63,435 bases of DNA from a virus, in IMG/VR virus record IMGVR_UViG_3300033146_005951, positions 1 to 63,435 of that record. One strand, given 5' to 3'. The notes beneath the pieces are model-generated. The model was not told where the DNA came from, made no database searches, and saw only the letters and a list, made by a program, of their open reading frames with translations. The translations under genes and the position numbers were made by a program. Positions 1 through 63,435 of this stretch are shown in pieces (positions within the stretch are counted from its first letter, which is position 1; each line of letters opens with the position of its first letter).

Positions 1-1
1 A

Positions 2-1075
2 CCGGCAAAACCAGCAGTAGCACAACCAGCAGTAGCACAACCAGCAACAGCACAACCAGCAACAGCACAACCAGCAACAGCAAAACCAGCAACAGCACAA
101 CCAGCAACAGCACAACCAGCAACAGCACAACCAGCAGCCCCTGCAGTCGATTTTTCATTTAGTAATGCTCTTGAAAAGTTTAAGGAGCAAGGCCGTGCAG
201 AAGTAAATGTAATGCAAAGACAGCCATTGCAGTATCTTAAAGCAGGTGATGTCCATAAATTAAGGATTGTACCTGGAGTTGAAAATCCTATTGAATGGTT
301 TATGTCAATTAAACGCCATTATTTTGGTAACGCTACTATTGCTCCTCTACGTCGTCCTGGAGGTAGGCTTTCTTGTGTTTGTCCTGCAAGCATTGGCAAT
401 CAGCCTTGTTTTAGTGGGTCTATTCAATCTTACTTGGAAGCAATAGGATCATCCATTTCAGGTGAATTTGTTCCAAGAGATGCCGCTCTTGTAAATGCTT
501 ATCGTGCAAATGAAGCAGAACCTCAGCTTTTTCCTTTTTTAATAACAAAGACTAATATCGGTCAGCTTGTTGATTTATGGAAAGAAGGTTATGTATTTTT
601 TCATCCTGAGCAAGGTTTTTCTGTTACATTTAAACCAGTAGAGGGCATGAGTTTATTTACTATAACACCAGATGCTATGAAACAATCACCTTTACCTTCG
701 GGGATAATGAGTTCTGCAAAGGCTTTAACTGAAGTAGCAGAGTCTTTGTTGATTCCTTATGATACTTTAAAAAGTTGGTTTACTGATCCTTTAGTTCGTG
801 CTGTAGATCATTTTGTAAGCACAGGTGAAGCTTTGCCTTTAAATTTAAATACGCAACAGTTTAATTCAACACCAGCGGCTCAATCAACACCAGCGGCTCA
901 ATCAACACCAGCGGCTCAATCAACACCAGCGGCTCAATCAACACCAGCTCTAACTGAGGATCTTCCTTTTACGCCTGATAATAACGTACCTATTCAAGTT
1001 AATGATAATCAAACTAATGGGGGGTTTTTGGACCAATTAAAGACTAAGATGGATAAGCTTCAAGGACAGCAGTAA
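2..1075 (+). CDS. Probable ssDNA-binding protein (gp32-like), 5' end outside window
   Basis: The frame is open from base 2, so the gene starts before the window; the first internal ATG is at 212. The N-terminal visible part is a low-complexity linker of about eight 5-residue PATAQ-type units encoded by 15-bp repeats (about 11-134). A core follows with a stretch resembling T4 gp32-type proteins (LKAGDVHKLRIVPG, an aromatic-rich strand, a CVCPASIGNQPC cysteine cluster). The C-terminal part has four STPAAQ repeats (18-bp DNA units, about 869-942) and an acidic, Gln-rich tail. In the gp32 family the core coats ssDNA and the tail recruits replication partners. The RecA-like gene immediately downstream fits a recombination and replication role. 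Assignment is by general resemblance and context, so a related DNA-binding protein remains possible. Confidence 0.55.
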   Translation, partial: PAKPAVAQPAVAQPATAQPATAQPATAKPATAQPATAQPATAQPAAPAVDFSFSNALEKFKEQGRAEVNVMQRQPLQYLKAGDVHKLRIVPGVENPIEWFMSIKRHYFGNATIAPLRRPGGRLSCVCPASIGNQPCFSGSIQSYLEAIGSSISGEFVPRDAALVNAYRANEAEPQLFPFLITKTNIGQLVDLWKEGYVFFHPEQGFSVTFKPVEGMSLFTITPDAMKQSPLPSGIMSSAKALTEVAESLLIPYDTLKSWFTDPLVRAVDHFVSTGEALPLNLNTQQFNSTPAAQSTPAAQSTPAAQSTPAAQSTPALTEDLPFTPDNNVPIQVNDNQTNGGFLDQLKTKMDKLQGQQ

Positions 1076-1087
1076 AGTTGCAGTTTA

Positions 1088-1128
1088 ATTAAATGTAGCG
1101 CTACATTTAATAAATAAGTGTAGCGCTA
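1088..1128. promoter_or_regulatory. Perfect 24-bp palindrome plus second half-site, candidate operator
   Basis: Bases 1088-1111 form a perfect 24-bp palindrome centred on TAGCGCTA (1096-1103). The same 8-bp core recurs at 1121-1128, 25 bp further on. Both sit in the only gap between the ssDNA-binding gene and the RecA-like gene, just before its AAAGGA ribosome binding site. The spacing, about two and a half helical turns, would suit a repressor or autoregulatory binding site; a transcript hairpin is also possible because the palindrome would fold in RNA. No T-tract follows, so a terminator is unlikely. Confidence 0.5.
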
Positions 1129-1152
1129 ATTAATAAAGGATAGAAAAGTTTT

Positions 1153-2376
1153 ATGGATATTATATCAGTTCGTGATACGTTAGGAGCCGCACCAATTGTC
1201 TCTGCAATTCCTACAATTCCCACAGGAATACATTTAGTAGATGATTTATTAGGTGGAGGCATCGCAGTAGGCAGGACAGTAAGTATAATAGGAAAAGGGG
1301 GTTCAGGTAAATCAACCTTATTGTATGGATTATTGCATAATGTAATTCGTATGGGAGGCTTTGCTATTTTAATTGATCCAGAGCATGCCTATTATGACCA
1401 ACGAATGCATGAGTTAGGTTATAGTGCTTTAAGTAATAAAATACTTTTGTTTAATACTATTACAGTTGATTCTCTATTTAATCAATTTCAAACAATCATT
1501 GATACTGTTATTAAAGTCCCTGGATATAAATTTGGAGTAATTGTTATTGATACTTTTTCTGATTTACCTTCAGAGCAAGAGATGTCAAGTGGGACACCTG
1601 GTATCGGTATTCATGCAAGATTTGCTTCTCTTTTTTTTAGAAATGCATTAAAAATTATGGCTCAAACAAATATGACAGTCATATTTGTTTGTCATGAGAA
1701 AACTAAAATTTCTACTTTTCCAGGTGGTGGTATGGCAGGTTATGGCTATATTGCTCAGAATGCAATTTTTGCCAATGCATTTCAAGAATTTAGAATGATA
1801 CGTACTACTCAAATCAAAAGTGGGACTAATTCAGTAGGTTTTAAAGTTAAAGTAGATGTACGTAAAAATAAGTTAGCTCCACCTTTTCGTGATGTAGTCT
1901 TAGATTATTATTATCAGTTTGGTTATGATCGAGCAAAGAATATTTTAGATGGTTTAATTTTAAAAGGATTGGCTAGTAAAAAAGGTGGATGGTATACTTT
2001 ATATAATGATGAAAAATTTCAGTTAGGTAGTATACGACAAAACGTTGAGTTATTAAATAATCTTGAAGATTTGCTTGTAAATGGAATTACACAAGTTGAA
2101 TTATCAAAAGAAGATATTGCACGAGCAACTGCTATTTTACAATCATTCGTTAAATGTGGTTTAGCTGAAGTTTTAACTGAAGATTCATTTAAACTGCAAA
2201 ACTCAGAGATTATGTCTATTGAATGTTTGGCGGGCAATAATGAATTAATGGATCAATATACTGATATACTTGATCAAGTTACAAATACAAATAATAAAGA
2301 TGATGAAGCAACCAATGTTGAAAGTTCATCATTAGATAATGAGTTAGAAGATTCTGGTATAAGTCAGGAGATTTAG
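1153..2376 (+). CDS. RecA/UvsX-family recombinase
   Basis: The product is 407 aa and resembles a RecA-fold strand-exchange ATPase. Near residue 30 it has GIHLVDDLLGGG, then the Walker A motif GKGGSGKST (about 47-55) and a DPEHAYYDQ segment that matches the RecA DxEHA strand. The Walker B-like strand GVIVIDTFSDL follows (about 128-140). It next has a disordered-loop-like segment with GTPGIGIHARF and the FVCHEK strand. The C-terminal third resembles a winged-helix-like region and ends in an acidic, Asn/Ser-rich tail. It would pair homologous DNA for phage replication and repair, loading with the ssDNA-binding protein encoded just upstream. The start at 1153 follows AAAGGA. The next gene starts one base after the stop, so the two are probably co-translated. 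Confidence 0.85.
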   Translation: MDIISVRDTLGAAPIVSAIPTIPTGIHLVDDLLGGGIAVGRTVSIIGKGGSGKSTLLYGLLHNVIRMGGFAILIDPEHAYYDQRMHELGYSALSNKILLFNTITVDSLFNQFQTIIDTVIKVPGYKFGVIVIDTFSDLPSEQEMSSGTPGIGIHARFASLFFRNALKIMAQTNMTVIFVCHEKTKISTFPGGGMAGYGYIAQNAIFANAFQEFRMIRTTQIKSGTNSVGFKVKVDVRKNKLAPPFRDVVLDYYYQFGYDRAKNILDGLILKGLASKKGGWYTLYNDEKFQLGSIRQNVELLNNLEDLLVNGITQVELSKEDIARATAILQSFVKCGLAEVLTEDSFKLQNSEIMSIECLAGNNELMDQYTDILDQVTNTNNKDDEATNVESSSLDNELEDSGISQEI

Positions 2377-2377
2377 A

Positions 2378-3112
2378 ATGGCAAGAGACAAAGAGATTAT
2401 GATACAAAAGCATAAGATGGCTTATTTAGCACATAAAAGTGGTATGCGAACAGAAGAGATAGCTAATCGTTTAGGTGTAGCTAATACAACCATAACAAGT
2501 TGGCGTTCTAATAATATGAAATGTATTTGCCCGTGGCATAATTGGAGTGTGTTGATTACTCTTGATACTCCAGTTAATCATAGACGTGCTTTTGCTTTAG
2601 CAAGTACAGGACATAGTTTTAAAGATATAGGTTCAGGTTTAGGCGTACCTTCAGAGTTAGTTGAAGAATGGAGTATAAAGAGTTTTCCTTGTACTTGTGG
2701 TTGTCATGATTGGGGTTTAAATGCCAATACAGAAGAAGCTCCATCTGCAGATCTTGTAGATATTAAAAATGAAAGTATGACTTCAATTGCGCCAGTTCCA
2801 ATAAATACCCCGGTATTAGATGCACAAACAACTACATTACATGTCACAATGCATGCTTTATCTGTAGCAGTGCAAAAAGAGGCTGTAGTGCCTAGGTCAT
2901 GGAAGGATGTCTTAGACACATTAAAGACAGTATCTGAAATAATTAAAGATTTGGCTCCTAAGATTCCTGTAGTAAGTCCAGATAAAGTAGCTAAATTTAG
3001 TCGCACAGAAACTTTTGAGATTCCAGGAGATCAGCAAAATTCTGTTGGTGAGGAGGCAATTAATTTAGCAACACAATTAAAGAAAGTTGCTACTAGCGGT
3101 GTAATAAAATGA
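2378..3112 (+). CDS. Two-repeat HTH plus cysteine-motif DNA-binding protein, possible small terminase subunit
   Basis: The 244-aa protein begins with an internal duplication. Each repeat is a helix-turn-helix (MRTEEIANRLGVANTTITSW at about 22-41; HSFKDIGSGLGVPSELVEEW at about 76-95) followed by a C-x-C-x-x-H-x-W motif (CICPWHNW and CTCGCHDW) that could bind zinc. The rest is a low-complexity linker and a C-terminal helical region. Its position directly before the packaging ATPase, with only the receiver gene between, makes the DNA-recognition subunit of the terminase the most likely role. A transcription regulator is the alternative. The last four bases overlap the next gene (ATGA), indicating translational coupling. 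Confidence 0.55.
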   Translation: MARDKEIMIQKHKMAYLAHKSGMRTEEIANRLGVANTTITSWRSNNMKCICPWHNWSVLITLDTPVNHRRAFALASTGHSFKDIGSGLGVPSELVEEWSIKSFPCTCGCHDWGLNANTEEAPSADLVDIKNESMTSIAPVPINTPVLDAQTTTLHVTMHALSVAVQKEAVVPRSWKDVLDTLKTVSEIIKDLAPKIPVVSPDKVAKFSRTETFEIPGDQQNSVGEEAINLATQLKKVATSGVIK

Positions 3113-3501
3113 AAACAGTTGCTATTATTGATGATGATTTAAATATTAGAAATTTACTATATAATTATTTAAAGAATAGTGAGTTCAAGTTGATAGGTGA
3201 AGAGTCAGGTATTGGCTTTATAAAGTTATTTAAGTCTTATAAGGGACATATTGATATTTTAGTTTTAGATATTATTATTCCTGATTTAATTACATTGAAA
3301 AGTTTTTTTCAAGACACTTCAAATTTTAATATGAATGTGCTTATAATTACTGGCTATAATTTTAATAAAAATTTAATTAAAGAATTACAAATAGTGGGTA
3401 GTAATAAAATTTTTGATTTACTACATAAGCCTTTTTCAAAACAAGTTTTCTTGGAAGCACTACGAAAGCATAAAAATTTAGAAATAACTGGAGCGTTATA
3501 A
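3109..3501 (+). CDS. Stand-alone CheY-like response-regulator receiver domain
   Basis: At 130 aa this is almost exactly one receiver domain with no output domain. All canonical residues are visible: the acidic pair D8-D10 after strand 1 (AIIDDD), the phospho-acceptor D54 (LVLDIIIPD), T81 (LIITGY) and K107 (HKPF). In this family a histidine kinase phosphorylates the Asp and the change on the alpha4-beta5-alpha5 face controls a partner protein. No histidine kinase is encoded in the window, so any phosphodonor would be the host or small acyl phosphates. The start overlaps the previous stop (ATGA), and the terminase gene begins two bases after its stop, so it is embedded in the packaging operon. 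The target is unknown. Confidence 0.85.
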   Translation: MKTVAIIDDDLNIRNLLYNYLKNSEFKLIGEESGIGFIKLFKSYKGHIDILVLDIIIPDLITLKSFFQDTSNFNMNVLIITGYNFNKNLIKELQIVGSNKIFDLLHKPFSKQVFLEALRKHKNLEITGAL

Positions 3502-3503
3502 CT

Positions 3504-5762
3504 ATGAGATGGTCATTTCCTCCAATAGAAACTATTAGCCCATATTTAATGGGTAATATGGAATTTGATTTACGAGACCCTCAAATTAAAGAACAAGTTA
3601 GAAATTTAATTTTTTATGATGATGAGTTTTTGTTTCGTACTTTATTGGGTTTAGATGATTCATTATTTTCTTACGATATCCATTCAAACTGGCTTCAGTT
3701 AGCAGAAAAAGATCGCAAGACTATGTTGTTAGCCCCAAGAGATTCTTTAAAATGCTTGCATCCATTAACACTTGTACCTAGTAAATTTGATTGTCATTAT
3801 TTAAAAGATTTACCTGAACAAACTCAAATTAGTTCTGTTTTTAATTCTCAAGAATCAAATGTTAATGTTAAAGGTACAAGTACTACTGATTATGTTATTC
3901 GAATAGTTGCAGATGATCCTTTTAATTTTTGGGTTCATGCATCTAGAGAACACGAGTTTTTTTGCTTTGATATGACCCGGTCCGAATTTGTTGTTATCAA
4001 AGCTGAAAATTTAGATGTCTCTAATCATCTTCCTCTTATATCCAAACCACCTAATTTTAAACCTTTCATTGAGGCTACAGATTCTATTTTAACTTTAATT
4101 GCTTCTGATACTATGAAGAAGTTTAATGCTGAAGGGAAAGTTGATAGCCGAATTTTTAATTTAAGTACTGATTCGTTTATTAAATTATTATCAAAATTAA
4201 AATTTAAACATGTTGATGATGTTAATCCATTTACTTTTAATACCATTCAAGTTTTAAAGTTTTACCATGGATTAATTAAAGGACCTCCTAATATATTATC
4301 TATTATAAAAGAGAAACTTATGCTTAAAAATAAACGTTCTTTAAGTATAGGTGAGATAGCATTTTTACTTGATGCAGATACAGACTTTAAACCAACACCC
4401 TTACAAACATCAGAAGGGACATATTTCACTAAATTAAAAAGTGTTGATCATATATCTATTGCGCCTGAAAGGTTTCAATTTGTAGATATTAATACTACAA
4501 ATAAGCATTATATTGCGAATGGGTTTGTGACACATAATTCAACAGTTCGTACAGTAGGTGGGATTCTTAGACGCGCTCTTAAAAATCCCGAGAAAAGGTA
4601 TGCTATTATTTCTGCTACGGGAAAATTGGCAAGCGGTTATGTTAGAAAAATAAAGCGTATTTGTGAATACAATCCTATAATTAGATATTGTTTTAATGAT
4701 GTGGTTAGTCCTGCAGATATAGTAAAGTGGTCCGGTGAAGCATTGGAATTTAAACGTAAATCAATATTTCCAGAACCGACGATTTGGAGTTTAGGGGTAG
4801 GTACAGACTTTACTGGATTTCATTTTGACGTGGCGTATTTTGAAGATTTAGTAACAATTAAACATAGGCATTCAGTAGCTTTACGTAAATCAACATGGGA
4901 TTGGTTTAAATTAACGGCAATTCCAGCATTGGATAGAAAGAGAGGGGAGGGTCATATTACAGGTACAAGATATCATTGGGATGATATGTATACTAAAATT
5001 ACTGAGATTGCTGAGTCATCTGGATCATGGAAAATATTGAGGCAGCCTGCTTGTGATGAGGATTTGTTAGCCCAAGGTATTTATAAATCGTTTTGGCCTG
5101 AAAGATTTTCTGAAGAAGAGTTGCAATCTATTCGTGAAGAGTATGGAGAAGAAACTTTTCAATTACAATATCAAGTTGCAGGGGGTATTGTATTAGGACA
5201 GAAAGAATATGTTCAAAAATTGCGAGATGCAATCATTCCTTTAGAGTCTAATGTAAAAGTTGTAGATCATGTACTTGGTGTTGATCTTGCAAGTAAGGGA
5301 TTAGCTGATTCGAGAGTTCCAACTCATAGAAAATCAAATTTTAGTATTACTGTGATCGGTAGGCATACTGAAACAGGTAAATATATCGTTTGTGATGTTA
5401 AGAGCATTAAAAGACCTTCTCTTAGCGATCAGCGAGAATATGTATATTCAGAATATACTACATATAATTGTTTAAGTGCAGGAATTGAATTCAATGCATA
5501 TCAGAATGTGTTTAAAGAGTATTTAGAAGAAGGTAGTACTCCAATTGGAATAAAACCAATTAAATCATTTAATTCAAAAGATGCCAGGCATGATTTTATT
5601 ATTGATTTAATTAAATCTGGGGGTTTATTTTTTCTTGAGGGAATGTGCCAACCTTTAATTGATGAGTTATTTACTTACCCTGAAAACACTGCAGATAGTA
5701 TTGATAGCTGTTTTTTTGCTTTAAAGGTCAGTATGCGTGATGTGAATCTTAGGTTTGTTTAA
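3504..5762 (+). CDS. terL: Large terminase subunit (packaging ATPase/nuclease) with in-frame intein
   Basis: The 752-aa precursor should splice to about 490 aa, a normal TerL length. The N-extein (1-83) ends in LLAPRDSLK and the C-extein (346-752) begins STVRTVGG, which together rebuild the Walker A loop APRDSLKST. Walker B and the catalytic acids are at 442-448 (DVAYFED). The C-terminal RNase H-like nuclease has the first-strand Asp in GVDLAS (D594) and late acids D731/D734. The protein would pump phage DNA into proheads and cut concatemers. Because the intein splits the P-loop, unspliced protein should be inactive as an ATPase. Neighbouring portal and protease genes confirm the packaging context. 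Confidence 0.92.
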   Translation: MRWSFPPIETISPYLMGNMEFDLRDPQIKEQVRNLIFYDDEFLFRTLLGLDDSLFSYDIHSNWLQLAEKDRKTMLLAPRDSLKCLHPLTLVPSKFDCHYLKDLPEQTQISSVFNSQESNVNVKGTSTTDYVIRIVADDPFNFWVHASREHEFFCFDMTRSEFVVIKAENLDVSNHLPLISKPPNFKPFIEATDSILTLIASDTMKKFNAEGKVDSRIFNLSTDSFIKLLSKLKFKHVDDVNPFTFNTIQVLKFYHGLIKGPPNILSIIKEKLMLKNKRSLSIGEIAFLLDADTDFKPTPLQTSEGTYFTKLKSVDHISIAPERFQFVDINTTNKHYIANGFVTHNSTVRTVGGILRRALKNPEKRYAIISATGKLASGYVRKIKRICEYNPIIRYCFNDVVSPADIVKWSGEALEFKRKSIFPEPTIWSLGVGTDFTGFHFDVAYFEDLVTIKHRHSVALRKSTWDWFKLTAIPALDRKRGEGHITGTRYHWDDMYTKITEIAESSGSWKILRQPACDEDLLAQGIYKSFWPERFSEEELQSIREEYGEETFQLQYQVAGGIVLGQKEYVQKLRDAIIPLESNVKVVDHVLGVDLASKGLADSRVPTHRKSNFSITVIGRHTETGKYIVCDVKSIKRPSLSDQREYVYSEYTTYNCLSAGIEFNAYQNVFKEYLEEGSTPIGIKPIKSFNSKDARHDFIIDLIKSGGLFFLEGMCQPLIDELFTYPENTADSIDSCFFALKVSMRDVNLRFV
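3753..4538 (+). other. Intein inserted in the terminase Walker A loop
   Basis: Residues 84-345 (262 aa) of the terminase precursor form an intein. Block A begins with the nucleophile Cys84 (CLHPLTLVPS). A block-B-like stretch VHASREHEFFCFD follows. Block F reads FQFVDINTTNKHYIANG, and the C-terminus is FVTHN followed by Ser346 as the +1 nucleophile. Removal joins APRDSLK to STVRT, restoring a terminase P-loop. A mini-intein needs only about 130-150 aa. The extra 110 or so residues in the middle show no clear LAGLIDADG or HNH motif, so they may be an eroded endonuclease. Confidence 0.9.
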
Positions 5763-5774
5763 GAAGGTGTATAG

Positions 5775-6089
5775 GTGTTTAATATAGATTTTAAAAGTAA
5801 TCATGGGTTTAAATCATTTTTTGAGTCTATTTTAAGTAAAGTGAATGAGAAAGGTATTTCTTGGATTAAAACTACGTTTTCTTTGAGCAAAAATATTTCG
5901 CTTGAAATTAGTTATGTATTAATAAGCCAATATGCTTATACTTTTAGAGCTGCTATAATAGAAAATCAAGTAATAGTAAATCAAATATTTGATTCACAGA
6001 GTTTATTTAATGCGCTTAATCAATTAGAATTATTAGATAGTTTTTATGATGAAGTCATATTATGGTATTTAAATGGAGATAATAAATGA
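5775..6089 (+). CDS. Hypothetical protein, 104 aa
   Basis: Not recognised. The gene uses a GTG start shortly after an AAGAAGGTG stretch, 12 bases behind the terminase stop. The protein is Phe/Ser/Asn-rich with no membrane segment or cysteine motif and ends in the acidic sequence YLNGDNK. Its stop overlaps the start of the next gene by four bases (ATGA), so it belongs to the terminase-portal operon and is probably a small packaging or head-assembly accessory. Confidence 0.6.
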   Translation: MFNIDFKSNHGFKSFFESILSKVNEKGISWIKTTFSLSKNISLEISYVLISQYAYTFRAAIIENQVIVNQIFDSQSLFNALNQLELLDSFYDEVILWYLNGDNK

Positions 6090-6382
6090 GTGATTTAAAA
6101 TGTGCAATTTTTGTTAAAGAAGAGTTAATATCTGATTTTAAAAATCTGCTTCTACCTGTTGAAGCTACTTTATTTGTTGACGGATTAAATTTATCTGAAC
6201 GAATGCAATGTCGTAGAGCGGCGAATGATCTTAATGTGGTCAATTTATTAGAGGAGCATGGGATTGTTTTAGTTATACAACAAGGATCTGTTCGTATTAG
6301 AGTTGCTGGTAATGAATCAATAGAACAGTATATTGAAGAGTTTCATAAAAACAAAACAGAAGTAAGCTTGGAGACATTTTAA
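6086..6382 (+). CDS. Hypothetical protein, 98 aa
   Basis: Not recognised. The product is a small soluble protein (MSDLKCAIFVKEELISDF at the start) with an even mix of charged residues, no signal peptide and no metal motif. It overlaps both neighbours (ATGA with the upstream gene, and the last base shared with the portal start), which suggests stoichiometrically coupled translation in the packaging operon. Confidence 0.65.
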   Translation: MSDLKCAIFVKEELISDFKNLLLPVEATLFVDGLNLSERMQCRRAANDLNVVNLLEEHGIVLVIQQGSVRIRVAGNESIEQYIEEFHKNKTEVSLETF

Positions 6383-7659
6383 TGAAGTCTTTTATAAAGA
6401 AATCTATTGCTAAGTTTTTTCCTCGAGAATCATCTCAATCAAATGAGGATAGTCTTGTCGTCAGAGAAAGTTTCAGCGGAGAATCTTCGCCCTCATATTT
6501 TCCTAATTTATTTAATATCTATAAAACTAATTCATGGATCCATTCATCAACAAATCTTATAGTAAATTCTTGTGTAGTAGTGCCGATTCGTTTGCGGGAT
6601 AGGGTTAATAAAAAAGTACTTTCCCCTATTGAAGCAATTCCTATGGGTGCAGTATTAAAATACCCTAATCCCTATATGACTCAAATTGATTTAATGGAAA
6701 TGCTTTATTTGCATTTACAAGTCGTAGGTAATGCATTTTGGGAGTTGGTTGTTAGAGATAATAGATTAGTTGGTATTTATCCTTTGAATCCACTTTCTAT
6801 TGAGATAATTCCTGATAAACGTAAATATGTCAAAGAATATATTTATACTGCAGGAGCTTCTGATGTTAATTTTTTACCTGAACAAATTGTTCATTTTAAA
6901 TTTTCTGATCCGCAAAATGAATTTTGGGGTCAAGCACCAGTGGCTGTCACAATTCGTCAAGCTAGGTTAGAAGGTAAGATGAAAGATTTTGGTGAAAAGT
7001 TTTTCGATAATGATGCAACTCCCGGGGGAGTACTACGTACAGACAGAATATTATCAGATCCAACATACAATCGTTTAAAGAAGCGCTGGGACAATAGGCA
7101 TAAAGGAGTTCAACGAAAATTTAATACTGCTATTCTTGAAGATGGAATGAAATATGATAGGATTAGTGCTCCTTTGAATGAAGTTGATTTTTCTAATATC
7201 AAAACTAATATTAGAGATGAGATATTAGTTTCTGGAGGGGTACCTCCTACTTTATTAGGAGTCCCAGGAATTTCTAATTATGCTTCAGCTCGCGTTGCCC
7301 AATCGATTTTTTATGATTCGCATATTGCTCCAATTTTACGTAAGATTGCTGCAATAATGGATAAAGATATAATGAATCGTTTTGCTCCTCAATATGAAGT
7401 AGTTTTTGATACTTCAGTAGCTCCTGTTAATATTGTAAAATTGTCTGCTAACAGTAGAGTTGTTAGTAGGTTATATAAAGAAGATTTAATGACTAAAAAT
7501 GAAGCAAGAGCTTTTGTAGGGCTACCTCCAATCAATACTCCAAGTGGTGATGCCTTTAAGAGTGAAAAGAAATCTGCTGGTGGCGAGGAAGCAAATGCTG
7601 CATCAGGTGAGGTTGAACTTACTGGAGAAACTGAAGTTGCAGGACAACAAGGTAATTAA
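6382..7659 (+). CDS. Portal protein (HK97-type)
   Basis: The 425-aa product forms the dodecameric ring at the capsid vertex through which DNA is packaged. Family-typical stretches include the N-terminal helix with SWIHSSTNLIVNS, KYPNPYMTQIDLMEML with the strand GNAFWELVV (about 95-125), the YPLNPLSIEI segment, QIVHFKFSDP, the clip/stem region and GVPPTLLGVPG before the long crown helix. The C-terminus is a low-complexity Gly/Glu tail. Length and order (after TerL, before protease and capsid) match siphovirus head modules. Confidence 0.93.
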   Translation: MKSFIKKSIAKFFPRESSQSNEDSLVVRESFSGESSPSYFPNLFNIYKTNSWIHSSTNLIVNSCVVVPIRLRDRVNKKVLSPIEAIPMGAVLKYPNPYMTQIDLMEMLYLHLQVVGNAFWELVVRDNRLVGIYPLNPLSIEIIPDKRKYVKEYIYTAGASDVNFLPEQIVHFKFSDPQNEFWGQAPVAVTIRQARLEGKMKDFGEKFFDNDATPGGVLRTDRILSDPTYNRLKKRWDNRHKGVQRKFNTAILEDGMKYDRISAPLNEVDFSNIKTNIRDEILVSGGVPPTLLGVPGISNYASARVAQSIFYDSHIAPILRKIAAIMDKDIMNRFAPQYEVVFDTSVAPVNIVKLSANSRVVSRLYKEDLMTKNEARAFVGLPPINTPSGDAFKSEKKSAGGEEANAASGEVELTGETEVAGQQGN

Positions 7660-7661
7660 TA

Positions 7662-9269
7662 ATGAAACTTGAAGATATTATAAGTTCAGATTTATCAATA
7701 ATTGAGAATAGAGAAATATTGCATATGCACTTACGTGTTCATGAGTGGTATGCATCAAGTAAACTTTATGGTCAAAAATTAAAATTAACTTTTATTGGCA
7801 CTGGGGCTTTAAATTCACCTAGAATAGGTTCAAGTTTATTAATTGAGTTTGAAGGTATACGTGTTCAAATAGATGGTGAAAAGCCTGAAGATATTCAAGA
7901 GAATTTAGATGCTATATTAATTACGGATCCAGGAGCATGGAATGTGAAAGCTGCTAAAGAGGTTCAAGGTACAGTTGATACTTTTGAATATGAAGGGTTA
8001 AAGATAGAGCCTTTCAAAATATGCTATACAGATCGTGAAACTTTTGGTTATAAAATTGAAGTCGGAAACATCTCAGTAGCTTATATTCCTAAAATGTTTG
8101 AATGGCCTGAATGGGCTGAGGATATGAATTTAGCTATTGTGGATGGGTCTACATGGGATAGTGATATAAATTTTGCAGATAGAGCAGGTGGCCATAGATC
8201 ATTAAAGTCAATAGCAGAAGATGCACAAAAGCATAAAATGAGACAAGTAATAGCAACTCATATTGATAAAGATACTGAAGAAGCTCTTAGGGATAAGCGT
8301 AAAATTGAAAATATAGATTTTGTTGCAGATGGATCGTATCTGACATTTTCTGCAACAAAATCTTTTAAAGCAAGTATTGTAGAGGCACATTCTAAAATAT
8401 TCTTAGAGTTTATTAAACGTGGGCTTTATCACAGTACTCTTCCTAAAAGCAATCTTGATCGAGATCCGAGAGCTTTTCCTAAAATATCACAAGAATTATT
8501 TTCTCAGTTAATTAATGTTAATGCAAAAATAGGTGAGAATAATGTTCCAGCTGAATTTGAGCTTTGGCATAATTCTTTACATAACATTTGGATTGTATTA
8601 CGTAGGGTTGATCAAGTTATTTCTCCAAGTCAGGAATTATATGATGTTCATGATATGATAGTTAAGAAGTTATCTTCACATTTAATTTGGGACTCTTTGG
8701 ATAGCCATTGGACAGATATGTACAAAAATATGTCTTTTAGTAAAGGGCCTAATAATTTTATTTTATTGTATGAGATAATGAAATCTTTTCCTGAAAAAAT
8801 CAGTTTGGTTCCTGATGCAGTATTGTGCAATTCAGATTCAACATATATTGAAAAAGGTTTTCAGGGTTTATTTGGTGATATTATTAGAGTGAAGTTCTGC
8901 CATAGAAAAAATCTTATAATTATTAAAGATAAGCCAGAGAATTTAATGTATAAATACAGTTTATTTTTAGTTCGTGATAAGAATAAAAGCGGTGAAAACC
9001 AATTTGGATTATTTCCTGAACAAATTATGATTAGCAAGTCATTTTGTTATTTAATTGGAAGTATTGTGAATAATGGAATTTCACAAAATAGTGTTGATCT
9101 ATTACTTCGAAAAGGACTTTCTGATTGGTTATTTCAACATGTAGTTTCGAATTTGATTGTTGAATGTAATAGGAGAGATAAGTTACATATAATTGAAGAT
9201 GATGGGTTAGGCCCAAAATCAAATTTTTATAATTTATATAATTTAACTTTAGAGCGTGAATTCTGTTAG
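7662..9269 (+). CDS. Metallo-beta-lactamase-fold protein with degenerate metal site and long unknown C-terminus
   Basis: The protein has 535 aa. Residues about 40-225 resemble the MBL fold: KLTFIGTGAL with SSLLIEFEGIRVQIDG, then LDAILIT where the HxHxDH motif normally follows, but here the sequence is TDPGAWN and the metal-binding histidines are missing. Later elements persist (LAIVDGSTW, GHRSLKSIAEDA, VIATHI). Residues about 235-535 are a separate domain I do not recognise, rich in aromatic and His residues. It may be a non-hydrolytic MBL relative or use a different chemistry. The gene sits two bases behind the portal stop, so it is expressed with the head genes. Confidence 0.6.
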   Translation: MKLEDIISSDLSIIENREILHMHLRVHEWYASSKLYGQKLKLTFIGTGALNSPRIGSSLLIEFEGIRVQIDGEKPEDIQENLDAILITDPGAWNVKAAKEVQGTVDTFEYEGLKIEPFKICYTDRETFGYKIEVGNISVAYIPKMFEWPEWAEDMNLAIVDGSTWDSDINFADRAGGHRSLKSIAEDAQKHKMRQVIATHIDKDTEEALRDKRKIENIDFVADGSYLTFSATKSFKASIVEAHSKIFLEFIKRGLYHSTLPKSNLDRDPRAFPKISQELFSQLINVNAKIGENNVPAEFELWHNSLHNIWIVLRRVDQVISPSQELYDVHDMIVKKLSSHLIWDSLDSHWTDMYKNMSFSKGPNNFILLYEIMKSFPEKISLVPDAVLCNSDSTYIEKGFQGLFGDIIRVKFCHRKNLIIIKDKPENLMYKYSLFLVRDKNKSGENQFGLFPEQIMISKSFCYLIGSIVNNGISQNSVDLLLRKGLSDWLFQHVVSNLIVECNRRDKLHIIEDDGLGPKSNFYNLYNLTLEREFC

Positions 9270-9281
9270 AGGTATTTAATT

Positions 9282-9827
9282 ATGTTGGTACAGGTTGGCC
9301 CATGTTCAGTTTCTATATCTACAGATCATGGTAATAATTTTATTGAAATATTCGATGCTACAGACGCTACTATTAGTATAGATTATGAATTTATTGATCG
9401 AATTAATGATGGCGTTATAGTAGATTCTGAAATATCATCAGTACGATGTTCATATGAAATAACTTCATTAAATTGGTCAACTCTTTTTTTAGAGGCTTTA
9501 ATGGTTGCTAATTATTCAATAGATGATTCCGGTCCAGGCCCTGGAGAAATAATTAGGTCGTATTTATTTGATGTAGTAGGTTTAACAAATACAGACCCAA
9601 GTACTCATGCTATTTCATTAAAGTCAGTACCAGAAACATATTTGAGATTTATTCCTTTAATAGTAGATAAAGCATCTTATGTTGACTTACCTCGAGTTAG
9701 GATGAACGGGTCAGTACCTTTATCATTTAGTGTTGATCAAGCACCAATTAATATTTCAGGAATTGCTTTAAAAGATGAGGTACATGGGTTAGTTAAGATT
9801 AAGTTAAATGATTGCGTGGTGATATAG
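9282..9827 (+). CDS. Hypothetical protein, 181 aa, beta-rich
   Basis: Not recognised. The composition (Asp, Ile, Ser, Val with few Lys) suggests an all-beta protein. It starts at ATG 9282 after GAGGTATTTAATT, 12 bases past the previous stop. A possible duplicated strand pattern (VSISTDHGNNFIEI and TISIDYEFIDRI) and the location in the head module make a virion accessory or small decoration protein conceivable, but there is no motif to support a specific role. Confidence 0.6.
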   Translation: MLVQVGPCSVSISTDHGNNFIEIFDATDATISIDYEFIDRINDGVIVDSEISSVRCSYEITSLNWSTLFLEALMVANYSIDDSGPGPGEIIRSYLFDVVGLTNTDPSTHAISLKSVPETYLRFIPLIVDKASYVDLPRVRMNGSVPLSFSVDQAPINISGIALKDEVHGLVKIKLNDCVVI

Positions 9828-9828
9828 G

Positions 9829-9993
9829 ATGACAAATGCTAAAAATATTTCTTGGATTGGTAGAAATATTAGGTTTGAAGGACGCAGATATATTGTAATT
9901 GATGTTCTTTATTCTTGTCATACTAAAGCAACATTTTTAGTTGAAGATATTAAAACCAAAGCTCAAAAGAAGATTACTCGAAAATTATATTAA
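9829..9993 (+). CDS. Small basic hypothetical protein, 54 aa
   Basis: The ATG at 9829 follows the previous stop (9825-9827) by one base, and the frame runs to a TAA at 9991-9993. The product begins MTNAKNISWIGRN and ends in a Lys/Arg-rich helix (KTKAQKKITRKLY), giving a strongly positive charge. It could be a nucleic-acid-binding or assembly peptide. There is no independent homology evidence; support comes from tight coupling and an uninterrupted frame. Confidence 0.5.
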   Translation: MTNAKNISWIGRNIRFEGRRYIVIDVLYSCHTKATFLVEDIKTKAQKKITRKLY

Positions 9994-10101
9994 TTACTAA
10001 TTAGGTTATAACAGGTGTATTGATTAGGCACTTATCTTGGAGTATATTTTAATTTTAAGCTCTGGGGATAAATAATATTTAGGTAAAATTAAACAAAGTG
10101 A

Positions 10102-10131
10102 TTGTAAAAAGATACTAATCAATAGTAGAAT
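10102..10131 (+). promoter_or_regulatory. Candidate sigma70-like promoter
   Basis: The 164-bp gap 9994-10157 is one of the few in the head region. It contains TTGTAA (10102-10107), an 18-base spacer and TAGAAT (10126-10131), about 26 bp before the next ATG. This is a reasonable but not perfect promoter and could drive the exported protein and the ligase pair. In such AT-rich DNA a chance match is quite possible. Confidence 0.3.
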
Positions 10132-10157
10132 GTACATAATATAATGAAAGGGAAATT

Positions 10158-10538
10158 ATGAAATTATTGATTAAAATTTTTGGTCAAATTATTCTGTTGC
10201 TTTTTTTAACTAACATTTGTTTTGGTACTGATTCCGATGTATTGATTACTTGGGAAAAGCCTTTATTTAATGTTAATGGTACTAAGTGTATTGACTATTT
10301 GGGCGTCAGAATATATCAACGAATAGATAATGAACAATATAATTTTAATAATCCTATTGCAGTAGTTTATAATAATCTTTATTGGACTAAATCAGATTTT
10401 ACTAAAAGCGGTACTTATTATTGGGTATTACAATCATTTGATACTTCAAACAACGTTTGTCCTGATTATACAAAAGAAGTCACAAAGACGATTAAAATAA
10501 CCGTGCCATTTGCACCACAAAAATTAACTTATCATTAA
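10158..10538 (+). CDS. Exported fibronectin/Ig-like small protein
   Basis: The 126-aa product starts with a clear signal peptide: MKLLIK, a hydrophobic core (IFGQIILLLFL) and a short polar end (TNICFGTDS, cleavage probably after about residue 23). The mature part reads like one beta-sandwich domain (VLITWEKP, YLGVRIYQR, YYWVLQSFD, TKTIKITVP), the pattern of a fibronectin type III repeat, with two further cysteines that could form a disulfide. The protein would therefore act outside the cytoplasm, perhaps on the host surface. A start with AAAGGGAAATT fits. A secreted protein between head genes is unexpected; superinfection exclusion is one guess without direct support. Confidence 0.7.
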   Translation: MKLLIKIFGQIILLLFLTNICFGTDSDVLITWEKPLFNVNGTKCIDYLGVRIYQRIDNEQYNFNNPIAVVYNNLYWTKSDFTKSGTYYWVLQSFDTSNNVCPDYTKEVTKTIKITVPFAPQKLTYH

Positions 10539-10554
10539 GCCATTGGAAACAGTA

Positions 10555-11793
10555 ATGAAAAATGCACAAGCTATTAAAGATGCTCAACAACAGTCCAAGA
10601 GTGATAAATTATTAGGTCCAGGCCATTTTGTTTATATACCTAAAACAACTGTTTCAATTCAAGGCTATCGTGAAGCAGAAGTTTTTTCTTTAGAACAATT
10701 ATTTGAGTATATAGATAAACTTAAAGTTAAGTTTGATAATAAAATTCCTGAGTTGGCAATACAGAAAAAGTTTGATGGAGTTTCGATTGAGATACATAGA
10801 ACTTCAAGTAAAATAACAATATTCACCGGTCATGGTAATATAGTTACTAAACGGATGCCTTCATTAATAAAGAAAATTTTAGATGAATTACCTAAAGAAG
10901 ATTTTATTGCTATCGCTGAAGTTGAAATATGGAATGAAGGGGTTCATTTAGGAAGAAGCGCTGTATCTGGATATTTAAACGCAAAGACTCACCCTGATGA
11001 TTCAAATTTAGTAATAAATTTCTTTGATTTAATTTGGTTTAATAAAAGAGATATTCATAATAGCGATTATAAATATAGATATGCACAATTAAAAAAATTT
11101 AATTTTTCTCAGTCTCTTATAACTAAACCTAAGCCTGGATTTAATTTAGTACCTACTTTTATAGCTAATCAAATCACAAGTATTCAACAAGCAGTAGAGT
11201 CGGTATCTAAACCTAAAGAGAGTGAAGGTTCAATTTTAAAACTTTGGGGTGGGTTTAAGTTTAGGTTAAATAGATTTACTAATGAAATGATTAAGTATAA
11301 AAAGTTTGCTGAAGGTCATTTCGTTGTTTTAGGCAAAAGGATTATATCAGGAACTAGGAAAACTTTTCAATATGAATTTGGTGTGGCCCTTTCTGTTTCT
11401 GAAAAGAAAGTTGTTGATAAGTCAAAAGTAATAAAATATAATAAACAAGATTATTTGGTATGCGGTAAAACATATAATACTAATATAAAGGCATTAATAG
11501 GTGATGTATTAACCATTAGATTTAACAATTTAAGTATCTATCATAATAAAAAAGACGAATCATATGTTGGTATTTATGGGCCTGTTGTTTATGAAAATAG
11601 GACTTTAGGTCAAGAAGATGAAGATCCCGATACCTTCACTACTCTATTAGCTATTGGTGAGGAGTCTGGTTTGTTAGTTGAGAAGGGTGTTGGGGTATAC
11701 ATTTCTAAAGTTAAAGATATTTTTATGCAATATCCTAAAGAAGGCAGTAGTCTTAGATATGTCATGCAGGAACATTTTCGTGGCAAAGCCTGA
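10555..11793 (+). CDS. ATP-dependent polynucleotide ligase
   Basis: The 412-aa product (from ATG 10555; an upstream TTG at 10543 would add four residues) has the nucleotidyltransferase motifs in order. Motif I is KFDG with the lysine nucleophile near residue 72. A downstream Arg follows in IEIHR. Motif III is AEVEIWNEG, motif IV is EGSILKLW and motif V is MIKYKKF. A C-terminal OB-like part follows (GDVLTIRFNNLSIY). It seals nicks in DNA by a lysine-AMP intermediate. Its DNA specificity is inferred from the overall length and neighbouring phosphoesterase-like gene; an RNA ligase is less likely. Both candidate starts lack a strong ribosome binding site. Confidence 0.85.
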   Translation: MKNAQAIKDAQQQSKSDKLLGPGHFVYIPKTTVSIQGYREAEVFSLEQLFEYIDKLKVKFDNKIPELAIQKKFDGVSIEIHRTSSKITIFTGHGNIVTKRMPSLIKKILDELPKEDFIAIAEVEIWNEGVHLGRSAVSGYLNAKTHPDDSNLVINFFDLIWFNKRDIHNSDYKYRYAQLKKFNFSQSLITKPKPGFNLVPTFIANQITSIQQAVESVSKPKESEGSILKLWGGFKFRLNRFTNEMIKYKKFAEGHFVVLGKRIISGTRKTFQYEFGVALSVSEKKVVDKSKVIKYNKQDYLVCGKTYNTNIKALIGDVLTIRFNNLSIYHNKKDESYVGIYGPVVYENRTLGQEDEDPDTFTTLLAIGEESGLLVEKGVGVYISKVKDIFMQYPKEGSSLRYVMQEHFRGKA

Positions 11794-13213
11794 GGGTGAT
11801 TTAATTGGATATACAATTATGAATCAAGTTGAAGATGCAATAGATAAACCAGTAATGACGTTTAATCAAGCTGAGGGGTATTTAAAAGATAATAAGAATT
11901 GGAAGTATAATCCTTTAACCGGAAATTTTCAACAGAGAGAAACAGAGCATGGTAAACGTAAAGCAAGTATACAAGCAGCATTAAAAAAAGATACAATGTC
12001 AAATTTATGGTTAAATGTAAGTGGGGTTGTTCCAAAAGGAAGTGTAGGTGCATCAAAGAATTATCCTGGAGTGTTTGTTATTGCTGCTCAAGGAAAAATT
12101 GAATTTGGTTTTAGGGAACCATATTTTCATGAATATTATATTCATAATAAAGATTGGCCCAATAGTGGCACACGTTTAGTTTTCAGAATGCTTACTGGCG
12201 AAACTTTAAACGATAAATTTATCGATATCGAGAAAATGCTTTATGTTTATGGATTAGATGGGCCTATAGAGAGCTATAATTCAACAAATGCTATATCTTA
12301 TTTTGATCGAATGCATCCTAATGGATTAGATGGCTATCCTCTAGCTCCTATTTGTTATGAAACGCCTAGTATTGGTGGCCCTTATTTTATATGGAATTTA
12401 GGCTATTTTGAGATTCCTTTTCAATATGCAATAACTAGAGGCGGTCATTTATGTAAGCTCTTACCTCCTGGAGAAGAACCTGAAAGAGAAACTTCTTTTG
12501 TTTGGTTAACTATTGAACCAAATACACTGGAACCATACATTTTATCATCACGAGCGGAAGAGAAGAAAAAATTTCCTCCCATAGGCATTTCAGCGCTACC
12601 AAAAAATATTAAAGACCAAGTACCAAAAGAATTTAAATACTGGGATTGCTCATCTTCTGAAGAGATGCAAACTCGGTTATCAAATTTACGTATTGCAATA
12701 AAATCAAAGGAGGTGGTATTAAATTGTGATGAGAGAATTTTTGAGGAGAAAGTAAAGTTTGTTAAGTCTGGTACTAAAATAGATGGGTTTGAAAAGACTA
12801 TGTATATATTAAAAAAGAGATCTTGGCATGGACCCGTGGTTATTCGTTTGGGTGTATCAGTAATCTTTTATGATTTATATATACAACAATCTGAAGATGA
12901 ATGGCATCATTTTGTACTTATGAAAAATCTTGTACTTATTGATTCTTTTACGGGATTTAAAGAGCCTAATGTTAATAATTATGCTGCGTCTTTTGAGGGG
13001 GATTTACTGCCTAAACGTGAATTGAATCTAAATAAAGAATTGGATGTGCAGGTGCAAATTTTAACGAAAGGTCAACTATTTTTAAAAGAGGTCATTGAAA
13101 GCGAAAATGAAAATACTTGGCATCTAGAATTTAAGTCAGGTGATTTAAAAAAGAGATCCTTTAAAGCAATAAAAAATGTTGATATATGGAAATTTGAAAT
13201 TAACGATGATTAA
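11780..13213 (+). CDS. Ligase-associated protein with possible LigD phosphoesterase-like domains
   Basis: The frame opens earlier (ATG 11678, deep inside the ligase), but GTG at 11780 has AGGA nine bases upstream and gives MAKPEGDLIGYTIMNQ, so I prefer it (477 aa). The alternative ATG at 11819 lacks a good site. An N-terminal part contains VPKGSVGASKNYPGVFVI, then a PYFHEYYIH and GTRLVFRML pattern. The C-terminal part contains YILKKRSWHGPVVIRLG, a YDLYI strand and WHHFVL. This is reminiscent of LigD 3'-phosphoesterase domains, which use His and Asp residues to clean DNA 3' ends, but the key DLR motif reads DLY. Overlap with the ligase gene suggests that the two act together in end processing. 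Confidence 0.5.
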   Translation: MAKPEGDLIGYTIMNQVEDAIDKPVMTFNQAEGYLKDNKNWKYNPLTGNFQQRETEHGKRKASIQAALKKDTMSNLWLNVSGVVPKGSVGASKNYPGVFVIAAQGKIEFGFREPYFHEYYIHNKDWPNSGTRLVFRMLTGETLNDKFIDIEKMLYVYGLDGPIESYNSTNAISYFDRMHPNGLDGYPLAPICYETPSIGGPYFIWNLGYFEIPFQYAITRGGHLCKLLPPGEEPERETSFVWLTIEPNTLEPYILSSRAEEKKKFPPIGISALPKNIKDQVPKEFKYWDCSSSEEMQTRLSNLRIAIKSKEVVLNCDERIFEEKVKFVKSGTKIDGFEKTMYILKKRSWHGPVVIRLGVSVIFYDLYIQQSEDEWHHFVLMKNLVLIDSFTGFKEPNVNNYAASFEGDLLPKRELNLNKELDVQVQILTKGQLFLKEVIESENENTWHLEFKSGDLKKRSFKAIKNVDIWKFEINDD

Positions 13214-13230
13214 ATTGATAGGAGGTGTAG

Positions 13231-13902
13231 ATGCCAACGTATATTAATAATACAATTGGTAGAGTTGTTGATCAAGAAATTGCTTTTGATCCGGATCAAA
13301 TAAAATCAACTGATAAAGTTTTAGTTGAAGAAATCATAACTTTGATTAATGTTACAGGTACATTTGTTACTGGTGAGACTATTGTTGGTGATACCAGTGG
13401 AGCGACTGGGGTCATATTACGGTATAATTCAGAAGATCATGTTTTAGATCTTGTTATGCGTGATACTACAGCATTTGGCCCGATAGCAGAACCAGATGCG
13501 ACTCCACCCGTTACAGGTGAAACAATTACTGGTTCTGATAGTTCTGCTACTGGTGAGTTATCTGTTTCAAAAATAAGATTAACCAAAACTTCTGATATGC
13601 CTTATTTTAATCCTATTACTACCACTGAAATTAGTACTAGTGATACTGATCAAGAGGTTGTGGTTGTTGATGTTGATAAAATTAAAGCAGTTATTATTTT
13701 GCGTCACACTGGCAGTTATATAGTAAGCCTTAATTTAGCTGCTAATGTAGTATCCAGAATATCTGAGTCTAATGATGAATACCTTGTTGAAATTAACGGT
13801 GAAGTACAAAATATTATTTTAACTGATGATAGTGGGGCTACATCAACCGCAATAGTATTGCAGTTTGTTTCTAAAGAAGCAGCATATAGGTATTTTGATT
13901 AA
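13231..13902 (+). CDS. Beta-rich virion protein with repeated GETIxG motifs
   Basis: The 223-aa product begins after a strong AGGAGGTGT site. It has two copies of a short virion-type motif: TGETIVGDTSGATGVI (about 46-62) and TGETITGSDSSATGEL (about 93-109), commonly seen in phage decoration or fibre proteins. The remaining C-terminal half is beta-rich (VVVVDVDKIKAVIIL and similar strands). Its location just before the protease and capsid genes makes a head decoration protein the best guess. Confidence 0.5.
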   Translation: MPTYINNTIGRVVDQEIAFDPDQIKSTDKVLVEEIITLINVTGTFVTGETIVGDTSGATGVILRYNSEDHVLDLVMRDTTAFGPIAEPDATPPVTGETITGSDSSATGELSVSKIRLTKTSDMPYFNPITTTEISTSDTDQEVVVVDVDKIKAVIILRHTGSYIVSLNLAANVVSRISESNDEYLVEINGEVQNIILTDDSGATSTAIVLQFVSKEAAYRYFD

Positions 13903-13933
13903 TTAATTTTAAATTGAGGGGGGAGTAAGTTTT

Positions 13934-15013
13934 ATGAAAACGTTATTTTTGCGGAAAAAGATGTCCCTTTCCTCACCTGTTAAGTTTGATGCTCTTCTTC
14001 ATATCTCTAAAAAGCAAGAGGAGCCTGATCCTGGTGGTGAAGTCAAGCGAATTGTTGAAGGTAATGCAATAGTTGCCAAAAATATTGATGAGCAGTTTGA
14101 TGTGATTGATGTTGGTGCTCTTGGAAATGCAGTTGGGTATTTAAAAAAATACAAAACTGTTTTATTCAATCATGATCCTAATCGCCCAGTTGGTAAAATA
14201 CTTGATGCCGAAGTACGTGAAGATAAGATTTGGGTTCAAGTACAAATCAGCAAAGCTGAAGATGATTTGTGGGGGAAAATTATTGAAGATATTGTTAATA
14301 GTTTTTCTTTGAGTGGTGAGATTGATGATTTTGAGTTTAAATTTGATAAAAAATTGAATACTCAAGTTCGTATAATTAAAGCATTTCGGGTTCATGAAAT
14401 TTCTTTGGTATCAGTACCTGCAAATCCGGAAGCTAAGACTTTAAGTGCATACCTTACAAAGTCTTTGGATAAAGCAGGATATGACAGGGAGTCCTATGTA
14501 GAGGACGAGGAAAAACATAAAAAGTTTTTAAAAGAACTTGAATTTATTAACATTGCAATGGAGGTAACAAAAGCTATGAATTGGAAAGAAAAACTACAGC
14601 AGGCGATAAAGTCTATTGGGGAGCTTAGTTCTAAGATAGAAGATACGTCTATCCAGGATTCTTTGAAGAATATACAGAAGTTACTGACTGATGTACTGAC
14701 TGATGTATCTAAGGATTCTGACCCAAATGACGATAAGTCTTTGATTGAATTGAAAAATCTGATTAGTGAACTTGAGAAAAAATTTGCTGATTCAAACCAA
14801 CTTTCTCAGTCGTCAGTAGCTAAGGTGGATGATCTCGAAAAGAAAATCAGTGATGTTGATTCGGCTGTAGTCGGGTTGACTGAAATCATTAAAGAGCTCA
14901 TTGATTCTTCTGATGATGCTAATCCGACGGCTGAAGAAATCGAACTGGAGAAAGCCAAGAAGATTCTTCAGGATGCTGGCATAAACCCTAATTTGATTGG
15001 GGCTAGTTCTTAA
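13934..15013 (+). CDS. Prohead maturation protease (HK97 family) fused to scaffold-like tail
   Basis: The protein has 359 aa. The protease domain covers about 37-175: VEGNAIVAKNI, the His of LFNHD (H80), the serine of SFSLSG (S125 or S127) and the final strand HEISLVSVPANPEA. It would cleave the capsid N-terminal arm and the scaffold during maturation. Residues about 180-350 are highly charged and coiled-coil-like (KEKLQQAIKSIGELSSKIED and following), resembling an internal scaffold fused to the protease. No separate scaffold gene is seen. GGGGGGAG-type purine run before the ATG at 13934 is the ribosome binding site. Confidence 0.9.
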   Translation: MKTLFLRKKMSLSSPVKFDALLHISKKQEEPDPGGEVKRIVEGNAIVAKNIDEQFDVIDVGALGNAVGYLKKYKTVLFNHDPNRPVGKILDAEVREDKIWVQVQISKAEDDLWGKIIEDIVNSFSLSGEIDDFEFKFDKKLNTQVRIIKAFRVHEISLVSVPANPEAKTLSAYLTKSLDKAGYDRESYVEDEEKHKKFLKELEFINIAMEVTKAMNWKEKLQQAIKSIGELSSKIEDTSIQDSLKNIQKLLTDVLTDVSKDSDPNDDKSLIELKNLISELEKKFADSNQLSQSSVAKVDDLEKKISDVDSAVVGLTEIIKELIDSSDDANPTAEEIELEKAKKILQDAGINPNLIGASS

Positions 15014-15059
15014 TCAAAAAGGATTAATCCTTTAAATAGCGAATAGGAGATTATATATT

Positions 15060-16418
15060 ATGAAGAGTTTAGACCTCGCTAAAAAGTTAATCCATGATGC
15101 TAAGGCGCTGAAAAAAAGTCGTCAAAATACAGCACAGATTAACGAATTAGTACAGAAAGCCGTTAAAGAACAGGTAGCGGCAATGACAAATAACCCTAAT
15201 TTGAGAAAAGGCGTTTTCAATACTTCTTTAGCAAATAGAACCCCTACCACTTCAGGAAACACTTCTTTAGATAAGACTTTACTTTCTAAAAGTACTCGTA
15301 CTGGTGATTTGAGAGAATTTCAGAAAGCCTGTGATGATGTTTATGTTGCAAGTATTGTTACTGGGTTGCATCCAACTGAATTGGCTTCCTTTGAGGTATT
15401 AAAGGGCATGAAGGTTTACAAGGATGTTTATGATACCGTTGATTTTATGGATACTTCGTGGTGGCCAAACACTTTATCGCGTGATATGATTGAGCAAGTA
15501 GAAGCTGAGTTGAAAGTTGCTGCATTGCACCGTACAATTCAGATGCCTACGAATCCCTATAAGATACCCAGTAAAACTGGCCGAACAACTACATATCTTG
15601 TAGCTGAGTCTACTGATGAAGCAGGTACAAAACCTCCAACTTCAAAAGGCCCAGCTCCTGCAGATGGTGTTTTGTTTGATGCTAAAAAACTAATGGCTTA
15701 TTCAGTCATTTCTGAGGAATCAACTGAAGATCTTGTTATTCCTATAATTGGAATGATTAAAGAAGATATTGCTAAATCAATGGCTGAAGCTATTGAGGAA
15801 GCAACAGTTAATGGCCAGACTGTTGCAGATACAATTGATACTCAACTTGGTCTTGCTGCAAATGATGCTCGTCGTTCTTGGAATGGTCATCGAGTACATG
15901 CATTTGGTGGTGGTTGGACACAAGATCTTGCTGCTTGGTCTGCTACTGCAGCAACTGATTTACTTCGGAAGATGCGTGCGATTATGGGTCGCTATGGTGT
16001 TAATCCCGCCAAACTTGCTTGGATTGTATCTATTAACGGGTATAATCAAATGCTGAAGAATGAGGATGTGAGAACTATTGATAAATACGGTCCAAACGCT
16101 ACTTTGGTTACTGGAGAGATGGCTCGATTTGATAATATTCCTATTATCATCTCTGAGTTTATACCAGAGAACCTTAATGCAAGTGGAGCCTATACGTCAA
16201 ATACTGATAACGATTATACAACTATCGAATTGGTTTATGCTGATGGATTTGCCCATGGTGAAAGGTCTAAGTTTACTATTAAACAAGGCGAAGAAATCAA
16301 AACGGACCAAAAGTTTATCGTATCACGCGCCCGCAGAGATTTTAAACCTCTGTATATGGGACCAACATATGCAGATAGTATTATATGTGTTGGATATGGC
16401 CTGCCGAACGACGTATAA
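15060..16418 (+). CDS. Major capsid protein (HK97 fold)
   Basis: The 452-aa product has a charged helical N-terminal arm (about 1-50), the part expected to be removed by the upstream protease. Typical capsid elements follow: a conserved-looking ISEESTEDLVIPIIGMIKEDI (the E-loop/spine region near 215-235), NPAKLAWIVSINGYNQML (about 316-333), VTGEMARFDNIPIIISEF and the C-terminal strand EIKTDQKFIVSRARRDFKPL. Size and position after the protease support the call. An AGGAGA site precedes the ATG. Confidence 0.92.
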   Translation: MKSLDLAKKLIHDAKALKKSRQNTAQINELVQKAVKEQVAAMTNNPNLRKGVFNTSLANRTPTTSGNTSLDKTLLSKSTRTGDLREFQKACDDVYVASIVTGLHPTELASFEVLKGMKVYKDVYDTVDFMDTSWWPNTLSRDMIEQVEAELKVAALHRTIQMPTNPYKIPSKTGRTTTYLVAESTDEAGTKPPTSKGPAPADGVLFDAKKLMAYSVISEESTEDLVIPIIGMIKEDIAKSMAEAIEEATVNGQTVADTIDTQLGLAANDARRSWNGHRVHAFGGGWTQDLAAWSATAATDLLRKMRAIMGRYGVNPAKLAWIVSINGYNQMLKNEDVRTIDKYGPNATLVTGEMARFDNIPIIISEFIPENLNASGAYTSNTDNDYTTIELVYADGFAHGERSKFTIKQGEEIKTDQKFIVSRARRDFKPLYMGPTYADSIICVGYGLPNDV

Positions 16419-16450
16419 CTTTTCTCTGCTTGTATCAGTGTTTGCTTTGA

Positions 16451-16480
16451 GTGGGGGATATATGAGCATATATTCTCCAC
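16451..16480 (+). terminator. Hairpin after the major capsid gene
   Basis: Bases 16451-16464 and 16467-16480 pair over 14 positions (two G-T pairs) around a very short loop, in the 83-bp gap after the capsid stop. No T-run follows, so it is more likely to be an mRNA-stabilising or attenuating hairpin that keeps capsid mRNA abundant than a full terminator. Confidence 0.5.
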
Positions 16481-16501
16481 TTAATAAAAAAGGATTTTTG
16501 T

Positions 16502-17125
16502 ATGATTGGTAGTGTGCAAGGATATTCAACTTATATTGGGCAACCTGTTGTAGACCCTGAGATGATTCCTCGGTTAGAAAATGCTATTGTTAATGCTCAA
16601 GCTTTTATTGAAAATTATATTGGGTATCCTTTAGAAATACACGAAAACTCTAGTATTTTAGATGGTACTGGAAATCGTTATATTTTTATCCCAGATTTTC
16701 CAATTGTAGAGATATCCTCAATTAAGTATTACGATGAAGCCGGGGATGAATGGGTGGATTATGTTGTTGAAAACCCAGAAATTCGTTATAGGGTAGATAA
16801 TTCAATTGGACAAATAAAAATTATAAACAGCACATTTTTTTCAGGATTTCAAAATATTCAAGTAAATCATACTTCTGGATATGATTTTACTGTTACAGCA
16901 ATGTTGGATTTTAAAGCAAAAAGTATTTTTCTCGCGTTATATGAAATTGCTACTTTGTTTTATGATAACTCTGGACTTCTTTCTTTTAAGAGCACAGAAG
17001 CAGGTATTACAAAATCAAGGTTTAATTTTACAGCGGGTTCTGGAGATTCTCAAATTATGGCTATGCTATCACCTGAACTTACATTGACTCTTCATTCATT
17101 TGCTAAGAGGGGTGTAAGTAGGTAA
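16502..17125 (+). CDS. Head-tail connector (gp6/gp15-like adaptor)
   Basis: The 207-aa protein starts after AAAAAAGGATTTTTGT. The N-terminal helical segment RLENAIVNAQAFIENYIGYPLE is typical of head-tail adaptors that bind under the portal. The middle is beta-rich (PDFPIVEISSIKYYDEAGDEW) and the C-terminal half helical (KSIFLALYEIATLFYDN). Its position just after the capsid gene matches siphovirus head modules. The stop overlaps the next start by one base. Confidence 0.75.
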   Translation: MIGSVQGYSTYIGQPVVDPEMIPRLENAIVNAQAFIENYIGYPLEIHENSSILDGTGNRYIFIPDFPIVEISSIKYYDEAGDEWVDYVVENPEIRYRVDNSIGQIKIINSTFFSGFQNIQVNHTSGYDFTVTAMLDFKAKSIFLALYEIATLFYDNSGLLSFKSTEAGITKSRFNFTAGSGDSQIMAMLSPELTLTLHSFAKRGVSR

Positions 17126-17661
17126 TGCATAGATATATTGAATTCTATAAACGTTCAGATTATCTTTTCAATGGTACGTTTATTGATGAACAAGAAATTA
17201 ATATATCTATAGAGCCTGAGGGGTATATTAAAGTAAAAGGAAATTGTTATTTAAATATAGAAGGCACTTACCAGGGAAAGACAGTCATTGAGGAGGTAGA
17301 TAGGCTTTCAGACAATTCGTTTTCTTTCATTACTAGAGTTGTACAAGTAGGTTGTACAGACAATACTTTTACTGGTTCAATCAAGGCTGTTACTTCAGGA
17401 GGAGCCCCAGTTCCTATTAATAGAAAATTGTTTAGTGTATCAACAGAAATACAAAGAAATATACCTTCACGTAAACAAGAAGAAATAGGAATATCTTCTT
17501 TTGATAATGCAATATATCTTTCAATTAGAGATGCTAGAGCAAATGAATTAACAATTACTGATTTTGCTATTATTGAAGGTGATCTTATGACCTTTCAGAT
17601 AAGAGATATTTATGAAATTGGGGTAAATTTATTTTTAGTACAGTTAATGTATAAAAGATGA
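17125..17661 (+). CDS. Head-tail joining region protein, unknown
   Basis: Not confidently recognised. The 178-aa protein is beta-rich with a regular strand pattern (GYIKVKGNCYLNIEGTYQGK), consistent with a small virion component. It overlaps both neighbours (one base upstream, four downstream), placing it in the connector operon between the adaptor and a gp10-like gene, where head-closure proteins normally lie. Function is by position only. Confidence 0.6.
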   Translation: MHRYIEFYKRSDYLFNGTFIDEQEINISIEPEGYIKVKGNCYLNIEGTYQGKTVIEEVDRLSDNSFSFITRVVQVGCTDNTFTGSIKAVTSGGAPVPINRKLFSVSTEIQRNIPSRKQEEIGISSFDNAIYLSIRDARANELTITDFAIIEGDLMTFQIRDIYEIGVNLFLVQLMYKR

Positions 17662-17996
17662 TAAAGGTAAATAAAATAAAAAAGATAAGTTTAAGTTCAA
17701 TATCTCCTCGATTTGAACAAGAAAGGCAAAAAGCTCTTATTAAAATAGGAGATGCTTTGGTTGAAGAACTATTTTTCTTATCTTCAGGTGAAGCAGTTAG
17801 GTCAATAACAGGAAATTTACGTCGCAGCATATTTATGATAGTTACTGAAAATAATGTTGAAGTTGGTTATGATATTCAGAAAGCTCCATATGCACGAAAA
17901 TTTAAACACGTAATTCAGTTAGCTTGGGATAATGTTTATAGTTCATCTGTTTATAAAAAAATCATGAAAGAATTCAAATCAAAAGCTTTTAAGTAA
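17658..17996 (+). CDS. Tail-completion or head-tail joining protein (HK97 gp10-like)
   Basis: The 112-aa product has the layout of gp10-like proteins: a helical N-terminal half (ERQKALIKIGDALVEELFFL), then SITGNLRRSIFMIVTENNVEVGYDIQKAPYA, where the TGxLRxS and GyxxxYAxx segments resemble the family signature, and a basic C-terminal helix. Such proteins join head and tail. It overlaps the upstream gene by four bases and is followed closely by an AAGGAGG site. Confidence 0.7.
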   Translation: MIKVNKIKKISLSSISPRFEQERQKALIKIGDALVEELFFLSSGEAVRSITGNLRRSIFMIVTENNVEVGYDIQKAPYARKFKHVIQLAWDNVYSSSVYKKIMKEFKSKAFK

Positions 17997-18007
17997 GGAG
18001 GTATATT

Positions 18008-18205
18008 ATGACAGATATTCAACCTAGTTTAAATGTCAATCACAAAGCAATAACTTTAGGTACAGCGCCAAATTTAGATAATACTCCTGTTGAGAGCCAT
18101 GGTGGATTGTGTACTACTCAACCAACACCTTGGCAAGAACCCCTTGAAGATCCACCTTTGGATCTTGCATCAGATCAATGTATGATTCCTGAGGATAAAG
18201 AATAA
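18008..18205 (+). CDS. Small Pro/Asp-rich hypothetical protein, 65 aa
   Basis: Not recognised. The gene follows a strong AAGGAGGTATATT site 11 bases after the previous stop. The protein is rich in Pro, Thr, Asp and Gln (MTDIQPSLNVNHKAI, PTPWQEPLEDPPLDL) and probably unstructured, with two cysteines. Phage connector regions often contain such small linkers; no function can be given. Confidence 0.55.
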   Translation: MTDIQPSLNVNHKAITLGTAPNLDNTPVESHGGLCTTQPTPWQEPLEDPPLDLASDQCMIPEDKE

Positions 18206-18208
18206 TCA

Positions 18209-18619
18209 ATGCATATTGATAAGGTTCAAAAAGGAATACAAAGTTTTATTTTTGGATGTGATGAAGATGATATTTTAGATGGAGGAGTACAACCAGCATT
18301 TGATCCAGATTCTGTACCTACAACTATTCCATTAATGACTTTTAGTTTTATTCCTTATCCTTATAGTGGAATTTTTGATGCTTTTTTAATGGAGTGGATT
18401 TTTTGGTTTAATAATCCACATATTGCTGAAATATCAGATTTGATTGATAATATAGAAGTAAATTCAACTAAGTGGTTAGATATTAATTATGGAAGTAGCG
18501 TAATTGGTAGGATGCAAGTTAATTTTTTAAAATCACCTTCAACTGGTGGAATGTATAATTTAAAATTTATAACTTTATATATAAAAATGAGAACGATTTT
18601 TTATGGAGATGCCTGTTAA
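18209..18619 (+). CDS. Tail terminator-like protein, tentative
   Basis: The 136-aa protein is placed where tail-terminator genes usually lie, between the gp10-like gene and the major tail protein. It has the aromatic-rich strand pattern of a small alpha/beta virion protein (MTFSFIPYPYSGIFDAFLM, ISDLIDNIEVNSTKWL). No diagnostic motif is visible. It overlaps the longer frame of the next gene, but I prefer a later start for that gene. Confidence 0.5.
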   Translation: MHIDKVQKGIQSFIFGCDEDDILDGGVQPAFDPDSVPTTIPLMTFSFIPYPYSGIFDAFLMEWIFWFNNPHIAEISDLIDNIEVNSTKWLDINYGSSVIGRMQVNFLKSPSTGGMYNLKFITLYIKMRTIFYGDAC

Positions 18620-18647
18620 GGTGCATAAAGAACTTGGAGTTCAGATT

Positions 18648-18896
18648 ATGACGAAAACAAATACAAAAGGAAAGCATTGGAAAGATCATCCTTGGAAGTG
18701 TGTTAATTGTGGTTTCATGCTTGGAGTACTTTCACAAGATCTTACAGAGCTTAGAGTAAAATGGCGGGATTTATTTATTACAGTTGGTGAAGCTAGATAC
18801 GTAAAAATTATCTGTCGAAGGTGTAGTAAGGAAAATATATTGAGTCAAGATATTAATAAAGATACGACAAAAATAGAGCGCCCTTCGAGTGCCTGA
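18648..18896 (+). CDS. Com-like zinc-ribbon protein
   Basis: ATG at 18648 has GGAG eight bases upstream and gives 82 aa; a start at 18603 would add 15 residues but has a weak site. The protein has a KCVNCG pair near residue 17 and an IICRRCSKENIL pair near residue 62, the layout of Mu Com zinc proteins (RCxNCxxLL then IRCPRC), with a longer insert. In Mu, Com activates translation of the mom mRNA. Here it lies just before the intron-split tail gene, so RNA binding is an attractive but unproved role. Confidence 0.6.
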   Translation: MTKTNTKGKHWKDHPWKCVNCGFMLGVLSQDLTELRVKWRDLFITVGEARYVKIICRRCSKENILSQDINKDTTKIERPSSA

Positions 18897-18968
18897 ATAC
18901 AGTGCACATATTGCACATAAATTATTAATTGATCTTAACAGATCATAAATTTTATAGGAGGTAATGCA

Positions 18969-21900
18969 ATGCCTTATAATTTACCTAAGAGGAGGATTTT
19001 TAACTACTCCAATTCACTTGGGCTATCAACCAGTAATGGTTGACGGAATCTCCTTGAATTCGAGGGAAGCCTTATCAGGTGGTGCTGAAGGTAATCTCGA
19101 GCTAAGCTCTATATATTAATATAGAGAAAGTGTAACGGCCATTCCGAAAGGAAGTACTTTACAAGTGTAAAGGAAGCGGGGAGCTCCTTATTAAAAACAA
19201 TAATATAGTGTAAGGCCTATGTTTAATAAGGATGGTGAAATGGTCTAATCTTTATGGAAACATAAAGTTGCAGGTAATGCTGCGAGTAAGGCTTAACGAA
19301 TCTTACTGAATATAAATGAAGTACAGTGCACAAAACTTCTCTATTGGACCTTGTGTTGTCTATATGGGGAATTTTTGCACATCCGGTTTGGCCACGTGTG
19401 AACCTCAGGTAGATGTCGGAGGTGTTAACTCTGGCGCTACACTGACTACTACGCGTGAGAAAACGGAGATCTTTCAAGGGTTCTAGGGAGCCGTCCTTAT
19501 AGGTAACTATGGGGATTATTACTCTGTGAATTGCTGGAATATCCTAAAGCCAAATAAACTACAAAGTAACCTTGAAATAGAGGTAAGCTTGAATGTTGCG
19601 AAAGCAGAAAAAATTATTTGGATTGCATAAGGTTAAATATCCTAAGTGTTAAGTTATAATGGACAATCAGCAGCTAAAAAATTAGTTCATCGACTATTCC
19701 GTAAGGAAGTACTCCGTAAGTACGGAGGAAGCGCAGAGCATCTATTAATTCAATAGATGAAGATATAGTCACAACTTCTTCAGAAATGAAGAGATGCTTA
19801 TTTATTAAGCAACGTAAAAGTAACGATTTTACGTAAGATTAGCAAGTCCCGAATGGTATAGACATGGTACAAGTTTAATACTTGTACTAGTATGGATGTA
19901 AATGAATGTTTGAGTTTGTAATCAATACTAATTCCTAAAGAGGAAATATAATGAGTTTAGATATAGATAAACTATTAGTAGATGTTTTAGATAAAGGTAG
20001 CACTTTTCATAATTACAGTGATAAGGTATCCAATCCAAAATTTAAGGCTGATATGGATTTTGATTTAAAACGCAGAAGAAATGAAGTGGCAAAGTTTTTA
20101 AAAGTTGTTGATTTGGAAGCTTCAAAATCAAATCAAACAGCTAGAGTTTTGCAAAAAGAAGGCTTTCAAGGTAGGATTCCAGAAAATTTAATTGAACTGG
20201 ATTTTGACTTTTCTTCAGTTAAATCTTCTGAGTTTATTCAAATCCTTGATGGGTTGGTATTTAGTGATGGGTATATATCAAAGAGTAATTTTAAATTAGG
20301 TTCTACTTTTCTTTGGTATGTTAATGCTGTACGAGGTTTTTTTGAGCATTTTAATTGGATTACTCGTTGGTATGCGTATCCAGATAAATCTGGCTGGACT
20401 GATAAGTTATCTTTTAATGTAGATACTTATCCTACACGAGACAATCCTTTTTCAATGAAAGCATATCGTAAGTGGTGGTATCCAAATGGAAAAAAAGTTA
20501 TTCCTAAAGATCTGGAAATTTCACCTCTAATGATGAATGCTGCGTGGTGTGGTGATGGTGGCTACATGAGTGATAATGCAGGTATGCTTTATACTAATAG
20601 TTTTACTGTTGAAGACGTAGATTCTTTTATATTACGTTTAAATAAGATCGTAGGTTGCAAAGCCAAAAGAAGATTCAAAAAACAAACTCAACCAGTAATA
20701 TTTTTCTCATCAGATGAATTCCAAAAGCTTTTATTGTTTATGGGTTCTAAACCTATAATTCCAGGTTTTGAGAAAAAGTTTATGATGCATCCAGATAATT
20801 TTCGGCGAGTGCCAGCAATGGTACGGGAAAAATCTCTTCTAATCAATGACGAAAGCTCAAAAGTCAAGGTTATTCAGCCTTGTGAGGGTAACGTACAGCA
20901 AGTTTTGCAAGATGTAAAGGACTTTGCTTCTTTAATTAATAGTGATGGTACTTTTATGATTCACAGGAAAACTAATCAAAGCAATTGTTTTGAGAGGCCT
21001 CAATACTTACCTGTATTAAAGATATCATCTACTAATAGAGAATTAGTTACTGCAGTAGCACGTAACTTACGATTATCTAGAATTAAAGAAACAACTCCTA
21101 AATATGGTATTGCACATAGATTTAGACTAACTACTACAGGCAGACCAGTCATTCAGTTCATTAAAAAACTCCTACCTTATTTAAATGAGGAGAAGAAAAT
21201 TGTGGCTGTTATATTATTAGCTTTGCCTATGGGTAGAGGTTATCATGAATTAAAACATTCAATCTATGAACAATTCTTAGAAACATCCAAGGCATTACAG
21301 CTGCAACGACTGAACGAAGAGACCCCACTGCAATTAAAAGTAGTGGGAGGTGCACCAGTCTAGTTGTTTAAAAAGACTTGTAATGAGTCACTTTATTGTA
21401 AAATAAAGTTTTATATGCAATCGAAACCCTAGTTGATCAATTTGCGACGCAGGAAACGGCTGTACTCAAGTTTGAGTCTATTGAGTGGAACGTTTCCAAT
21501 CTCGTTAAAGCTTTGAGTGCAGGTATTGTTACTCAAGGCACAGATGTAATTGATAAAGCATTAACTCAAGTTACTGCAAATGGTGATGCTGCAGAAACAG
21601 ACTTTACTTTTGCTATGACACCTACTACTGGTATGGCAGTATTGCCTGAATCAGTAATTGTGACAGATGGTACTGAGACATTTACTGATAATGGCGATGG
21701 TACTCTTACAGGTGATGCTACTGGTACTGGTACAGTAAATTATGCAACTGGTGCAGTTAGTGTATCTTTTAATGCTGCCCCTTCAGTAGGAGTAGGTAAC
21801 GTTACATGTGATGCAGATGAAGGAGAGCTTCTTTGTACTGTATCCGGAACGCCAACTTATAACATGCTGTTTTTAAAGTGGCCCTATGTAGCACCTAGTT

Positions 21901-22403
21901 CAGTAACTATTTATACTGGGGGGGGCTTAAGTTGTTCTGATGATGGCGCAGGTGGCTTGACTGGTGATATTGTAGCTGCAACTCCGCCTGACCCGGATAA
22001 TTCTATTGAATATGAAACTGGGCGTGTAGATGTAACTTGGAATGCTGCTCTTACTGCTGGCGAAGTAATTGTTGCTGCGTATGACGGAACAAAAACTGAA
22101 ACATTGAGTTTTGGCGGACAAATTTCTTTTATCGATGTTGCACTTAAACTAGTTCATGATACTCCAAAAGGTAGTACTATTACTATTAAGATTTGGAAGG
22201 CTCAGGGATCTGGTGCACTTGATATGACTTTTGGTGATGATGCCCATACATTCCCGATGGAGTTTAATGCAATGGTTCCGTTTGATCCATGCACTAAGCA
22301 AGTACTCGATTGGGCTGGTGATCCTCTTATCGAAGGTAAACAATTATTTGAGATAACAATTGAGAAGGCTGCCGGAACATGTACTGGTGATTGCGCCACA
22401 TAA
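18969..22403 (+). CDS. Major tail (tube) protein, three exons split by two group I introns
   Basis: Exon 1 starts at ATG 18969, six bases behind AGGAGGT, and gives MPYNLPKRRI/F. Exon 2 runs from about 19322-19329 to 19481 and encodes QNFSIGPCVVYMGNFCTSG through TREKTEIFQG. Exon 3 runs from 21418 to 22403 and continues SIETLVDQFATQETAVL. The joined protein is about 390 aa. It is beta-rich with two immunoglobulin-like inserts of the form DGxGxLTG...YxTGxVxVxF (about exon 3 residues 60-140 and 150-200). It ends with a TFPMEFNAM strand typical of tail-tube proteins. It should polymerise to form the tail tube, whose length the giant tape measure sets. Unspliced mRNA yields no full-length product because both introns contain stops. 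Confidence 0.8.
19001..19328 (+). ncRNA. Group I intron 1 in major tail gene, ORF-less, about 325 nt
   Basis: The 5' site lies at 18999-19001 and the 3' site after a G at 19321-19328; three junction choices keep frame. Exon bases before the site pair with an internal guide GGAATCTCCTT (19045-19055), ending in U-G pairs. P5 is CTCTATAT/ATATAGAG (19107-19126). P7 strands are GGCCAT (19137-19142) and ATGGTC (19240-19245). A GAAA tetraloop hairpin CTTTATG/CATAAAG closes P9 (19250-19267). A P1-loop hairpin TCAACCA/TGGTTGA is at 19026-19043. The core resembles cyanobacterial-type group I introns (AATCTCGAGCTAAGC element). No coding capacity is seen. Confidence 0.8.
19482..21417 (+). ncRNA. Group I intron 2 in major tail gene, 1936 nt, encodes endonuclease
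   Basis: The boundaries are well defined: exon 2 ends AAGGGT at 19481, paired with the guide GTCCTT (19493-19498) including the U-G splice pair. The intron ends in G at 21417, after which TCA is rebuilt as an in-frame serine codon. Conserved core elements are visible: GCAGCTAAAA, P7 strands CGACTAT (19691-19697) and ATAGTC (19765-19770) within the hallmark GAAGATATAGTC. These are like T4 and SPO1-type group IA introns. The LAGLIDADG gene lies in a peripheral loop after P7. Confidence 0.9.
19951..21363 (+). CDS. LAGLIDADG homing endonuclease of intron 2
   Basis: The 470-aa protein starts after AAAGAGGAAATATA. Two LAGLIDADG-type motifs are seen: ILDGLVFSDGYI (about 98-109) and FASLINSDGTFM (about 326-337), so one chain can act as a pseudo-dimer. 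It should cut an intronless copy of the major tail gene near the exon 2/exon 3 junction and so spread the intron. An N-terminal helical segment of about 90 residues precedes the first motif. Maturase activity is a further possibility for this family. Reading frame and length are intact. Confidence 0.85.
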   Translation: MSLDIDKLLVDVLDKGSTFHNYSDKVSNPKFKADMDFDLKRRRNEVAKFLKVVDLEASKSNQTARVLQKEGFQGRIPENLIELDFDFSSVKSSEFIQILDGLVFSDGYISKSNFKLGSTFLWYVNAVRGFFEHFNWITRWYAYPDKSGWTDKLSFNVDTYPTRDNPFSMKAYRKWWYPNGKKVIPKDLEISPLMMNAAWCGDGGYMSDNAGMLYTNSFTVEDVDSFILRLNKIVGCKAKRRFKKQTQPVIFFSSDEFQKLLLFMGSKPIIPGFEKKFMMHPDNFRRVPAMVREKSLLINDESSKVKVIQPCEGNVQQVLQDVKDFASLINSDGTFMIHRKTNQSNCFERPQYLPVLKISSTNRELVTAVARNLRLSRIKETTPKYGIAHRFRLTTTGRPVIQFIKKLLPYLNEEKKIVAVILLALPMGRGYHELKHSIYEQFLETSKALQLQRLNEETPLQLKVVGGAPV

Positions 22404-22408
22404 TTTTT

Positions 22409-22466
22409 CAGATTAAGGCACATTTTAATCTGCTTCATAGTTGAGCTAAATATAATTTAGCTCAAC
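22409..22466 (+). terminator. Two hairpins after the major tail gene
   Basis: CAGATTAA/TTAATCTG (22409-22416 and 22425-22432) and a longer perfect 12-bp stem GTTGAGCTAAAT/ATTTAGCTCAAC (22440-22451, 22455-22466) follow the tail protein stop. The second is followed by the T-rich TTATTATTT, so partial termination or mRNA 3' protection is likely and would help to keep tail-protein mRNA abundant relative to downstream genes. Confidence 0.55.
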
Positions 22467-22497
22467 TTATTATTTAGTTATGAGGAGGTATTTGTAA

Positions 22498-22704
22498 ATG
22501 GCATTATTAGAAAATGACGCTTATGATGGCGCAAAAGGCAGTATTGGCCATACATCACCCACAAACGGTTCAAGCCCTAATTTAAGTGTTGCAGTTAAGT
22601 CAACAAAAAGCAATTTTAAAGTTGGATCTGAGCGTGCTTCTGGTACTGGTTTTGGAAATATCAAATCAGTCAATCCGAGTGGGGGTTCGAAAGGGCCAAG
22701 ATAA
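22498..22704 (+). CDS. Small Gly/Ser-rich basic protein, 68 aa
   Basis: Not recognised. It begins after a perfect GAGGAGGTATTTGTAA site. The protein is rich in Gly, Ser, Lys and Asn (DAYDGAKGSIGHTSPTNG; GGSKGPR at the end) and is probably disordered. It lies between two hairpins and the tail-assembly genes, so it is likely to be translated at a high level and could be a minor virion or tail component. Confidence 0.6.
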   Translation: MALLENDAYDGAKGSIGHTSPTNGSSPNLSVAVKSTKSNFKVGSERASGTGFGNIKSVNPSGGSKGPR

Positions 22705-22741
22705 ATTTTAATACAATATGATTTAATTTAACAATACAATT

Positions 22742-22780
22742 AATTGCTGAAAGACATTACTAAAATGTCTTTCAGCAATT
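22742..22780 (+). terminator. Perfect 16-bp inverted repeat, attenuator or mRNA hairpin
   Basis: The arms are 22742-22757 (beginning AATTGCTGAAAG) and 22765-22780, with a 7-base loop TACTAAA. All 16 pairs match. A short run ATATTTCTTT follows. It stands between the small Gly/Ser-rich gene and the next ribosome binding site, so it could lower transcription of the tape-measure operon compared with the abundant tail-tube protein. Confidence 0.6.
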
Positions 22781-22809
22781 ATATTTCTTTAGAGAAAAGG
22801 AGCATTAAA

Positions 22810-23421
22810 ATGTCAGATACTACTATTAATAATACAACACCCGACCCTACTACTTCTACAGAAGCCCTTCCTATCAACCCTGTAGAAATTACACCTATTA
22901 CACCTACTTCCGCTCCTGAAGGCACTGCAGAAGTAATGCCAAAGCCAGCGCCTGTCTTTATTCTTAAAGATATCAATGGAGGGAGTTTTCAAATTCCAAA
23001 TACTTTGCCTTGGGGTAAGGAAAAGAAAGTTCTTTCTATTGTAGGTAAGGCATTTAAAGAATTAATGCCTAAAAAGGAAGATAAAGATAATAAGAAGATT
23101 CCTTTTGATGCAGCTCATTTTATGAATTATGTAAATGAAAATTTTGATCTTGATGGTGAGGTTATCAAATCTTTTGAAAACATCGCTTTAGCATATGCTT
23201 CAGAAGAAGTTGCAGATACAAAAATCAATGTAGAAGAGCTCCTTCAATTTTTTGCGATTCAAGCTCCAGGCATTATAACAACACTCATTTCTGTTATCAC
23301 TGGTAAAAGTGAGGCTGATATTGACGAGCAATATGCTGGGGATTCAGTACTTGCATTTGCTGTTCCTTATGTTATTTATGCAATGCAAAAGTACGCTGGA
23401 TCGTTTATGAGTAATTTTTAA
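22810..23421 (+). CDS. Putative tail assembly chaperone
   Basis: ATG at 22810 follows AAAAGGAGCATTAAA and starts MSDTTINNTTPD; the frame is open upstream but into the hairpin. The 203-aa product has a disordered Thr/Pro-rich N-terminus (about 1-55) and a compact helical domain (LPWGKEKKVLSIVGKAFKEL, ALAYASEEVADTKINVEELL). The site before a very long tape measure is where tail-assembly chaperones sit. No clear ribosomal slippage joins it to the next gene. Role by position and size. Confidence 0.5.
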   Translation: MSDTTINNTTPDPTTSTEALPINPVEITPITPTSAPEGTAEVMPKPAPVFILKDINGGSFQIPNTLPWGKEKKVLSIVGKAFKELMPKKEDKDNKKIPFDAAHFMNYVNENFDLDGEVIKSFENIALAYASEEVADTKINVEELLQFFAIQAPGIITTLISVITGKSEADIDEQYAGDSVLAFAVPYVIYAMQKYAGSFMSNF

Positions 23422-23452
23422 TTTCCCACAAGCATTATATAGGTGTTTGTGA

Positions 23453-24091
23453 ATGTTTCGTACACAATGGGTCGAGTCCCTTAATAATAAGTGGTATAAG
23501 TTCGAGTTGCCCATCTCATTGAAGCTCGAACTTACCATTATTTCTATCCTCAAAGAATGTAATTCTATTCAAGATGTTCTTTCTTTAATTGTATCTGAGG
23601 TTCTATCAGTTTCAATTAAAGAAATTGAAGAAGAATTGACCTATCATCAATTAACTAGTATTGTAAATTTAGTTATCCCACAAGTCACTAATAACTCCAC
23701 AAATGACACTTCGGATCAATTATCTTCAGATGAGGTTGATAAGATTGAATCGCCATTTTATTCTATATCTCGAATGATGGCTTTTTTATCATATCATGGC
23801 AAGATGCAACCATCTGAAGTTTTAAAATTACCTCGTGCAATTGTAATGGAAATGATGAAAGAGGTAACTGAATTATTGAGTACAGATAAAGAAATGGAAT
23901 ATGAATTATCTGTTGTGAGTGCTTTAAGCAAAATATTTGGTGGAGGTAAGAGTAGTAATTCAACCGCTAATTCAGCACCTAAGCCTGTTGATAATAATAC
24001 AATAGATTTATCAAATATTAATACAGATGATTTAGTTAATAAACTTGGTGTTATGGAAGGCATAACTGGAGTAATAAAGGTAGAGAGATAA
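23453..24091 (+). CDS. Second tail-assembly protein, tentative
   Basis: The 212-aa product (MFRTQWVESLNNKWYKF at the start) has a mainly helical make-up and an acidic, Asn/Asp-rich linker near the C-terminus. Its stop directly abuts the tape-measure ATG. It may be the partner chaperone that loads onto the tape measure. The codon before its ATG is TGA, so it is a separate gene rather than a frameshift product. No motif recognised. Confidence 0.5.
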   Translation: MFRTQWVESLNNKWYKFELPISLKLELTIISILKECNSIQDVLSLIVSEVLSVSIKEIEEELTYHQLTSIVNLVIPQVTNNSTNDTSDQLSSDEVDKIESPFYSISRMMAFLSYHGKMQPSEVLKLPRAIVMEMMKEVTELLSTDKEMEYELSVVSALSKIFGGGKSSNSTANSAPKPVDNNTIDLSNINTDDLVNKLGVMEGITGVIKVER

Positions 24092-27000
24092 ATGGAAAAT
24101 ACAATAATTCCTTTAAGTTTTGATGTAAGTGCTCTTCAAGGCCAACTTGATGATATTACTAAAATAATGAATAAGACTTTTGCTTCGTTTGGTAGCAAAG
24201 GACAATTCAAAAGTCTTTCTACTGCCATGAATTCATTTAAAGGTAGTTTTGGTACTATCAATAAATCATTAAAAAGTATTGATTCTAATTTAGGTTTACT
24301 TGTCATTAATATAAATAAGATGTCGAGTAGTTTACAAGAAACAGGTAAAGAAATGAGTACCTTACGACAAGGTACTAAAGATAGTATTGTTACTACAGAA
24401 AAACTTGTTGGTGGTTTTAGTAAAGTTCAATCTGAAGTTAAAGAAACTCAATCATTATTAAAGAAACCTATGAGTTTAAATATTGATTTAGGTAAGACAG
24501 ATCTTGTAGGTCCTCTTGAAAAGCAATTAAGTACAGCACAACAAAAAATTAACCAAGCTTATAAATTTGAAACCCCTATTGGAAAGAAAGCTATATCTTT
24601 TGTTGATGAGACTAAAGTCAAAAATGATGTCAAAGTTTTTGAGAATGCTTATTCTGAAATTAAAAATTCGTCAGATGCTATGATAACTTATGTTCGTGGG
24701 ACTACTCGAGATATTCTTAAGCATCCTATGAATTCACTTGAGCAGTTTCAAAATTTATGGACTAGAACTATTTATAATCTACAGTCGCATAAGACAGGGC
24801 GAGAAGCAATTCCTTTATTCACTCTTACAGGTTCTGAGCTTGGCCCCATATCTGCTGCAATAGAAAAATTAGCTGAATTTCGAAAAGTAAGGCGAGGTTT
24901 AGATGTTGAATCCTTAAAGAGTTTTGAAAGTAGGCCTTTTGAAGAATTAGCTAAATCTTTAAGTAAATCTGGGTTTGCATATGACGAATTAATTGAAGCA
25001 GCTAGGGCTTTTAATGTATTGGAAGTAACTGGAGAAAAGCATATAGATGCTAATATTAAACAAACCAAAGAATATAAAGTTTTAGAAAAAGCTATTAAAT
25101 TATATTCAGAGGCTGTGGCTGTGGCTGATAGACAAATGGAAAAATCAGGAACAGTATCTGATGGGCAGGTAACAAAAGTAAAAAAATTAAAGCTTGCAAT
25201 GGATGAAGCAAGAAAGTCTGTAAGCTTAAAAGGAGAAATCGTATCAGTTAATGCTTTAGCTGGGACATTAGAAAATTTAGGTGATGTTGCCGGCACAAAA
25301 GTTACAGCTGCATTTCATAAGTTAGCTAGTTCATCTAAAAAGATTGGTAAGGAAACATGGGCTAAAGTTTTTGAGGCTAAAGATATTGGGGGATTTCAAA
25401 AAGCATTAGTTGTTTTAGAATCAAAATTAGGTCAAGTTGGTAAATCTAATCCACAAATTGAAGCGTTATATAAAAACTTTAGTAATATAAAACAAATTGC
25501 TGAAACTCATTTTGCTGCAAAGATGTCTGCTGAGTTTGAGGAAGGTGCAAGTAAATCTGAGAAAAAAATTGGTGAGTTATATACTAAGATAACTAAGTTA
25601 CAAAGTCAAGTTGCAAAAGGGGAGCTTCCTCAAAGTGCTTTAGTTGGTCCATTCAAAGCACTTTCAAAAGAAGTTGAATCTCTAATCAAACGCTCTCAAG
25701 TATTAAATGTTTCTTTAGATCAAATAGAGCAATCTAAGGGTCCTTCGGCAATGCGGTATGAGAAAGGACCGAAATCAAGTAGTACAGAATCTCGTGACCT
25801 TGCAACAACATATCAGGAAGGTGTTAGTGAAAAACAAATTTCTTCTTTAAGCACTCTTCAGTCTGGATTAAGAGGAGTTGCTGATCAATTAATATATGCA
25901 AATACTGAACTTAAGGTTTCTGAGGCTGCGTGGGTAAGTTGGGGAGAAGCTAGAAAAAAGATTGTTTTTGATCTTCGTAAAATTACAAGCGAATTTGAAG
26001 TACCGGTTGAAGATGTTTCTCGTACAGATATATCTAAGAAACATAGACAGTATGCAGATTATCAAAAACAAATTGATAGTTTAGTTAAAAAAAGAAAATT
26101 GCTTGGTATGGTTGATAAATCAAGCTATTCAGAATCTCTTTCACAAATGAAAAAAGTATTATCTGGATTACCTCAATTAAATGATTTACAAAAAAGAGGT
26201 AACCAAATTGTACGTGAAAGAAAAGCTTTACTTGATGCTACTGCAGGTAAAGAAAAGACCCCAGAACAAATAGCTCATCTTGAAAAATTAAAGAAGCAAT
26301 ATAAGGAAGTTAAAACTGCTGAAACCGAAGTTGCGAACGTTACTTTATTAATTGCAAATGAAATGGATGTTCTTGCAAGTAAGTCCGCTTTTAATCCAAC
26401 AGATATCGCACGTATCTCAGAGTTTGCTATTGAATTACAAAGAATAGATTCTCTTATTAAAACCATTAGCGGTAAGTCTTCATTGAGTATAAGCGCAGAT
26501 GTTGAAACCTTACAGAGAAGTTTAGGTACGATTAGTAAGGATGCTATTCCAATTAAGACAAAAATCACTATTGATCAGAAAGCAATAGATAAAGAGATTG
26601 CTACATTAGGCCAAAAATTTCATGCTGCAATGGCTAAAGAACCTAAAATTCGTACAGAGACAAGAACAAAAACTGCGTTACAAACTATCCGTTCAACTCA
26701 AAATGCAATTGGTAAGTTAGATAAACAATTGTTTGCAATGACGGATTCTGCAAATGTTGCTTTGCGTAATATCAGAATGGATAAAGCTTTAAATCCTAAA
26801 GATGCAGAGCAGTTAATGAAACCATTACAAAATTTAGTTTCTGAATTTTCTGGCTTACAAAAAGATATTTTGTTAATAGATGAGTCTTTAACTAAATTAG
26901 GTTCTAACCCAACTGAAGAACAAATGCAGAAGGCCTGGTCTCAGCTTGAGCCTGTCTTTTCTAATGCTTATGAGAAGATGAATTTATTTTCTGGGGTATA

Positions 27001-30000
27001 TGATAATCTTTCAAAAAAACAAGGTGGTGCGACTGCTGCAACTAATAATATGGTTTCATCACTAGAAAGGTTAATGCAAAAACCTACACGTGCAGCAAAG
27101 TCATTTGATATTTTAATTGATTCATTATTAAGAACTCAGGGTATAGCAGGAAAAACAGATTTAGCTAAACAGTTAAAATCCCCCGATAAAGCAATTCGTG
27201 AATATGCACAGAAAATTTCTGCGTCAATTGGAAAAGCAAGAACTGGCTTAGATACTATTGCTGGAGAAGCTCTTGGCCCTGAGGCAAATAAAAAAATTAA
27301 GCAGAATATAAAAAGAGCAGAAGAGAATTATGTGAAGCAGGTTGCTGATGCACAAAAGCGAGCCAGACGTAAATTAGACTCATTAATTAAGAAGGCAGAG
27401 GCTGGTCCTGGGTTAAAACGTAGTGGTGCTATTGATAGTGCAAAAGCGGCATTTGGTAAAGAAATTGGCGCATCTATTATTTCTGCAAAAAAAAGCTTAG
27501 AACAAGAGAAAGAAAGAATTCTTAATGTTCCTGTAAAATTAAAACCAGGTGTTGAGGCTGATCTTGTACTTAAAAAATGGAAAAGTACAATACAAGCTTT
27601 AGTTACTGATTTTGGTCAAGGAGGTAATTTAGCTGCTCAGAAATTTCAAGAAATGTATGCTTCAACAGCAGGCGGTTTTAAATTTGATCAGTCATTGTAT
27701 AATGTAGCATCTAAAACTAAAAGCTTATTGGGTCAAACTGGTTCGTTCTTTAAAACAATGGGCTCTCGTAGTGGTGATGTTCTGCCTTTAGAAGAATTCG
27801 ATCAATTAATTAAAAGACAAAAGCAGTTTCAAAAAGAAGGGGCACTTAGTACTGTAGCTCTTAATCCAATTATTGAGTTAGGTAGTGTTATATCAAATAC
27901 TGCTAATGTATTTGATAAGATGAAATTAGCAGTTAAAGCTTCTGCTTCTCCAGAGGTTATAGATAGTATTCAAAAAGAAATTGATCAATTCATACGTCTT
28001 CGTAAAACATCAAAAGATTCAACTGCACAATTATCTCAGCAAACTAAAGAAACCCGTGGCTTAGGTTTCACCATGGAAAAATTTGGTTATGCTATTGATC
28101 TCCTTATTCAATATTTAGAAAAAGCCATTAATAAATTTCAAGGTTTAGGTAAAACTGCGCACACTGCACTTAGTGGCATTGGGTCAAGTTTAAGAGGCCA
28201 AGCTGGTTTATTTAAATCAGGTTTAGCAGATATTGAAGGACCAATGTTTGATATTAAGCCTGAAGGATTTAAGTTAACCAAGCCTTTAGAGTCTATGTTT
28301 TCTGAGATATATAATTCTTCATTAACTAGTTTGCAAGATTTACGTAAGGTGACTGATAAAGGGTTATCTGCTTGGTCTGTAAGTTTTAAAGGAGGATTGT
28401 CGAAGACTGATAATGTAATAAAGCAAAATGGGTCTGCTTTAATTGGGGGTTTAAGTAAAATAAGAAAAAGTGTTCAAGCATCTACTGTTGTAAATTGGGG
28501 TAATATAATTGATCCTAAGGGGGCTGAATTATTAAGAAAATCAGCAGTGGGTATTGATTTACAATTAAAAGAACTGCAAACAAGTATCGCAAGGTTTAAA
28601 ACTGGTAAGATTTCAGAGGTATCTTCCTTTCCTACAGTTAAAGCTTTACAAACTCAATTAAAAACAGTATTATCTGTATCTGAAGAAGTTAAGCGTAAGC
28701 TTGCAGCAGGTAAATTAGGCATGGAACATTTTCCAGCAGTTGATAAATTACAACAATATGCCCTACAATTAACTGCTGCAATTGATATGATCGAAAAACC
28801 ATATAAATCTATGAAAGGATTAGCTGGTCAAGAAGAAAAAGTTAGCACAAAACAATTAGGCAAATCTTTTAGGTCAGGAATAATAGGTGCTCAAAAAGAA
28901 TTAGAGGCTGCTGTTAAACAGGTAAAGACTCCAATGAAGTCTGTTATGGTCAGGTTATTTGAAGACGTGCTTTCAATGACACCTACTGAGATTCCCCAGG
29001 CAGCAGGAATGATGAGGAGTTTAGCTGAACAGTTTCCAAGTCAAATGCAATCTGCTTTTAATGTAATGGGTAAGAAAAAATATGAAGTAGGTAAGTTCAT
29101 TGCAAAAATGTTTAGCATAGATCCAAGTGAATTTAAAACAGTTGAAGCAGCTATGGAAAAGAGGGGAGCTGAAATTCCTAAAATGCTTCTCAAGGCTATT
29201 TTTCTAACTGAAGGTCAGGCAAAGTTTGCAGCAGATGCAAAGAAGTTGGCTAATCAAGTAATTACTGCTCCCCTAAACAAAGCCCTTCGGTCAGCAGGAG
29301 AAGTCACTATGCCCAAATTCGAAACTTTTCGAATTGGTGATGAAATGATGAGAGCCGCAAAATTTGAAGGTGAAAAATTTACTCAAGTAAAGTCTCAATA
29401 CGGAACTTACATTTCAAGTTTAATTAATGATATAAGCAAACTTATGAAAGTTTCTCCATCAAAAACAATGAAACCAATATTGGAGAAAATTTTTAATGCA
29501 AGTGATGTTAATGATATTAATGCTTATGCAAATGGCATGAAAGGGGCTTTAAGCAATATAAAAGATTATCTTCAGAAAGCTGTATCTGGTAAATTGCCAA
29601 AAGGGCAATTAGCAGCTGGTTTAGGTTTGCAAGAAGAATTTAAAGTAGCAGGTTTAGATATAGATGAAAATGAACTATCTCAAATGTTTGAGCAAATGTA
29701 TAAGACGGCAGGTCAATCATTAAAAGATTTTGTTGCTCAAGAAAAAAGGTGGAGCTCAGATTCGATTAAAGATTTAATAATATTAATGGAGTACTGGGAA
29801 AATTTAGGTGGCATGGTTGATATGGTAACCAAAAAGATACCTAAAGTTTCTAATATGAAAAACATTTCTGAAACAATGTTTAAGGGCACAGAGAGCGGTT
29901 CAGTTGCAGCTGGCCGTGATATGGCTCGATTAATGGTTACAGCATTAACATCTACTTTATCTGAGGGAAGCGGAATAAAACAACCTTTAGCTGCAATGAT

Positions 30001-33000
30001 TGGCAAATCTCCTGAGGTCATATTTGAAATAATGCGAGGTACAAATCAAAAACTTAAAAATGAATTAAGAGATTTAGGTTTTAATTTACGTGGAAGTACT
30101 ACAGATTTAGTTAAAAGTATTTCTAAGTTGGGTGATGTAAAAGTAGGTACTGAATGGTTTGAACAATATAGATTGGCAAATGAGAGATTTAATATAGAAG
30201 GTGAAAAAACAGGCATAGTATTAAAAAAGATCCGTGATGGATTTAATACAATAACACCTTTAAGTTCTGAGGGGTTATCTGAACTTGCAACTCGTTCGCA
30301 AGATTTTCTTACTAGAGCAGGTATTGCATTTGAAAGCTTTGATACAAAGTTGTTTAAGCACTCTATTAACTTTAATGCATTTAGTGAAAAAGAAAAAGCT
30401 AATGTTGGAAAGTATACTAATATACTTTCTAAAGGTATGCGTACTATAGGACAATTCCTCCAAGAAGATCCTTTTTCAGGTAGCATAATGCGTTTAGTTA
30501 GAGAAGAAGATGTTCTTTGGGAGAAACTAATTGTTTCTGCTGATAAAGGAGGCAAGAAACTTAAAACAAGCATTCAATCTGAATTAGCTAGGGCACTTGA
30601 TACAACCAAACGTGAAGGAATTAATTTAAATAGATTATTCAAAGGCACTGGTAAAGTTCCTGAGCTCCAAGAAATTATTGGGCAGTTAATGGAGTTACGA
30701 AAAACCAAGCGTGCAGTTGATACTGAAATGATGGCACCTGGTGTTAGACCTTTTAGTAATCTTATTAAAGACGCTTCATTACTGCAAGGAACATTATTAA
30801 CTGCTTTTGGTAGTATATCTAAAGGATTGTCTCGTGTAGGTGAGACAGGCAAAGTAGATATTAAGATGGGCAATTCTATCAGAAATCTTGATACAGTTAC
30901 TCAACATTTAAATATACTTCAAGCAGAAATTGACGAAACAATTGCATATGCAAAAAAGACAGGTCAAACTTTACCTTTAGAGTTTCAATTAGTAACGCGC
31001 TCAGTTTCAGATATGGGTTCGAGCCTTAATAGTTCATATGAAGTTTTAAAAAAGTTACCTACTCACGCAAAGGTCTCTGAAAAAGATATGGAGAAACTTG
31101 CTGAGACAGTAAATAAATCTGCAAGCGCTTTGAAGAAATTTGATCAGATAGATCTTAAAGAATTTTCTTCTAGAGTAGGTACAGCAATGTCTATTGCTAT
31201 GAATAAGGTTAATGCTTTTAGTAAGCAAGCTCAAATAAGGCCTTCATTTCAGCTAGGTAAAACTGGTGTTGATCAAATACTTAAAGCTACTGGCAGTGAT
31301 TCTGATAAGATGATTCAGCAATGGAGAGAGTCTGCTGTAGCAGGTGGTGATACATGGAAACAGATGACAATGTTTCTAAAAGAATTAGAACCTGAAATGA
31401 AAGGAATTTTTGAACGTTTTGCAAGTAAGCCTAGATTATTATTAAAAGCTTTTGATAAAATGACTCCCCAGATGAGAATATTAATGTCTTTATATTTTAA
31501 TGAAATGGGTCATTCTACCGCACAAGGTTTTCAAAAGTGGATGCAGACATATGATAAATATTTTAGCGGTATGACAAAAACAAATAAAAGGCATCTTGAA
31601 ACCTTTTTAGGATATACCTCTCAAACTATGGCATCTTTTAAAGCCCCTGATGTAACTAAGTATTTTGCTCCTGAAACAGGATTAGAAGCAGATAAAACAA
31701 CAGAAGGGTTAAAGAGGCTTGGTAATGCTTTATCTAAACTTGGCATTAATATGAAAGAATTAAAAGATCTTTCTGGAGATACTTCGTGGTTGAAAAAGTG
31801 GGGAGAAGCTTTTGCTACACCTATAGATTGGGATTTTGGCCCAGGCAAAGGGAAGACAATTCAACTTACTGGTACGTTTAGTATGTTTGCTAAAGCAATT
31901 ACTCATGTAGGTGAGGGGTTAGATATATTAATGACTCAGTTGCGTAGAGTAGGAGAAGAAACTCAATCTGGTGCAATTCAAAAAGGAATCAAACAATTAG
32001 TTGCCCTCATTATGCAATTAGATGCTGAGTTTAGTAAAACTTCTAAATTTAAATTATCTATTGGTGCAGGATTAAGTACAAGCTTAAAACCTTTAAGAGA
32101 TGTAGGTTATGCAATAAATAGTTTCTTTGATGCAATGGAAAAAATCAAACTTGCTTCAGATTTTACTTTAACTCAAAAAGAAATTAGTTCATTTGGTAAT
32201 ATAGTTATAATAACAATGAATCAAGTTGCTGCTGCAATGAGTCCTGCTGTTAAAGCTTTAACTGGGTTTGCAAATACAACTGCTGTTAAAAGATTCTCTC
32301 AGTTTGCTCAAGGATTACGTGATTTAGTTGCTGCGACAAAAGACCTTTATCAATTTACAGCTGTATTTAGTGAGATAGACAAAGATTCTAAAAAAGGAGC
32401 TACTGCGTTAGGTCATTTTGAAAAAGTAATGAAATCAATGATGATCTTATTGAATAGCATTCCTGATATATCTAAAAAACTTAATTTTGGTGTAAGTAAA
32501 GATGCAGCAAATAATGCTAGAATGCTTGTTGAGGTATTAAAGCCACTGGCTCAATCTATGTTAATGATTGGTGAGGCTTTTAAAGGAAATGTTAATATCG
32601 AAAGCAATATGAAGAGATTTTCTTCAGCTTTAAAAGGAATGATTAATGTTATTAGAAGTGTTGATTTAGATCCAGTAACTAAAGATTTATTAAATGATAT
32701 ACGTAAACTAACTCAAATATTTAGTTCTAAAGCTTTAGTTGCAACACCTGATGAGGCAGAAAAAAGGCTTCAAGTCTTGGCTCAAGTAATTGAGCAAGGA
32801 TCAAATAAAGTTGCACAAAAAACTAAGCAGGGTATTGAGAAGATGAATCGAGCTTCAAAGACCCCAAAGACTGATTTTTTAACTGATTTAGGTATTACTC
32901 CAGGCAAGGCTACAGGTGGTGGGGGTATTGTATCTGATTTAATGGATATTCAAACTAGTTTTTCAGAGCCAGTGCCAAATTTTGATGCCAGTGAACAAGC

Positions 33001-36000
33001 AATGGGGCATTTAGCTAGTGCTGGAAAAGAAGTAGGAAAAGTACTTCAAGTTATTAACAATGCTGTAATTAAGTTAGGTTCAGAATTTAAAGAAATTCTT
33101 CCTGGAGAAGAAAAGTTTATTACAGAATTGACTCAATTAGCTGCATTGAATCCTGCTGCAGCTATTGATAAATTAAATATTAAATTGAATTCGTTAGGTA
33201 AAAATTTAGCGGGTGATAATTTAAAGAAATCACAAGATGCAATACAAGGGTTTATAATTGAATTATTAAATGGTGCTGCAGGTCTTAAATCAATGGGTGC
33301 TGCAGGTACTGAACTGCAGAAGATCCATGATAACTTAAATAAAGATACAGTTAGCACTAAAGAATTAACTATTGCATTGACAAAAGTTAAAGGAGTTTTA
33401 AAGAGTGTAGAGGTTGAATCTGCAAAACTTGATTTACAAAATCGATTATTAAAAACAAGAGGGGAGGCTAAAGGTGTCCATACAGAAATAAAAAGTTTAC
33501 TTATGTCTATGAAAGCATTAGGTCCCGAGTTTAGAAAATCTCTTTCTACTGGTGATGCTAGGCGTGAATTCCTTTCTTATTCAAATGAGCTAGGTTCAAA
33601 ATTAGAGACTGCAATGGGTCCAATGAGGGCATTTTCTGGATTCAAAGGAGTTAGCGAAGAAATTAAAAAAATGACTTCGAGTATGGCCGTATTAAAAAGC
33701 CAATCTCAAGGCATGGTTACTTTAGCAGATCGGTTTACAGGTAAATTAAGAATTGCAGGAGATCAGTTTTTAAATCTAGTTGCATATCAAACTAGGTGGT
33801 ATGTTTCACAACAAATCTTTTTTATGGGGTTTGGTCAGATACAAAAAATACTTTCTAATTTTGGTGCTTTGGATATTCAAGTAAGAAGAGTTCTTCGTGT
33901 TCTTCGTGATTCTAATAATGCAGTGTTGGGTATTGATTCTTCAATTCGGGCTTTATCTGGAGCAGGTGTTAAGTGGGCTTCTGATTGGGCTCAGAATATG
34001 GAAGTAATGTTTAAGGCCCAGACAAGATCTACGTTTTATAGTTTATTTAAACAACTTGGTACAACCTCTGAAGAAATTGGTGAGTCCATGTATCAGTTGG
34101 GTTCTGCAGGTTTGCAAGCAAATGAAGTAATGTCTGCCATTGAACCAACTCTTCGAATGATAATTGCTACTGAAGGTGAAGTTAAAGATACTACTCGATT
34201 GATAGCAGGTGTTTTTAATTTATATGGAAATTCAATTGAAGGAGCAAGAACAAATACTGAAAAGTTTGTATATATCACTGATGTATTAACTGCAACATTT
34301 AGAGATCATATGGTTACGATTGGAGAACTCATTACTGGTATAAGTTATACAATCGCTACTGCTAAACTTTCTGGTATGCAATTTGAAGAAGTAACTGCGG
34401 CACTTGCAGTTTTAAATGATAATATGTTAAAGGGTTCAAAGGCGGGCCGTGCATTTAATAGGATGCTTTTAAATTCAACTAAAAGATTAGATGAAACAAA
34501 AGATATTTTACAAGCAATTGGAAATCAGGCAAATATAGGAGTTGATTTAACAAAGATTTTTGAGGGGTTGGAAGTCAGTGGAGCTAGACCATTTGATTAT
34601 ATTATTCAAGCTGGCATAGCAATGCAAGAACAATTAAAGACTGCTAATCTTACAGTAGAGAATTTAACTAGGACTTTTAAGTCTATGGGTGTAGTTGGTG
34701 CTCGTGCTTTTGCCATCCTTTTATTAAAAGCTGGTGATTATGAAAAGACATTATTTCAGTTAAAATATGCTGCGTTTAGTGCTGGCGAAGATATGTCTGA
34801 ATTATTAATTGGTGGTTTTGATAGATCAATTCATCGAATTGAAGGTTTCACTCGAGCAGGTTATGCGCGTGTAATGGGAATAGCTCGTGGCGGCGTTACC
34901 GTATTAGCTTCAATGGTTCAGCAAGTAGAAAGTGGTATTAAGAGAATTTCTGAAATGCCTTTTATTCCAGATATTCCAGATGTTAAAAGTTATATTTCAT
35001 TTTTTGGTGTAGTTGCAACTGGTGCTGCAATATTTGCTGGAATTAAGAAAAAGCCTTTGCCTGGATTAGATGCTTTGAGGTTTGATAAGTGGGCTAAAGG
35101 AATTAATAAGTTTACTCTTAATATAGATCAAAACAGAACTGCATTAAAGTTACTCAATGTTGAATTAAGAAAGACTGGATTAAATGCAATTAATTTAGGT
35201 CAAGCATATGAAACTGCAGCAAATAAAATGACTGCAATGAGTAAAATGGGATCTACAATGTCTACGTTTAAAGGACTAACTGGATTAACGTCGTCTTTTA
35301 AACCTCAACAACAACTTATTATATCTGGTTTAAAAGATATTGAAAGAGCTTATACAAAAGTAACTTCAGGCAAATGGAGTATGGGAGATCTGACTGAATT
35401 TAATAGCCAGATGAAATCAATTGCTGCATTCGAACCGACTTTCTTAGCCCGTGAGAAAGAATTTACTATTAAAACTAATTTAACTCGAACCATTAGTGAG
35501 TTTCAAAGAGGATCAATTTCTGCTGATCAATTTAGAGATAGACTTAATGCTGTTCATAAAGAAACTATTAAAGCCAGTGGAATGTCAAATTTAACTACTA
35601 AATTAGATATTTTCGAAAAAGAATTAGCAAGTGGTTCTATGACTATGAGCCAATATACTACTAAATTACGTCAGTTGGGTATTGAAGCAAATAAATTAGG
35701 TAGTATAAAAACTTTTGGATTAGGTGCTGTATCTACAAAAGGATTTGCTGAATCATTTAAAGGAATGAGTAAGTTAAATAAATTATATTCTTCGAACATG
35801 GATCAAATGAGCAAGATAGGCATTAAGTCTATGGATCAAGTTTTTAATTTAGTTAGAAATCCTGCAGCTTGGAGTGAATTTGCATCTAATATGACTAAGA
35901 GTTATAGTAAATTTGATTCTCAAACTCAAAAAGTTTCAAATCAGTTTGGTAGGTTAGTCGATCAAATATCAACACCAATTCGTAAAGTATCTATAGGAAT

Positions 36001-39000
36001 TTCTCAAGATGCTATGGAAAAAGATTTTGTTAAGCAAACAAAAAGCATGTCTGTTTTAAAAGAATCTTGGAAAGGATTTGCAGGAGGTGTTGGCCTTGGT
36101 ACTTCAAAGTTAACAAGTTGGTTTAAAACTATGCGAAAAGTAATGAGTGGCATAGTTCCTCAAATTGGAGAATTTGATTCTTCATTCAGTAAAGCAGTTG
36201 CCAAACGTGAAGCTTTAGTTAAGGTAGCTGCAGGATTTAGAGGAATAGGTGGAGCAGCACGTGGAGCAGCTATAGCAGTTAAAGGATTCTTAGCGTCTAC
36301 TATTGCACTTTTAGCTTTATCTGTTGCAGTGCAAAAAGCTTTTGAGTGGTTCGAAAAACTTTCGCGTGGTACTGAGTATTATGCACAAATATTGGGTACA
36401 GTAAACGCTGAATTTAATAAAACTGTTGCAAGCCTTACAGGAAATATATCAGGAATTACTAGATATGTTGATAAGCTTAGTGAATTACGTGAGTCCATGA
36501 ATATGCGTCTTAAAATTGATGCGGATATAGAAACCAAAGAATTTAATAGAGATTTGTCTCATTTAAGTGGTTTATTAGAAGGTACTTTTCAATTTGAAAA
36601 TTTTGAATTTAATGTAAAATATGGTACTGTAACTGATGCAATTGTTGCTTGGAGGGATTTAAATGATGTTATTGCAAATTTAAAAGAAGAGACATCAAAT
36701 AAAGCAATTGGTCGATTTGTTGAATTAGGCAATGAGTATAAAAAGGCAAGTGAAATTTATAAAAATACAATTACAACTGCACTCGAAGGTTCTTGGTTGA
36801 AATCTCGTTGGGATTCTTTTAGGGGCAAAGAGAAAAGCACTAGTTTAAAAATTAAAATAGAAGATTTGAGTGACCCAGATAAAGTTAAATTTAAACGCCA
36901 AGGCCAAGAAGCAGCCAAGCTCATGATTGATTCAGCTAAAATAGTTTTGCAGCAGGGCGCTACAACTTTTGATTTAGTGTGGGATAAAAATTCAATTGCT
37001 ACTTTCGATCGACAATTAAATAATGTTTTTGAATCTACAACTTTGTTTGGTGATAGCCTCAAAACTACTAATTTAAAATTTAATGTTTTTATTAAAAGAA
37101 TGAAGCAAAGTGCAAAAACTGCTGAATTATTTGATCAATTTAAAGAAGTTGGTGAAAATTTAAACAAGGTATTTCAAGTAGGGGGTGCTGAAGAGTTTGC
37201 TACTTTTATGAAAATGTTTCCTAATTTAGCTTCTGAAAGTAAAGATGAAGTTAAAGGTCTTGCTGATTCGTGGGCTAGTTTAGGGGAAGATGAGAGAGCA
37301 GTTGTTTTGATTAACGCAGCACGTAAAGATCTTAAATTATTTCATAAATCTATGAAAGCAGTTTCTGCAGATGGTAGCATGTTACAAGCAGCAGATTCAA
37401 CTAAAAAATTTGTTGAGGTTGCTATTACTGACATATCAATGTTAAATACTAGTATTGCACAGATGGGAGGTACATTAGCAAGAGAATTTGAAAGTACTTG
37501 GAGTCGTGCTTGGGGTCAATGGGTCAATGAAGGAGTTACTGCTTCACTTGATGTAGATAAAGCTTTAACTGGTTCTTTTGAGTATGGTTCAAAATCTATT
37601 TTAGGTAAATTAGAAAGAGATATTTCAAAAACCACAGATCCAATAGTTAAGAGTTTTACTTCAGCATATACAAAAGTGGGTAGCGTTTGGGCTAAAGAAA
37701 CCTCTAAAATGATAAAGGACAATAAACTCCCTAAAGCATTTAGTAATTGGGGTAATGAATTAAGAGTTGCTTTAACTAGTCCTTGGGCAAAAGCTAGATC
37801 AGCACAAGATGAGTGGCGTTCAGGTATGAACAATGCTGTTGATGCTGCAATGATGAGATTTAATTTATTGCAAGAATCAATGTCTAAAATGGGTAGTTTA
37901 GTTTCAGAAGAGTGGCTGCGCGCTCAATCAGCAATATCCAATAACACTTCATTTGGTTCTGAAAAAGATGGTGAGGATGCAATAGAAAAATTTACTGATG
38001 GAATAGAGAAATCTTTAAAAGCAGCAATTAAGAGTGGTCATAAGGGAATTCAAGATTTAGCAAAGGCTATGTCTGGTGATGTATCAGGTGCAATAGATTT
38101 AACAGTTAAGCGCATGGAACGCTTAACTAATGTAATTGCACAAGCTAAGAGTCTCAGTATTGAAGTAAAAGATGCAATAAGTAAGTGGGAGGGTAGTATT
38201 GTTTTAACAAATAAAGTTCTTAGTGTTACTCTTGATTATTTGAAGAAGTTTGCTAAAAATGCTGATATATCTAAAACAGTTCGAGATATGAATGTTGCTT
38301 TATTAAAGAATGAAAAACTTAGAGCTAAAGAAGCATTTGAAAGGGGAAAAAAGTTAGGTGTCTCTGATGAGGATAAATTGAAAGGGGCTAAAACTTATTT
38401 AGAAAGATTAGATCAAATCAACGAGAAGCTGATGTCTTCAGCAGTAGAAAGCCTTAAGAAGCATATATCAGATAAGGCTAAAGCTGAAAAGAAAGAAATG
38501 ATTGAGCGACATAAACGAGAGAACAGAGCAGCTAAAGAAAGCCAGTCTTTACGAAAAATATCTTATCGTGAAGAAGTTAAAGATGCAAAAATTCAAGCTG
38601 CTTCTATAAAGAAAATTGAAAAGCTTAGGTGGAAAAGACCAGGTTATAAGGCAGATGTTGATCAGAAAATTGAAAATGAAAAAATGTGGGGTGAGCGATC
38701 TCGAGATGAAAATAGGCATAATAGCGAAATGTCAGCTCAACAAAAAAAGTTTAATGATGATGCAACAAAAGCTCGTAAAGAAAGACAAGCTGCTGAGTTA
38801 AAAACACTTGAAGAGACTGGCGGAAAAACTGCTAAGTCAATGCAAAAATTAGCTGAAGTTTTGGCTGATATTGACAGTGGTGAATTAAAAATAAAAAGTA
38901 TGGATGAATTATTAGTTCATATTACTTCATTGGGTGATCCTGAATTAACTAAGAATTTTAAGTTATATTTAGATGAAATCAAAAATACTAATGTGGAAAT

Positions 39001-42000
39001 ATCTTCTATTGGTGTTGAAGCGAAAGAAGTTGCTGATCGAGCAGAAAAGTCTCGACTTGAGACAAAAGATGCTTTAAAGAGTTTAGTCTCATTGCAAGAG
39101 AAACTTACAAAGTACTCAGAGACAGTTTCTAAACAAAGCAAAGTAATTGCTGATTTATTAAAACGCGAAGGATTAACTCAAGCAATTCAAGCATTAAGTG
39201 CTATGGGATTTAATGTTAAGTTAGATAAAGAAGGAGTGTTTAAAGATGATAAGACTCTTGGAATGTTCAATAAATTAATTGGAGAAGCCAGTGAAGGTTT
39301 AGTTGATGCAGCAAATAAATTACAAGCACAAGTTCAACCTATTAAAGCTTTTGGTAAGATTCCAGTAGAAAAAGAAGATGTTGTTTCTAGCATATCTCGA
39401 CAATTACTTAATCTTGGTAAATCTTTTCCAGAAGTCAGTTCTCATATCGATGAACTTAGCACACAATTTATTATTCAGTTAGATCGTATGAAAGCATCTG
39501 GAAAAACTCAAGAAGAAATTGATTCTAGATTAGGTGTTGTTTTAAGCAGTATTACTGGCATAAGTGATGACGCTAAAAATTTAAATCCGACATCAATGAG
39601 CTCTTATTTAGATGATATAACTAGCATGTTGAAAATCACAAGCAATGATCTTAAGCAAATTGATATTTCAAATATTCAACCATCAACTACAAAAGCTTTA
39701 TTGCAAGAAAAGATTCAACCAATTGCATCAGAAACTACATTGAAAAATATTCAAAAGAATCAGAATAAAATTGATTCTTTTGTTAGTGAATTGCCTCAAT
39801 GGACTGAAGTTGCTGATAAAGTTGAAGAAGTTGCAATTTCTTCTTTTGAGGATGTAAGTCAAATGGCTCAAAATATTTTTGATGCTCAGAAGAAGAAAGT
39901 TCAGGAAGGGTATCTTGCCAGAGATGATTTTCGTTTGCGAGATGGAAAGCTTCAAAAACGTACTGCACAAGCAGATGTAGTGCTTGGAAAAATGATTCCG
40001 ATTGACATCACTAAAATTCTCGATGCAGATACTTTTCAAACTAAAATTGGGGATGCAGTTGTTAATCTAAGACTTGCTTTCATTGATGCATTAGAATCAA
40101 ATCAAGCAGGTAGTACCTTACAAACCGAAGGAATAAGAAATTTAGTTGATGAGTATAAAAAATCAGGTTATAGCATTCAAGCATTTTTTAAAGAGTATGA
40201 TGAGAAAAGCAATAGATTAATATCTACTATTTATGCAACTAAAGATGGTGAAAGTATAGATATCAACCAGGAAGCAATTGCTAGAGGAATTGCACAAGTA
40301 TTTGTCCCTAAAGGAATTATTTCTACTGAAGATAGAAACGTTATTCAGGGTTATGGTAAAATCCAAGAAGCAGCTAAAGAAATGAGTGCAGGTATTCATG
40401 GATTTTCACAATGGTTGTCTACTACGTATCCAAATATGACAATGCAGCTACCTGAGAATTTTAGGGAGATAGTTGGTCGTGGTGATGAAGTAGATATCAG
40501 AACTATTCTTGAAAATGAATCTAAATTAAAGGTTGCATTTAATGAATATTTAGATAAACTTGGTAAAAGTCCAATATACACTGAAGAAGAAATGGCAGTG
40601 ACTGATAATGCAGTTAATCAATTACTTAAATTAGGTTCAACTAAAGGTTCGATATTTGTCCATGATGTTCATTTAGATGAATCGATAAAAAATTTATTTT
40701 CTGCAATAAAAGCTCCTGGTGTGAATTATGAAATACAACAAATGCCTGAAATAAATTCTGAGGTATCAGGTAATTCTATTAAGAATGCTACTGTTAAGTT
40801 AGAAGAAAGTACTTTTAAAGTTAGTGAATTAATGCAAAATCTTGAAGGTGTGTTTGATCAAAATTTTATTAAAACATTGCTTGATGCACTTCCTACAACA
40901 CAAGATACTACAGAAAATTTAATGAGTAAGCTTGCTCAGGAATTTTCTGATTTAAGAGATGTTTTTGTTAAAGGCGTACAATCAATAATATCTGCAATTA
41001 TATCAAAGCAGTTAGTTGTGAATTTACCTAATAACAATGAAATGGCTAATAATATTAAAAAATTTACTGATCAAGCAACTGAGAAAGGGTCAATATTTAC
41101 TCATGATATTCATTCAGAAAGTGCAATAGTAGATTCTGCTAAACAATCAAAAGAAGGTTTAAGTAAAGTTGCAAAAGCACAGTCAGAAACTTCAGTTAAA
41201 GTAGGTAATTATATTTTTGAATTAGATAAAGCAAATGATAGAATTTTTCCTGCTGCAACTACGGGTGTATTTGGTGTGGAAGGTTTAGCTTATGAAAAAT
41301 TTAAAGCATTAGAATTTAAAATTCCAGATGAAGATGTAAAAGGGCTAAGTGAAGGTATTGTTAATTCAATGAAACAATATGCTGCACAGGATAAAAGAAG
41401 ATCAGAAACTACATTGCCAAGTAAAGACTGGTCTGATCAAGAATATCGATCCTTAAAACTTACAAACGCTTTTGATACTGTAATTCCTCAATTATATGAT
41501 ACAGTTGCAGAATTATCTAAAAGTGTACCGGAATCTGCTTATAAAGAGATGATATCTGCAGTTAATGACGCCTCAATGACTTTATCAAATTTTAGTAGAG
41601 AAAAATTAGGAGGCAACCAAAGTATAGTTTATGATGTCTTAATGGAAGCAAGGAATAAAATAAATTCAATATCACAACAATCGCAAATCCAAACAAAATT
41701 ACAACCAGACAATACAAGTAGTAGAGTTGGATTAATTCAAGAATCTTCTAATTTTATTAATTCAATGTCAAAAGTAACAGATCAATTTAATGAGGAATTT
41801 TTAATTAACAATAAGTTACTTAATACAATTAAATCTACTGATTTAAGCGGTTCGATGTTCGATAGAGATAAGATTAAAAATTTATCAATGGAAATTGTCA
41901 ACGGGATGATTTTAATCAAAGATAGTACTACGGGAATAGCCCATGGATTTAAAACAGCAGAAGAAGCAGTTGCTAAAATTGGAGACACAACTTTTAATGC

Positions 42001-43348
42001 TTTGAAAATCAAAAAAAGAGAACAGAAATTTGAAATATCAAATCCTCAGTATGAAGCAAGCTTTCAAAATCCATACGAACAACCAATTACTTATGAAGTT
42101 CAAGGTGCGCAGGAAATAGATGCAAAAATATCTGATGAAAGCATCCAAATATTTAGAGATATTTTAACAGGTGCTGTATATGCTTCTAATGTAGGTTTTA
42201 CTGGTTTTACTGGAAGTGGTGCAGCAGCTGTTGAAAGATCTAGAGAAATTTCTAACTTGATGCAAGGAATAGAAGATACTTTTGGGAAGGGCTTAACTAA
42301 TGCGTTATCGAACGCTTTTCCTTCTTTAGGCAGTCAAGCGCAAAGTTCAATGGTAGAACTTTCGCAAAAATTCACAGATTTACAAACCGCCTTATCTTCA
42401 AAAGGTTCGACAGAAGCAAATTCCGAAGTTCAATCTTTCTTGTCTTACTTAGAAGGATTGTCTAATAAAATGGGTGAAGTTCAATCAAAGATGACTGTTC
42501 CTAGTGAGAAATATACAGCCCAAATAGAAATGTTTTCTGAGGCCTTAAATACTATTAAAACTAAAGTTGCAGATTTTACTTTGGAGGCACCTAAAGAAGC
42601 AGAAGTTTTAAGTGAAGCTACAGATGATGCATCTACTGAAATGGTAGAGTCTGTAGTTCCAATGTCTAATGCAACTAAAAATTCTACTGAATCAATCAAT
42701 ATTTTTGGTTCAGGATTAATTTCTTCATCTGCAAACATTTCTGAAGCAATAAGTTCAGCTATATTTACAATTAATACAGCTGCATCTAATGTAAGAAGTG
42801 GTGGTGTAAATATGGGGCTTTTTCAAGATGGGGAATCTGAAATTTCAATGAGTGAAGTTGCTGATATGGTATCTCAGTCATTAGAAAATTTTAGTAGTAG
42901 TTTAGATAATGCTGCAGGTGGGGCCAGTGACGCTTTGGAAGATATGGGAGATGCAGCTGATAATGCTGGAAATGTATTAGGTGGTATGAGTAGGTTTGGT
43001 GCACGTACTGGTATTGTGTTACCTGGCTATGGTGGAGGAGATCGTATTCCATTTGATTTAGAGCCAGGTGAAGCAGTAATAAATAAAGAAGCTGTTCGAA
43101 TGTTTGGCAGAGATTTATTTAATAATTATAATCAAGGCAAAAGTGCAACAAGTATGCCTTCTGTAGGTAAACGATTAACTAAAGTTCGTTCTGTTGTTGA
43201 AAAGAAATTATTAAATGACGATTCTCCAATAAGAAAATTCGATATTAATTTAGCTGGTGTGCCTTTTAAGGGTCTCGCTACAGAAGATATGATCAATCAA
43301 TTAGAGAAAGGTTTGAAACGCAAACAATTAGTAGGTCAAAATATATAA
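24092..43348 (+). CDS. Giant tail tape-measure protein with embedded nuclease domain
   Basis: One open frame of 6418 aa, no internal stop. The N-terminal half is almost entirely long helical, Lys/Glu/Ser-rich repeats. A TP901-type tape-measure core lies at about 3230-3560 (TSEEIGESMYQLGSAGLQAN, GMQFEEVTAALAVLND, KGSKAGRAFNRMLLNSTKRL). Hydrophobic segments follow near 3633 and 4063. An SNase-like domain sits at about 5295-5410. The C-terminal motif GYGGGDRIPFDLEPGEAVIN (near 6310) is the common tape-measure end. The protein fixes tail length and enters the host envelope on ejection. At about 1.5 angstrom per residue it would specify a tail near 0.9-1 micrometre. The ATG directly follows the stop of the upstream gene. 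Confidence 0.93.
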   Translation: MENTIIPLSFDVSALQGQLDDITKIMNKTFASFGSKGQFKSLSTAMNSFKGSFGTINKSLKSIDSNLGLLVININKMSSSLQETGKEMSTLRQGTKDSIVTTEKLVGGFSKVQSEVKETQSLLKKPMSLNIDLGKTDLVGPLEKQLSTAQQKINQAYKFETPIGKKAISFVDETKVKNDVKVFENAYSEIKNSSDAMITYVRGTTRDILKHPMNSLEQFQNLWTRTIYNLQSHKTGREAIPLFTLTGSELGPISAAIEKLAEFRKVRRGLDVESLKSFESRPFEELAKSLSKSGFAYDELIEAARAFNVLEVTGEKHIDANIKQTKEYKVLEKAIKLYSEAVAVADRQMEKSGTVSDGQVTKVKKLKLAMDEARKSVSLKGEIVSVNALAGTLENLGDVAGTKVTAAFHKLASSSKKIGKETWAKVFEAKDIGGFQKALVVLESKLGQVGKSNPQIEALYKNFSNIKQIAETHFAAKMSAEFEEGASKSEKKIGELYTKITKLQSQVAKGELPQSALVGPFKALSKEVESLIKRSQVLNVSLDQIEQSKGPSAMRYEKGPKSSSTESRDLATTYQEGVSEKQISSLSTLQSGLRGVADQLIYANTELKVSEAAWVSWGEARKKIVFDLRKITSEFEVPVEDVSRTDISKKHRQYADYQKQIDSLVKKRKLLGMVDKSSYSESLSQMKKVLSGLPQLNDLQKRGNQIVRERKALLDATAGKEKTPEQIAHLEKLKKQYKEVKTAETEVANVTLLIANEMDVLASKSAFNPTDIARISEFAIELQRIDSLIKTISGKSSLSISADVETLQRSLGTISKDAIPIKTKITIDQKAIDKEIATLGQKFHAAMAKEPKIRTETRTKTALQTIRSTQNAIGKLDKQLFAMTDSANVALRNIRMDKALNPKDAEQLMKPLQNLVSEFSGLQKDILLIDESLTKLGSNPTEEQMQKAWSQLEPVFSNAYEKMNLFSGVYDNLSKKQGGATAATNNMVSSLERLMQKPTRAAKSFDILIDSLLRTQGIAGKTDLAKQLKSPDKAIREYAQKISASIGKARTGLDTIAGEALGPEANKKIKQNIKRAEENYVKQVADAQKRARRKLDSLIKKAEAGPGLKRSGAIDSAKAAFGKEIGASIISAKKSLEQEKERILNVPVKLKPGVEADLVLKKWKSTIQALVTDFGQGGNLAAQKFQEMYASTAGGFKFDQSLYNVASKTKSLLGQTGSFFKTMGSRSGDVLPLEEFDQLIKRQKQFQKEGALSTVALNPIIELGSVISNTANVFDKMKLAVKASASPEVIDSIQKEIDQFIRLRKTSKDSTAQLSQQTKETRGLGFTMEKFGYAIDLLIQYLEKAINKFQGLGKTAHTALSGIGSSLRGQAGLFKSGLADIEGPMFDIKPEGFKLTKPLESMFSEIYNSSLTSLQDLRKVTDKGLSAWSVSFKGGLSKTDNVIKQNGSALIGGLSKIRKSVQASTVVNWGNIIDPKGAELLRKSAVGIDLQLKELQTSIARFKTGKISEVSSFPTVKALQTQLKTVLSVSEEVKRKLAAGKLGMEHFPAVDKLQQYALQLTAAIDMIEKPYKSMKGLAGQEEKVSTKQLGKSFRSGIIGAQKELEAAVKQVKTPMKSVMVRLFEDVLSMTPTEIPQAAGMMRSLAEQFPSQMQSAFNVMGKKKYEVGKFIAKMFSIDPSEFKTVEAAMEKRGAEIPKMLLKAIFLTEGQAKFAADAKKLANQVITAPLNKALRSAGEVTMPKFETFRIGDEMMRAAKFEGEKFTQVKSQYGTYISSLINDISKLMKVSPSKTMKPILEKIFNASDVNDINAYANGMKGALSNIKDYLQKAVSGKLPKGQLAAGLGLQEEFKVAGLDIDENELSQMFEQMYKTAGQSLKDFVAQEKRWSSDSIKDLIILMEYWENLGGMVDMVTKKIPKVSNMKNISETMFKGTESGSVAAGRDMARLMVTALTSTLSEGSGIKQPLAAMIGKSPEVIFEIMRGTNQKLKNELRDLGFNLRGSTTDLVKSISKLGDVKVGTEWFEQYRLANERFNIEGEKTGIVLKKIRDGFNTITPLSSEGLSELATRSQDFLTRAGIAFESFDTKLFKHSINFNAFSEKEKANVGKYTNILSKGMRTIGQFLQEDPFSGSIMRLVREEDVLWEKLIVSADKGGKKLKTSIQSELARALDTTKREGINLNRLFKGTGKVPELQEIIGQLMELRKTKRAVDTEMMAPGVRPFSNLIKDASLLQGTLLTAFGSISKGLSRVGETGKVDIKMGNSIRNLDTVTQHLNILQAEIDETIAYAKKTGQTLPLEFQLVTRSVSDMGSSLNSSYEVLKKLPTHAKVSEKDMEKLAETVNKSASALKKFDQIDLKEFSSRVGTAMSIAMNKVNAFSKQAQIRPSFQLGKTGVDQILKATGSDSDKMIQQWRESAVAGGDTWKQMTMFLKELEPEMKGIFERFASKPRLLLKAFDKMTPQMRILMSLYFNEMGHSTAQGFQKWMQTYDKYFSGMTKTNKRHLETFLGYTSQTMASFKAPDVTKYFAPETGLEADKTTEGLKRLGNALSKLGINMKELKDLSGDTSWLKKWGEAFATPIDWDFGPGKGKTIQLTGTFSMFAKAITHVGEGLDILMTQLRRVGEETQSGAIQKGIKQLVALIMQLDAEFSKTSKFKLSIGAGLSTSLKPLRDVGYAINSFFDAMEKIKLASDFTLTQKEISSFGNIVIITMNQVAAAMSPAVKALTGFANTTAVKRFSQFAQGLRDLVAATKDLYQFTAVFSEIDKDSKKGATALGHFEKVMKSMMILLNSIPDISKKLNFGVSKDAANNARMLVEVLKPLAQSMLMIGEAFKGNVNIESNMKRFSSALKGMINVIRSVDLDPVTKDLLNDIRKLTQIFSSKALVATPDEAEKRLQVLAQVIEQGSNKVAQKTKQGIEKMNRASKTPKTDFLTDLGITPGKATGGGGIVSDLMDIQTSFSEPVPNFDASEQAMGHLASAGKEVGKVLQVINNAVIKLGSEFKEILPGEEKFITELTQLAALNPAAAIDKLNIKLNSLGKNLAGDNLKKSQDAIQGFIIELLNGAAGLKSMGAAGTELQKIHDNLNKDTVSTKELTIALTKVKGVLKSVEVESAKLDLQNRLLKTRGEAKGVHTEIKSLLMSMKALGPEFRKSLSTGDARREFLSYSNELGSKLETAMGPMRAFSGFKGVSEEIKKMTSSMAVLKSQSQGMVTLADRFTGKLRIAGDQFLNLVAYQTRWYVSQQIFFMGFGQIQKILSNFGALDIQVRRVLRVLRDSNNAVLGIDSSIRALSGAGVKWASDWAQNMEVMFKAQTRSTFYSLFKQLGTTSEEIGESMYQLGSAGLQANEVMSAIEPTLRMIIATEGEVKDTTRLIAGVFNLYGNSIEGARTNTEKFVYITDVLTATFRDHMVTIGELITGISYTIATAKLSGMQFEEVTAALAVLNDNMLKGSKAGRAFNRMLLNSTKRLDETKDILQAIGNQANIGVDLTKIFEGLEVSGARPFDYIIQAGIAMQEQLKTANLTVENLTRTFKSMGVVGARAFAILLLKAGDYEKTLFQLKYAAFSAGEDMSELLIGGFDRSIHRIEGFTRAGYARVMGIARGGVTVLASMVQQVESGIKRISEMPFIPDIPDVKSYISFFGVVATGAAIFAGIKKKPLPGLDALRFDKWAKGINKFTLNIDQNRTALKLLNVELRKTGLNAINLGQAYETAANKMTAMSKMGSTMSTFKGLTGLTSSFKPQQQLIISGLKDIERAYTKVTSGKWSMGDLTEFNSQMKSIAAFEPTFLAREKEFTIKTNLTRTISEFQRGSISADQFRDRLNAVHKETIKASGMSNLTTKLDIFEKELASGSMTMSQYTTKLRQLGIEANKLGSIKTFGLGAVSTKGFAESFKGMSKLNKLYSSNMDQMSKIGIKSMDQVFNLVRNPAAWSEFASNMTKSYSKFDSQTQKVSNQFGRLVDQISTPIRKVSIGISQDAMEKDFVKQTKSMSVLKESWKGFAGGVGLGTSKLTSWFKTMRKVMSGIVPQIGEFDSSFSKAVAKREALVKVAAGFRGIGGAARGAAIAVKGFLASTIALLALSVAVQKAFEWFEKLSRGTEYYAQILGTVNAEFNKTVASLTGNISGITRYVDKLSELRESMNMRLKIDADIETKEFNRDLSHLSGLLEGTFQFENFEFNVKYGTVTDAIVAWRDLNDVIANLKEETSNKAIGRFVELGNEYKKASEIYKNTITTALEGSWLKSRWDSFRGKEKSTSLKIKIEDLSDPDKVKFKRQGQEAAKLMIDSAKIVLQQGATTFDLVWDKNSIATFDRQLNNVFESTTLFGDSLKTTNLKFNVFIKRMKQSAKTAELFDQFKEVGENLNKVFQVGGAEEFATFMKMFPNLASESKDEVKGLADSWASLGEDERAVVLINAARKDLKLFHKSMKAVSADGSMLQAADSTKKFVEVAITDISMLNTSIAQMGGTLAREFESTWSRAWGQWVNEGVTASLDVDKALTGSFEYGSKSILGKLERDISKTTDPIVKSFTSAYTKVGSVWAKETSKMIKDNKLPKAFSNWGNELRVALTSPWAKARSAQDEWRSGMNNAVDAAMMRFNLLQESMSKMGSLVSEEWLRAQSAISNNTSFGSEKDGEDAIEKFTDGIEKSLKAAIKSGHKGIQDLAKAMSGDVSGAIDLTVKRMERLTNVIAQAKSLSIEVKDAISKWEGSIVLTNKVLSVTLDYLKKFAKNADISKTVRDMNVALLKNEKLRAKEAFERGKKLGVSDEDKLKGAKTYLERLDQINEKLMSSAVESLKKHISDKAKAEKKEMIERHKRENRAAKESQSLRKISYREEVKDAKIQAASIKKIEKLRWKRPGYKADVDQKIENEKMWGERSRDENRHNSEMSAQQKKFNDDATKARKERQAAELKTLEETGGKTAKSMQKLAEVLADIDSGELKIKSMDELLVHITSLGDPELTKNFKLYLDEIKNTNVEISSIGVEAKEVADRAEKSRLETKDALKSLVSLQEKLTKYSETVSKQSKVIADLLKREGLTQAIQALSAMGFNVKLDKEGVFKDDKTLGMFNKLIGEASEGLVDAANKLQAQVQPIKAFGKIPVEKEDVVSSISRQLLNLGKSFPEVSSHIDELSTQFIIQLDRMKASGKTQEEIDSRLGVVLSSITGISDDAKNLNPTSMSSYLDDITSMLKITSNDLKQIDISNIQPSTTKALLQEKIQPIASETTLKNIQKNQNKIDSFVSELPQWTEVADKVEEVAISSFEDVSQMAQNIFDAQKKKVQEGYLARDDFRLRDGKLQKRTAQADVVLGKMIPIDITKILDADTFQTKIGDAVVNLRLAFIDALESNQAGSTLQTEGIRNLVDEYKKSGYSIQAFFKEYDEKSNRLISTIYATKDGESIDINQEAIARGIAQVFVPKGIISTEDRNVIQGYGKIQEAAKEMSAGIHGFSQWLSTTYPNMTMQLPENFREIVGRGDEVDIRTILENESKLKVAFNEYLDKLGKSPIYTEEEMAVTDNAVNQLLKLGSTKGSIFVHDVHLDESIKNLFSAIKAPGVNYEIQQMPEINSEVSGNSIKNATVKLEESTFKVSELMQNLEGVFDQNFIKTLLDALPTTQDTTENLMSKLAQEFSDLRDVFVKGVQSIISAIISKQLVVNLPNNNEMANNIKKFTDQATEKGSIFTHDIHSESAIVDSAKQSKEGLSKVAKAQSETSVKVGNYIFELDKANDRIFPAATTGVFGVEGLAYEKFKALEFKIPDEDVKGLSEGIVNSMKQYAAQDKRRSETTLPSKDWSDQEYRSLKLTNAFDTVIPQLYDTVAELSKSVPESAYKEMISAVNDASMTLSNFSREKLGGNQSIVYDVLMEARNKINSISQQSQIQTKLQPDNTSSRVGLIQESSNFINSMSKVTDQFNEEFLINNKLLNTIKSTDLSGSMFDRDKIKNLSMEIVNGMILIKDSTTGIAHGFKTAEEAVAKIGDTTFNALKIKKREQKFEISNPQYEASFQNPYEQPITYEVQGAQEIDAKISDESIQIFRDILTGAVYASNVGFTGFTGSGAAAVERSREISNLMQGIEDTFGKGLTNALSNAFPSLGSQAQSSMVELSQKFTDLQTALSSKGSTEANSEVQSFLSYLEGLSNKMGEVQSKMTVPSEKYTAQIEMFSEALNTIKTKVADFTLEAPKEAEVLSEATDDASTEMVESVVPMSNATKNSTESINIFGSGLISSSANISEAISSAIFTINTAASNVRSGGVNMGLFQDGESEISMSEVADMVSQSLENFSSSLDNAAGGASDALEDMGDAADNAGNVLGGMSRFGARTGIVLPGYGGGDRIPFDLEPGEAVINKEAVRMFGRDLFNNYNQGKSATSMPSVGKRLTKVRSVVEKKLLNDDSPIRKFDINLAGVPFKGLATEDMINQLEKGLKRKQLVGQNI
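39974..40321 (+). other. SNase-like (thermonuclease) domain inside the tape measure
   Basis: Residues about 5295-5410 read IDITKILDADTFQTKIGD, then VVNLRLAFIDALES, then a helical part, then YDEKSNRLISTIYA and a last helix EAIARGIAQVFVPKG. Compared with staphylococcal nuclease, D5311 and D5313 fit D19 and D21, and R5327, D5332 and E5335 have exactly the R35, D40, E43 spacing. R5375 is a candidate for R87. Thus the calcium-dependent phosphodiesterase site appears intact. Family knowledge predicts DNA and RNA cleavage to 3'-phosphates. Confidence 0.8.
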
Positions 43349-43366
43349 TAATGGAGGAATTCAATT

Positions 43367-43879
43367 ATGGCCGAACAAGCCACTAGGATTGCTGATCAAG
43401 ATGAAGGTGATTATATTGCTACTCGAGATGCTTATGAGCAAGATACAGAATCTCATAGTAGAGTAGTACAGATGGTTGAAATAACTGCTCGACAATTAAC
43501 TACAGTACTTACAATTAGAGGTTCTGGTGGTGCAATTAGTTCAGCTGATGGTGTTAATCTTTTAAGTCTTCCTACGGATTTAACAAATAATTTGTTAACT
43601 GTAGGAGATAAAACAGTTCTTATTGTTATGCCTGAGCATACATCCAGTAGTGGAAATGTATATATTACACCCATTATATTTAATTCTTTAGATGCTGTTG
43701 TTGGCGTAAGAGCAACTAAAGCATCTGGAATGGGTTCTTATGCTTTTAGGTATGGATCTGGATCCGGTAATTATGCATCTCCTCAATTACAATGGGATAT
43801 TATGGGGGCAGAGAAGATAGGTTTGCATATAACTCAAATCGATGCTGGAAGTGTTGTGCTTAAAGGAGGCTTGATATAA
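43367..43879 (+). CDS. Small tail-tip structural protein, unknown
   Basis: The 170-aa product starts after TAATGGAGGAATTCAATT. Its first 35 residues are acidic, and the rest is a beta-sandwich-like pattern ending in IGLHITQIDAGSVVLKGG. The C-terminal pattern resembles the gene at 47808 (VYVVSISAGTVSLGLA), so both may share a small jelly-roll-like fold. The gene directly follows the tape measure and overlaps the next by one base, so a tail-tip position is likely. Confidence 0.55.
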   Translation: MAEQATRIADQDEGDYIATRDAYEQDTESHSRVVQMVEITARQLTTVLTIRGSGGAISSADGVNLLSLPTDLTNNLLTVGDKTVLIVMPEHTSSSGNVYITPIIFNSLDAVVGVRATKASGMGSYAFRYGSGSGNYASPQLQWDIMGAEKIGLHITQIDAGSVVLKGGLI

Positions 43880-45108
43880 TGAGGACTTTTGATGGTTTTA
43901 ATTCTCAACTTCTATCGGGTAATGGAAACACTATTTTGTCTGGGGCACCAGTTGAAAATATACCAAATCAAGTAAATTTCCTTCAAACATTACGTGCAAG
44001 TTATGATGCTGGAGAAGCCTATAGTTGGCTTGATAGAGCAGATGCATTAAAAATTTATGATTCTGTCGGTAATTTATTTTCATTTGCACCAAGTTCTGTA
44101 GAGTATGTTGAAACTGTTATTGCTGCACATGGATTGTATGCTTATGATAGTACACCTTTAAGTTCAGTACTTAGTATTCGAGATGCATTAGTTGATGAAA
44201 ACTTAAATACTAGTGCTGGGTATTCATGGACTGGTAATCGAGCTTTTGGTTTAGAGTTAATTAGTGCAGCTGAATTAATGGGTTTGCGCGTTAGGGTTAG
44301 GTGTAATACTCAAGGTTTTACTCCAGATCAATGGGCTGCAGGTTCGTCTGGTACTTTTGTCGCATATCAATCAAGTGATAATAATACGTGGACTCAAATA
44401 AAAAGTTTCTCTGTTGATGATTCAGATAATTTAAATAGGTATATTACAGATGCTGAATCAGGATATTACTATTTAGATTTTTGGTTTGATCAAGCAGTTA
44501 CTGCAAAGTATTTTAAAATATTTACATCTTCATCTTTTCAAATTTCAGATGGATCCACTAATTCTTCTTTTACCCCATGTGAAGTTTTGGGTTATGTAGT
44601 ACCAGGTGATAGCTTTGCTTCTTTACGTAACGGCTCTTTCTTTACAGGTAACAATCCATTAACTGATCCTTACACTACTTTAAGTTTATCTGGCGGTACA
44701 ACTCTTTACAATGGTACAGAATGTTCTGGTATTAGCAGTGAATGGGAGCTCGAATATAGTCTTGGGTTAAGACTTAGTAAAATAACCAAAGTTTCATCAA
44801 TGAGCATTAATGCAGTAAATTATACGGGTGGAGATAATTTTAATCCAGATCATTTTGTGGCAGGAGAATCATTTTCTATCTATCGTTCATTTGATAACAT
44901 TTATTGGGATGCATTGGTTACTGCAGCTGGGTCTTCTAGTGGCATAATGTCAGAAGAGCAGAATTGTGGTACTTTTGATATTGGTTTTGGCGGCTCTTAT
45001 CTTGGAAAATATTTTATTGCAATTCCAGATGATGATACTCCTCGATGGGAAGATATGGGTGGTAGTTATACTGATACTTTAAATCCGGCTGAAATTTATT
45101 TATCTTAA
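43879..45108 (+). CDS. Tail-tip adhesin-like protein with discoidin-like repeats, tentative
   Basis: In this 409-aa protein, residues about 120-240 and 280-400 look like two related beta-sandwiches. Each has a pattern of local structure around TFVAYQSSDNNTWTQIKSF...YYLDFWFDQAVTAKYFKIF and SFSIYRSFDNIYWDALV...KYFIAIPD, reminiscent of F5/8C (discoidin) sugar-binding modules. That would fit a host-surface-binding role at the tail tip. Fold assignment is by pattern only. Confidence 0.5.
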   Translation: MRTFDGFNSQLLSGNGNTILSGAPVENIPNQVNFLQTLRASYDAGEAYSWLDRADALKIYDSVGNLFSFAPSSVEYVETVIAAHGLYAYDSTPLSSVLSIRDALVDENLNTSAGYSWTGNRAFGLELISAAELMGLRVRVRCNTQGFTPDQWAAGSSGTFVAYQSSDNNTWTQIKSFSVDDSDNLNRYITDAESGYYYLDFWFDQAVTAKYFKIFTSSSFQISDGSTNSSFTPCEVLGYVVPGDSFASLRNGSFFTGNNPLTDPYTTLSLSGGTTLYNGTECSGISSEWELEYSLGLRLSKITKVSSMSINAVNYTGGDNFNPDHFVAGESFSIYRSFDNIYWDALVTAAGSSSGIMSEEQNCGTFDIGFGGSYLGKYFIAIPDDDTPRWEDMGGSYTDTLNPAEIYLS

Positions 45109-45111
45109 GAT

Positions 45112-45540
45112 ATGGAAATAAAATTAATCATAGTTGCAGGTTCATTTGAGATAATATTACCTCCTGATTTAATTTGGGTTAATGAATTTGATTGGGTTGC
45201 TATTGCAGGTGGTGTTGATCGAACTCTTGGAGGCACTCAAATAATCTGGGCTAATCCTATTCAAAAAGGAAGACCTATTGATTTAGTTGCAAATGAGACA
45301 AGAGGCTGGTTAACAAGAGAAACAGTTGAACTTTTACATAATGCATTAGAAGCAATGACCCCAATGGAATTAGTATTTACATATTCAGATACTTCAATGT
45401 CAGGTAATCCCTTTACTTTTAATGTTGCATTTAGATATCATGAACCACCTGCAGTTGAAGTTCAACCATTAATGGCATCAAGAGTAGAATTTAGTAATAA
45501 TGATAAATACATAGGAACAATTAAATTGATGGAGGTCTAA
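45112..45540 (+). CDS. Small tail-tip protein, unknown
   Basis: The 142-aa protein begins three bases after the previous stop with no clear ribosome binding site, so it is probably translated by reinitiation. It has a beta-rich core (KLIIVAGSFEIILP), a TRGWLTRETVELLHNALEAM helix and FNVAFRYHEPPAVEVQPLM. The last segment resembles small phage distal-tail or baseplate-hub adaptor proteins. Function by context. Confidence 0.5.
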   Translation: MEIKLIIVAGSFEIILPPDLIWVNEFDWVAIAGGVDRTLGGTQIIWANPIQKGRPIDLVANETRGWLTRETVELLHNALEAMTPMELVFTYSDTSMSGNPFTFNVAFRYHEPPAVEVQPLMASRVEFSNNDKYIGTIKLMEV

Positions 45541-45546
45541 GAGACA

Positions 45547-45891
45547 ATGAAGAATATTGTATTTTTTGATGATAGGTCACAGACAGAAACTACGTTGGTG
45601 TTAAATGAAAATGGTGAAGTTATTGGCATAGAAACATATTTTGCTACACCAAGAGAATTGTCTTCTTTTTTTAATAAAAATGAAATATTTCGACAACAAC
45701 CGGTTCCTAGAATAAGCAAACCAAATTCTCATGCGCAAAACAAGAGAGTTGATTTACCTCCTCAATTTAATGCTTTAGATTCAAATTTGCAATTTGCACC
45801 GGATCATCTTGCACCGAATCATCCAAATGTGCGATTTGAAATTTCTAAAAATACGCCTTGTGGTGGGCCAAGACAAAGACCTTGTAAATAA
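45547..45891 (+). CDS. Hypothetical protein, 114 aa
   Basis: Not recognised. The N-terminal 50 residues are ordered (KNIVFFDDRSQTETTLVLN) and the remainder is polar, Pro/Asn/Gln/Arg-rich with a C-terminal CGGPRQRPCK pair of cysteines. It sits between structural genes with short gaps, so it is probably a small virion or assembly factor. Confidence 0.5.
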   Translation: MKNIVFFDDRSQTETTLVLNENGEVIGIETYFATPRELSSFFNKNEIFRQQPVPRISKPNSHAQNKRVDLPPQFNALDSNLQFAPDHLAPNHPNVRFEISKNTPCGGPRQRPCK

Positions 45892-45900
45892 GGAGATACT

Positions 45901-47319
45901 ATGACTATTGCACGATCTGATTTAAAATTTGTTAAAAGTGCAACTGTTACTGATACAAATGCAAATGGTGGCCGAATGAGTTATATCGAAGTTCTTAATC
46001 GAACCAAATATAACTTATTTCCAAGAGTAACAAAACCTGAACGCACTGCTGGTATAACCAGGTATCGAAAAGAATTTGTTTGGAATGCAAATTCAAGTGA
46101 CGAAACAGCTTTTGATGTTTTAGCTTATTTAACATTACCAAGTTTAGCAGATGATGCATTTAGAATTGCTGCAGGTTCACAAACAGATATTCAAAGCAAT
46201 ATTGATTCAACTTATAAATGGTATGGTTCAGGTTATTTAAGTGCTGATGTAAATGCTGGAGACGATACTATTTCAATTGATTTTGAAGATACTAATGTAG
46301 ATCTTGAAAATGGCATTTTGTTGGCAATTAACAGTCACATACTTTTAAATGAAGACGTTAATTCAACAGTAAAGCCTTTAGATCAAGTTTATTATAATGG
46401 ATCCCAGTGGGTGTCACAGGCAGCACCTACTGTTGAAGAAGAAGATGTTCATCCTTATGGTACTTGTCTTGAATTACTTGGTGGTAATAAAGCCAATATT
46501 TTTTCATATAGCAATAATGGTCATTTAGAGTATCATTATGTTGATGCAACAGTTTCAACTGAGAATATGTCACCTGCTCCTGACGGATCACAAACAGCAT
46601 TTTCATTAACTTGTTCTAATACTCCAACTAAAGCAGGTTCATTCCATATTCAATATACTATAGGAACCTCTGTATATGATGCTTATGATGATGGGTCTGG
46701 AAATATTTCAGGAGCTAATATTTCATCAGGTTCAGTTAATTATTCTACTGGAGTTGTAGATATTACTTTTTCTACTGCACCAGATAATGGATCTACAATT
46801 CCTGTTGCATATCAAAAAAATAATGTCACTTGGACTGGTAATACTGTAGCTGTAAAATTAGCAGATACTTTATTGAACAATTATGTAACCACTAACACTG
46901 TTGTAGGAATGTGTTTGAGTTTAGGTGACTTAGAACCAACTAAATCAAAATTTTCTGAAAATCTTCAAGGTGGATCATTTGATGAAGATCAAATTGTTTT
47001 AGCTAACAAAGGTACTATAGAGCAAAGATGGACTCTCACTTTTACAAATGGATCTGATTTTACTTGTGTTGGGGATACTGTTGGTTCTGTCGGTGCTGGT
47101 AATTATGTGAGTACTTTTGCACCAAATAACCCTGATCAAGGATCTCCTTATTTAACAATACCTGCATCATGTTGGGTTGGTGTTACTGCAATTGCAGGTA
47201 ATACTGTAGTAATTGACACTCATCCTTCTTCTTTTGGGATTTGGTGGAGAGAAAATGTTCCGATAAATACAAATGCATATAGTAATAATTTAACTTTATT
47301 AGAAATATATGTTGAATAA
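45901..47319 (+). CDS. Structural protein with inserted Ig-like module
   Basis: The 472-aa product starts after AAGGAGATACT. Residues about 220-315 hold an Ig-like module (PDGSQTAFSLTC, DDGSGNISGANISSGSVNY, STGVVDITFSTAP) with the same DGxGxxxG...YxTGxVxxxFxxxP signature as the two modules in the major tail protein. The rest is beta-rich and Asn/Asp/Thr-rich (FTNGSDFTCVGDTVGSVGAG), typical of tail-tip or fibre proteins. Probably part of the tail tip complex. Confidence 0.55.
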   Translation: MTIARSDLKFVKSATVTDTNANGGRMSYIEVLNRTKYNLFPRVTKPERTAGITRYRKEFVWNANSSDETAFDVLAYLTLPSLADDAFRIAAGSQTDIQSNIDSTYKWYGSGYLSADVNAGDDTISIDFEDTNVDLENGILLAINSHILLNEDVNSTVKPLDQVYYNGSQWVSQAAPTVEEEDVHPYGTCLELLGGNKANIFSYSNNGHLEYHYVDATVSTENMSPAPDGSQTAFSLTCSNTPTKAGSFHIQYTIGTSVYDAYDDGSGNISGANISSGSVNYSTGVVDITFSTAPDNGSTIPVAYQKNNVTWTGNTVAVKLADTLLNNYVTTNTVVGMCLSLGDLEPTKSKFSENLQGGSFDEDQIVLANKGTIEQRWTLTFTNGSDFTCVGDTVGSVGAGNYVSTFAPNNPDQGSPYLTIPASCWVGVTAIAGNTVVIDTHPSSFGIWWRENVPINTNAYSNNLTLLEIYVE

Positions 47320-47346
47320 ATAAAATTTAAACAGGAGGTTAGTTAA

Positions 47347-47778
47347 ATGGCTATTGTATCAACCTTAAGTAATCATTATAAATTTCAAGTTCTCAGTGGG
47401 AATATTGATTTTGATGCCGATACATTTAAAATGATTTTGCTTGATTCATCATTTGCATTTAATGAGGATTCTCATGCAACTTATTCTGATGTAAGCGCAA
47501 ATGAATTAAGTGGCGGGAATGGGTATACTGTTGGTGGTGAAACTATGACAGGAGTATCTGTTATTGAAGATGATTCTAATAATAGAGGTCGCGTCACTTG
47601 GGATAATGTTCAATGGGATGCAAGTGGTGGTTCGATTGGGCCAACTGGATCTGCAGTTTTATATGATGATACAATTGCAGACAAGACTATTATTGGGTGT
47701 ATTGATTTTGATGCTGACTATACAATTTCAGATGGTAGTAGTTTGCAGCTTCAAAATATTGCAGTAAATAATTCTTAA
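47347..47778 (+). CDS. Phage virion protein of the YKFQVLSGNIDFDAD type
   Basis: The 143-aa protein follows ACAGGAGGTTAGTTAA. It belongs by sequence feel to a widespread small phage-structural type: an N-terminal LSNHYKFQVLSGNIDFDADTFKMILL, a central Gly-rich YTVGGETMTGVSV, a conserved VTWDNVQWDASGGSIGP and a C-terminal IIGCIDFDADYTISDG. Members are commonly encoded near tail or fibre genes and are probably beta-sandwich decoration or fibre components. Confidence 0.6.
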   Translation: MAIVSTLSNHYKFQVLSGNIDFDADTFKMILLDSSFAFNEDSHATYSDVSANELSGGNGYTVGGETMTGVSVIEDDSNNRGRVTWDNVQWDASGGSIGPTGSAVLYDDTIADKTIIGCIDFDADYTISDGSSLQLQNIAVNNS

Positions 47779-47807
47779 TTATTATTTTTGGGATAAGGAA
47801 CTGAATT

Positions 47808-48278
47808 ATGTCTTTGCTTTTGCTTTTCTCTGGTGGTGGTGGGGCTAAATTTCCAAATCTTTATGTGAGAGATGTGCAATCAGGCCAACCAGTTCCAGTT
47901 GGAGGCTTGGCAGGTTGGGATGAGGCTTTTTTGCAATCTACAACTATATGCCAAGCTCCAATGTTATTTCAAGATAAAGGAGCAGTTACTGTTGGATCTG
48001 AAACTAGCGATATTGTTAGTATGAGATCATCATCCCTTTTAATTAGAACTCTTTTTTCAGATTCTGGTGCTAATTGTGTAATTCGAGTAAAATATAAAGA
48101 TCAAAACAATGAAGTAGCATATTCAAGTAGTTATACAATCAACGCAACGCTAATCCAAATCAATACAGACTATATTGGTGAATTGCTTGAAGTAAATACC
48201 TTAGGTGCCCAAAAAGTAGCAGTATATGTAGTGTCAATTTCTGCAGGTACTGTTAGTCTTGGCTTGGCTTGTGTTTAA
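47808..48278 (+). CDS. Small beta-rich virion protein
   Basis: The 156-aa product starts after GATAAGGAACTGAATT. An N-terminal hydrophobic-Gly segment (MSLLLLFSGGGGAKFPNLYV) is more likely a disordered or buried arm than a signal peptide. The C-terminal half is a beta-sandwich pattern ending in VYVVSISAGTVSLGLACV, resembling the end of the protein encoded at 43367. A tail-tip or fibre component is likely; the exact role is unknown. Confidence 0.5.
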   Translation: MSLLLLFSGGGGAKFPNLYVRDVQSGQPVPVGGLAGWDEAFLQSTTICQAPMLFQDKGAVTVGSETSDIVSMRSSSLLIRTLFSDSGANCVIRVKYKDQNNEVAYSSSYTINATLIQINTDYIGELLEVNTLGAQKVAVYVVSISAGTVSLGLACV

Positions 48279-48299
48279 ATTTAACAACTAGGGCATAAA

Positions 48300-51200
48300 A
48301 TGGGCATAGTAGTACTTCTCGAATCAGAAAGTATAGTCAATTCTTTAGATTTTGAGTCAACTTCTTCTTTTGACTCAACTTCTTCAATTAAGATACTCTC
48401 TTGCGAATTTAATCATACATCTGGTTTTGAATGTAGTGATGCATTTAACGGCATTGTTGTAAATTTTTATGCTCATAAAGAATTTATAAGTTACAATCAA
48501 TTCCATAATCATTATTCTTTTCCTTATCCCAGTATTCAAATTCAAGTCGATTCTATTTTTGAACATGTAAGTTCTTTAGAATGCTCACATGTTCATAGAG
48601 CATTACTTGTACCAGCTCCAGATTTTGAAAATATATCTTCTTTTGAAGCAAGCACTAATTATATAATTGGCCCTTCCATTTTTGAAAATGTTTCAGCCTA
48701 TAAAGGATCAATTGCATTTGTATATTTCCCTCCTGATTTTGAATTAATTTCAGAATTCGAAACCTCCTCTATATATTTTGGATATTTGATTCAAAAAGAA
48801 TTCGATACAGAAAACTATTTCCAAGATGTGGTATTGGGACTTCCCAAACCAGTATTTATTTTACCTGCAGAAAATTTTGAGCATTCTTCTTCTTTTGAAT
48901 GTAGTAAAGTAAATGTAGCAAAATTAATCGATTGCCCTAATTTTAATTCAGTATCTAATTTAGGGGCTCCTACATATAAAGTCAGTATTTATTCATTAGA
49001 AGATTTAGATTGCACAAGTTCATTTACATCAGGCCTAAGCAGAGTTATTCCATCTAATTTCGATTTTACGTCGTCTTTTGAATGTAATGATGTATTTCTT
49101 GGTCAGTTTATTTCAGCCACGAATTTTGAGCTTACTTCTGAGTTTTTAGGGGGTTTTCCTTATGAAATAGTAGTTGAAGATTTTAATAGTACTTTTTCAT
49201 TTGAAAGTAAATTTTGCCAACCAATTATTAGTTCAGGTTTTTATCATACTTCATCTTTTCATTGTAGTGGGACTTACGATGATAATTATTTTATTTGCCA
49301 AGTATTCAGTAGCGTAAATGATATTGAAGTAGATACTTATTTTCAATGGACCCCGCCTAATTTCAATAGTAGTAATTCATTTGAAGTCACATTGTTTTCA
49401 GGTGATTTTGTTAATATTCCAGTATTCAATTTAAATTCTTCATTTGAAATAGATGTTGTTTTTAAACCAGCTATTGTTGAATTAATTACTACAAATAATA
49501 TTGAAGTTGATGTTTATTTTCAAAATATAATTCCTAGTTTTGATAACATAAGTACCCTTGAATGTAGTGAAGTTTTTATTGGGCTTCCTATAGTAGCAGA
49601 TAATTTTGAATTAAATAGTGATTATGAAATTGCAATATTTTATAGTCCGATTATGCCTGATTTTGAAAATAGTTCTTCTTTTGAAAGCAGTGGCATATAT
49701 TTTGGTGATTTAATTGAAGCGCAACCTTTTAATACCTCATCCTCTTTTGAATGCTATGATTTATATGATGGTGATTATTTTGATTGCCCAACATTTAATA
49801 ATGTAAATATTCTTGAAATCTATACAAAGCATATTTTTTATAAACCATTTGATTCAATTTCAAATTTTGATTGCAGTGAAGCTTTTGTTGGGATTCCAGT
49901 TCCTGTAGATAATTTTGAGTTAATTAGTGAGTTTGAATCTCCCAATATAGCATTTTGTTTAAACACCTTAGATTTTGAGTTAATAAGTGAAAGTTTTTCA
50001 GCTGTTGAAGGCACTGATTGGAAAATGTGTTTTATATTTCCAACTGTGTTCGTCAGCAATAATATATTTGAATGTTATGATGCGTATTATGGTATTCCAA
50101 TACTTACAGATAATTTTGAGTTAGTAAGTGAATTAGTTTCCACAACATTTTTCAGTATAAATGTTATAGACTTTGATGAAAATTTAACTTTTGATTGTTA
50201 TGATGTAATTTATGGTTATTTATTTCCAGTCGTTGATTTTGAATTAATAAGTGAATATATTTGTGATGATGTAAAAAAGATTTGGAGATTGTTTGCTCAT
50301 ACATCTGGAGGTCAATTAGCACAAGGAACCCACCAGATTAATTTAACCCCATTGGTATTATATGAATATTCTAATTATTTTGTTAATGAATTAAGCACTG
50401 AAATTGTGTTTTTTAATTCATTTCATAATTCACTTAGAGATTCAGATTTGACTTTTAATCAATACAGTTTTAATTCTATAGGATTAAATAAAGACCAATA
50501 TATCAGTAATTCTGTTTTAGATTCAATAATTAAAGAGCAATATATAAGTGTTCCTTTAGCAAATGATTCTTTTATTTCTGAGCATTATGTTTGGGGTAAT
50601 TTAAGTGGATATAATTTTACAGCTGCTCAATTTATCAATCTTGATATAGAGTATTTTGGCCAAGCAGGCTCTAACGGGTTAGCTTCATTATGGTATGATC
50701 CGCCTCCAGGACCACAGCCTGGAAGTATTCCAGTAATAACATATATTTATTTTGATATATTTATAGATGGCATTTCTATTAAAGAAAGAATTAAGGATAT
50801 AAATCTTACTCAAAGAGAATCTGATGTCATTTCTCATATTGAAATTGAGTTTAAAGATACTCTCTCATTTAATATGTGTGATGTTAATCAAGGAACAGGT
50901 ATAGGCACTGAACGAATTGAATTAAGAATTGGTGGTGATTTATCTGATCCTAATAAGTATACTACATATAAATTTTTATTAGAAGAAAGATCTGCTAATG
51001 AATCAAATCATTCTTTTACTGTTTGGGGTAGACAAATTACTGCTTTATTGGCGGAACCTTTTAGTGAACCTATTACTCAAACATTTGAAAACAGGACTTC
51101 AAGTAGCATTGCTCAAGAATTAGCTGGTTCTATTAGTGTTAATTGGACTGCTTATGACAATTTAAATTTAGAATATAATTTAGATGGTACACCTTTAGCT

Positions 51201-52301
51201 GGTATACAAAGATTAGCTGAAGTAGTAAATGCTATTGTAAGGACAGACCCAGATGGAAGTATCGTCGTAAGACCAAGATTTCCAGTAAGGCCTATGGATT
51301 TAATTGATGGTAATTGTACAATCAATATTACTTTAGATAGGTACCTTAATATTGTTTCAGCTGATTATTCTGAAGAACAATCTCAATATAATACAGTTGA
51401 GGTTCAAGGTGGAAGTAATAATGATGATACTAATATTTCAATTGTGTCTTATAAGGAATATAATTATAATATTCCACAAGAGGTAGTTGACGCTGAATCA
51501 AAATCAGATTTTCAACTTGATGATATAGCTTATTTACGAGTTTATCATAATAATAGTATAATATATGACCCTACAAATCAATTCGATGATTCTAGTGCTT
51601 TAATAGGATATTCACTCTGCACTACTTTTAATTCTACTAATATGATTCAACTTGATAATGATGAATTAATAGAAGATGAGGTTGTTGATATTATAAATGG
51701 AACTGGAAATTTATCTAAAAATCCATTTACAGTTAATTCTTGGCATTGGGAAGGTATTCCTAAATTTGGAGATTGCCAAGAAAATACTGTTATAGTTTCT
51801 TTTGATGAAGGCAATATTACTGTAAAAGATCCTAATGATAATAATGTGTTAATTGGTAAGATGAAAGTAACTTACACCACTCGATATGATTTATTTGAAA
51901 TAACTTGTGATGAGGAAAAAGAAATCATTATAGCAGCATTAACATCTGAACATCTTGGAGTGTATTTAAAAATCACAATGGATTCAGTATCAGATCCTTC
52001 AGAAGAAAAACCTGCACCCAAAATTGATGATGATTTAATTACAAATGAAACAACTGCTTTGATGAGAGGACAATCTATTTTAGATGATACATATTATAAA
52101 AAGTTAAAGCATACTATTCAAATTCCTTTTTATTTAGATATAGGTTTATTTGATGGTAATGTGGTAAGAATGGAAGATGATTTTTGGAATATAATAGGTA
52201 ATGCTATAATACGTAGTGCAGATATTTCGATTAGCGTTGAAGATTCTGGTGTGATTAAAATTTGGCAAAATATTGAATTGCATCAATATGCAAGGCCATA
52301 A
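48300..52301 (+). CDS. Large fibre/hub protein: degenerate SSFE repeats plus tail-hub-like C-terminus
   Basis: The protein has 1333 aa. Residues about 10-660 are roughly 20 or more degenerate repeats of about 30 aa, with the pattern NFExxSSFECSxxFxGxxI and hydrophobic spacers; Phe, Ser, Asn and Cys are common and Gly/Lys rare. A bridge follows. From about 815 on is a distinct domain (YFDIFIDGISIKERIKDINL, ISHIEIEFKDTLSFNM, SFTVWGRQITALLAEPFSEP, DPDGSIVVRPRFPVRP), which has the strand pattern of phage tail-hub (gp27 or late control) proteins. Thus a repeat fibre and a hub appear fused. The order next to an OB-type gene fits a hub. Confidence 0.6.
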   Translation: MGIVVLLESESIVNSLDFESTSSFDSTSSIKILSCEFNHTSGFECSDAFNGIVVNFYAHKEFISYNQFHNHYSFPYPSIQIQVDSIFEHVSSLECSHVHRALLVPAPDFENISSFEASTNYIIGPSIFENVSAYKGSIAFVYFPPDFELISEFETSSIYFGYLIQKEFDTENYFQDVVLGLPKPVFILPAENFEHSSSFECSKVNVAKLIDCPNFNSVSNLGAPTYKVSIYSLEDLDCTSSFTSGLSRVIPSNFDFTSSFECNDVFLGQFISATNFELTSEFLGGFPYEIVVEDFNSTFSFESKFCQPIISSGFYHTSSFHCSGTYDDNYFICQVFSSVNDIEVDTYFQWTPPNFNSSNSFEVTLFSGDFVNIPVFNLNSSFEIDVVFKPAIVELITTNNIEVDVYFQNIIPSFDNISTLECSEVFIGLPIVADNFELNSDYEIAIFYSPIMPDFENSSSFESSGIYFGDLIEAQPFNTSSSFECYDLYDGDYFDCPTFNNVNILEIYTKHIFYKPFDSISNFDCSEAFVGIPVPVDNFELISEFESPNIAFCLNTLDFELISESFSAVEGTDWKMCFIFPTVFVSNNIFECYDAYYGIPILTDNFELVSELVSTTFFSINVIDFDENLTFDCYDVIYGYLFPVVDFELISEYICDDVKKIWRLFAHTSGGQLAQGTHQINLTPLVLYEYSNYFVNELSTEIVFFNSFHNSLRDSDLTFNQYSFNSIGLNKDQYISNSVLDSIIKEQYISVPLANDSFISEHYVWGNLSGYNFTAAQFINLDIEYFGQAGSNGLASLWYDPPPGPQPGSIPVITYIYFDIFIDGISIKERIKDINLTQRESDVISHIEIEFKDTLSFNMCDVNQGTGIGTERIELRIGGDLSDPNKYTTYKFLLEERSANESNHSFTVWGRQITALLAEPFSEPITQTFENRTSSSIAQELAGSISVNWTAYDNLNLEYNLDGTPLAGIQRLAEVVNAIVRTDPDGSIVVRPRFPVRPMDLIDGNCTINITLDRYLNIVSADYSEEQSQYNTVEVQGGSNNDDTNISIVSYKEYNYNIPQEVVDAESKSDFQLDDIAYLRVYHNNSIIYDPTNQFDDSSALIGYSLCTTFNSTNMIQLDNDELIEDEVVDIINGTGNLSKNPFTVNSWHWEGIPKFGDCQENTVIVSFDEGNITVKDPNDNNVLIGKMKVTYTTRYDLFEITCDEEKEIIIAALTSEHLGVYLKITMDSVSDPSEEKPAPKIDDDLITNETTALMRGQSILDDTYYKKLKHTIQIPFYLDIGLFDGNVVRMEDDFWNIIGNAIIRSADISISVEDSGVIKIWQNIELHQYARP

Positions 52302-52313
52302 AGGACATTAAAA

Positions 52314-52541
52314 ATGCAATTAACAACTATTCCACAAGAGCAATTACGTAGGGGAAAAATTATTGCTTTAGTCGCAAATCGATATATTGTGCAGGTTGGA
52401 AAAGGAACTGTGAATGCCAGTGGTCAAGGTTTTAATGTTGGAGATACAGTCGTTATTTCTAAAATTAATGGTGTTTTTCAAATAATTTCTAAATTTAAAG
52501 CTGTTTCTTCTGTATTAAAAGAAGTCTTTATTGCCAGTTAA
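52314..52541 (+). CDS. Small OB-fold-like baseplate protein, tentative
   Basis: The 75-aa protein (RRGKIIALVANRYIVQVGKG, NVGDTVVISKINGVFQII) reads as five beta strands like an OB barrel. Such small proteins often fill a role in phage hubs or spikes. It starts 12 bases behind the hub-like gene with an AAAGGACATTAAAA site. A ribosome-binding-like spacing supports the ATG. Confidence 0.5.
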   Translation: MQLTTIPQEQLRRGKIIALVANRYIVQVGKGTVNASGQGFNVGDTVVISKINGVFQIISKFKAVSSVLKEVFIAS

Positions 52542-52678
52542 ATCTCTAATGATTTCAATAGGTTATAAAAATAGATTGGCTTTAAATTTCTGATAAATTG
52601 ATAAAGATTTGCGATTTAAGCTATAGAAAATATTTTTTGCATATGATTATATGCATTTTATGAAAAGAGGACAAACCA
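52542..52678 (+). promoter_or_regulatory. Candidate control region with TGCATAT inverted repeat
   Basis: This 137-bp gap is one of few in the structural module. It contains GCTATAGAAAATAT (about 52619-52632) and a TGCATAT/ATATGCA inverted repeat (52638-52655), then ATTTTATGAAAAG and the next ribosome binding site. A clearly related stretch occurs on the opposite strand at about 61965-62110. Conservation of two distant non-coding copies suggests a phage promoter or protein-binding site; which one cannot be told. Confidence 0.5.
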
Positions 52679-53227
52679 ATGGCTAAAACATTAGTAAATT
52701 CAAACATTACTATTACATTTTCTACACTTACAGGTGATGGAAACATACAAATAGAATTAGATGATGAACTCAATGATGATAAATCATCTTTTGGTTTTGG
52801 TGAAGTTGCTCATTTTAAAGTTTATACTTCTCCACTTGATATGGAATTCGATTGTTATTGTAGTGATTCTGCTGCTACTCTAATTGCACCAACTCATGCA
52901 AATGTGGTTCAACAATCAATTACCGATGAAGATAATATCAATTTATCCTTTATAGATACAGATGAATCAAATATAAATTATCCTTGTAATGGAGGATTAA
53001 CTGCAACGTATTGGTTTGGTAATAATTGGGATCCATTATCATTAATAGGTGAAACTACTATTAAAGCATCTAGGCCTAATTCCACACCATTAACACAGCC
53101 AAGTGCATGTGCTATATGTAGAGTAAACTACAACACAGAATATCACCCAGGATCAGTTTCAGTTGTTGAAACTCCTGGCGAATCAGAATGGCCTGTGATT
53201 ATTTATGTAATCGAAAGAGGAATATAA
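52679..53227 (+). CDS. Structural protein, first of two tandem paralogues
   Basis: The 182-aa product starts after AAAAGAGGACAAACCA. The N-terminal part (MAKTLVNSNITITFSTL then QIELDDELNDDKSSFGFGEVAHFKVY) is similar to the protein encoded immediately downstream. The central part is Asp/Asn/Thr-rich and the C-terminal part contains CAICRVNYNTEYHPGSVSVV. Both are likely beta-sandwich tail or fibre components arising from a gene duplication. Confidence 0.6.
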   Translation: MAKTLVNSNITITFSTLTGDGNIQIELDDELNDDKSSFGFGEVAHFKVYTSPLDMEFDCYCSDSAATLIAPTHANVVQQSITDEDNINLSFIDTDESNINYPCNGGLTATYWFGNNWDPLSLIGETTIKASRPNSTPLTQPSACAICRVNYNTEYHPGSVSVVETPGESEWPVIIYVIERGI

Positions 53228-53242
53228 TAAGGAGATAAATAA

Positions 53243-54004
53243 ATGGCAAATCAAGATTTAGCTAATGCTAACTTAACAGTTACATTTTCAAAAGAATCAG
53301 ATAGTGTAGGGTTTGAGTTAGAATTAGATGAAGTACTAAACAAAGGGAATTCAACTTTTGCACCAGGTGATGAGGTGTTCATTCGTATATATCCGGGTGG
53401 ACATAATCCAAACCACAATAGTACAATGGGTAACATTACTGTTATAGCTACTAATAAATATGAAACAATTCCAAGTGAAGGTTTTGAATATTTAGTATTT
53501 GCTAGAGATAAAGAACAAAATGTTAGTCATATTATTAAAGATATAACAGATTTAAGATGGTGTGGTTACATTCCAAACACACCACCAATTTTTGGAGAAA
53601 CTAAAATTTCTTTTTCTGAAGAAGTCTCTTGTGTAATGAAATTAGTGTATCGCACTACTTACGATAGTTGGAAATTGTCTGGTGTTAATGTTCCATGCCG
53701 TGTCTTAGTTGAAGCTATAAAAGAAAGTGAAGATAGATATGGATCTATGACAATTGATTTTACTGAAGATGAAAAGAGCGAAAGTGAAGATAGAATATAT
53801 CTTACTGTAAGAGATGCATGTACTCAGCAAGCAATTTCTGGGGCAACAGTTGAAATAAATGGTGGTACATATACAACTGATGCTAATGGGAGAATTGATT
53901 TAGGTTTAATGAGTAAAGGAACATATCCAGTTAAAATTACTGCAACAGATTATCAAGACTCTGATAAAGATAGAATTGGTAATGATGAATTAGTAATAGG
54001 ATAA
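53243..54004 (+). CDS. Structural protein, second paralogue, with carboxypeptidase-regulatory-like C-terminal domain
   Basis: The 253-aa protein starts after AAGGAGATAAATAA. Its first 170 residues match the order of the preceding protein (NANLTVTFSKE, FELELDEVLNKGNSTFAPGDEVFIRIY, CVMKLVYRTTYDSWKLSG). An extra domain (about 185-253: RIYLTVRDACTQQAISGATV, then TTDANGRIDLGLMSKGTYPV, KITATDYQDS) has the classic signature of the CarboxypepD-regulatory/Ig-like fold. It probably mediates adhesion to the host surface. Confidence 0.65.
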   Translation: MANQDLANANLTVTFSKESDSVGFELELDEVLNKGNSTFAPGDEVFIRIYPGGHNPNHNSTMGNITVIATNKYETIPSEGFEYLVFARDKEQNVSHIIKDITDLRWCGYIPNTPPIFGETKISFSEEVSCVMKLVYRTTYDSWKLSGVNVPCRVLVEAIKESEDRYGSMTIDFTEDEKSESEDRIYLTVRDACTQQAISGATVEINGGTYTTDANGRIDLGLMSKGTYPVKITATDYQDSDKDRIGNDELVIG

Positions 54005-54008
54005 TATT

Positions 54009-56171
54009 ATGGCTGAATATACCGCATACTTAGAAAGAAAACAGTGGATCGCTCCAGGCATCTCTAGCAACTATACTTCAGCTAAATGCTTAACAAATGT
54101 TGATTCAGAGAATGATAGGGAGTCTCAAGAAGCAAAAATTGATAAAAGATTTGTTTATGCCAAATCTCAAACAATACAAGTATTGCATTTTAATAGTTCT
54201 GATGAAGCAGAATTTGATTATCCTTATTTAGGTCCATGCGGTAAATTTTACACAACACCATTACCTGCAATTTCTTCAGGTAATGCAATAGATATTGAAT
54301 CATTAAGAGAATATCATAGAGAGTGGTGTAAGAAGCATCCTAAACTTCCTAGAGGAATTAAATTATTATCTTATACTCCAGAATATAAAGAAGAAGCTGG
54401 TTGGTATGAATATTTAACAGGACCTAGAACTGGTCAATTGTGGAGGCATGAGCCCCCTTTAAAGAAATGGAAATATAAATGGGTTACTAATAGAGTAGAA
54501 GTAGGTATTCCAACATTTTCTTTTACTAAAGGAGAAACATTAGTAAAATCAAGCCATCCATGGACTGGAATAATTCAAGTTGAATATTATTATGATAGAG
54601 CAGTAGATATAAAAAAGAAACTTAAAAGTAAACTTTCGGTACAGGCTAATTATAATTTCTATATGAATCCAGTAGGTTTTGATGCTTCAGGTAAAGAAAT
54701 AGATGCTTTTATTATGCCAGCTGAAGATAGTAGTTATTGGACTGATGATATAAATGAAATTGATTGTTTAATATGTAATCCTATTACTGGTGCTGCATCA
54801 GAAAGAGGAGAACCCCCAACACCTCCTGCAGGCACTATGGTTGATAAGATAAATAATGCACGAATTACTCATTCAACAGAATGCACAGGTGACCCTGTAA
54901 GGTCTGTTCTTGAATCAGAAGCAATGATGAAATTGTCAGAAGATTATGCTAATGTATTAAAAAAATTAATTCAGTATAGACCTTCAATTACTATAGATAA
55001 TAGTAGGTGGGATCCTTATAACTATACTTTAAATGCCGCTGATTCAATTGGTTTAGATAATTTCACTATGCCTGAAACAGATATATTTCTTCCTAGTACT
55101 CCAAATGATCGAATTGAATTATATGCAAATAGTTATGATAATTTTTTTAGTGAAGGCACAACCAAAAGAGAATTTTTTTCTGGAGATGAAATTATTTTTA
55201 CTAAGTCATATAGTAAAGAAGAAGATCCTGGTGAAGATAAAATTGAAGAAATTGCATTTGCTTATTTCATGGAGATTAAAAAAGGATTAATACTTAACGG
55301 AAATTATGACATGGCAGGAGCAAAGTCTTTAAAATTTGCAATTTGGGGCAAAGGTACATACTTAGAACCAGAACCAGAACCAGGTGATTTTAGATGGGGT
55401 TATGTTGTTGTTTTGGATATATATCGACCAAATAGTGATGCTCCTGTATTAGAAGATGAAGGTGTTACTGGAGTAGATCATGGTTTTACATGTTCTCCAG
55501 AATGCATCTCTAAACCTTGTGAATGGTACTCAGAATTTGGCTATGGTGCAATATTCCCATGTTACGTCCCCTGGATTTGTGCACTACGTTCAGTAACATT
55601 ATTTTCTGAAAGTCGTACAATTGCTAGTACTGCACCTCAATGGGGTATGGAGAGAGGATTTGGAGATGTAGATTACCCTCAACCATATATTGACCTTAAT
55701 GAAGTAAATTTCACAGTTTCTTTTAGTTTAAGTAATGTAGTAATCATGATGATCCCAGGAGAGTATTTTTTCTTCATTTATGAGGTCAATTTTGGAGAGG
55801 GCATGCCTTGTACCTATTTATATGGCCCGTCCGGTTATTTCGAAACTCATTGCATGACATCAGGCATTGTTAGAGGTTGTGCTACTGATACTCATGGAGG
55901 TGAAGGACATGAATATGATGAGGATTGGGCTATAGATGAAAGTTTACATTGGTTAGTTGAATATCACAGTTCAAAATTTTGGGTTCGTCCTTTAGACTTT
56001 GCTAAATACAATATAGGTGATAGAGTATTAATACTTAAAGGAATGGTGGATTCACCTTGTGCTTCTACTAGCCCATATTATAATAATACATTAATTAGTT
56101 ATCAAACTGTAACTAATAAATTAGATGATAATTGTAGAGTAGCTCCTTTTAGATTGTCTGGAATGATATAA
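54009..56171 (+). CDS. Large tail or baseplate-associated structural protein, unknown
   Basis: Not recognised. The 720-aa protein starts after GGATAATATT. Aromatic and Pro-rich segments (WYEYLTGPRTGQLWRHEPP) alternate with an Asp/Glu-rich stretch and a cysteine-rich part near 485-520 (CSPECISKPCEWYSEFGYG, FPCYVPWICALR). No coiled coil or signal peptide. It follows the paralogue pair in what appears to be a tail-fibre operon and is probably a virion protein. Confidence 0.55.
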   Translation: MAEYTAYLERKQWIAPGISSNYTSAKCLTNVDSENDRESQEAKIDKRFVYAKSQTIQVLHFNSSDEAEFDYPYLGPCGKFYTTPLPAISSGNAIDIESLREYHREWCKKHPKLPRGIKLLSYTPEYKEEAGWYEYLTGPRTGQLWRHEPPLKKWKYKWVTNRVEVGIPTFSFTKGETLVKSSHPWTGIIQVEYYYDRAVDIKKKLKSKLSVQANYNFYMNPVGFDASGKEIDAFIMPAEDSSYWTDDINEIDCLICNPITGAASERGEPPTPPAGTMVDKINNARITHSTECTGDPVRSVLESEAMMKLSEDYANVLKKLIQYRPSITIDNSRWDPYNYTLNAADSIGLDNFTMPETDIFLPSTPNDRIELYANSYDNFFSEGTTKREFFSGDEIIFTKSYSKEEDPGEDKIEEIAFAYFMEIKKGLILNGNYDMAGAKSLKFAIWGKGTYLEPEPEPGDFRWGYVVVLDIYRPNSDAPVLEDEGVTGVDHGFTCSPECISKPCEWYSEFGYGAIFPCYVPWICALRSVTLFSESRTIASTAPQWGMERGFGDVDYPQPYIDLNEVNFTVSFSLSNVVIMMIPGEYFFFIYEVNFGEGMPCTYLYGPSGYFETHCMTSGIVRGCATDTHGGEGHEYDEDWAIDESLHWLVEYHSSKFWVRPLDFAKYNIGDRVLILKGMVDSPCASTSPYYNNTLISYQTVTNKLDDNCRVAPFRLSGMI

Positions 56172-56184
56172 GGATAAAACAAAA

Positions 56185-57654
56185 ATGGCAAGATTAACTG
56201 AAAACATATTCGAACAACGTCAATCTTCATTCGTTGAGGCAGTTATAGTAGATTGTCCTACAGGAGATTCTCCTGATGCTGATCATGATACTGCTTGTGT
56301 AGAAGTACCAAGTATGTATAGTACAGTACATGGAGAAAAGATTCTTAAAGACGTTCCAATTTTTTATCATTGTGAAGCCAATCCTGATAGACATGGACGA
56401 AGTTTAGAAAATGCAGCCACTGCTTTTAGAAAAGGTGATCATGTTATACTTAGTACTAATCCTGTAGCCATAGTTGGTTTTGCTGATGGGTCTTTAAGAA
56501 GATGTAGGAAGTTATATTTGTGGATAAGTATTCAAAGTTATTTTTATTGTCCTTCCTTTCATCCAATAGTTCCTGGTTCTGATATAAGATCTTCTTATTC
56601 TTATGAAGTATTTCGTGCAGGTTCAAGGCAATATGTAATTTGGGATGTAGAAGAAAATGACTTTGCTGAAATTAAAAAACCAGATGGGACTGACGTAACT
56701 TATCCTTGTACTGCAGAAGATTTACATGATTGGAAGAAAAATTGGGAAAGTGTAGGAAGTCCTCTTTTTCATACTCCACTTCAAGATAACATTACAAAAG
56801 AAATAACTGAAAGTAGTGACGTAAATGTAACTGATGATGGATTTGAGTGTTATCTTATTCGAACATATTCTGTAAACATAAAAAATTATGAGTTAGAAAA
56901 TTTAAGTTGTCCTTTAATGCACCCGATAATAAAATACGAATATTCAATAGATGTAGAAAAAAGTAATGATAGCGGTTCTTCATCACTTAAAAAAGAAATT
57001 GAAACTACTTATGGAGAAAATTTTGTAGCTACGTATGAGCATTATGGTGATAGAGATAGTTGGCCTCCTCCCTGGATGCCATGGAACCCAGTATGGACTG
57101 AGCGTATAAGCGATTGCGACATCGTTTCTATTCAGTGTACTGAGTTTGATTATAATGATTACATAGCTACAGGTTTTGCTGAGTTTGATTATAATGATTA
57201 TAGAATAGATAATTTTGATATTTACTACAAAACTTTAGGTACTTCTAGTAGATTTAAGAATTATGCTTTTGATTCAAATATTTTTATGATTAGACGTAAT
57301 GTTGCAACTGAAAGAATTCTTGTCGAATCTGGTATTGAGTATTATGCTGATGCATCATTACTTACTACTAATGAAGATATCGATCCGGACAAATCTTTTA
57401 ATTTAGCTGATTTACGTTATGCTTCACTTCCTAGCAAATTTTGTGATACTCTTAAGGACGCCATGGAAATTTCTTATAAAAATATGATGGAAGAAAACGT
57501 TCCTCCAGATGGCATTGAATTTGGGTATAATACAGATGTAGTAAAAAGTCTTTATGGACAAAATTTTCCTTATAAAAATTATATATACCCTGGGTATTAT
57601 AAATTTTATAAATATTTTGATTTTAATCAATTTTGTGATTTTGGTTATGCTTAA
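56185..57654 (+). CDS. Structural protein with spike-like N-terminal domain, tentative
   Basis: The 489-aa protein starts after ATAAGGATAAAACAAAA. The N-terminal 120 residues (EAVIVDCPTGDSPDADHDTA, PSMYSTVHGEKILKDVPIFY, AFRKGDHVILSTNPVAIVGF) have an OB-like pattern like phage spike or gp5-type proteins. A tandem repeat EFDYNDYxxxxF (about 325-345) is seen. The C-terminal 60 residues are rich in Tyr, Phe and Asn. It is the last gene of the structural block, and the gene-free repeat region begins right after it. Confidence 0.5.
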   Translation: MARLTENIFEQRQSSFVEAVIVDCPTGDSPDADHDTACVEVPSMYSTVHGEKILKDVPIFYHCEANPDRHGRSLENAATAFRKGDHVILSTNPVAIVGFADGSLRRCRKLYLWISIQSYFYCPSFHPIVPGSDIRSSYSYEVFRAGSRQYVIWDVEENDFAEIKKPDGTDVTYPCTAEDLHDWKKNWESVGSPLFHTPLQDNITKEITESSDVNVTDDGFECYLIRTYSVNIKNYELENLSCPLMHPIIKYEYSIDVEKSNDSGSSSLKKEIETTYGENFVATYEHYGDRDSWPPPWMPWNPVWTERISDCDIVSIQCTEFDYNDYIATGFAEFDYNDYRIDNFDIYYKTLGTSSRFKNYAFDSNIFMIRRNVATERILVESGIEYYADASLLTTNEDIDPDKSFNLADLRYASLPSKFCDTLKDAMEISYKNMMEENVPPDGIEFGYNTDVVKSLYGQNFPYKNYIYPGYYKFYKYFDFNQFCDFGYA

Positions 57655-57676
57655 TCATTATACAAAACCAAATCAT

Positions 57677-58272
57677 AAACACTTAATAAATAAAAATTGA
57701 ATACTTTCTCCAATGTTTGTATTAAATAAAAAACCTAAGGAAATATTTTCTTAAAAATAATTTTATATATATATCAATAAACAATATTTCTTTCTATTCA
57801 GTATAACATTAGTTAACCTCTTTTCTTTTAGTATAATCATAATCTTTTTAACTAACAACTATATAACAAACATTAACCATTCAAAGGGACACCCAACAAC
57901 TATATACCAAACACTTAATAAATAAAAATTGAATACTTTCTCCAATGTTTGTATTGAATAATCTTCTAAGGGAATAAATTTTTATTTAAATAATTTTTAT
58001 ATATAATATCTTCTCTCTCTCTTCTTAGTATATATATCAAATAAACAATATATCTTTCTTTTCTTTATTACAACATAATCAATTCATTCATTTATATAGG
58101 TTCTTTCAGTATATTTATTGTTATAATCATATAGCTTATTTCTTTTCTTTTAGCATAATCATAATCATATAGCTAACTAACTTCTTTTCTCTTAGCATAA
58201 TCAATAAGTAAACACAATCAATAAGTAAAACACTTAATAAATAAAAATTGAATACTTTCTCCAATGTTTGTA
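57677..58272 (+). repeat. Identical 45-bp direct repeat, three copies with promoter-like sequence
   Basis: The identical 45-bp unit begins AAACACTTAATAAATAAAAA and lies at 57677-57721, 57909-57953 and 58228-58272. Similarity continues past the core (copies 2 and 3 share CTAAGGGAATAAATTTTTAT). Each contains TTGAAT, a 17-base spacer, and TATTAA, TATTGA or TACTGA, which is a plausible sigma70-type promoter. Perfect conservation over 45 bases with a diverged remainder suggests a protein-binding site. Confidence 0.8.
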
Positions 58273-58549
58273 CTGAATAAAAAACCTAAGGGAATAAATT
58301 TTTATTTAAATAATTTTATATATAATATTCTCTTTTATCTTTTCAGTATATCTATCAATATATCTATCAATAAACAATATTTCTTTCTTTTAGTATAATC
58401 ATATAACTAACTAACTTTTTTTCTTTTAGTATAATCATATAACTAACTAACTTCTTTTCTTTTAGTATAATCATAATCATATAACTAACTTCTTTTCTTT
58501 TAGTATAATCATAATCATATAACTAACTTCTTTTACTGAAGCATAACAT

Positions 58550-58753
58550 AATCTTTTAGCCAATCTCTTTCTTTTAGTATAATGTAATCTTTTAGCCAAT
58601 CTCTTTTACTGAAGCATAACATAATCTTTTAGCCAATCTCTTTCTCTTAGTATAATGTAATCTTTTAGCCAATCTCTTTCTCTGAAATAAAAACACAGAC
58701 GTAATAATCTTTTAGCCAATCTCTTTCTCTGAAATAAAAACACAGACGTAATA
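58550..58753. repeat. Tandem repeats with AATCTTTTAGCCAATCTC core, five copies
   Basis: AATCTTTTAGCCAATCTCTT starts at 58550, 58586, 58623, 58659 and 58706 (spacings 36, 37, 36 and 47). The last two are linked to TCTGAAATAAAAACACAGAC, itself duplicated at a 47-bp period. The mixed period shows recent slippage or unequal exchange. On the minus strand the core reads as a purine-rich tract. No coding frame is maintained through it. Confidence 0.8.
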
Positions 58754-58881
58754 TTATTAGTAGTTAGGTTTAAATTAATTTAGTTAATTGTTTAAATATG
58801 ATAGTAGTTATGATTGTTTTAATATATGAATAAATATGAATAAAATAATAATTTAATTAATTAATGATAAGGAGATTAAAA

Positions 58882-59013
58882 ATGAAGAAGATAATAATGA
58901 TAGTAGTTATGGTAGTAGTTGGTTATGCGTATGTTAGTAATAATGTAATTGATAATGGAGTTAATGCAATAAATAATCATAAGGCTCAACTTGAAGAAGT
59001 AATGAATTATTAG
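58882..59013 (+). CDS. Small membrane peptide, 43 aa
   Basis: ATG at 58882 follows AAGGAGATTAAAA. The peptide starts MKKIIMIVVMVVVGYAYVSN, a single hydrophobic segment with a positive N-terminus, and ends in a soluble tail with NHKAQLEEVMNY. It is probably an inner-membrane or exported peptide. It is the first gene after the repeat region, so an early function such as host takeover or exclusion is possible but unproved. Confidence 0.55.
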   Translation: MKKIIMIVVMVVVGYAYVSNNVIDNGVNAINNHKAQLEEVMNY

Positions 59014-59053
59014 TAATGAATTATTAGTAATTAACAATAATAGGAGGTAAGTT

Positions 59054-59308
59054 ATGATAAAGCATAAAATTGAAGTTAGTGAGATTAATAAAGATAAATT
59101 TGTTGCATTATTCAGACAAATACGAACAGGAATTTGGAGGTTTACTGATATTGGTATTAAAGGTTATGAAAATGATTATCTTCGTGAGCAAGATATTGTT
59201 GTTGAGTTGGATGGTGTTGATTGGGGTGATGAAATTATAATTGATGATAATTCTGAATTTGTGTTTGTTGGGCATGATGATGAAAATAATAGTTTTAATA
59301 AGTATTAG
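59054..59308 (+). CDS. Hypothetical protein, 84 aa
   Basis: Not recognised. It starts after a strong TAGGAGGTAAGTT. The protein is acidic (DWGDEIIIDDNSEF, FVGHDDENNSFNKY) with an N-terminal KHKIEVSEINKDKFVALFRQ segment. Adjacent small genes all have similar strong sites and near-identical spacing, typical of phage early gene arrays. Confidence 0.65.
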   Translation: MIKHKIEVSEINKDKFVALFRQIRTGIWRFTDIGIKGYENDYLREQDIVVELDGVDWGDEIIIDDNSEFVFVGHDDENNSFNKY

Positions 59309-59323
59309 TGTAGGAGGTAAATC

Positions 59324-59575
59324 ATGAAAAAGTCTATTAGATTAATTAAAGGCGATGATAGTGTTTCAGTAACGATGGGTATAAGCATTTATTCAGATAT
59401 AATAGAGAAGGAAAAACTCACAGTGGATATATATTCTCTGCATGATAATAACTTGATGTTATTTGAGTATATTAAAGGCAAAAAGGTAAGGATTAAGCTT
59501 TATAATAGTTTAGAGGTAAAGGATAAGTTAGAGGTTATATCAAAAGAAGAGGGTTTTCAAATACATAATGTATAA
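59324..59575 (+). CDS. Hypothetical protein, 83 aa
   Basis: Not recognised. It starts after TAGGAGGTAAATC, 15 bases past the previous stop. The predicted product is a mixed alpha/beta protein (SIRLIKGDDSVSVTMGISIY, VRIKLYNSLEVKDKLEVI). No motif. The short gap and matching ribosome site place it in the same early operon. Confidence 0.65.
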   Translation: MKKSIRLIKGDDSVSVTMGISIYSDIIEKEKLTVDIYSLHDNNLMLFEYIKGKKVRIKLYNSLEVKDKLEVISKEEGFQIHNV

Positions 59576-59586
59576 GGAGGATATAA

Positions 59587-59766
59587 ATGAAGATAATAAT
59601 GATAAGTATATGTAGTTATTGTAATAAAATTACTAAGGCAAAGGTTGTTATTGTTAATAGTGCAACTGAAGAAGAAATAGAACGTGGTTTTCAGATTTCT
59701 CATGGTATATGTGAGGAATGTTATGCGTATGTTATCAAACAAGTTAGAGAAGGAGAATATGTATGA
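59587..59766 (+). CDS. Small zinc-ribbon protein, 59 aa
   Basis: ATG at 59587 follows AAGGAGGATATAA. CSYC (residues 9-12) and CEEC with the preceding ISHGI (near 43-51) form a CxxC...CxxC pair that could bind zinc; the ISHGICxxC motif is widespread in small bacterial zinc-ribbon proteins. It may act as a regulator or an inhibitor of a host protein. The stop codon TGA overlaps the ATG of the next gene (ATGTATGA). Confidence 0.65.
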   Translation: MKIIMISICSYCNKITKAKVVIVNSATEEEIERGFQISHGICEECYAYVIKQVREGEYV

Positions 59767-59900
59767 GAAAAAGGATTGTTCAAATAAGTAAAGTACGTAC
59801 AATAAGTAAAATGGAACTCAAATTAATGAATGAGATTAACCGATTTCTTAAAAAGAAAAGGAGAATTGAAAATGAAAGAAAAAATAGAATTTATACTTAG
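59763..59900 (+). CDS. Very basic small protein, 45 aa
   Basis: ATG at 59763 overlaps the previous stop (ATGA) and the frame ends at TAG 59898-59900. The product has many Arg/Lys residues (MRKRIVQISKVRTISK; FLKKKRRIENERKNRIYT). The last 29 bases overlap the start of the membrane protein gene. It may be a nucleic-acid-binding early peptide. It is supported by overlap pattern only; no homology visible. Confidence 0.45.
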   Translation: MRKRIVQISKVRTISKMELKLMNEINRFLKKKRRIENERKNRIYT

Positions 59901-60114
59901 TTATATTCTTATATTTTGTTTTTGTATTAGTTTTTGGGCCTTGATATTTAGTAGTTATTTTGTTTATAATAATTATAGACATGAAAAAGCTCGAGAAAAG
60001 CTCATTGAAGAAGTTGTTATAGATCCTGATTATCAAGATTGGGAAAATCCTGATGATTGGGAAGGTAGTGATTGGAGTGGTGTTATATATACAGATGAAG
60101 CATTAACAGATTAA
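59872..60114 (+). CDS. Membrane protein, single span, acidic tail
   Basis: The ATG at 59872 follows AAAAGGAGAATTGAAA and gives 80 aa; an upstream ATG at 59830 lies in the same frame but has no good site and overlaps the basic gene. MKEKIEFILSYILIFCFCIS starts one long hydrophobic span (about 6-33), followed by a basic stretch (NYRHEKAREK) and an acidic C-terminus with repeated Asp/Glu/Trp. Topology with the acidic tail in the cytoplasm is plausible. Role unknown. Confidence 0.65.
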   Translation: MKEKIEFILSYILIFCFCISFWALIFSSYFVYNNYRHEKAREKLIEEVVIDPDYQDWENPDDWEGSDWSGVIYTDEALTD

Positions 60115-60140
60115 TTATTAAAATAAAGGAGGGTATGGTT

Positions 60141-60329
60141 ATGAAAGATTTGGCATTGAAAGAAGTTTTTGGTGTATATGATAATGGTGCAATTGATTGT
60201 TTTAGGTGGTACGACAAGGATATTGATTTGTCTCATGAATTAAGAATCCTTACTAAAGAATATCCAAATGTTATTACATGGGTTATAGGTTCAAATATCC
60301 TTTTAAGAAAAGCAGAACAGTTTAAATAA
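60141..60329 (+). CDS. Hypothetical protein, 62 aa
   Basis: Two in-frame ATGs, at 60135 and 60141; the second is eight bases behind AGGAGG and is preferred. The 62-aa product (MKDLALKEVFGVYDNGAIDC, WVIGSNILLRKAEQFK) looks alpha/beta with one cysteine. Not recognised. The next gene starts 12 bases later behind AAGGAGG. Confidence 0.6.
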   Translation: MKDLALKEVFGVYDNGAIDCFRWYDKDIDLSHELRILTKEYPNVITWVIGSNILLRKAEQFK

Positions 60330-60341
60330 AGGAGGTTAGTC

Positions 60342-60758
60342 GTGTATAGAGTTTATGAACTTAGCAAAAGTGAAATTGATAAAGTACAGTTCAGTGTGAG
60401 GTTTATTGATAATAGATTGGAGAGACCTTATTATATTGATTCAAACAAAAAGTACAATAAGAAAGTATATGAAGATTTTAATAGCTTTCGTAGATGGGAT
60501 ATGTTTTGGGTTAATTGTGTTCTTGGGGATGTCTATCTGGGTAGTGCGTGCATTGATCCTATATTTAAAACAGATGACTCAGGAAAGTTTGTTATTTCAA
60601 AAAACCATTGTGAAGTAACTCAAGAGAATTGGTTTATTCTGGCTGAAAGGATAAGAGAGTACTTTGTGAAAACACCTTATTATAAACAACAAAAGAAGTG
60701 GGTTAAGGAAATAAATATGAAGATGGCTTGGGATAAAAAAGAATCGGAAGAATATTAA
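60342..60758 (+). CDS. Hypothetical protein, 138 aa
   Basis: GTG start at 60342, six bases behind AAGGAGGTTAGTC. The protein has many aromatic and charged residues (YRVYELSKSEIDKVQFSVRF, RWDMFWVNCVLGDVYLGSAC) and a C-terminal basic helix (KQQKKWVKEINMKMAWDKKE). Three cysteines with no zinc spacing. Not recognised; part of the early gene array. Confidence 0.65.
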   Translation: MYRVYELSKSEIDKVQFSVRFIDNRLERPYYIDSNKKYNKKVYEDFNSFRRWDMFWVNCVLGDVYLGSACIDPIFKTDDSGKFVISKNHCEVTQENWFILAERIREYFVKTPYYKQQKKWVKEINMKMAWDKKESEEY

Positions 60759-60848
60759 AGGAGGATAAAAAAGAATCATAGGTAGTAAAGATAGTTTGTA
60801 TTGATTTTGCAATAATAATTTTAATAAAGATAACAGGAGAATAGTATT

Positions 60849-61085
60849 ATGGAAAATGTTACTTGGGACTATCGATATGAGAATACCTTGAGGTTGAATT
60901 TTGTTAGTGAAGTTTATGGTACTAATGTAGAAGATTGGGTTAATGAAATTATTCATCAAGTACTTGGAGAAGATGTGGAGTTGGATTGGAGGGATAATTG
61001 GGAACTTGAAATACATAATGTAGTGGAGAGGGGTTTTGAAAATGAATTGGTTTATCAAATAACAGAGTACATAAATAAATTTTAA
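60849..61085 (+). CDS. Hypothetical protein, 78 aa
   Basis: It follows ACAGGAGAATAGTATT after a 90-bp gap. The protein is acidic and aromatic-rich (MENVTWDYRYENTLRLNFVS, DVELDWRDNWELEIHNVV). Not recognised. The gap 60759-60848 contains a second AAAGGAGG at about 60757-60765 with no gene behind it, perhaps a remnant of a lost small gene. Confidence 0.6.
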   Translation: MENVTWDYRYENTLRLNFVSEVYGTNVEDWVNEIIHQVLGEDVELDWRDNWELEIHNVVERGFENELVYQITEYINKF

Positions 61086-61102
61086 AGTAAAGGAGAATTA
61101 TA

Positions 61103-61144
61103 ATGAAAAGAATTCGAAGCCCGCCATTAGTCACCTTAGAGTAG
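61103..61144 (+). CDS. Possible 13-aa mini-ORF or remnant
   Basis: AAAGGAGAATTATA precedes an ATG and a 13-codon frame (MKRIRSPPLVTLE) ending at 61142-61144. It could be a degraded gene start, a leader peptide or chance; the good ribosome site is the only support. Confidence 0.25.
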   Translation: MKRIRSPPLVTLE

Positions 61145-61218
61145 TCACTAAAGTATTGTTTAATTGTTTATTATATAATAGTTATAGTAGTATTAATTAA
61201 TTCATATTGGAGGCTAGT

Positions 61219-61269
61219 ATGACATGTGTATTAGTTGTATTTATTATTCTGATGTGGGTTAATTCGTAA
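61219..61269 (+). CDS. Possible 16-aa hydrophobic mini-ORF
   Basis: GGAGGCTAGT precedes ATG 61219 and a 16-codon frame (MTCVLVVFIILMWVNS) ending with TAA 61267-61269. The peptide is almost fully hydrophobic, like tiny membrane toxins or leader peptides. It lies between small early genes. Not recognised. Confidence 0.3.
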   Translation: MTCVLVVFIILMWVNS

Positions 61270-61304
61270 TAATCTTATAATCTTATTCAAGAAGGAGGAG
61301 TAAA

Positions 61305-61652
61305 ATGGCTAAGGATGGAGGAGTACAATTATCGGCACTGGTAAAAAGCATTACATCATATGCACCTCAGCAAACCGGAGTTCGTTCGTTAGTATTTGGG
61401 TTTTGCGACAAAGCTATGGTAGAGCTTAAGAAAGCCGATATCAAAACTTCGTTTCAAAGAGCAGCATTATCTTCATTGGCAAGAAAAGATGAGACGATTA
61501 TGTCGGCAATGGAAAAAGCTGGAGTTCATAAGAGTGATAGATATAATCGAGTGTCTATGTATATTGGACATTGGATTGTAAAACAGCTCAAAGCCGATAC
61601 ACTTTCAGTTAAGAAAGATGAGGCAAAGAGAGTCTGGCTTACTTTAAAATAA
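61305..61652 (+). CDS. Hypothetical helical protein, 115 aa
   Basis: It follows GAAGGAGGAGTAAA. The protein is helical, Lys/Ala/Ser-rich (VRSLVFGFCDKAMVELKKAD, FQRAALSSLARKDETIMSAM), ending in KRVWLTLK. No motif identified; possibly nucleic-acid or protein binding. It is the last gene of the early array, followed directly by a strong terminator. Its base composition is visibly less AT-rich than its neighbours, so it may have a different origin. Confidence 0.65.
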   Translation: MAKDGGVQLSALVKSITSYAPQQTGVRSLVFGFCDKAMVELKKADIKTSFQRAALSSLARKDETIMSAMEKAGVHKSDRYNRVSMYIGHWIVKQLKADTLSVKKDEAKRVWLTLK

Positions 61653-61660
61653 CCCAAGAG

Positions 61661-61692
61661 AGGTCACTGGCTTCGGCTAGTGGCCTTTTTTT
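61661..61692 (+). terminator. Strong rho-independent terminator, UUCG loop
   Basis: GGTCACTGGC (61662-61671) pairs with GCTAGTGGCC (61676-61685) across a TTCG tetraloop, with two G-T pairs, and is followed by seven T. It ends the early operon 9 bases after its last stop codon. Confidence 0.9.
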
Positions 61693-61771
61693 ATGCTTAG
61701 CTAATATTATTTTATTATTTTTGTTTTTAAGGCATCCTGCCAAACACACACCTCGCAACTCCCCTATGTGT

Positions 61772-61861
61772 ATCACCCGCCTTGGCATGCATCTATCTAT
61801 CGTAGCTATAATATATATCACCCGCCTTGGCATGCATCTATCTATCGTAGCTATAATATAT
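61772..61861. repeat. 45-bp tandem repeat, two copies
   Basis: Two adjacent copies of a 45-bp unit start at 61772 and 61817 (ATCACCCGCCTTGGCATGCA...). Each holds GCATGC, CTATCTATC and GCTATAATAT, the last a possible -10 box. The GC-rich CACCCGCC is unusual in this DNA. Slight sequence decay at the ends marks the repeat limits. Confidence 0.8.
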
Positions 61862-61964
61862 ATCAAGTGTTTCGGATTATATCTTAATCACATTTATATG
61901 AATTTATCTTTCAGAAAGACAGTACTTATTTTTAATACCATTTTTGATTTAAGCTATGAATTAT

Positions 61965-62110
61965 GGCCAATTTTATAAGATGCATATGATTTTATGTAAT
62001 TTATATTTTCTATAGCTAGCTTCGCATGGAGCACTATAACTTCATATAATAAGCCAGATTTTTAAAGCCATAAAATAGTAGATAACTTATTGAAATTATT
62101 GTAAATTTAA
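61965..62110 (-). promoter_or_regulatory. Inverted relative of the 52.6-kb control region
   Basis: Read on the minus strand, this stretch carries TGGCTTTAAAAATCTG, then GCTATAGAAAATAT, then CATAAAATCATATGCAT and TTATAAAA. The plus-strand region 52555-52665 carries TGGCTTTAAATTTCTG, GCTATAGAAAATAT, CATATGATTATATGCAT and TTATGAAAA in the same order. The shared order over about 100 bp is unlikely to be chance. It could be a second promoter pointing left or a binding site. Confidence 0.55.
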
Positions 62111-62350
62111 GAAATCTGGTTTTTGGTGGTTTTTGATGCCCAAAAATTCAATTTGAAAAATTTTAGTGCTTATAAATTAACCACTGAAATCAATCACCAC
62201 ATTCTAATTTATACAAATAAACATAAGTAAATCACATAAATATTTTTATTGTTTGTATCTTTATTATGTTTAGTACTTAGTGTTTAATTTGAAGTCAAGG
62301 TTTATGTTTGTATGCATTAACCACATCTATAATACATTTCTTTTCAGTAA

Positions 62351-62575
62351 GCCTGGCTTCGATTTTTTAACATAGCAATTATCTATTAAGCCATTGGTTT
62401 TATTAAAGAAATTAATAAGCTGAAAATCAGATAACTTAGTGTTTGATTTGGTGCCTGGCTTCGATTTTTTAACACAGCAATTATCTATAATGATTTATAT
62501 AAGTTATCTATAAGCCATTGGTTTTATTAAAGAAATTAATAAGCTGAAAATCAGATAGCTTAGTGTTTAATTTGG
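62351..62575. repeat. Tandem pair of approximately 100-bp repeats
   Basis: Copy 1 (62351-62452) and copy 2 (62453-62575) begin GCCTGGCTTCGATTTTTTAA and include TAAGCCATTGGTTTTATTAA (62387, 62511) and TGAAAATCAGATA. Copy 2 carries an extra 22 bases that look like a duplicated AGTTATCTA segment. A third partial match (CTTAGTGTTTAATTTG near 62276) lies just before. Unit has several short internal inverted repeats. Confidence 0.8.
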
Positions 62576-62591
62576 AGTTAAAATTAAAGTT

Positions 62592-62662
62592 GGGGGGCCC
62601 CCGGCAAATACAATGAAGAGATAGTACTCATACGGCGGGGGGGCGTAGGGCGGGGGTAGGGG
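62592..62662 (+). other. G-rich block with G-quadruplex motif and G6C5 palindrome
   Basis: GGGGGGCCCCC occupies 62592-62602. At 62637-62662 there are four G-runs of 7, 3, 5 and 4 separated by loops of 4, 1 and 2 bases, a textbook intramolecular G-quadruplex. The surrounding DNA is very AT-rich, so this is a sharp compositional anomaly. Long G-runs are also difficult to sequence, so the exact counts may be off. Confidence 0.7.
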
Positions 62663-62696
62663 TTTACGAATTTAATTTAGTCCGATTTTTCTTGGC

Positions 62697-62785
62697 AGCC
62701 TATCAAATTTACTAAACTATAATAACATACTCAAGCTAATGTTATAGCCTATCAAATTTACTAAACTATAATAACATACTCAAGC
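62697..62785. repeat. 40-bp direct repeat, 49-bp period
   Basis: AGCCTATCAAATTTACTAAA plus 20 more identical bases ending CTCAAGC occur at 62697-62736 and 62746-62785. A third CATACTCAAGCCAA follows near 62807. The block is again C-over-G on the + strand. Confidence 0.8.
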
Positions 62786-62849
62786 CAAAGTTTATAACGA
62801 CATGTTCATACTCAAGCCAATATTACCTCACGCACATGTTTACCTCAAC

Positions 62850-62888
62850 ATCAACGACTAATATCAACGACTAATATCAACGACTAAT
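62850..62888. repeat. 13-bp iterons, three perfect copies
   Basis: ATCAACGACTAAT is repeated head-to-tail at 62850, 62863 and 62876, with a partial fourth (ATCAATACC). Short, perfectly spaced iterons are the typical binding sites of replication initiators, although here no initiator gene is identified in the window. Confidence 0.7.
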
Positions 62889-63019
62889 ATCAATACCCAG
62901 CATTAGGCCTGGTTTAACCCCATTAAGTTAAGAATACTGTGTTATTAGCAAAAATTCTTTTCAGTAAGTTTATACAAAAAACTATAAAAAAACTCTTTTT
63001 GTTTACTAAAATTTATTAT

Positions 63020-63053
63020 ATAATAAAATTAAATAAAAATTTAATTTTATTAT
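63020..63053. promoter_or_regulatory. Perfect 15-bp AT inverted repeat before DUF4116 gene
   Basis: ATAATAAAATTAAAT (63020-63034) and its complement (63039-63053) flank a 4-base AAAA loop, 20 bp before the ATG at 63074. In such AT-rich DNA a cruciform or regulator site is possible; as an RNA hairpin it would sit in the 5' leader. Confidence 0.5.
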
Positions 63054-63073
63054 GTCATGTATAGGAATTATTG

Positions 63074-63307
63074 ATGAGCTGGTTAAAAGCAGTTGAACAA
63101 AATGGCTGGGCATTAAAATTTTGTTCAGTTCAGACTAAAGAAATATGTTTAGCTGCAGTAAAGCAAAATGGCTTAGCTTTAGAATATTGCTTAGTTCAGG
63201 ATGAAGAGATATGCTTAGTAGCTGTTAAGCAAAATGGCTTAGCTTTAAAATATGTTGATAAGCAGTTTGTTGATATTTATACTTATTGTAAATTACTATA
63301 TAGTTAG
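63074..63307 (+). CDS. DUF4116-repeat protein, 77 aa
   Basis: The ATG at 63074 lies behind a modest AGGAATTATTG; a TTG at 63071 would add one residue. The protein consists of about three 23-25-residue repeats (KAVEQNGWALKFCSVQTKEI, AAVKQNGLALEYCLVQDEEI, VAVKQNGLALKYVDKQFVDI), the DUF4116 signature: xAVxQNGxALxYxxxQxxEICLxAV. Such helical repeats occur in large DNA viruses and some bacteria; function is unknown. A second gene of the same family follows at once. Confidence 0.75.
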   Translation: MSWLKAVEQNGWALKFCSVQTKEICLAAVKQNGLALEYCLVQDEEICLVAVKQNGLALKYVDKQFVDIYTYCKLLYS

Positions 63308-63315
63308 GAGGTATT

Positions 63316-63435
63316 ATGGACTGGAATAATGAAAAGCAATGTTTAATAGCAGTAAAGCAAAATGGTTGGATTTTGCAATATTGTTTAGTTCAAAATGAAG
63401 AAATATGTTTAGCTGCTGTTGAACAAAATGGTTTA
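63316..63435 (+). CDS. DUF4116-repeat protein, 3' end outside window
   Basis: ATG at 63316 follows TTAGGAGGTATT. Forty codons are visible: MDWNNEKQCLIAVKQNGWIL, then QYCLVQNEEICLAAVEQNGL, at least two DUF4116 repeats, and the frame remains open at the window edge. It is a tandem paralogue of the upstream gene, and the array may continue outside the window. Confidence 0.7.
   Translation, partial: MDWNNEKQCLIAVKQNGWILQYCLVQNEEICLAAVEQNGL

Follow-up and report, generated by a model that had tools for sequence, protein, structure and literature searches.

We propose that a single late structural gene of a bacterial virus, most likely the gene for a siphovirus major tail (tube) protein, is split by two group I introns, each from a different phage lineage, and spliced into a 388-aa frame, a reading to which we assign a probability of roughly nine in ten. 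The gene lies in a 63,435-base IMG/VR virus record, the whole of which we call the window. Its predicted exons occupy positions 18969–18986 (exon 1, 18 nt, MPYNLP), 19319–19481 (exon 2, 163 nt) and 21418–22403 (exon 3, 986 nt, completing the 388-aa probable major tail protein), all on the + strand, as are the other features located in this gene and the tape-measure gene below. A Shine-Dalgarno sequence, AGGAGG, can be read at 18957–18962, 6 nt ahead of the start codon.

On sequence comparison, this layout is fixed by an intronless relative. When the exon 3 protein was searched against viral contigs, three contigs (L003, L004 and L005) were recovered in which the gene is intronless and the gene order around it is the same as in the window, and Rfam detected no introns in the three loci fetched from them. 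The exon 3 protein is 53% identical to the homologue in these contigs. The joined protein aligns end to end with the L005 homologue at 58% identity, its frame open for 388 codons and without a gap at either junction. The L005 homologue starts with MPFNLPKYNTSRFSIG and continues through ...TREKTEIFQGFPKTLVDQL; the window, joined at 18986^19319 and 19481^21418, reads MPYNLP then KYSAQNFSIG at the first junction and ...TREKTEIFQG, S, IETLVDQF at the second, exon 1 aligning with MPFNLP of the homologue. L003 and L005 are identical across the fetched 10,963 bases although they come from different metagenome datasets, and the intronless relative thus recurs in separate samples.

The boundaries of exon 2 were also approached by enumerating splice sites, pairing 5′ sites that end in U with 3′ sites that end in G wherever the frame stayed open, and ranking the pairs by protein score. 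For intron 1, the best pair (18986/19319) scored 361 versus 350 for the runner-up. For intron 2, the best pair was 19481/21418, with the in-frame pair 19484/21418 just one point below; the 5′ site at 19484 would require a P1 loop of 2 nt. An earlier note, made from the sequence alone, had placed exon 2 at about 19327–19481. Its end stands, but its start was 8 nt too late, the true start being 19319 (AAG TAC): a start at 19327 breaks the frame, one at 19322 drops a conserved lysine, and an exon end at 19472 deletes FQG, which the homologue has. The further claim that exons 2 and 3 join in frame, with a rebuilt serine codon and a U-G splice pair, is borne out by the intronless homologue and by the enumeration. 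Against phrog_2175, the closest family to the tail gene, which bears no label beyond "protein with Ig domain," the score rose from 26.9 bits to about 47 when exons 1 and 2 were added, exon 2 having an approximate first start.

Read without splicing, the gene yields MPYNLPKRRIFNYSNSLGLSTSNG and stops after 24 codons, inside intron 1; a message spliced at intron 1 only would end at UAG 19484–19486, just beyond exon 2 (...EIFQGF, then the stop). As had been anticipated, a naive gene caller misses exons 1 and 2: the list of open reading frames for the region holds only the frame from TTG 21513 to 22403. A standard gene caller here gives a truncated tail protein without its start, and intron-aware annotation alters the gene model.

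Both introns were found in a covariance-model search, as matches to RF00028 above its gathering score of 50, in agreement with the claim that a single gene holds two group I introns; Rfam finds exactly these two in the whole window, and a SNORD36 match at 13767 (E 0.94) was discarded as chance. Intron 1 (18987–19318; 332 nt, no ORF, ending at G19318) matches RF00028 at 18977–19267 over the full model length, with 67.9 bits and E 4e-15, and its fold has a z-score of −3.1. Its P1 (18984–19022), which appears in the minimum-energy fold, pairs CCU/AAG across the splice site with CUUGGG and includes the splice pair U18986-G19020. Beside this guide, ACUU at 19016–19019 can pair with the exon 2 start AAGU, a P10 option that, as read in the sequence, would imply P1/P10 exchange. 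Each of the helices P1, P2, P3, P4, P5, P6, P7, P7.1, P7.2, P8 and P9 can form, with P7 (GGCCA/UGGUC, 19137–19245) enclosing P7.1, P7.2, P3′ and P8. In an alignment of 12 introns (intron 1 and 11 relatives), both sides change in 34 of 65 pairs, versus 7–14 with slid partners, and 83% of cells are paired, versus 31–49% when slid. The P1, P5, P7 and P9 elements reported from the sequence alone thus all pair, with covariation across relatives.

Intron 2 (19482–21417; 1936 nt, ending at G21417) matches RF00028 at 19461–19793, again over the full model length, with 77.3 bits and E 6.5e-18; its fold z-score is −4.0, and relatives are known. Its P1 (19479–19492) pairs GGU/UC with GAGCC and includes the splice pair U19481-G19490. 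P1, P2, P3, P4, P7, P7.1, P7.2 and P8 are paired, as is P9 in the Rfam alignment; no clear P10 with the 3′ exon was seen. After P9 lies an ORF of 470 aa with its own ribosome-binding site (19951–21363), a LAGLIDADG_2 homing endonuclease by its matches to PF03161 (residues 97–260, E 1e-11, 45.5 bits against a cutoff of 25) and phrog_11023 (E 2.9e-17); residues 325–416 weakly match a PHROG named for HNH. No close relatives of the endonuclease were found in viral contigs.

The pair P7.1 and P7.2 between P7 and P3′ is the mark of IA introns. Since it is present in each window intron, and the nearest relatives of each are phage IA-type introns, both are of the phage IA type. The earlier note had likened intron 1 to cyanobacterial or tRNA introns, which does not hold, its nearest relatives being phage introns in protein genes. 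The same note called intron 2 T4-like with an endonuclease. The ORF is there, but the endonucleases of T4 introns are of the GIY-YIG or HNH type, and the one found here belongs to LAGLIDADG_2.

In the mechanism we propose, each intron would fold into its own ribozyme, intron 1 recognizing the CCU that closes the 18-nt exon 1 and intron 2 the GGU that closes exon 2. Both would be removed from the late transcript by guanosine-initiated two-step splicing, the established chemistry of group I introns, leaving three exons in one 388-aa frame, and intron 2 probably homes into intronless alleles by way of its LAGLIDADG endonuclease. Splicing activity, homing and tail-tube function are, in this scheme, inferred. 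Phage introns usually keep ribosomes off their ribozyme cores; here ribosomes would stay off them because each 5′ splice site is closely followed by a stop. With an exon 1 of just 18 nt, P1 of intron 1 and its 5′ splice site should both lie beneath a ribosome that initiates at AUG 18969. We regard it as unlikely that initiation and splicing are mutually exclusive for this reason and that splicing acts as a required switch for the tail protein.

Less likely still, exon 2 may be skipped in part of the transcripts, making splicing an on/off choice. Two IA-type introns flank this 163-nt exon, and skipping is reported for Twort orf142 (PMC10136302, PMC11878797). However, skipping would here produce MPYNLPQSKP followed by a stop, a dead peptide of 10 residues, and the different guide sequences of the two introns should limit cross-splicing. 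It is also very improbable that the gene is a broken remnant whose introns look intact while one is inactive, the virus relying instead on a different tail protein or on translation begun within exon 2 or 3. The gene is known from a metagenomic contig alone, yet its intron cores are complete, intron 1 covaries with its relatives, exon 1 (MPYNLP) and the ribosome-binding site are conserved relative to the homologue, and the endonuclease ORF is intact.

Splicing of both introns into one frame thus remains our preferred reading, and sequence comparison supports the claim that the two lineages arrived independently. In a tree of 30 cores and 207 columns, which included no IC3 intron, the window introns fall in separate clades, that of intron 2 with six members (UFBoot 97) and that of intron 1 with 14 (UFBoot 73), and their cores share 47% identity with each other, against 65% and 69% with those of the nearest relatives. 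Intron 1 groups with introns 2 and 3 of the Twort tail-tube gene, and intron 2 with introns of Enterocloster, Alicyclobacillus and SapYZU04. In DNA searches, the nearest introns to intron 1 were those of Staphylococcus phages VL10 and SapYZU04, and those to intron 2 were from PT1-4 (84% over 154 nt), Enterocloster CB457P2 and others. Elsewhere, relatives of intron 2 sit beside or between fragments of genes for the tape measure, DNA polymerase, RNA polymerase and capsid. A single arrival followed by duplication within the gene would explain the P7.1/P7.2 block common to both introns (UUCCGNAAGGAAGUACU...AAGU...GGAAGC), and close mutual similarity is reported for introns 2 and 3 of the Twort tail-tube gene (PMC10136302), but the low identity between the window cores and their separation in the tree make it highly doubtful. 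The exact common motif had no match in viral contigs.

A twice-interrupted tail gene is mostly familiar, given the multi-intron tail-tube genes documented in Twort (orf142) and phage 812; what is notable here is the 18-letter first coding piece. Beyond the Staphylococcus-type myoviruses, the window adds to such genes one from a distantly T5-like virus that is represented in metagenomes only; its insertion sites and class of endonuclease are different. Twort orf142 has three group I introns and exon skipping (Landthaler and Shub 1999, as summarized in PMC10136302) and was later named the tail tube gene (PMC11878797). Like the window gene, it is a tail gene interrupted by multiple IA-type introns, two of them (introns 2 and 3) clustering with intron 1 of the window. 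Unlike it, orf142 belongs to a myovirus, encodes a tube protein of 142 aa rather than 388 aa, and has a first exon of >110 codons rather than six; the LAGLIDADG class of the window endonuclease is a further difference. The annotated tube ORFs of Twort and RODI match a 141-position family only to positions 116 and 111, respectively, and are thus cut short. The relatives of the window introns in SapYZU04, VL10 and Twort lie behind the gene that follows the tail sheath. For phage 812, two additional non-coding introns are reported for the tube gene and its neighbor (PMC6445280); there are likewise two introns at a tail-tube locus, but these are non-coding, lie near the 3′ end of the gene and occur in an unrelated phage.

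The tail-tube loci of SapYZU04 and VL10 hold four introns each, and their insertion sites and tail protein differ from those of the window. In SapYZU04 (positions 55800–57900), both window intron lineages occur among the four group I introns of one tail-tube locus, pointing to tail-tube genes as repeated targets of introns. Another siphovirus tail gene, that of mycobacteriophage BAKA, likewise harbors a group I intron, whose splicing in vivo was shown by RT-PCR (PMC3706429), but it has one intron and is a minor tail gene. Finally, the LAGLIDADG endonuclease in the Nitunavirus DNA polymerase intron is assigned to PHROG 11023 (PMC11878797), the same PHROG as the intron 2 ORF, although the host gene differs; the phiNIT1 protein is 28% identical to the intron 2 ORF over 34%.

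As judged from its neighborhood, the intron-bearing gene very probably encodes the major tail protein. Genes for the large terminase subunit (TerL), portal, protease, capsid and connector (head-tail adaptor) precede it and the tape-measure gene follows, with a few small ORFs between. The window capsid protein shares 24% identity with T5-like capsids in an alignment that covers 96% of it. In T5 the major tail gene pb6 lies three genes beyond the capsid gene, and the window order matches T5 for the head genes and the major tail gene. This order, the T5-like placement and the downstream tape-measure gene make the major tail protein the best guess. The label "major tail gene" given earlier is therefore probable by gene order but unproven, as no known tail-tube protein aligned; the protein that does align is the intronless homologue. 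No relatives of the tail protein were found in the PDB or in bacterial genomes, profile comparison with T5 pb6 gave no similarity, and AlphaFold models of the intronless homologue reached pLDDT 35 and 33. A scan of intron-bearing phages with phrog_2175 gave no match anywhere, controls included, and is thus uninformative. A match of the N-terminus to Fusobacterium phiPaco (E 3) falls in a 1061-codon ORF near an endolysin gene and is attributed to chance.

The tape-measure protein (24092–43348; 6418 aa) matches PF10145 (E 1.8e-23) and phrog_167 (E 2.4e-19). Tape-measure proteins span about 1.5 angstrom per residue, so a protein of this length would set the tail near 960 nm. Its PhageMin_Tail domain lies at about residues 3320–3490, and the first 1833 residues are without a Pfam match. 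The tape measure of Thermus phage P23-45 is shorter, at 5002 aa (PMC10770324), and carries an N-terminal RNA polymerase; in the window protein, no DxDxD motif was seen.

Three further observations concern the rest of the window. An AT-rich cluster of tandem repeats with units of 36–74 bp occupies 58123–58753, in a 1.4-kb stretch after 57654 without an ORF of at least 80 aa. Within the head gene cluster, an ORF at 10543–11793 is weakly similar to ATP-dependent DNA ligases of the NHEJ type. An intein of about 260 residues probably interrupts the terminase large subunit (3504–5762, 752 aa) at what looks like its Walker A region (...PRDSLK, then CLHPLTLV ... FVTHN, then STVRTVG); the Pfam and NCBIfam intein matches are weak and fall below cutoff.
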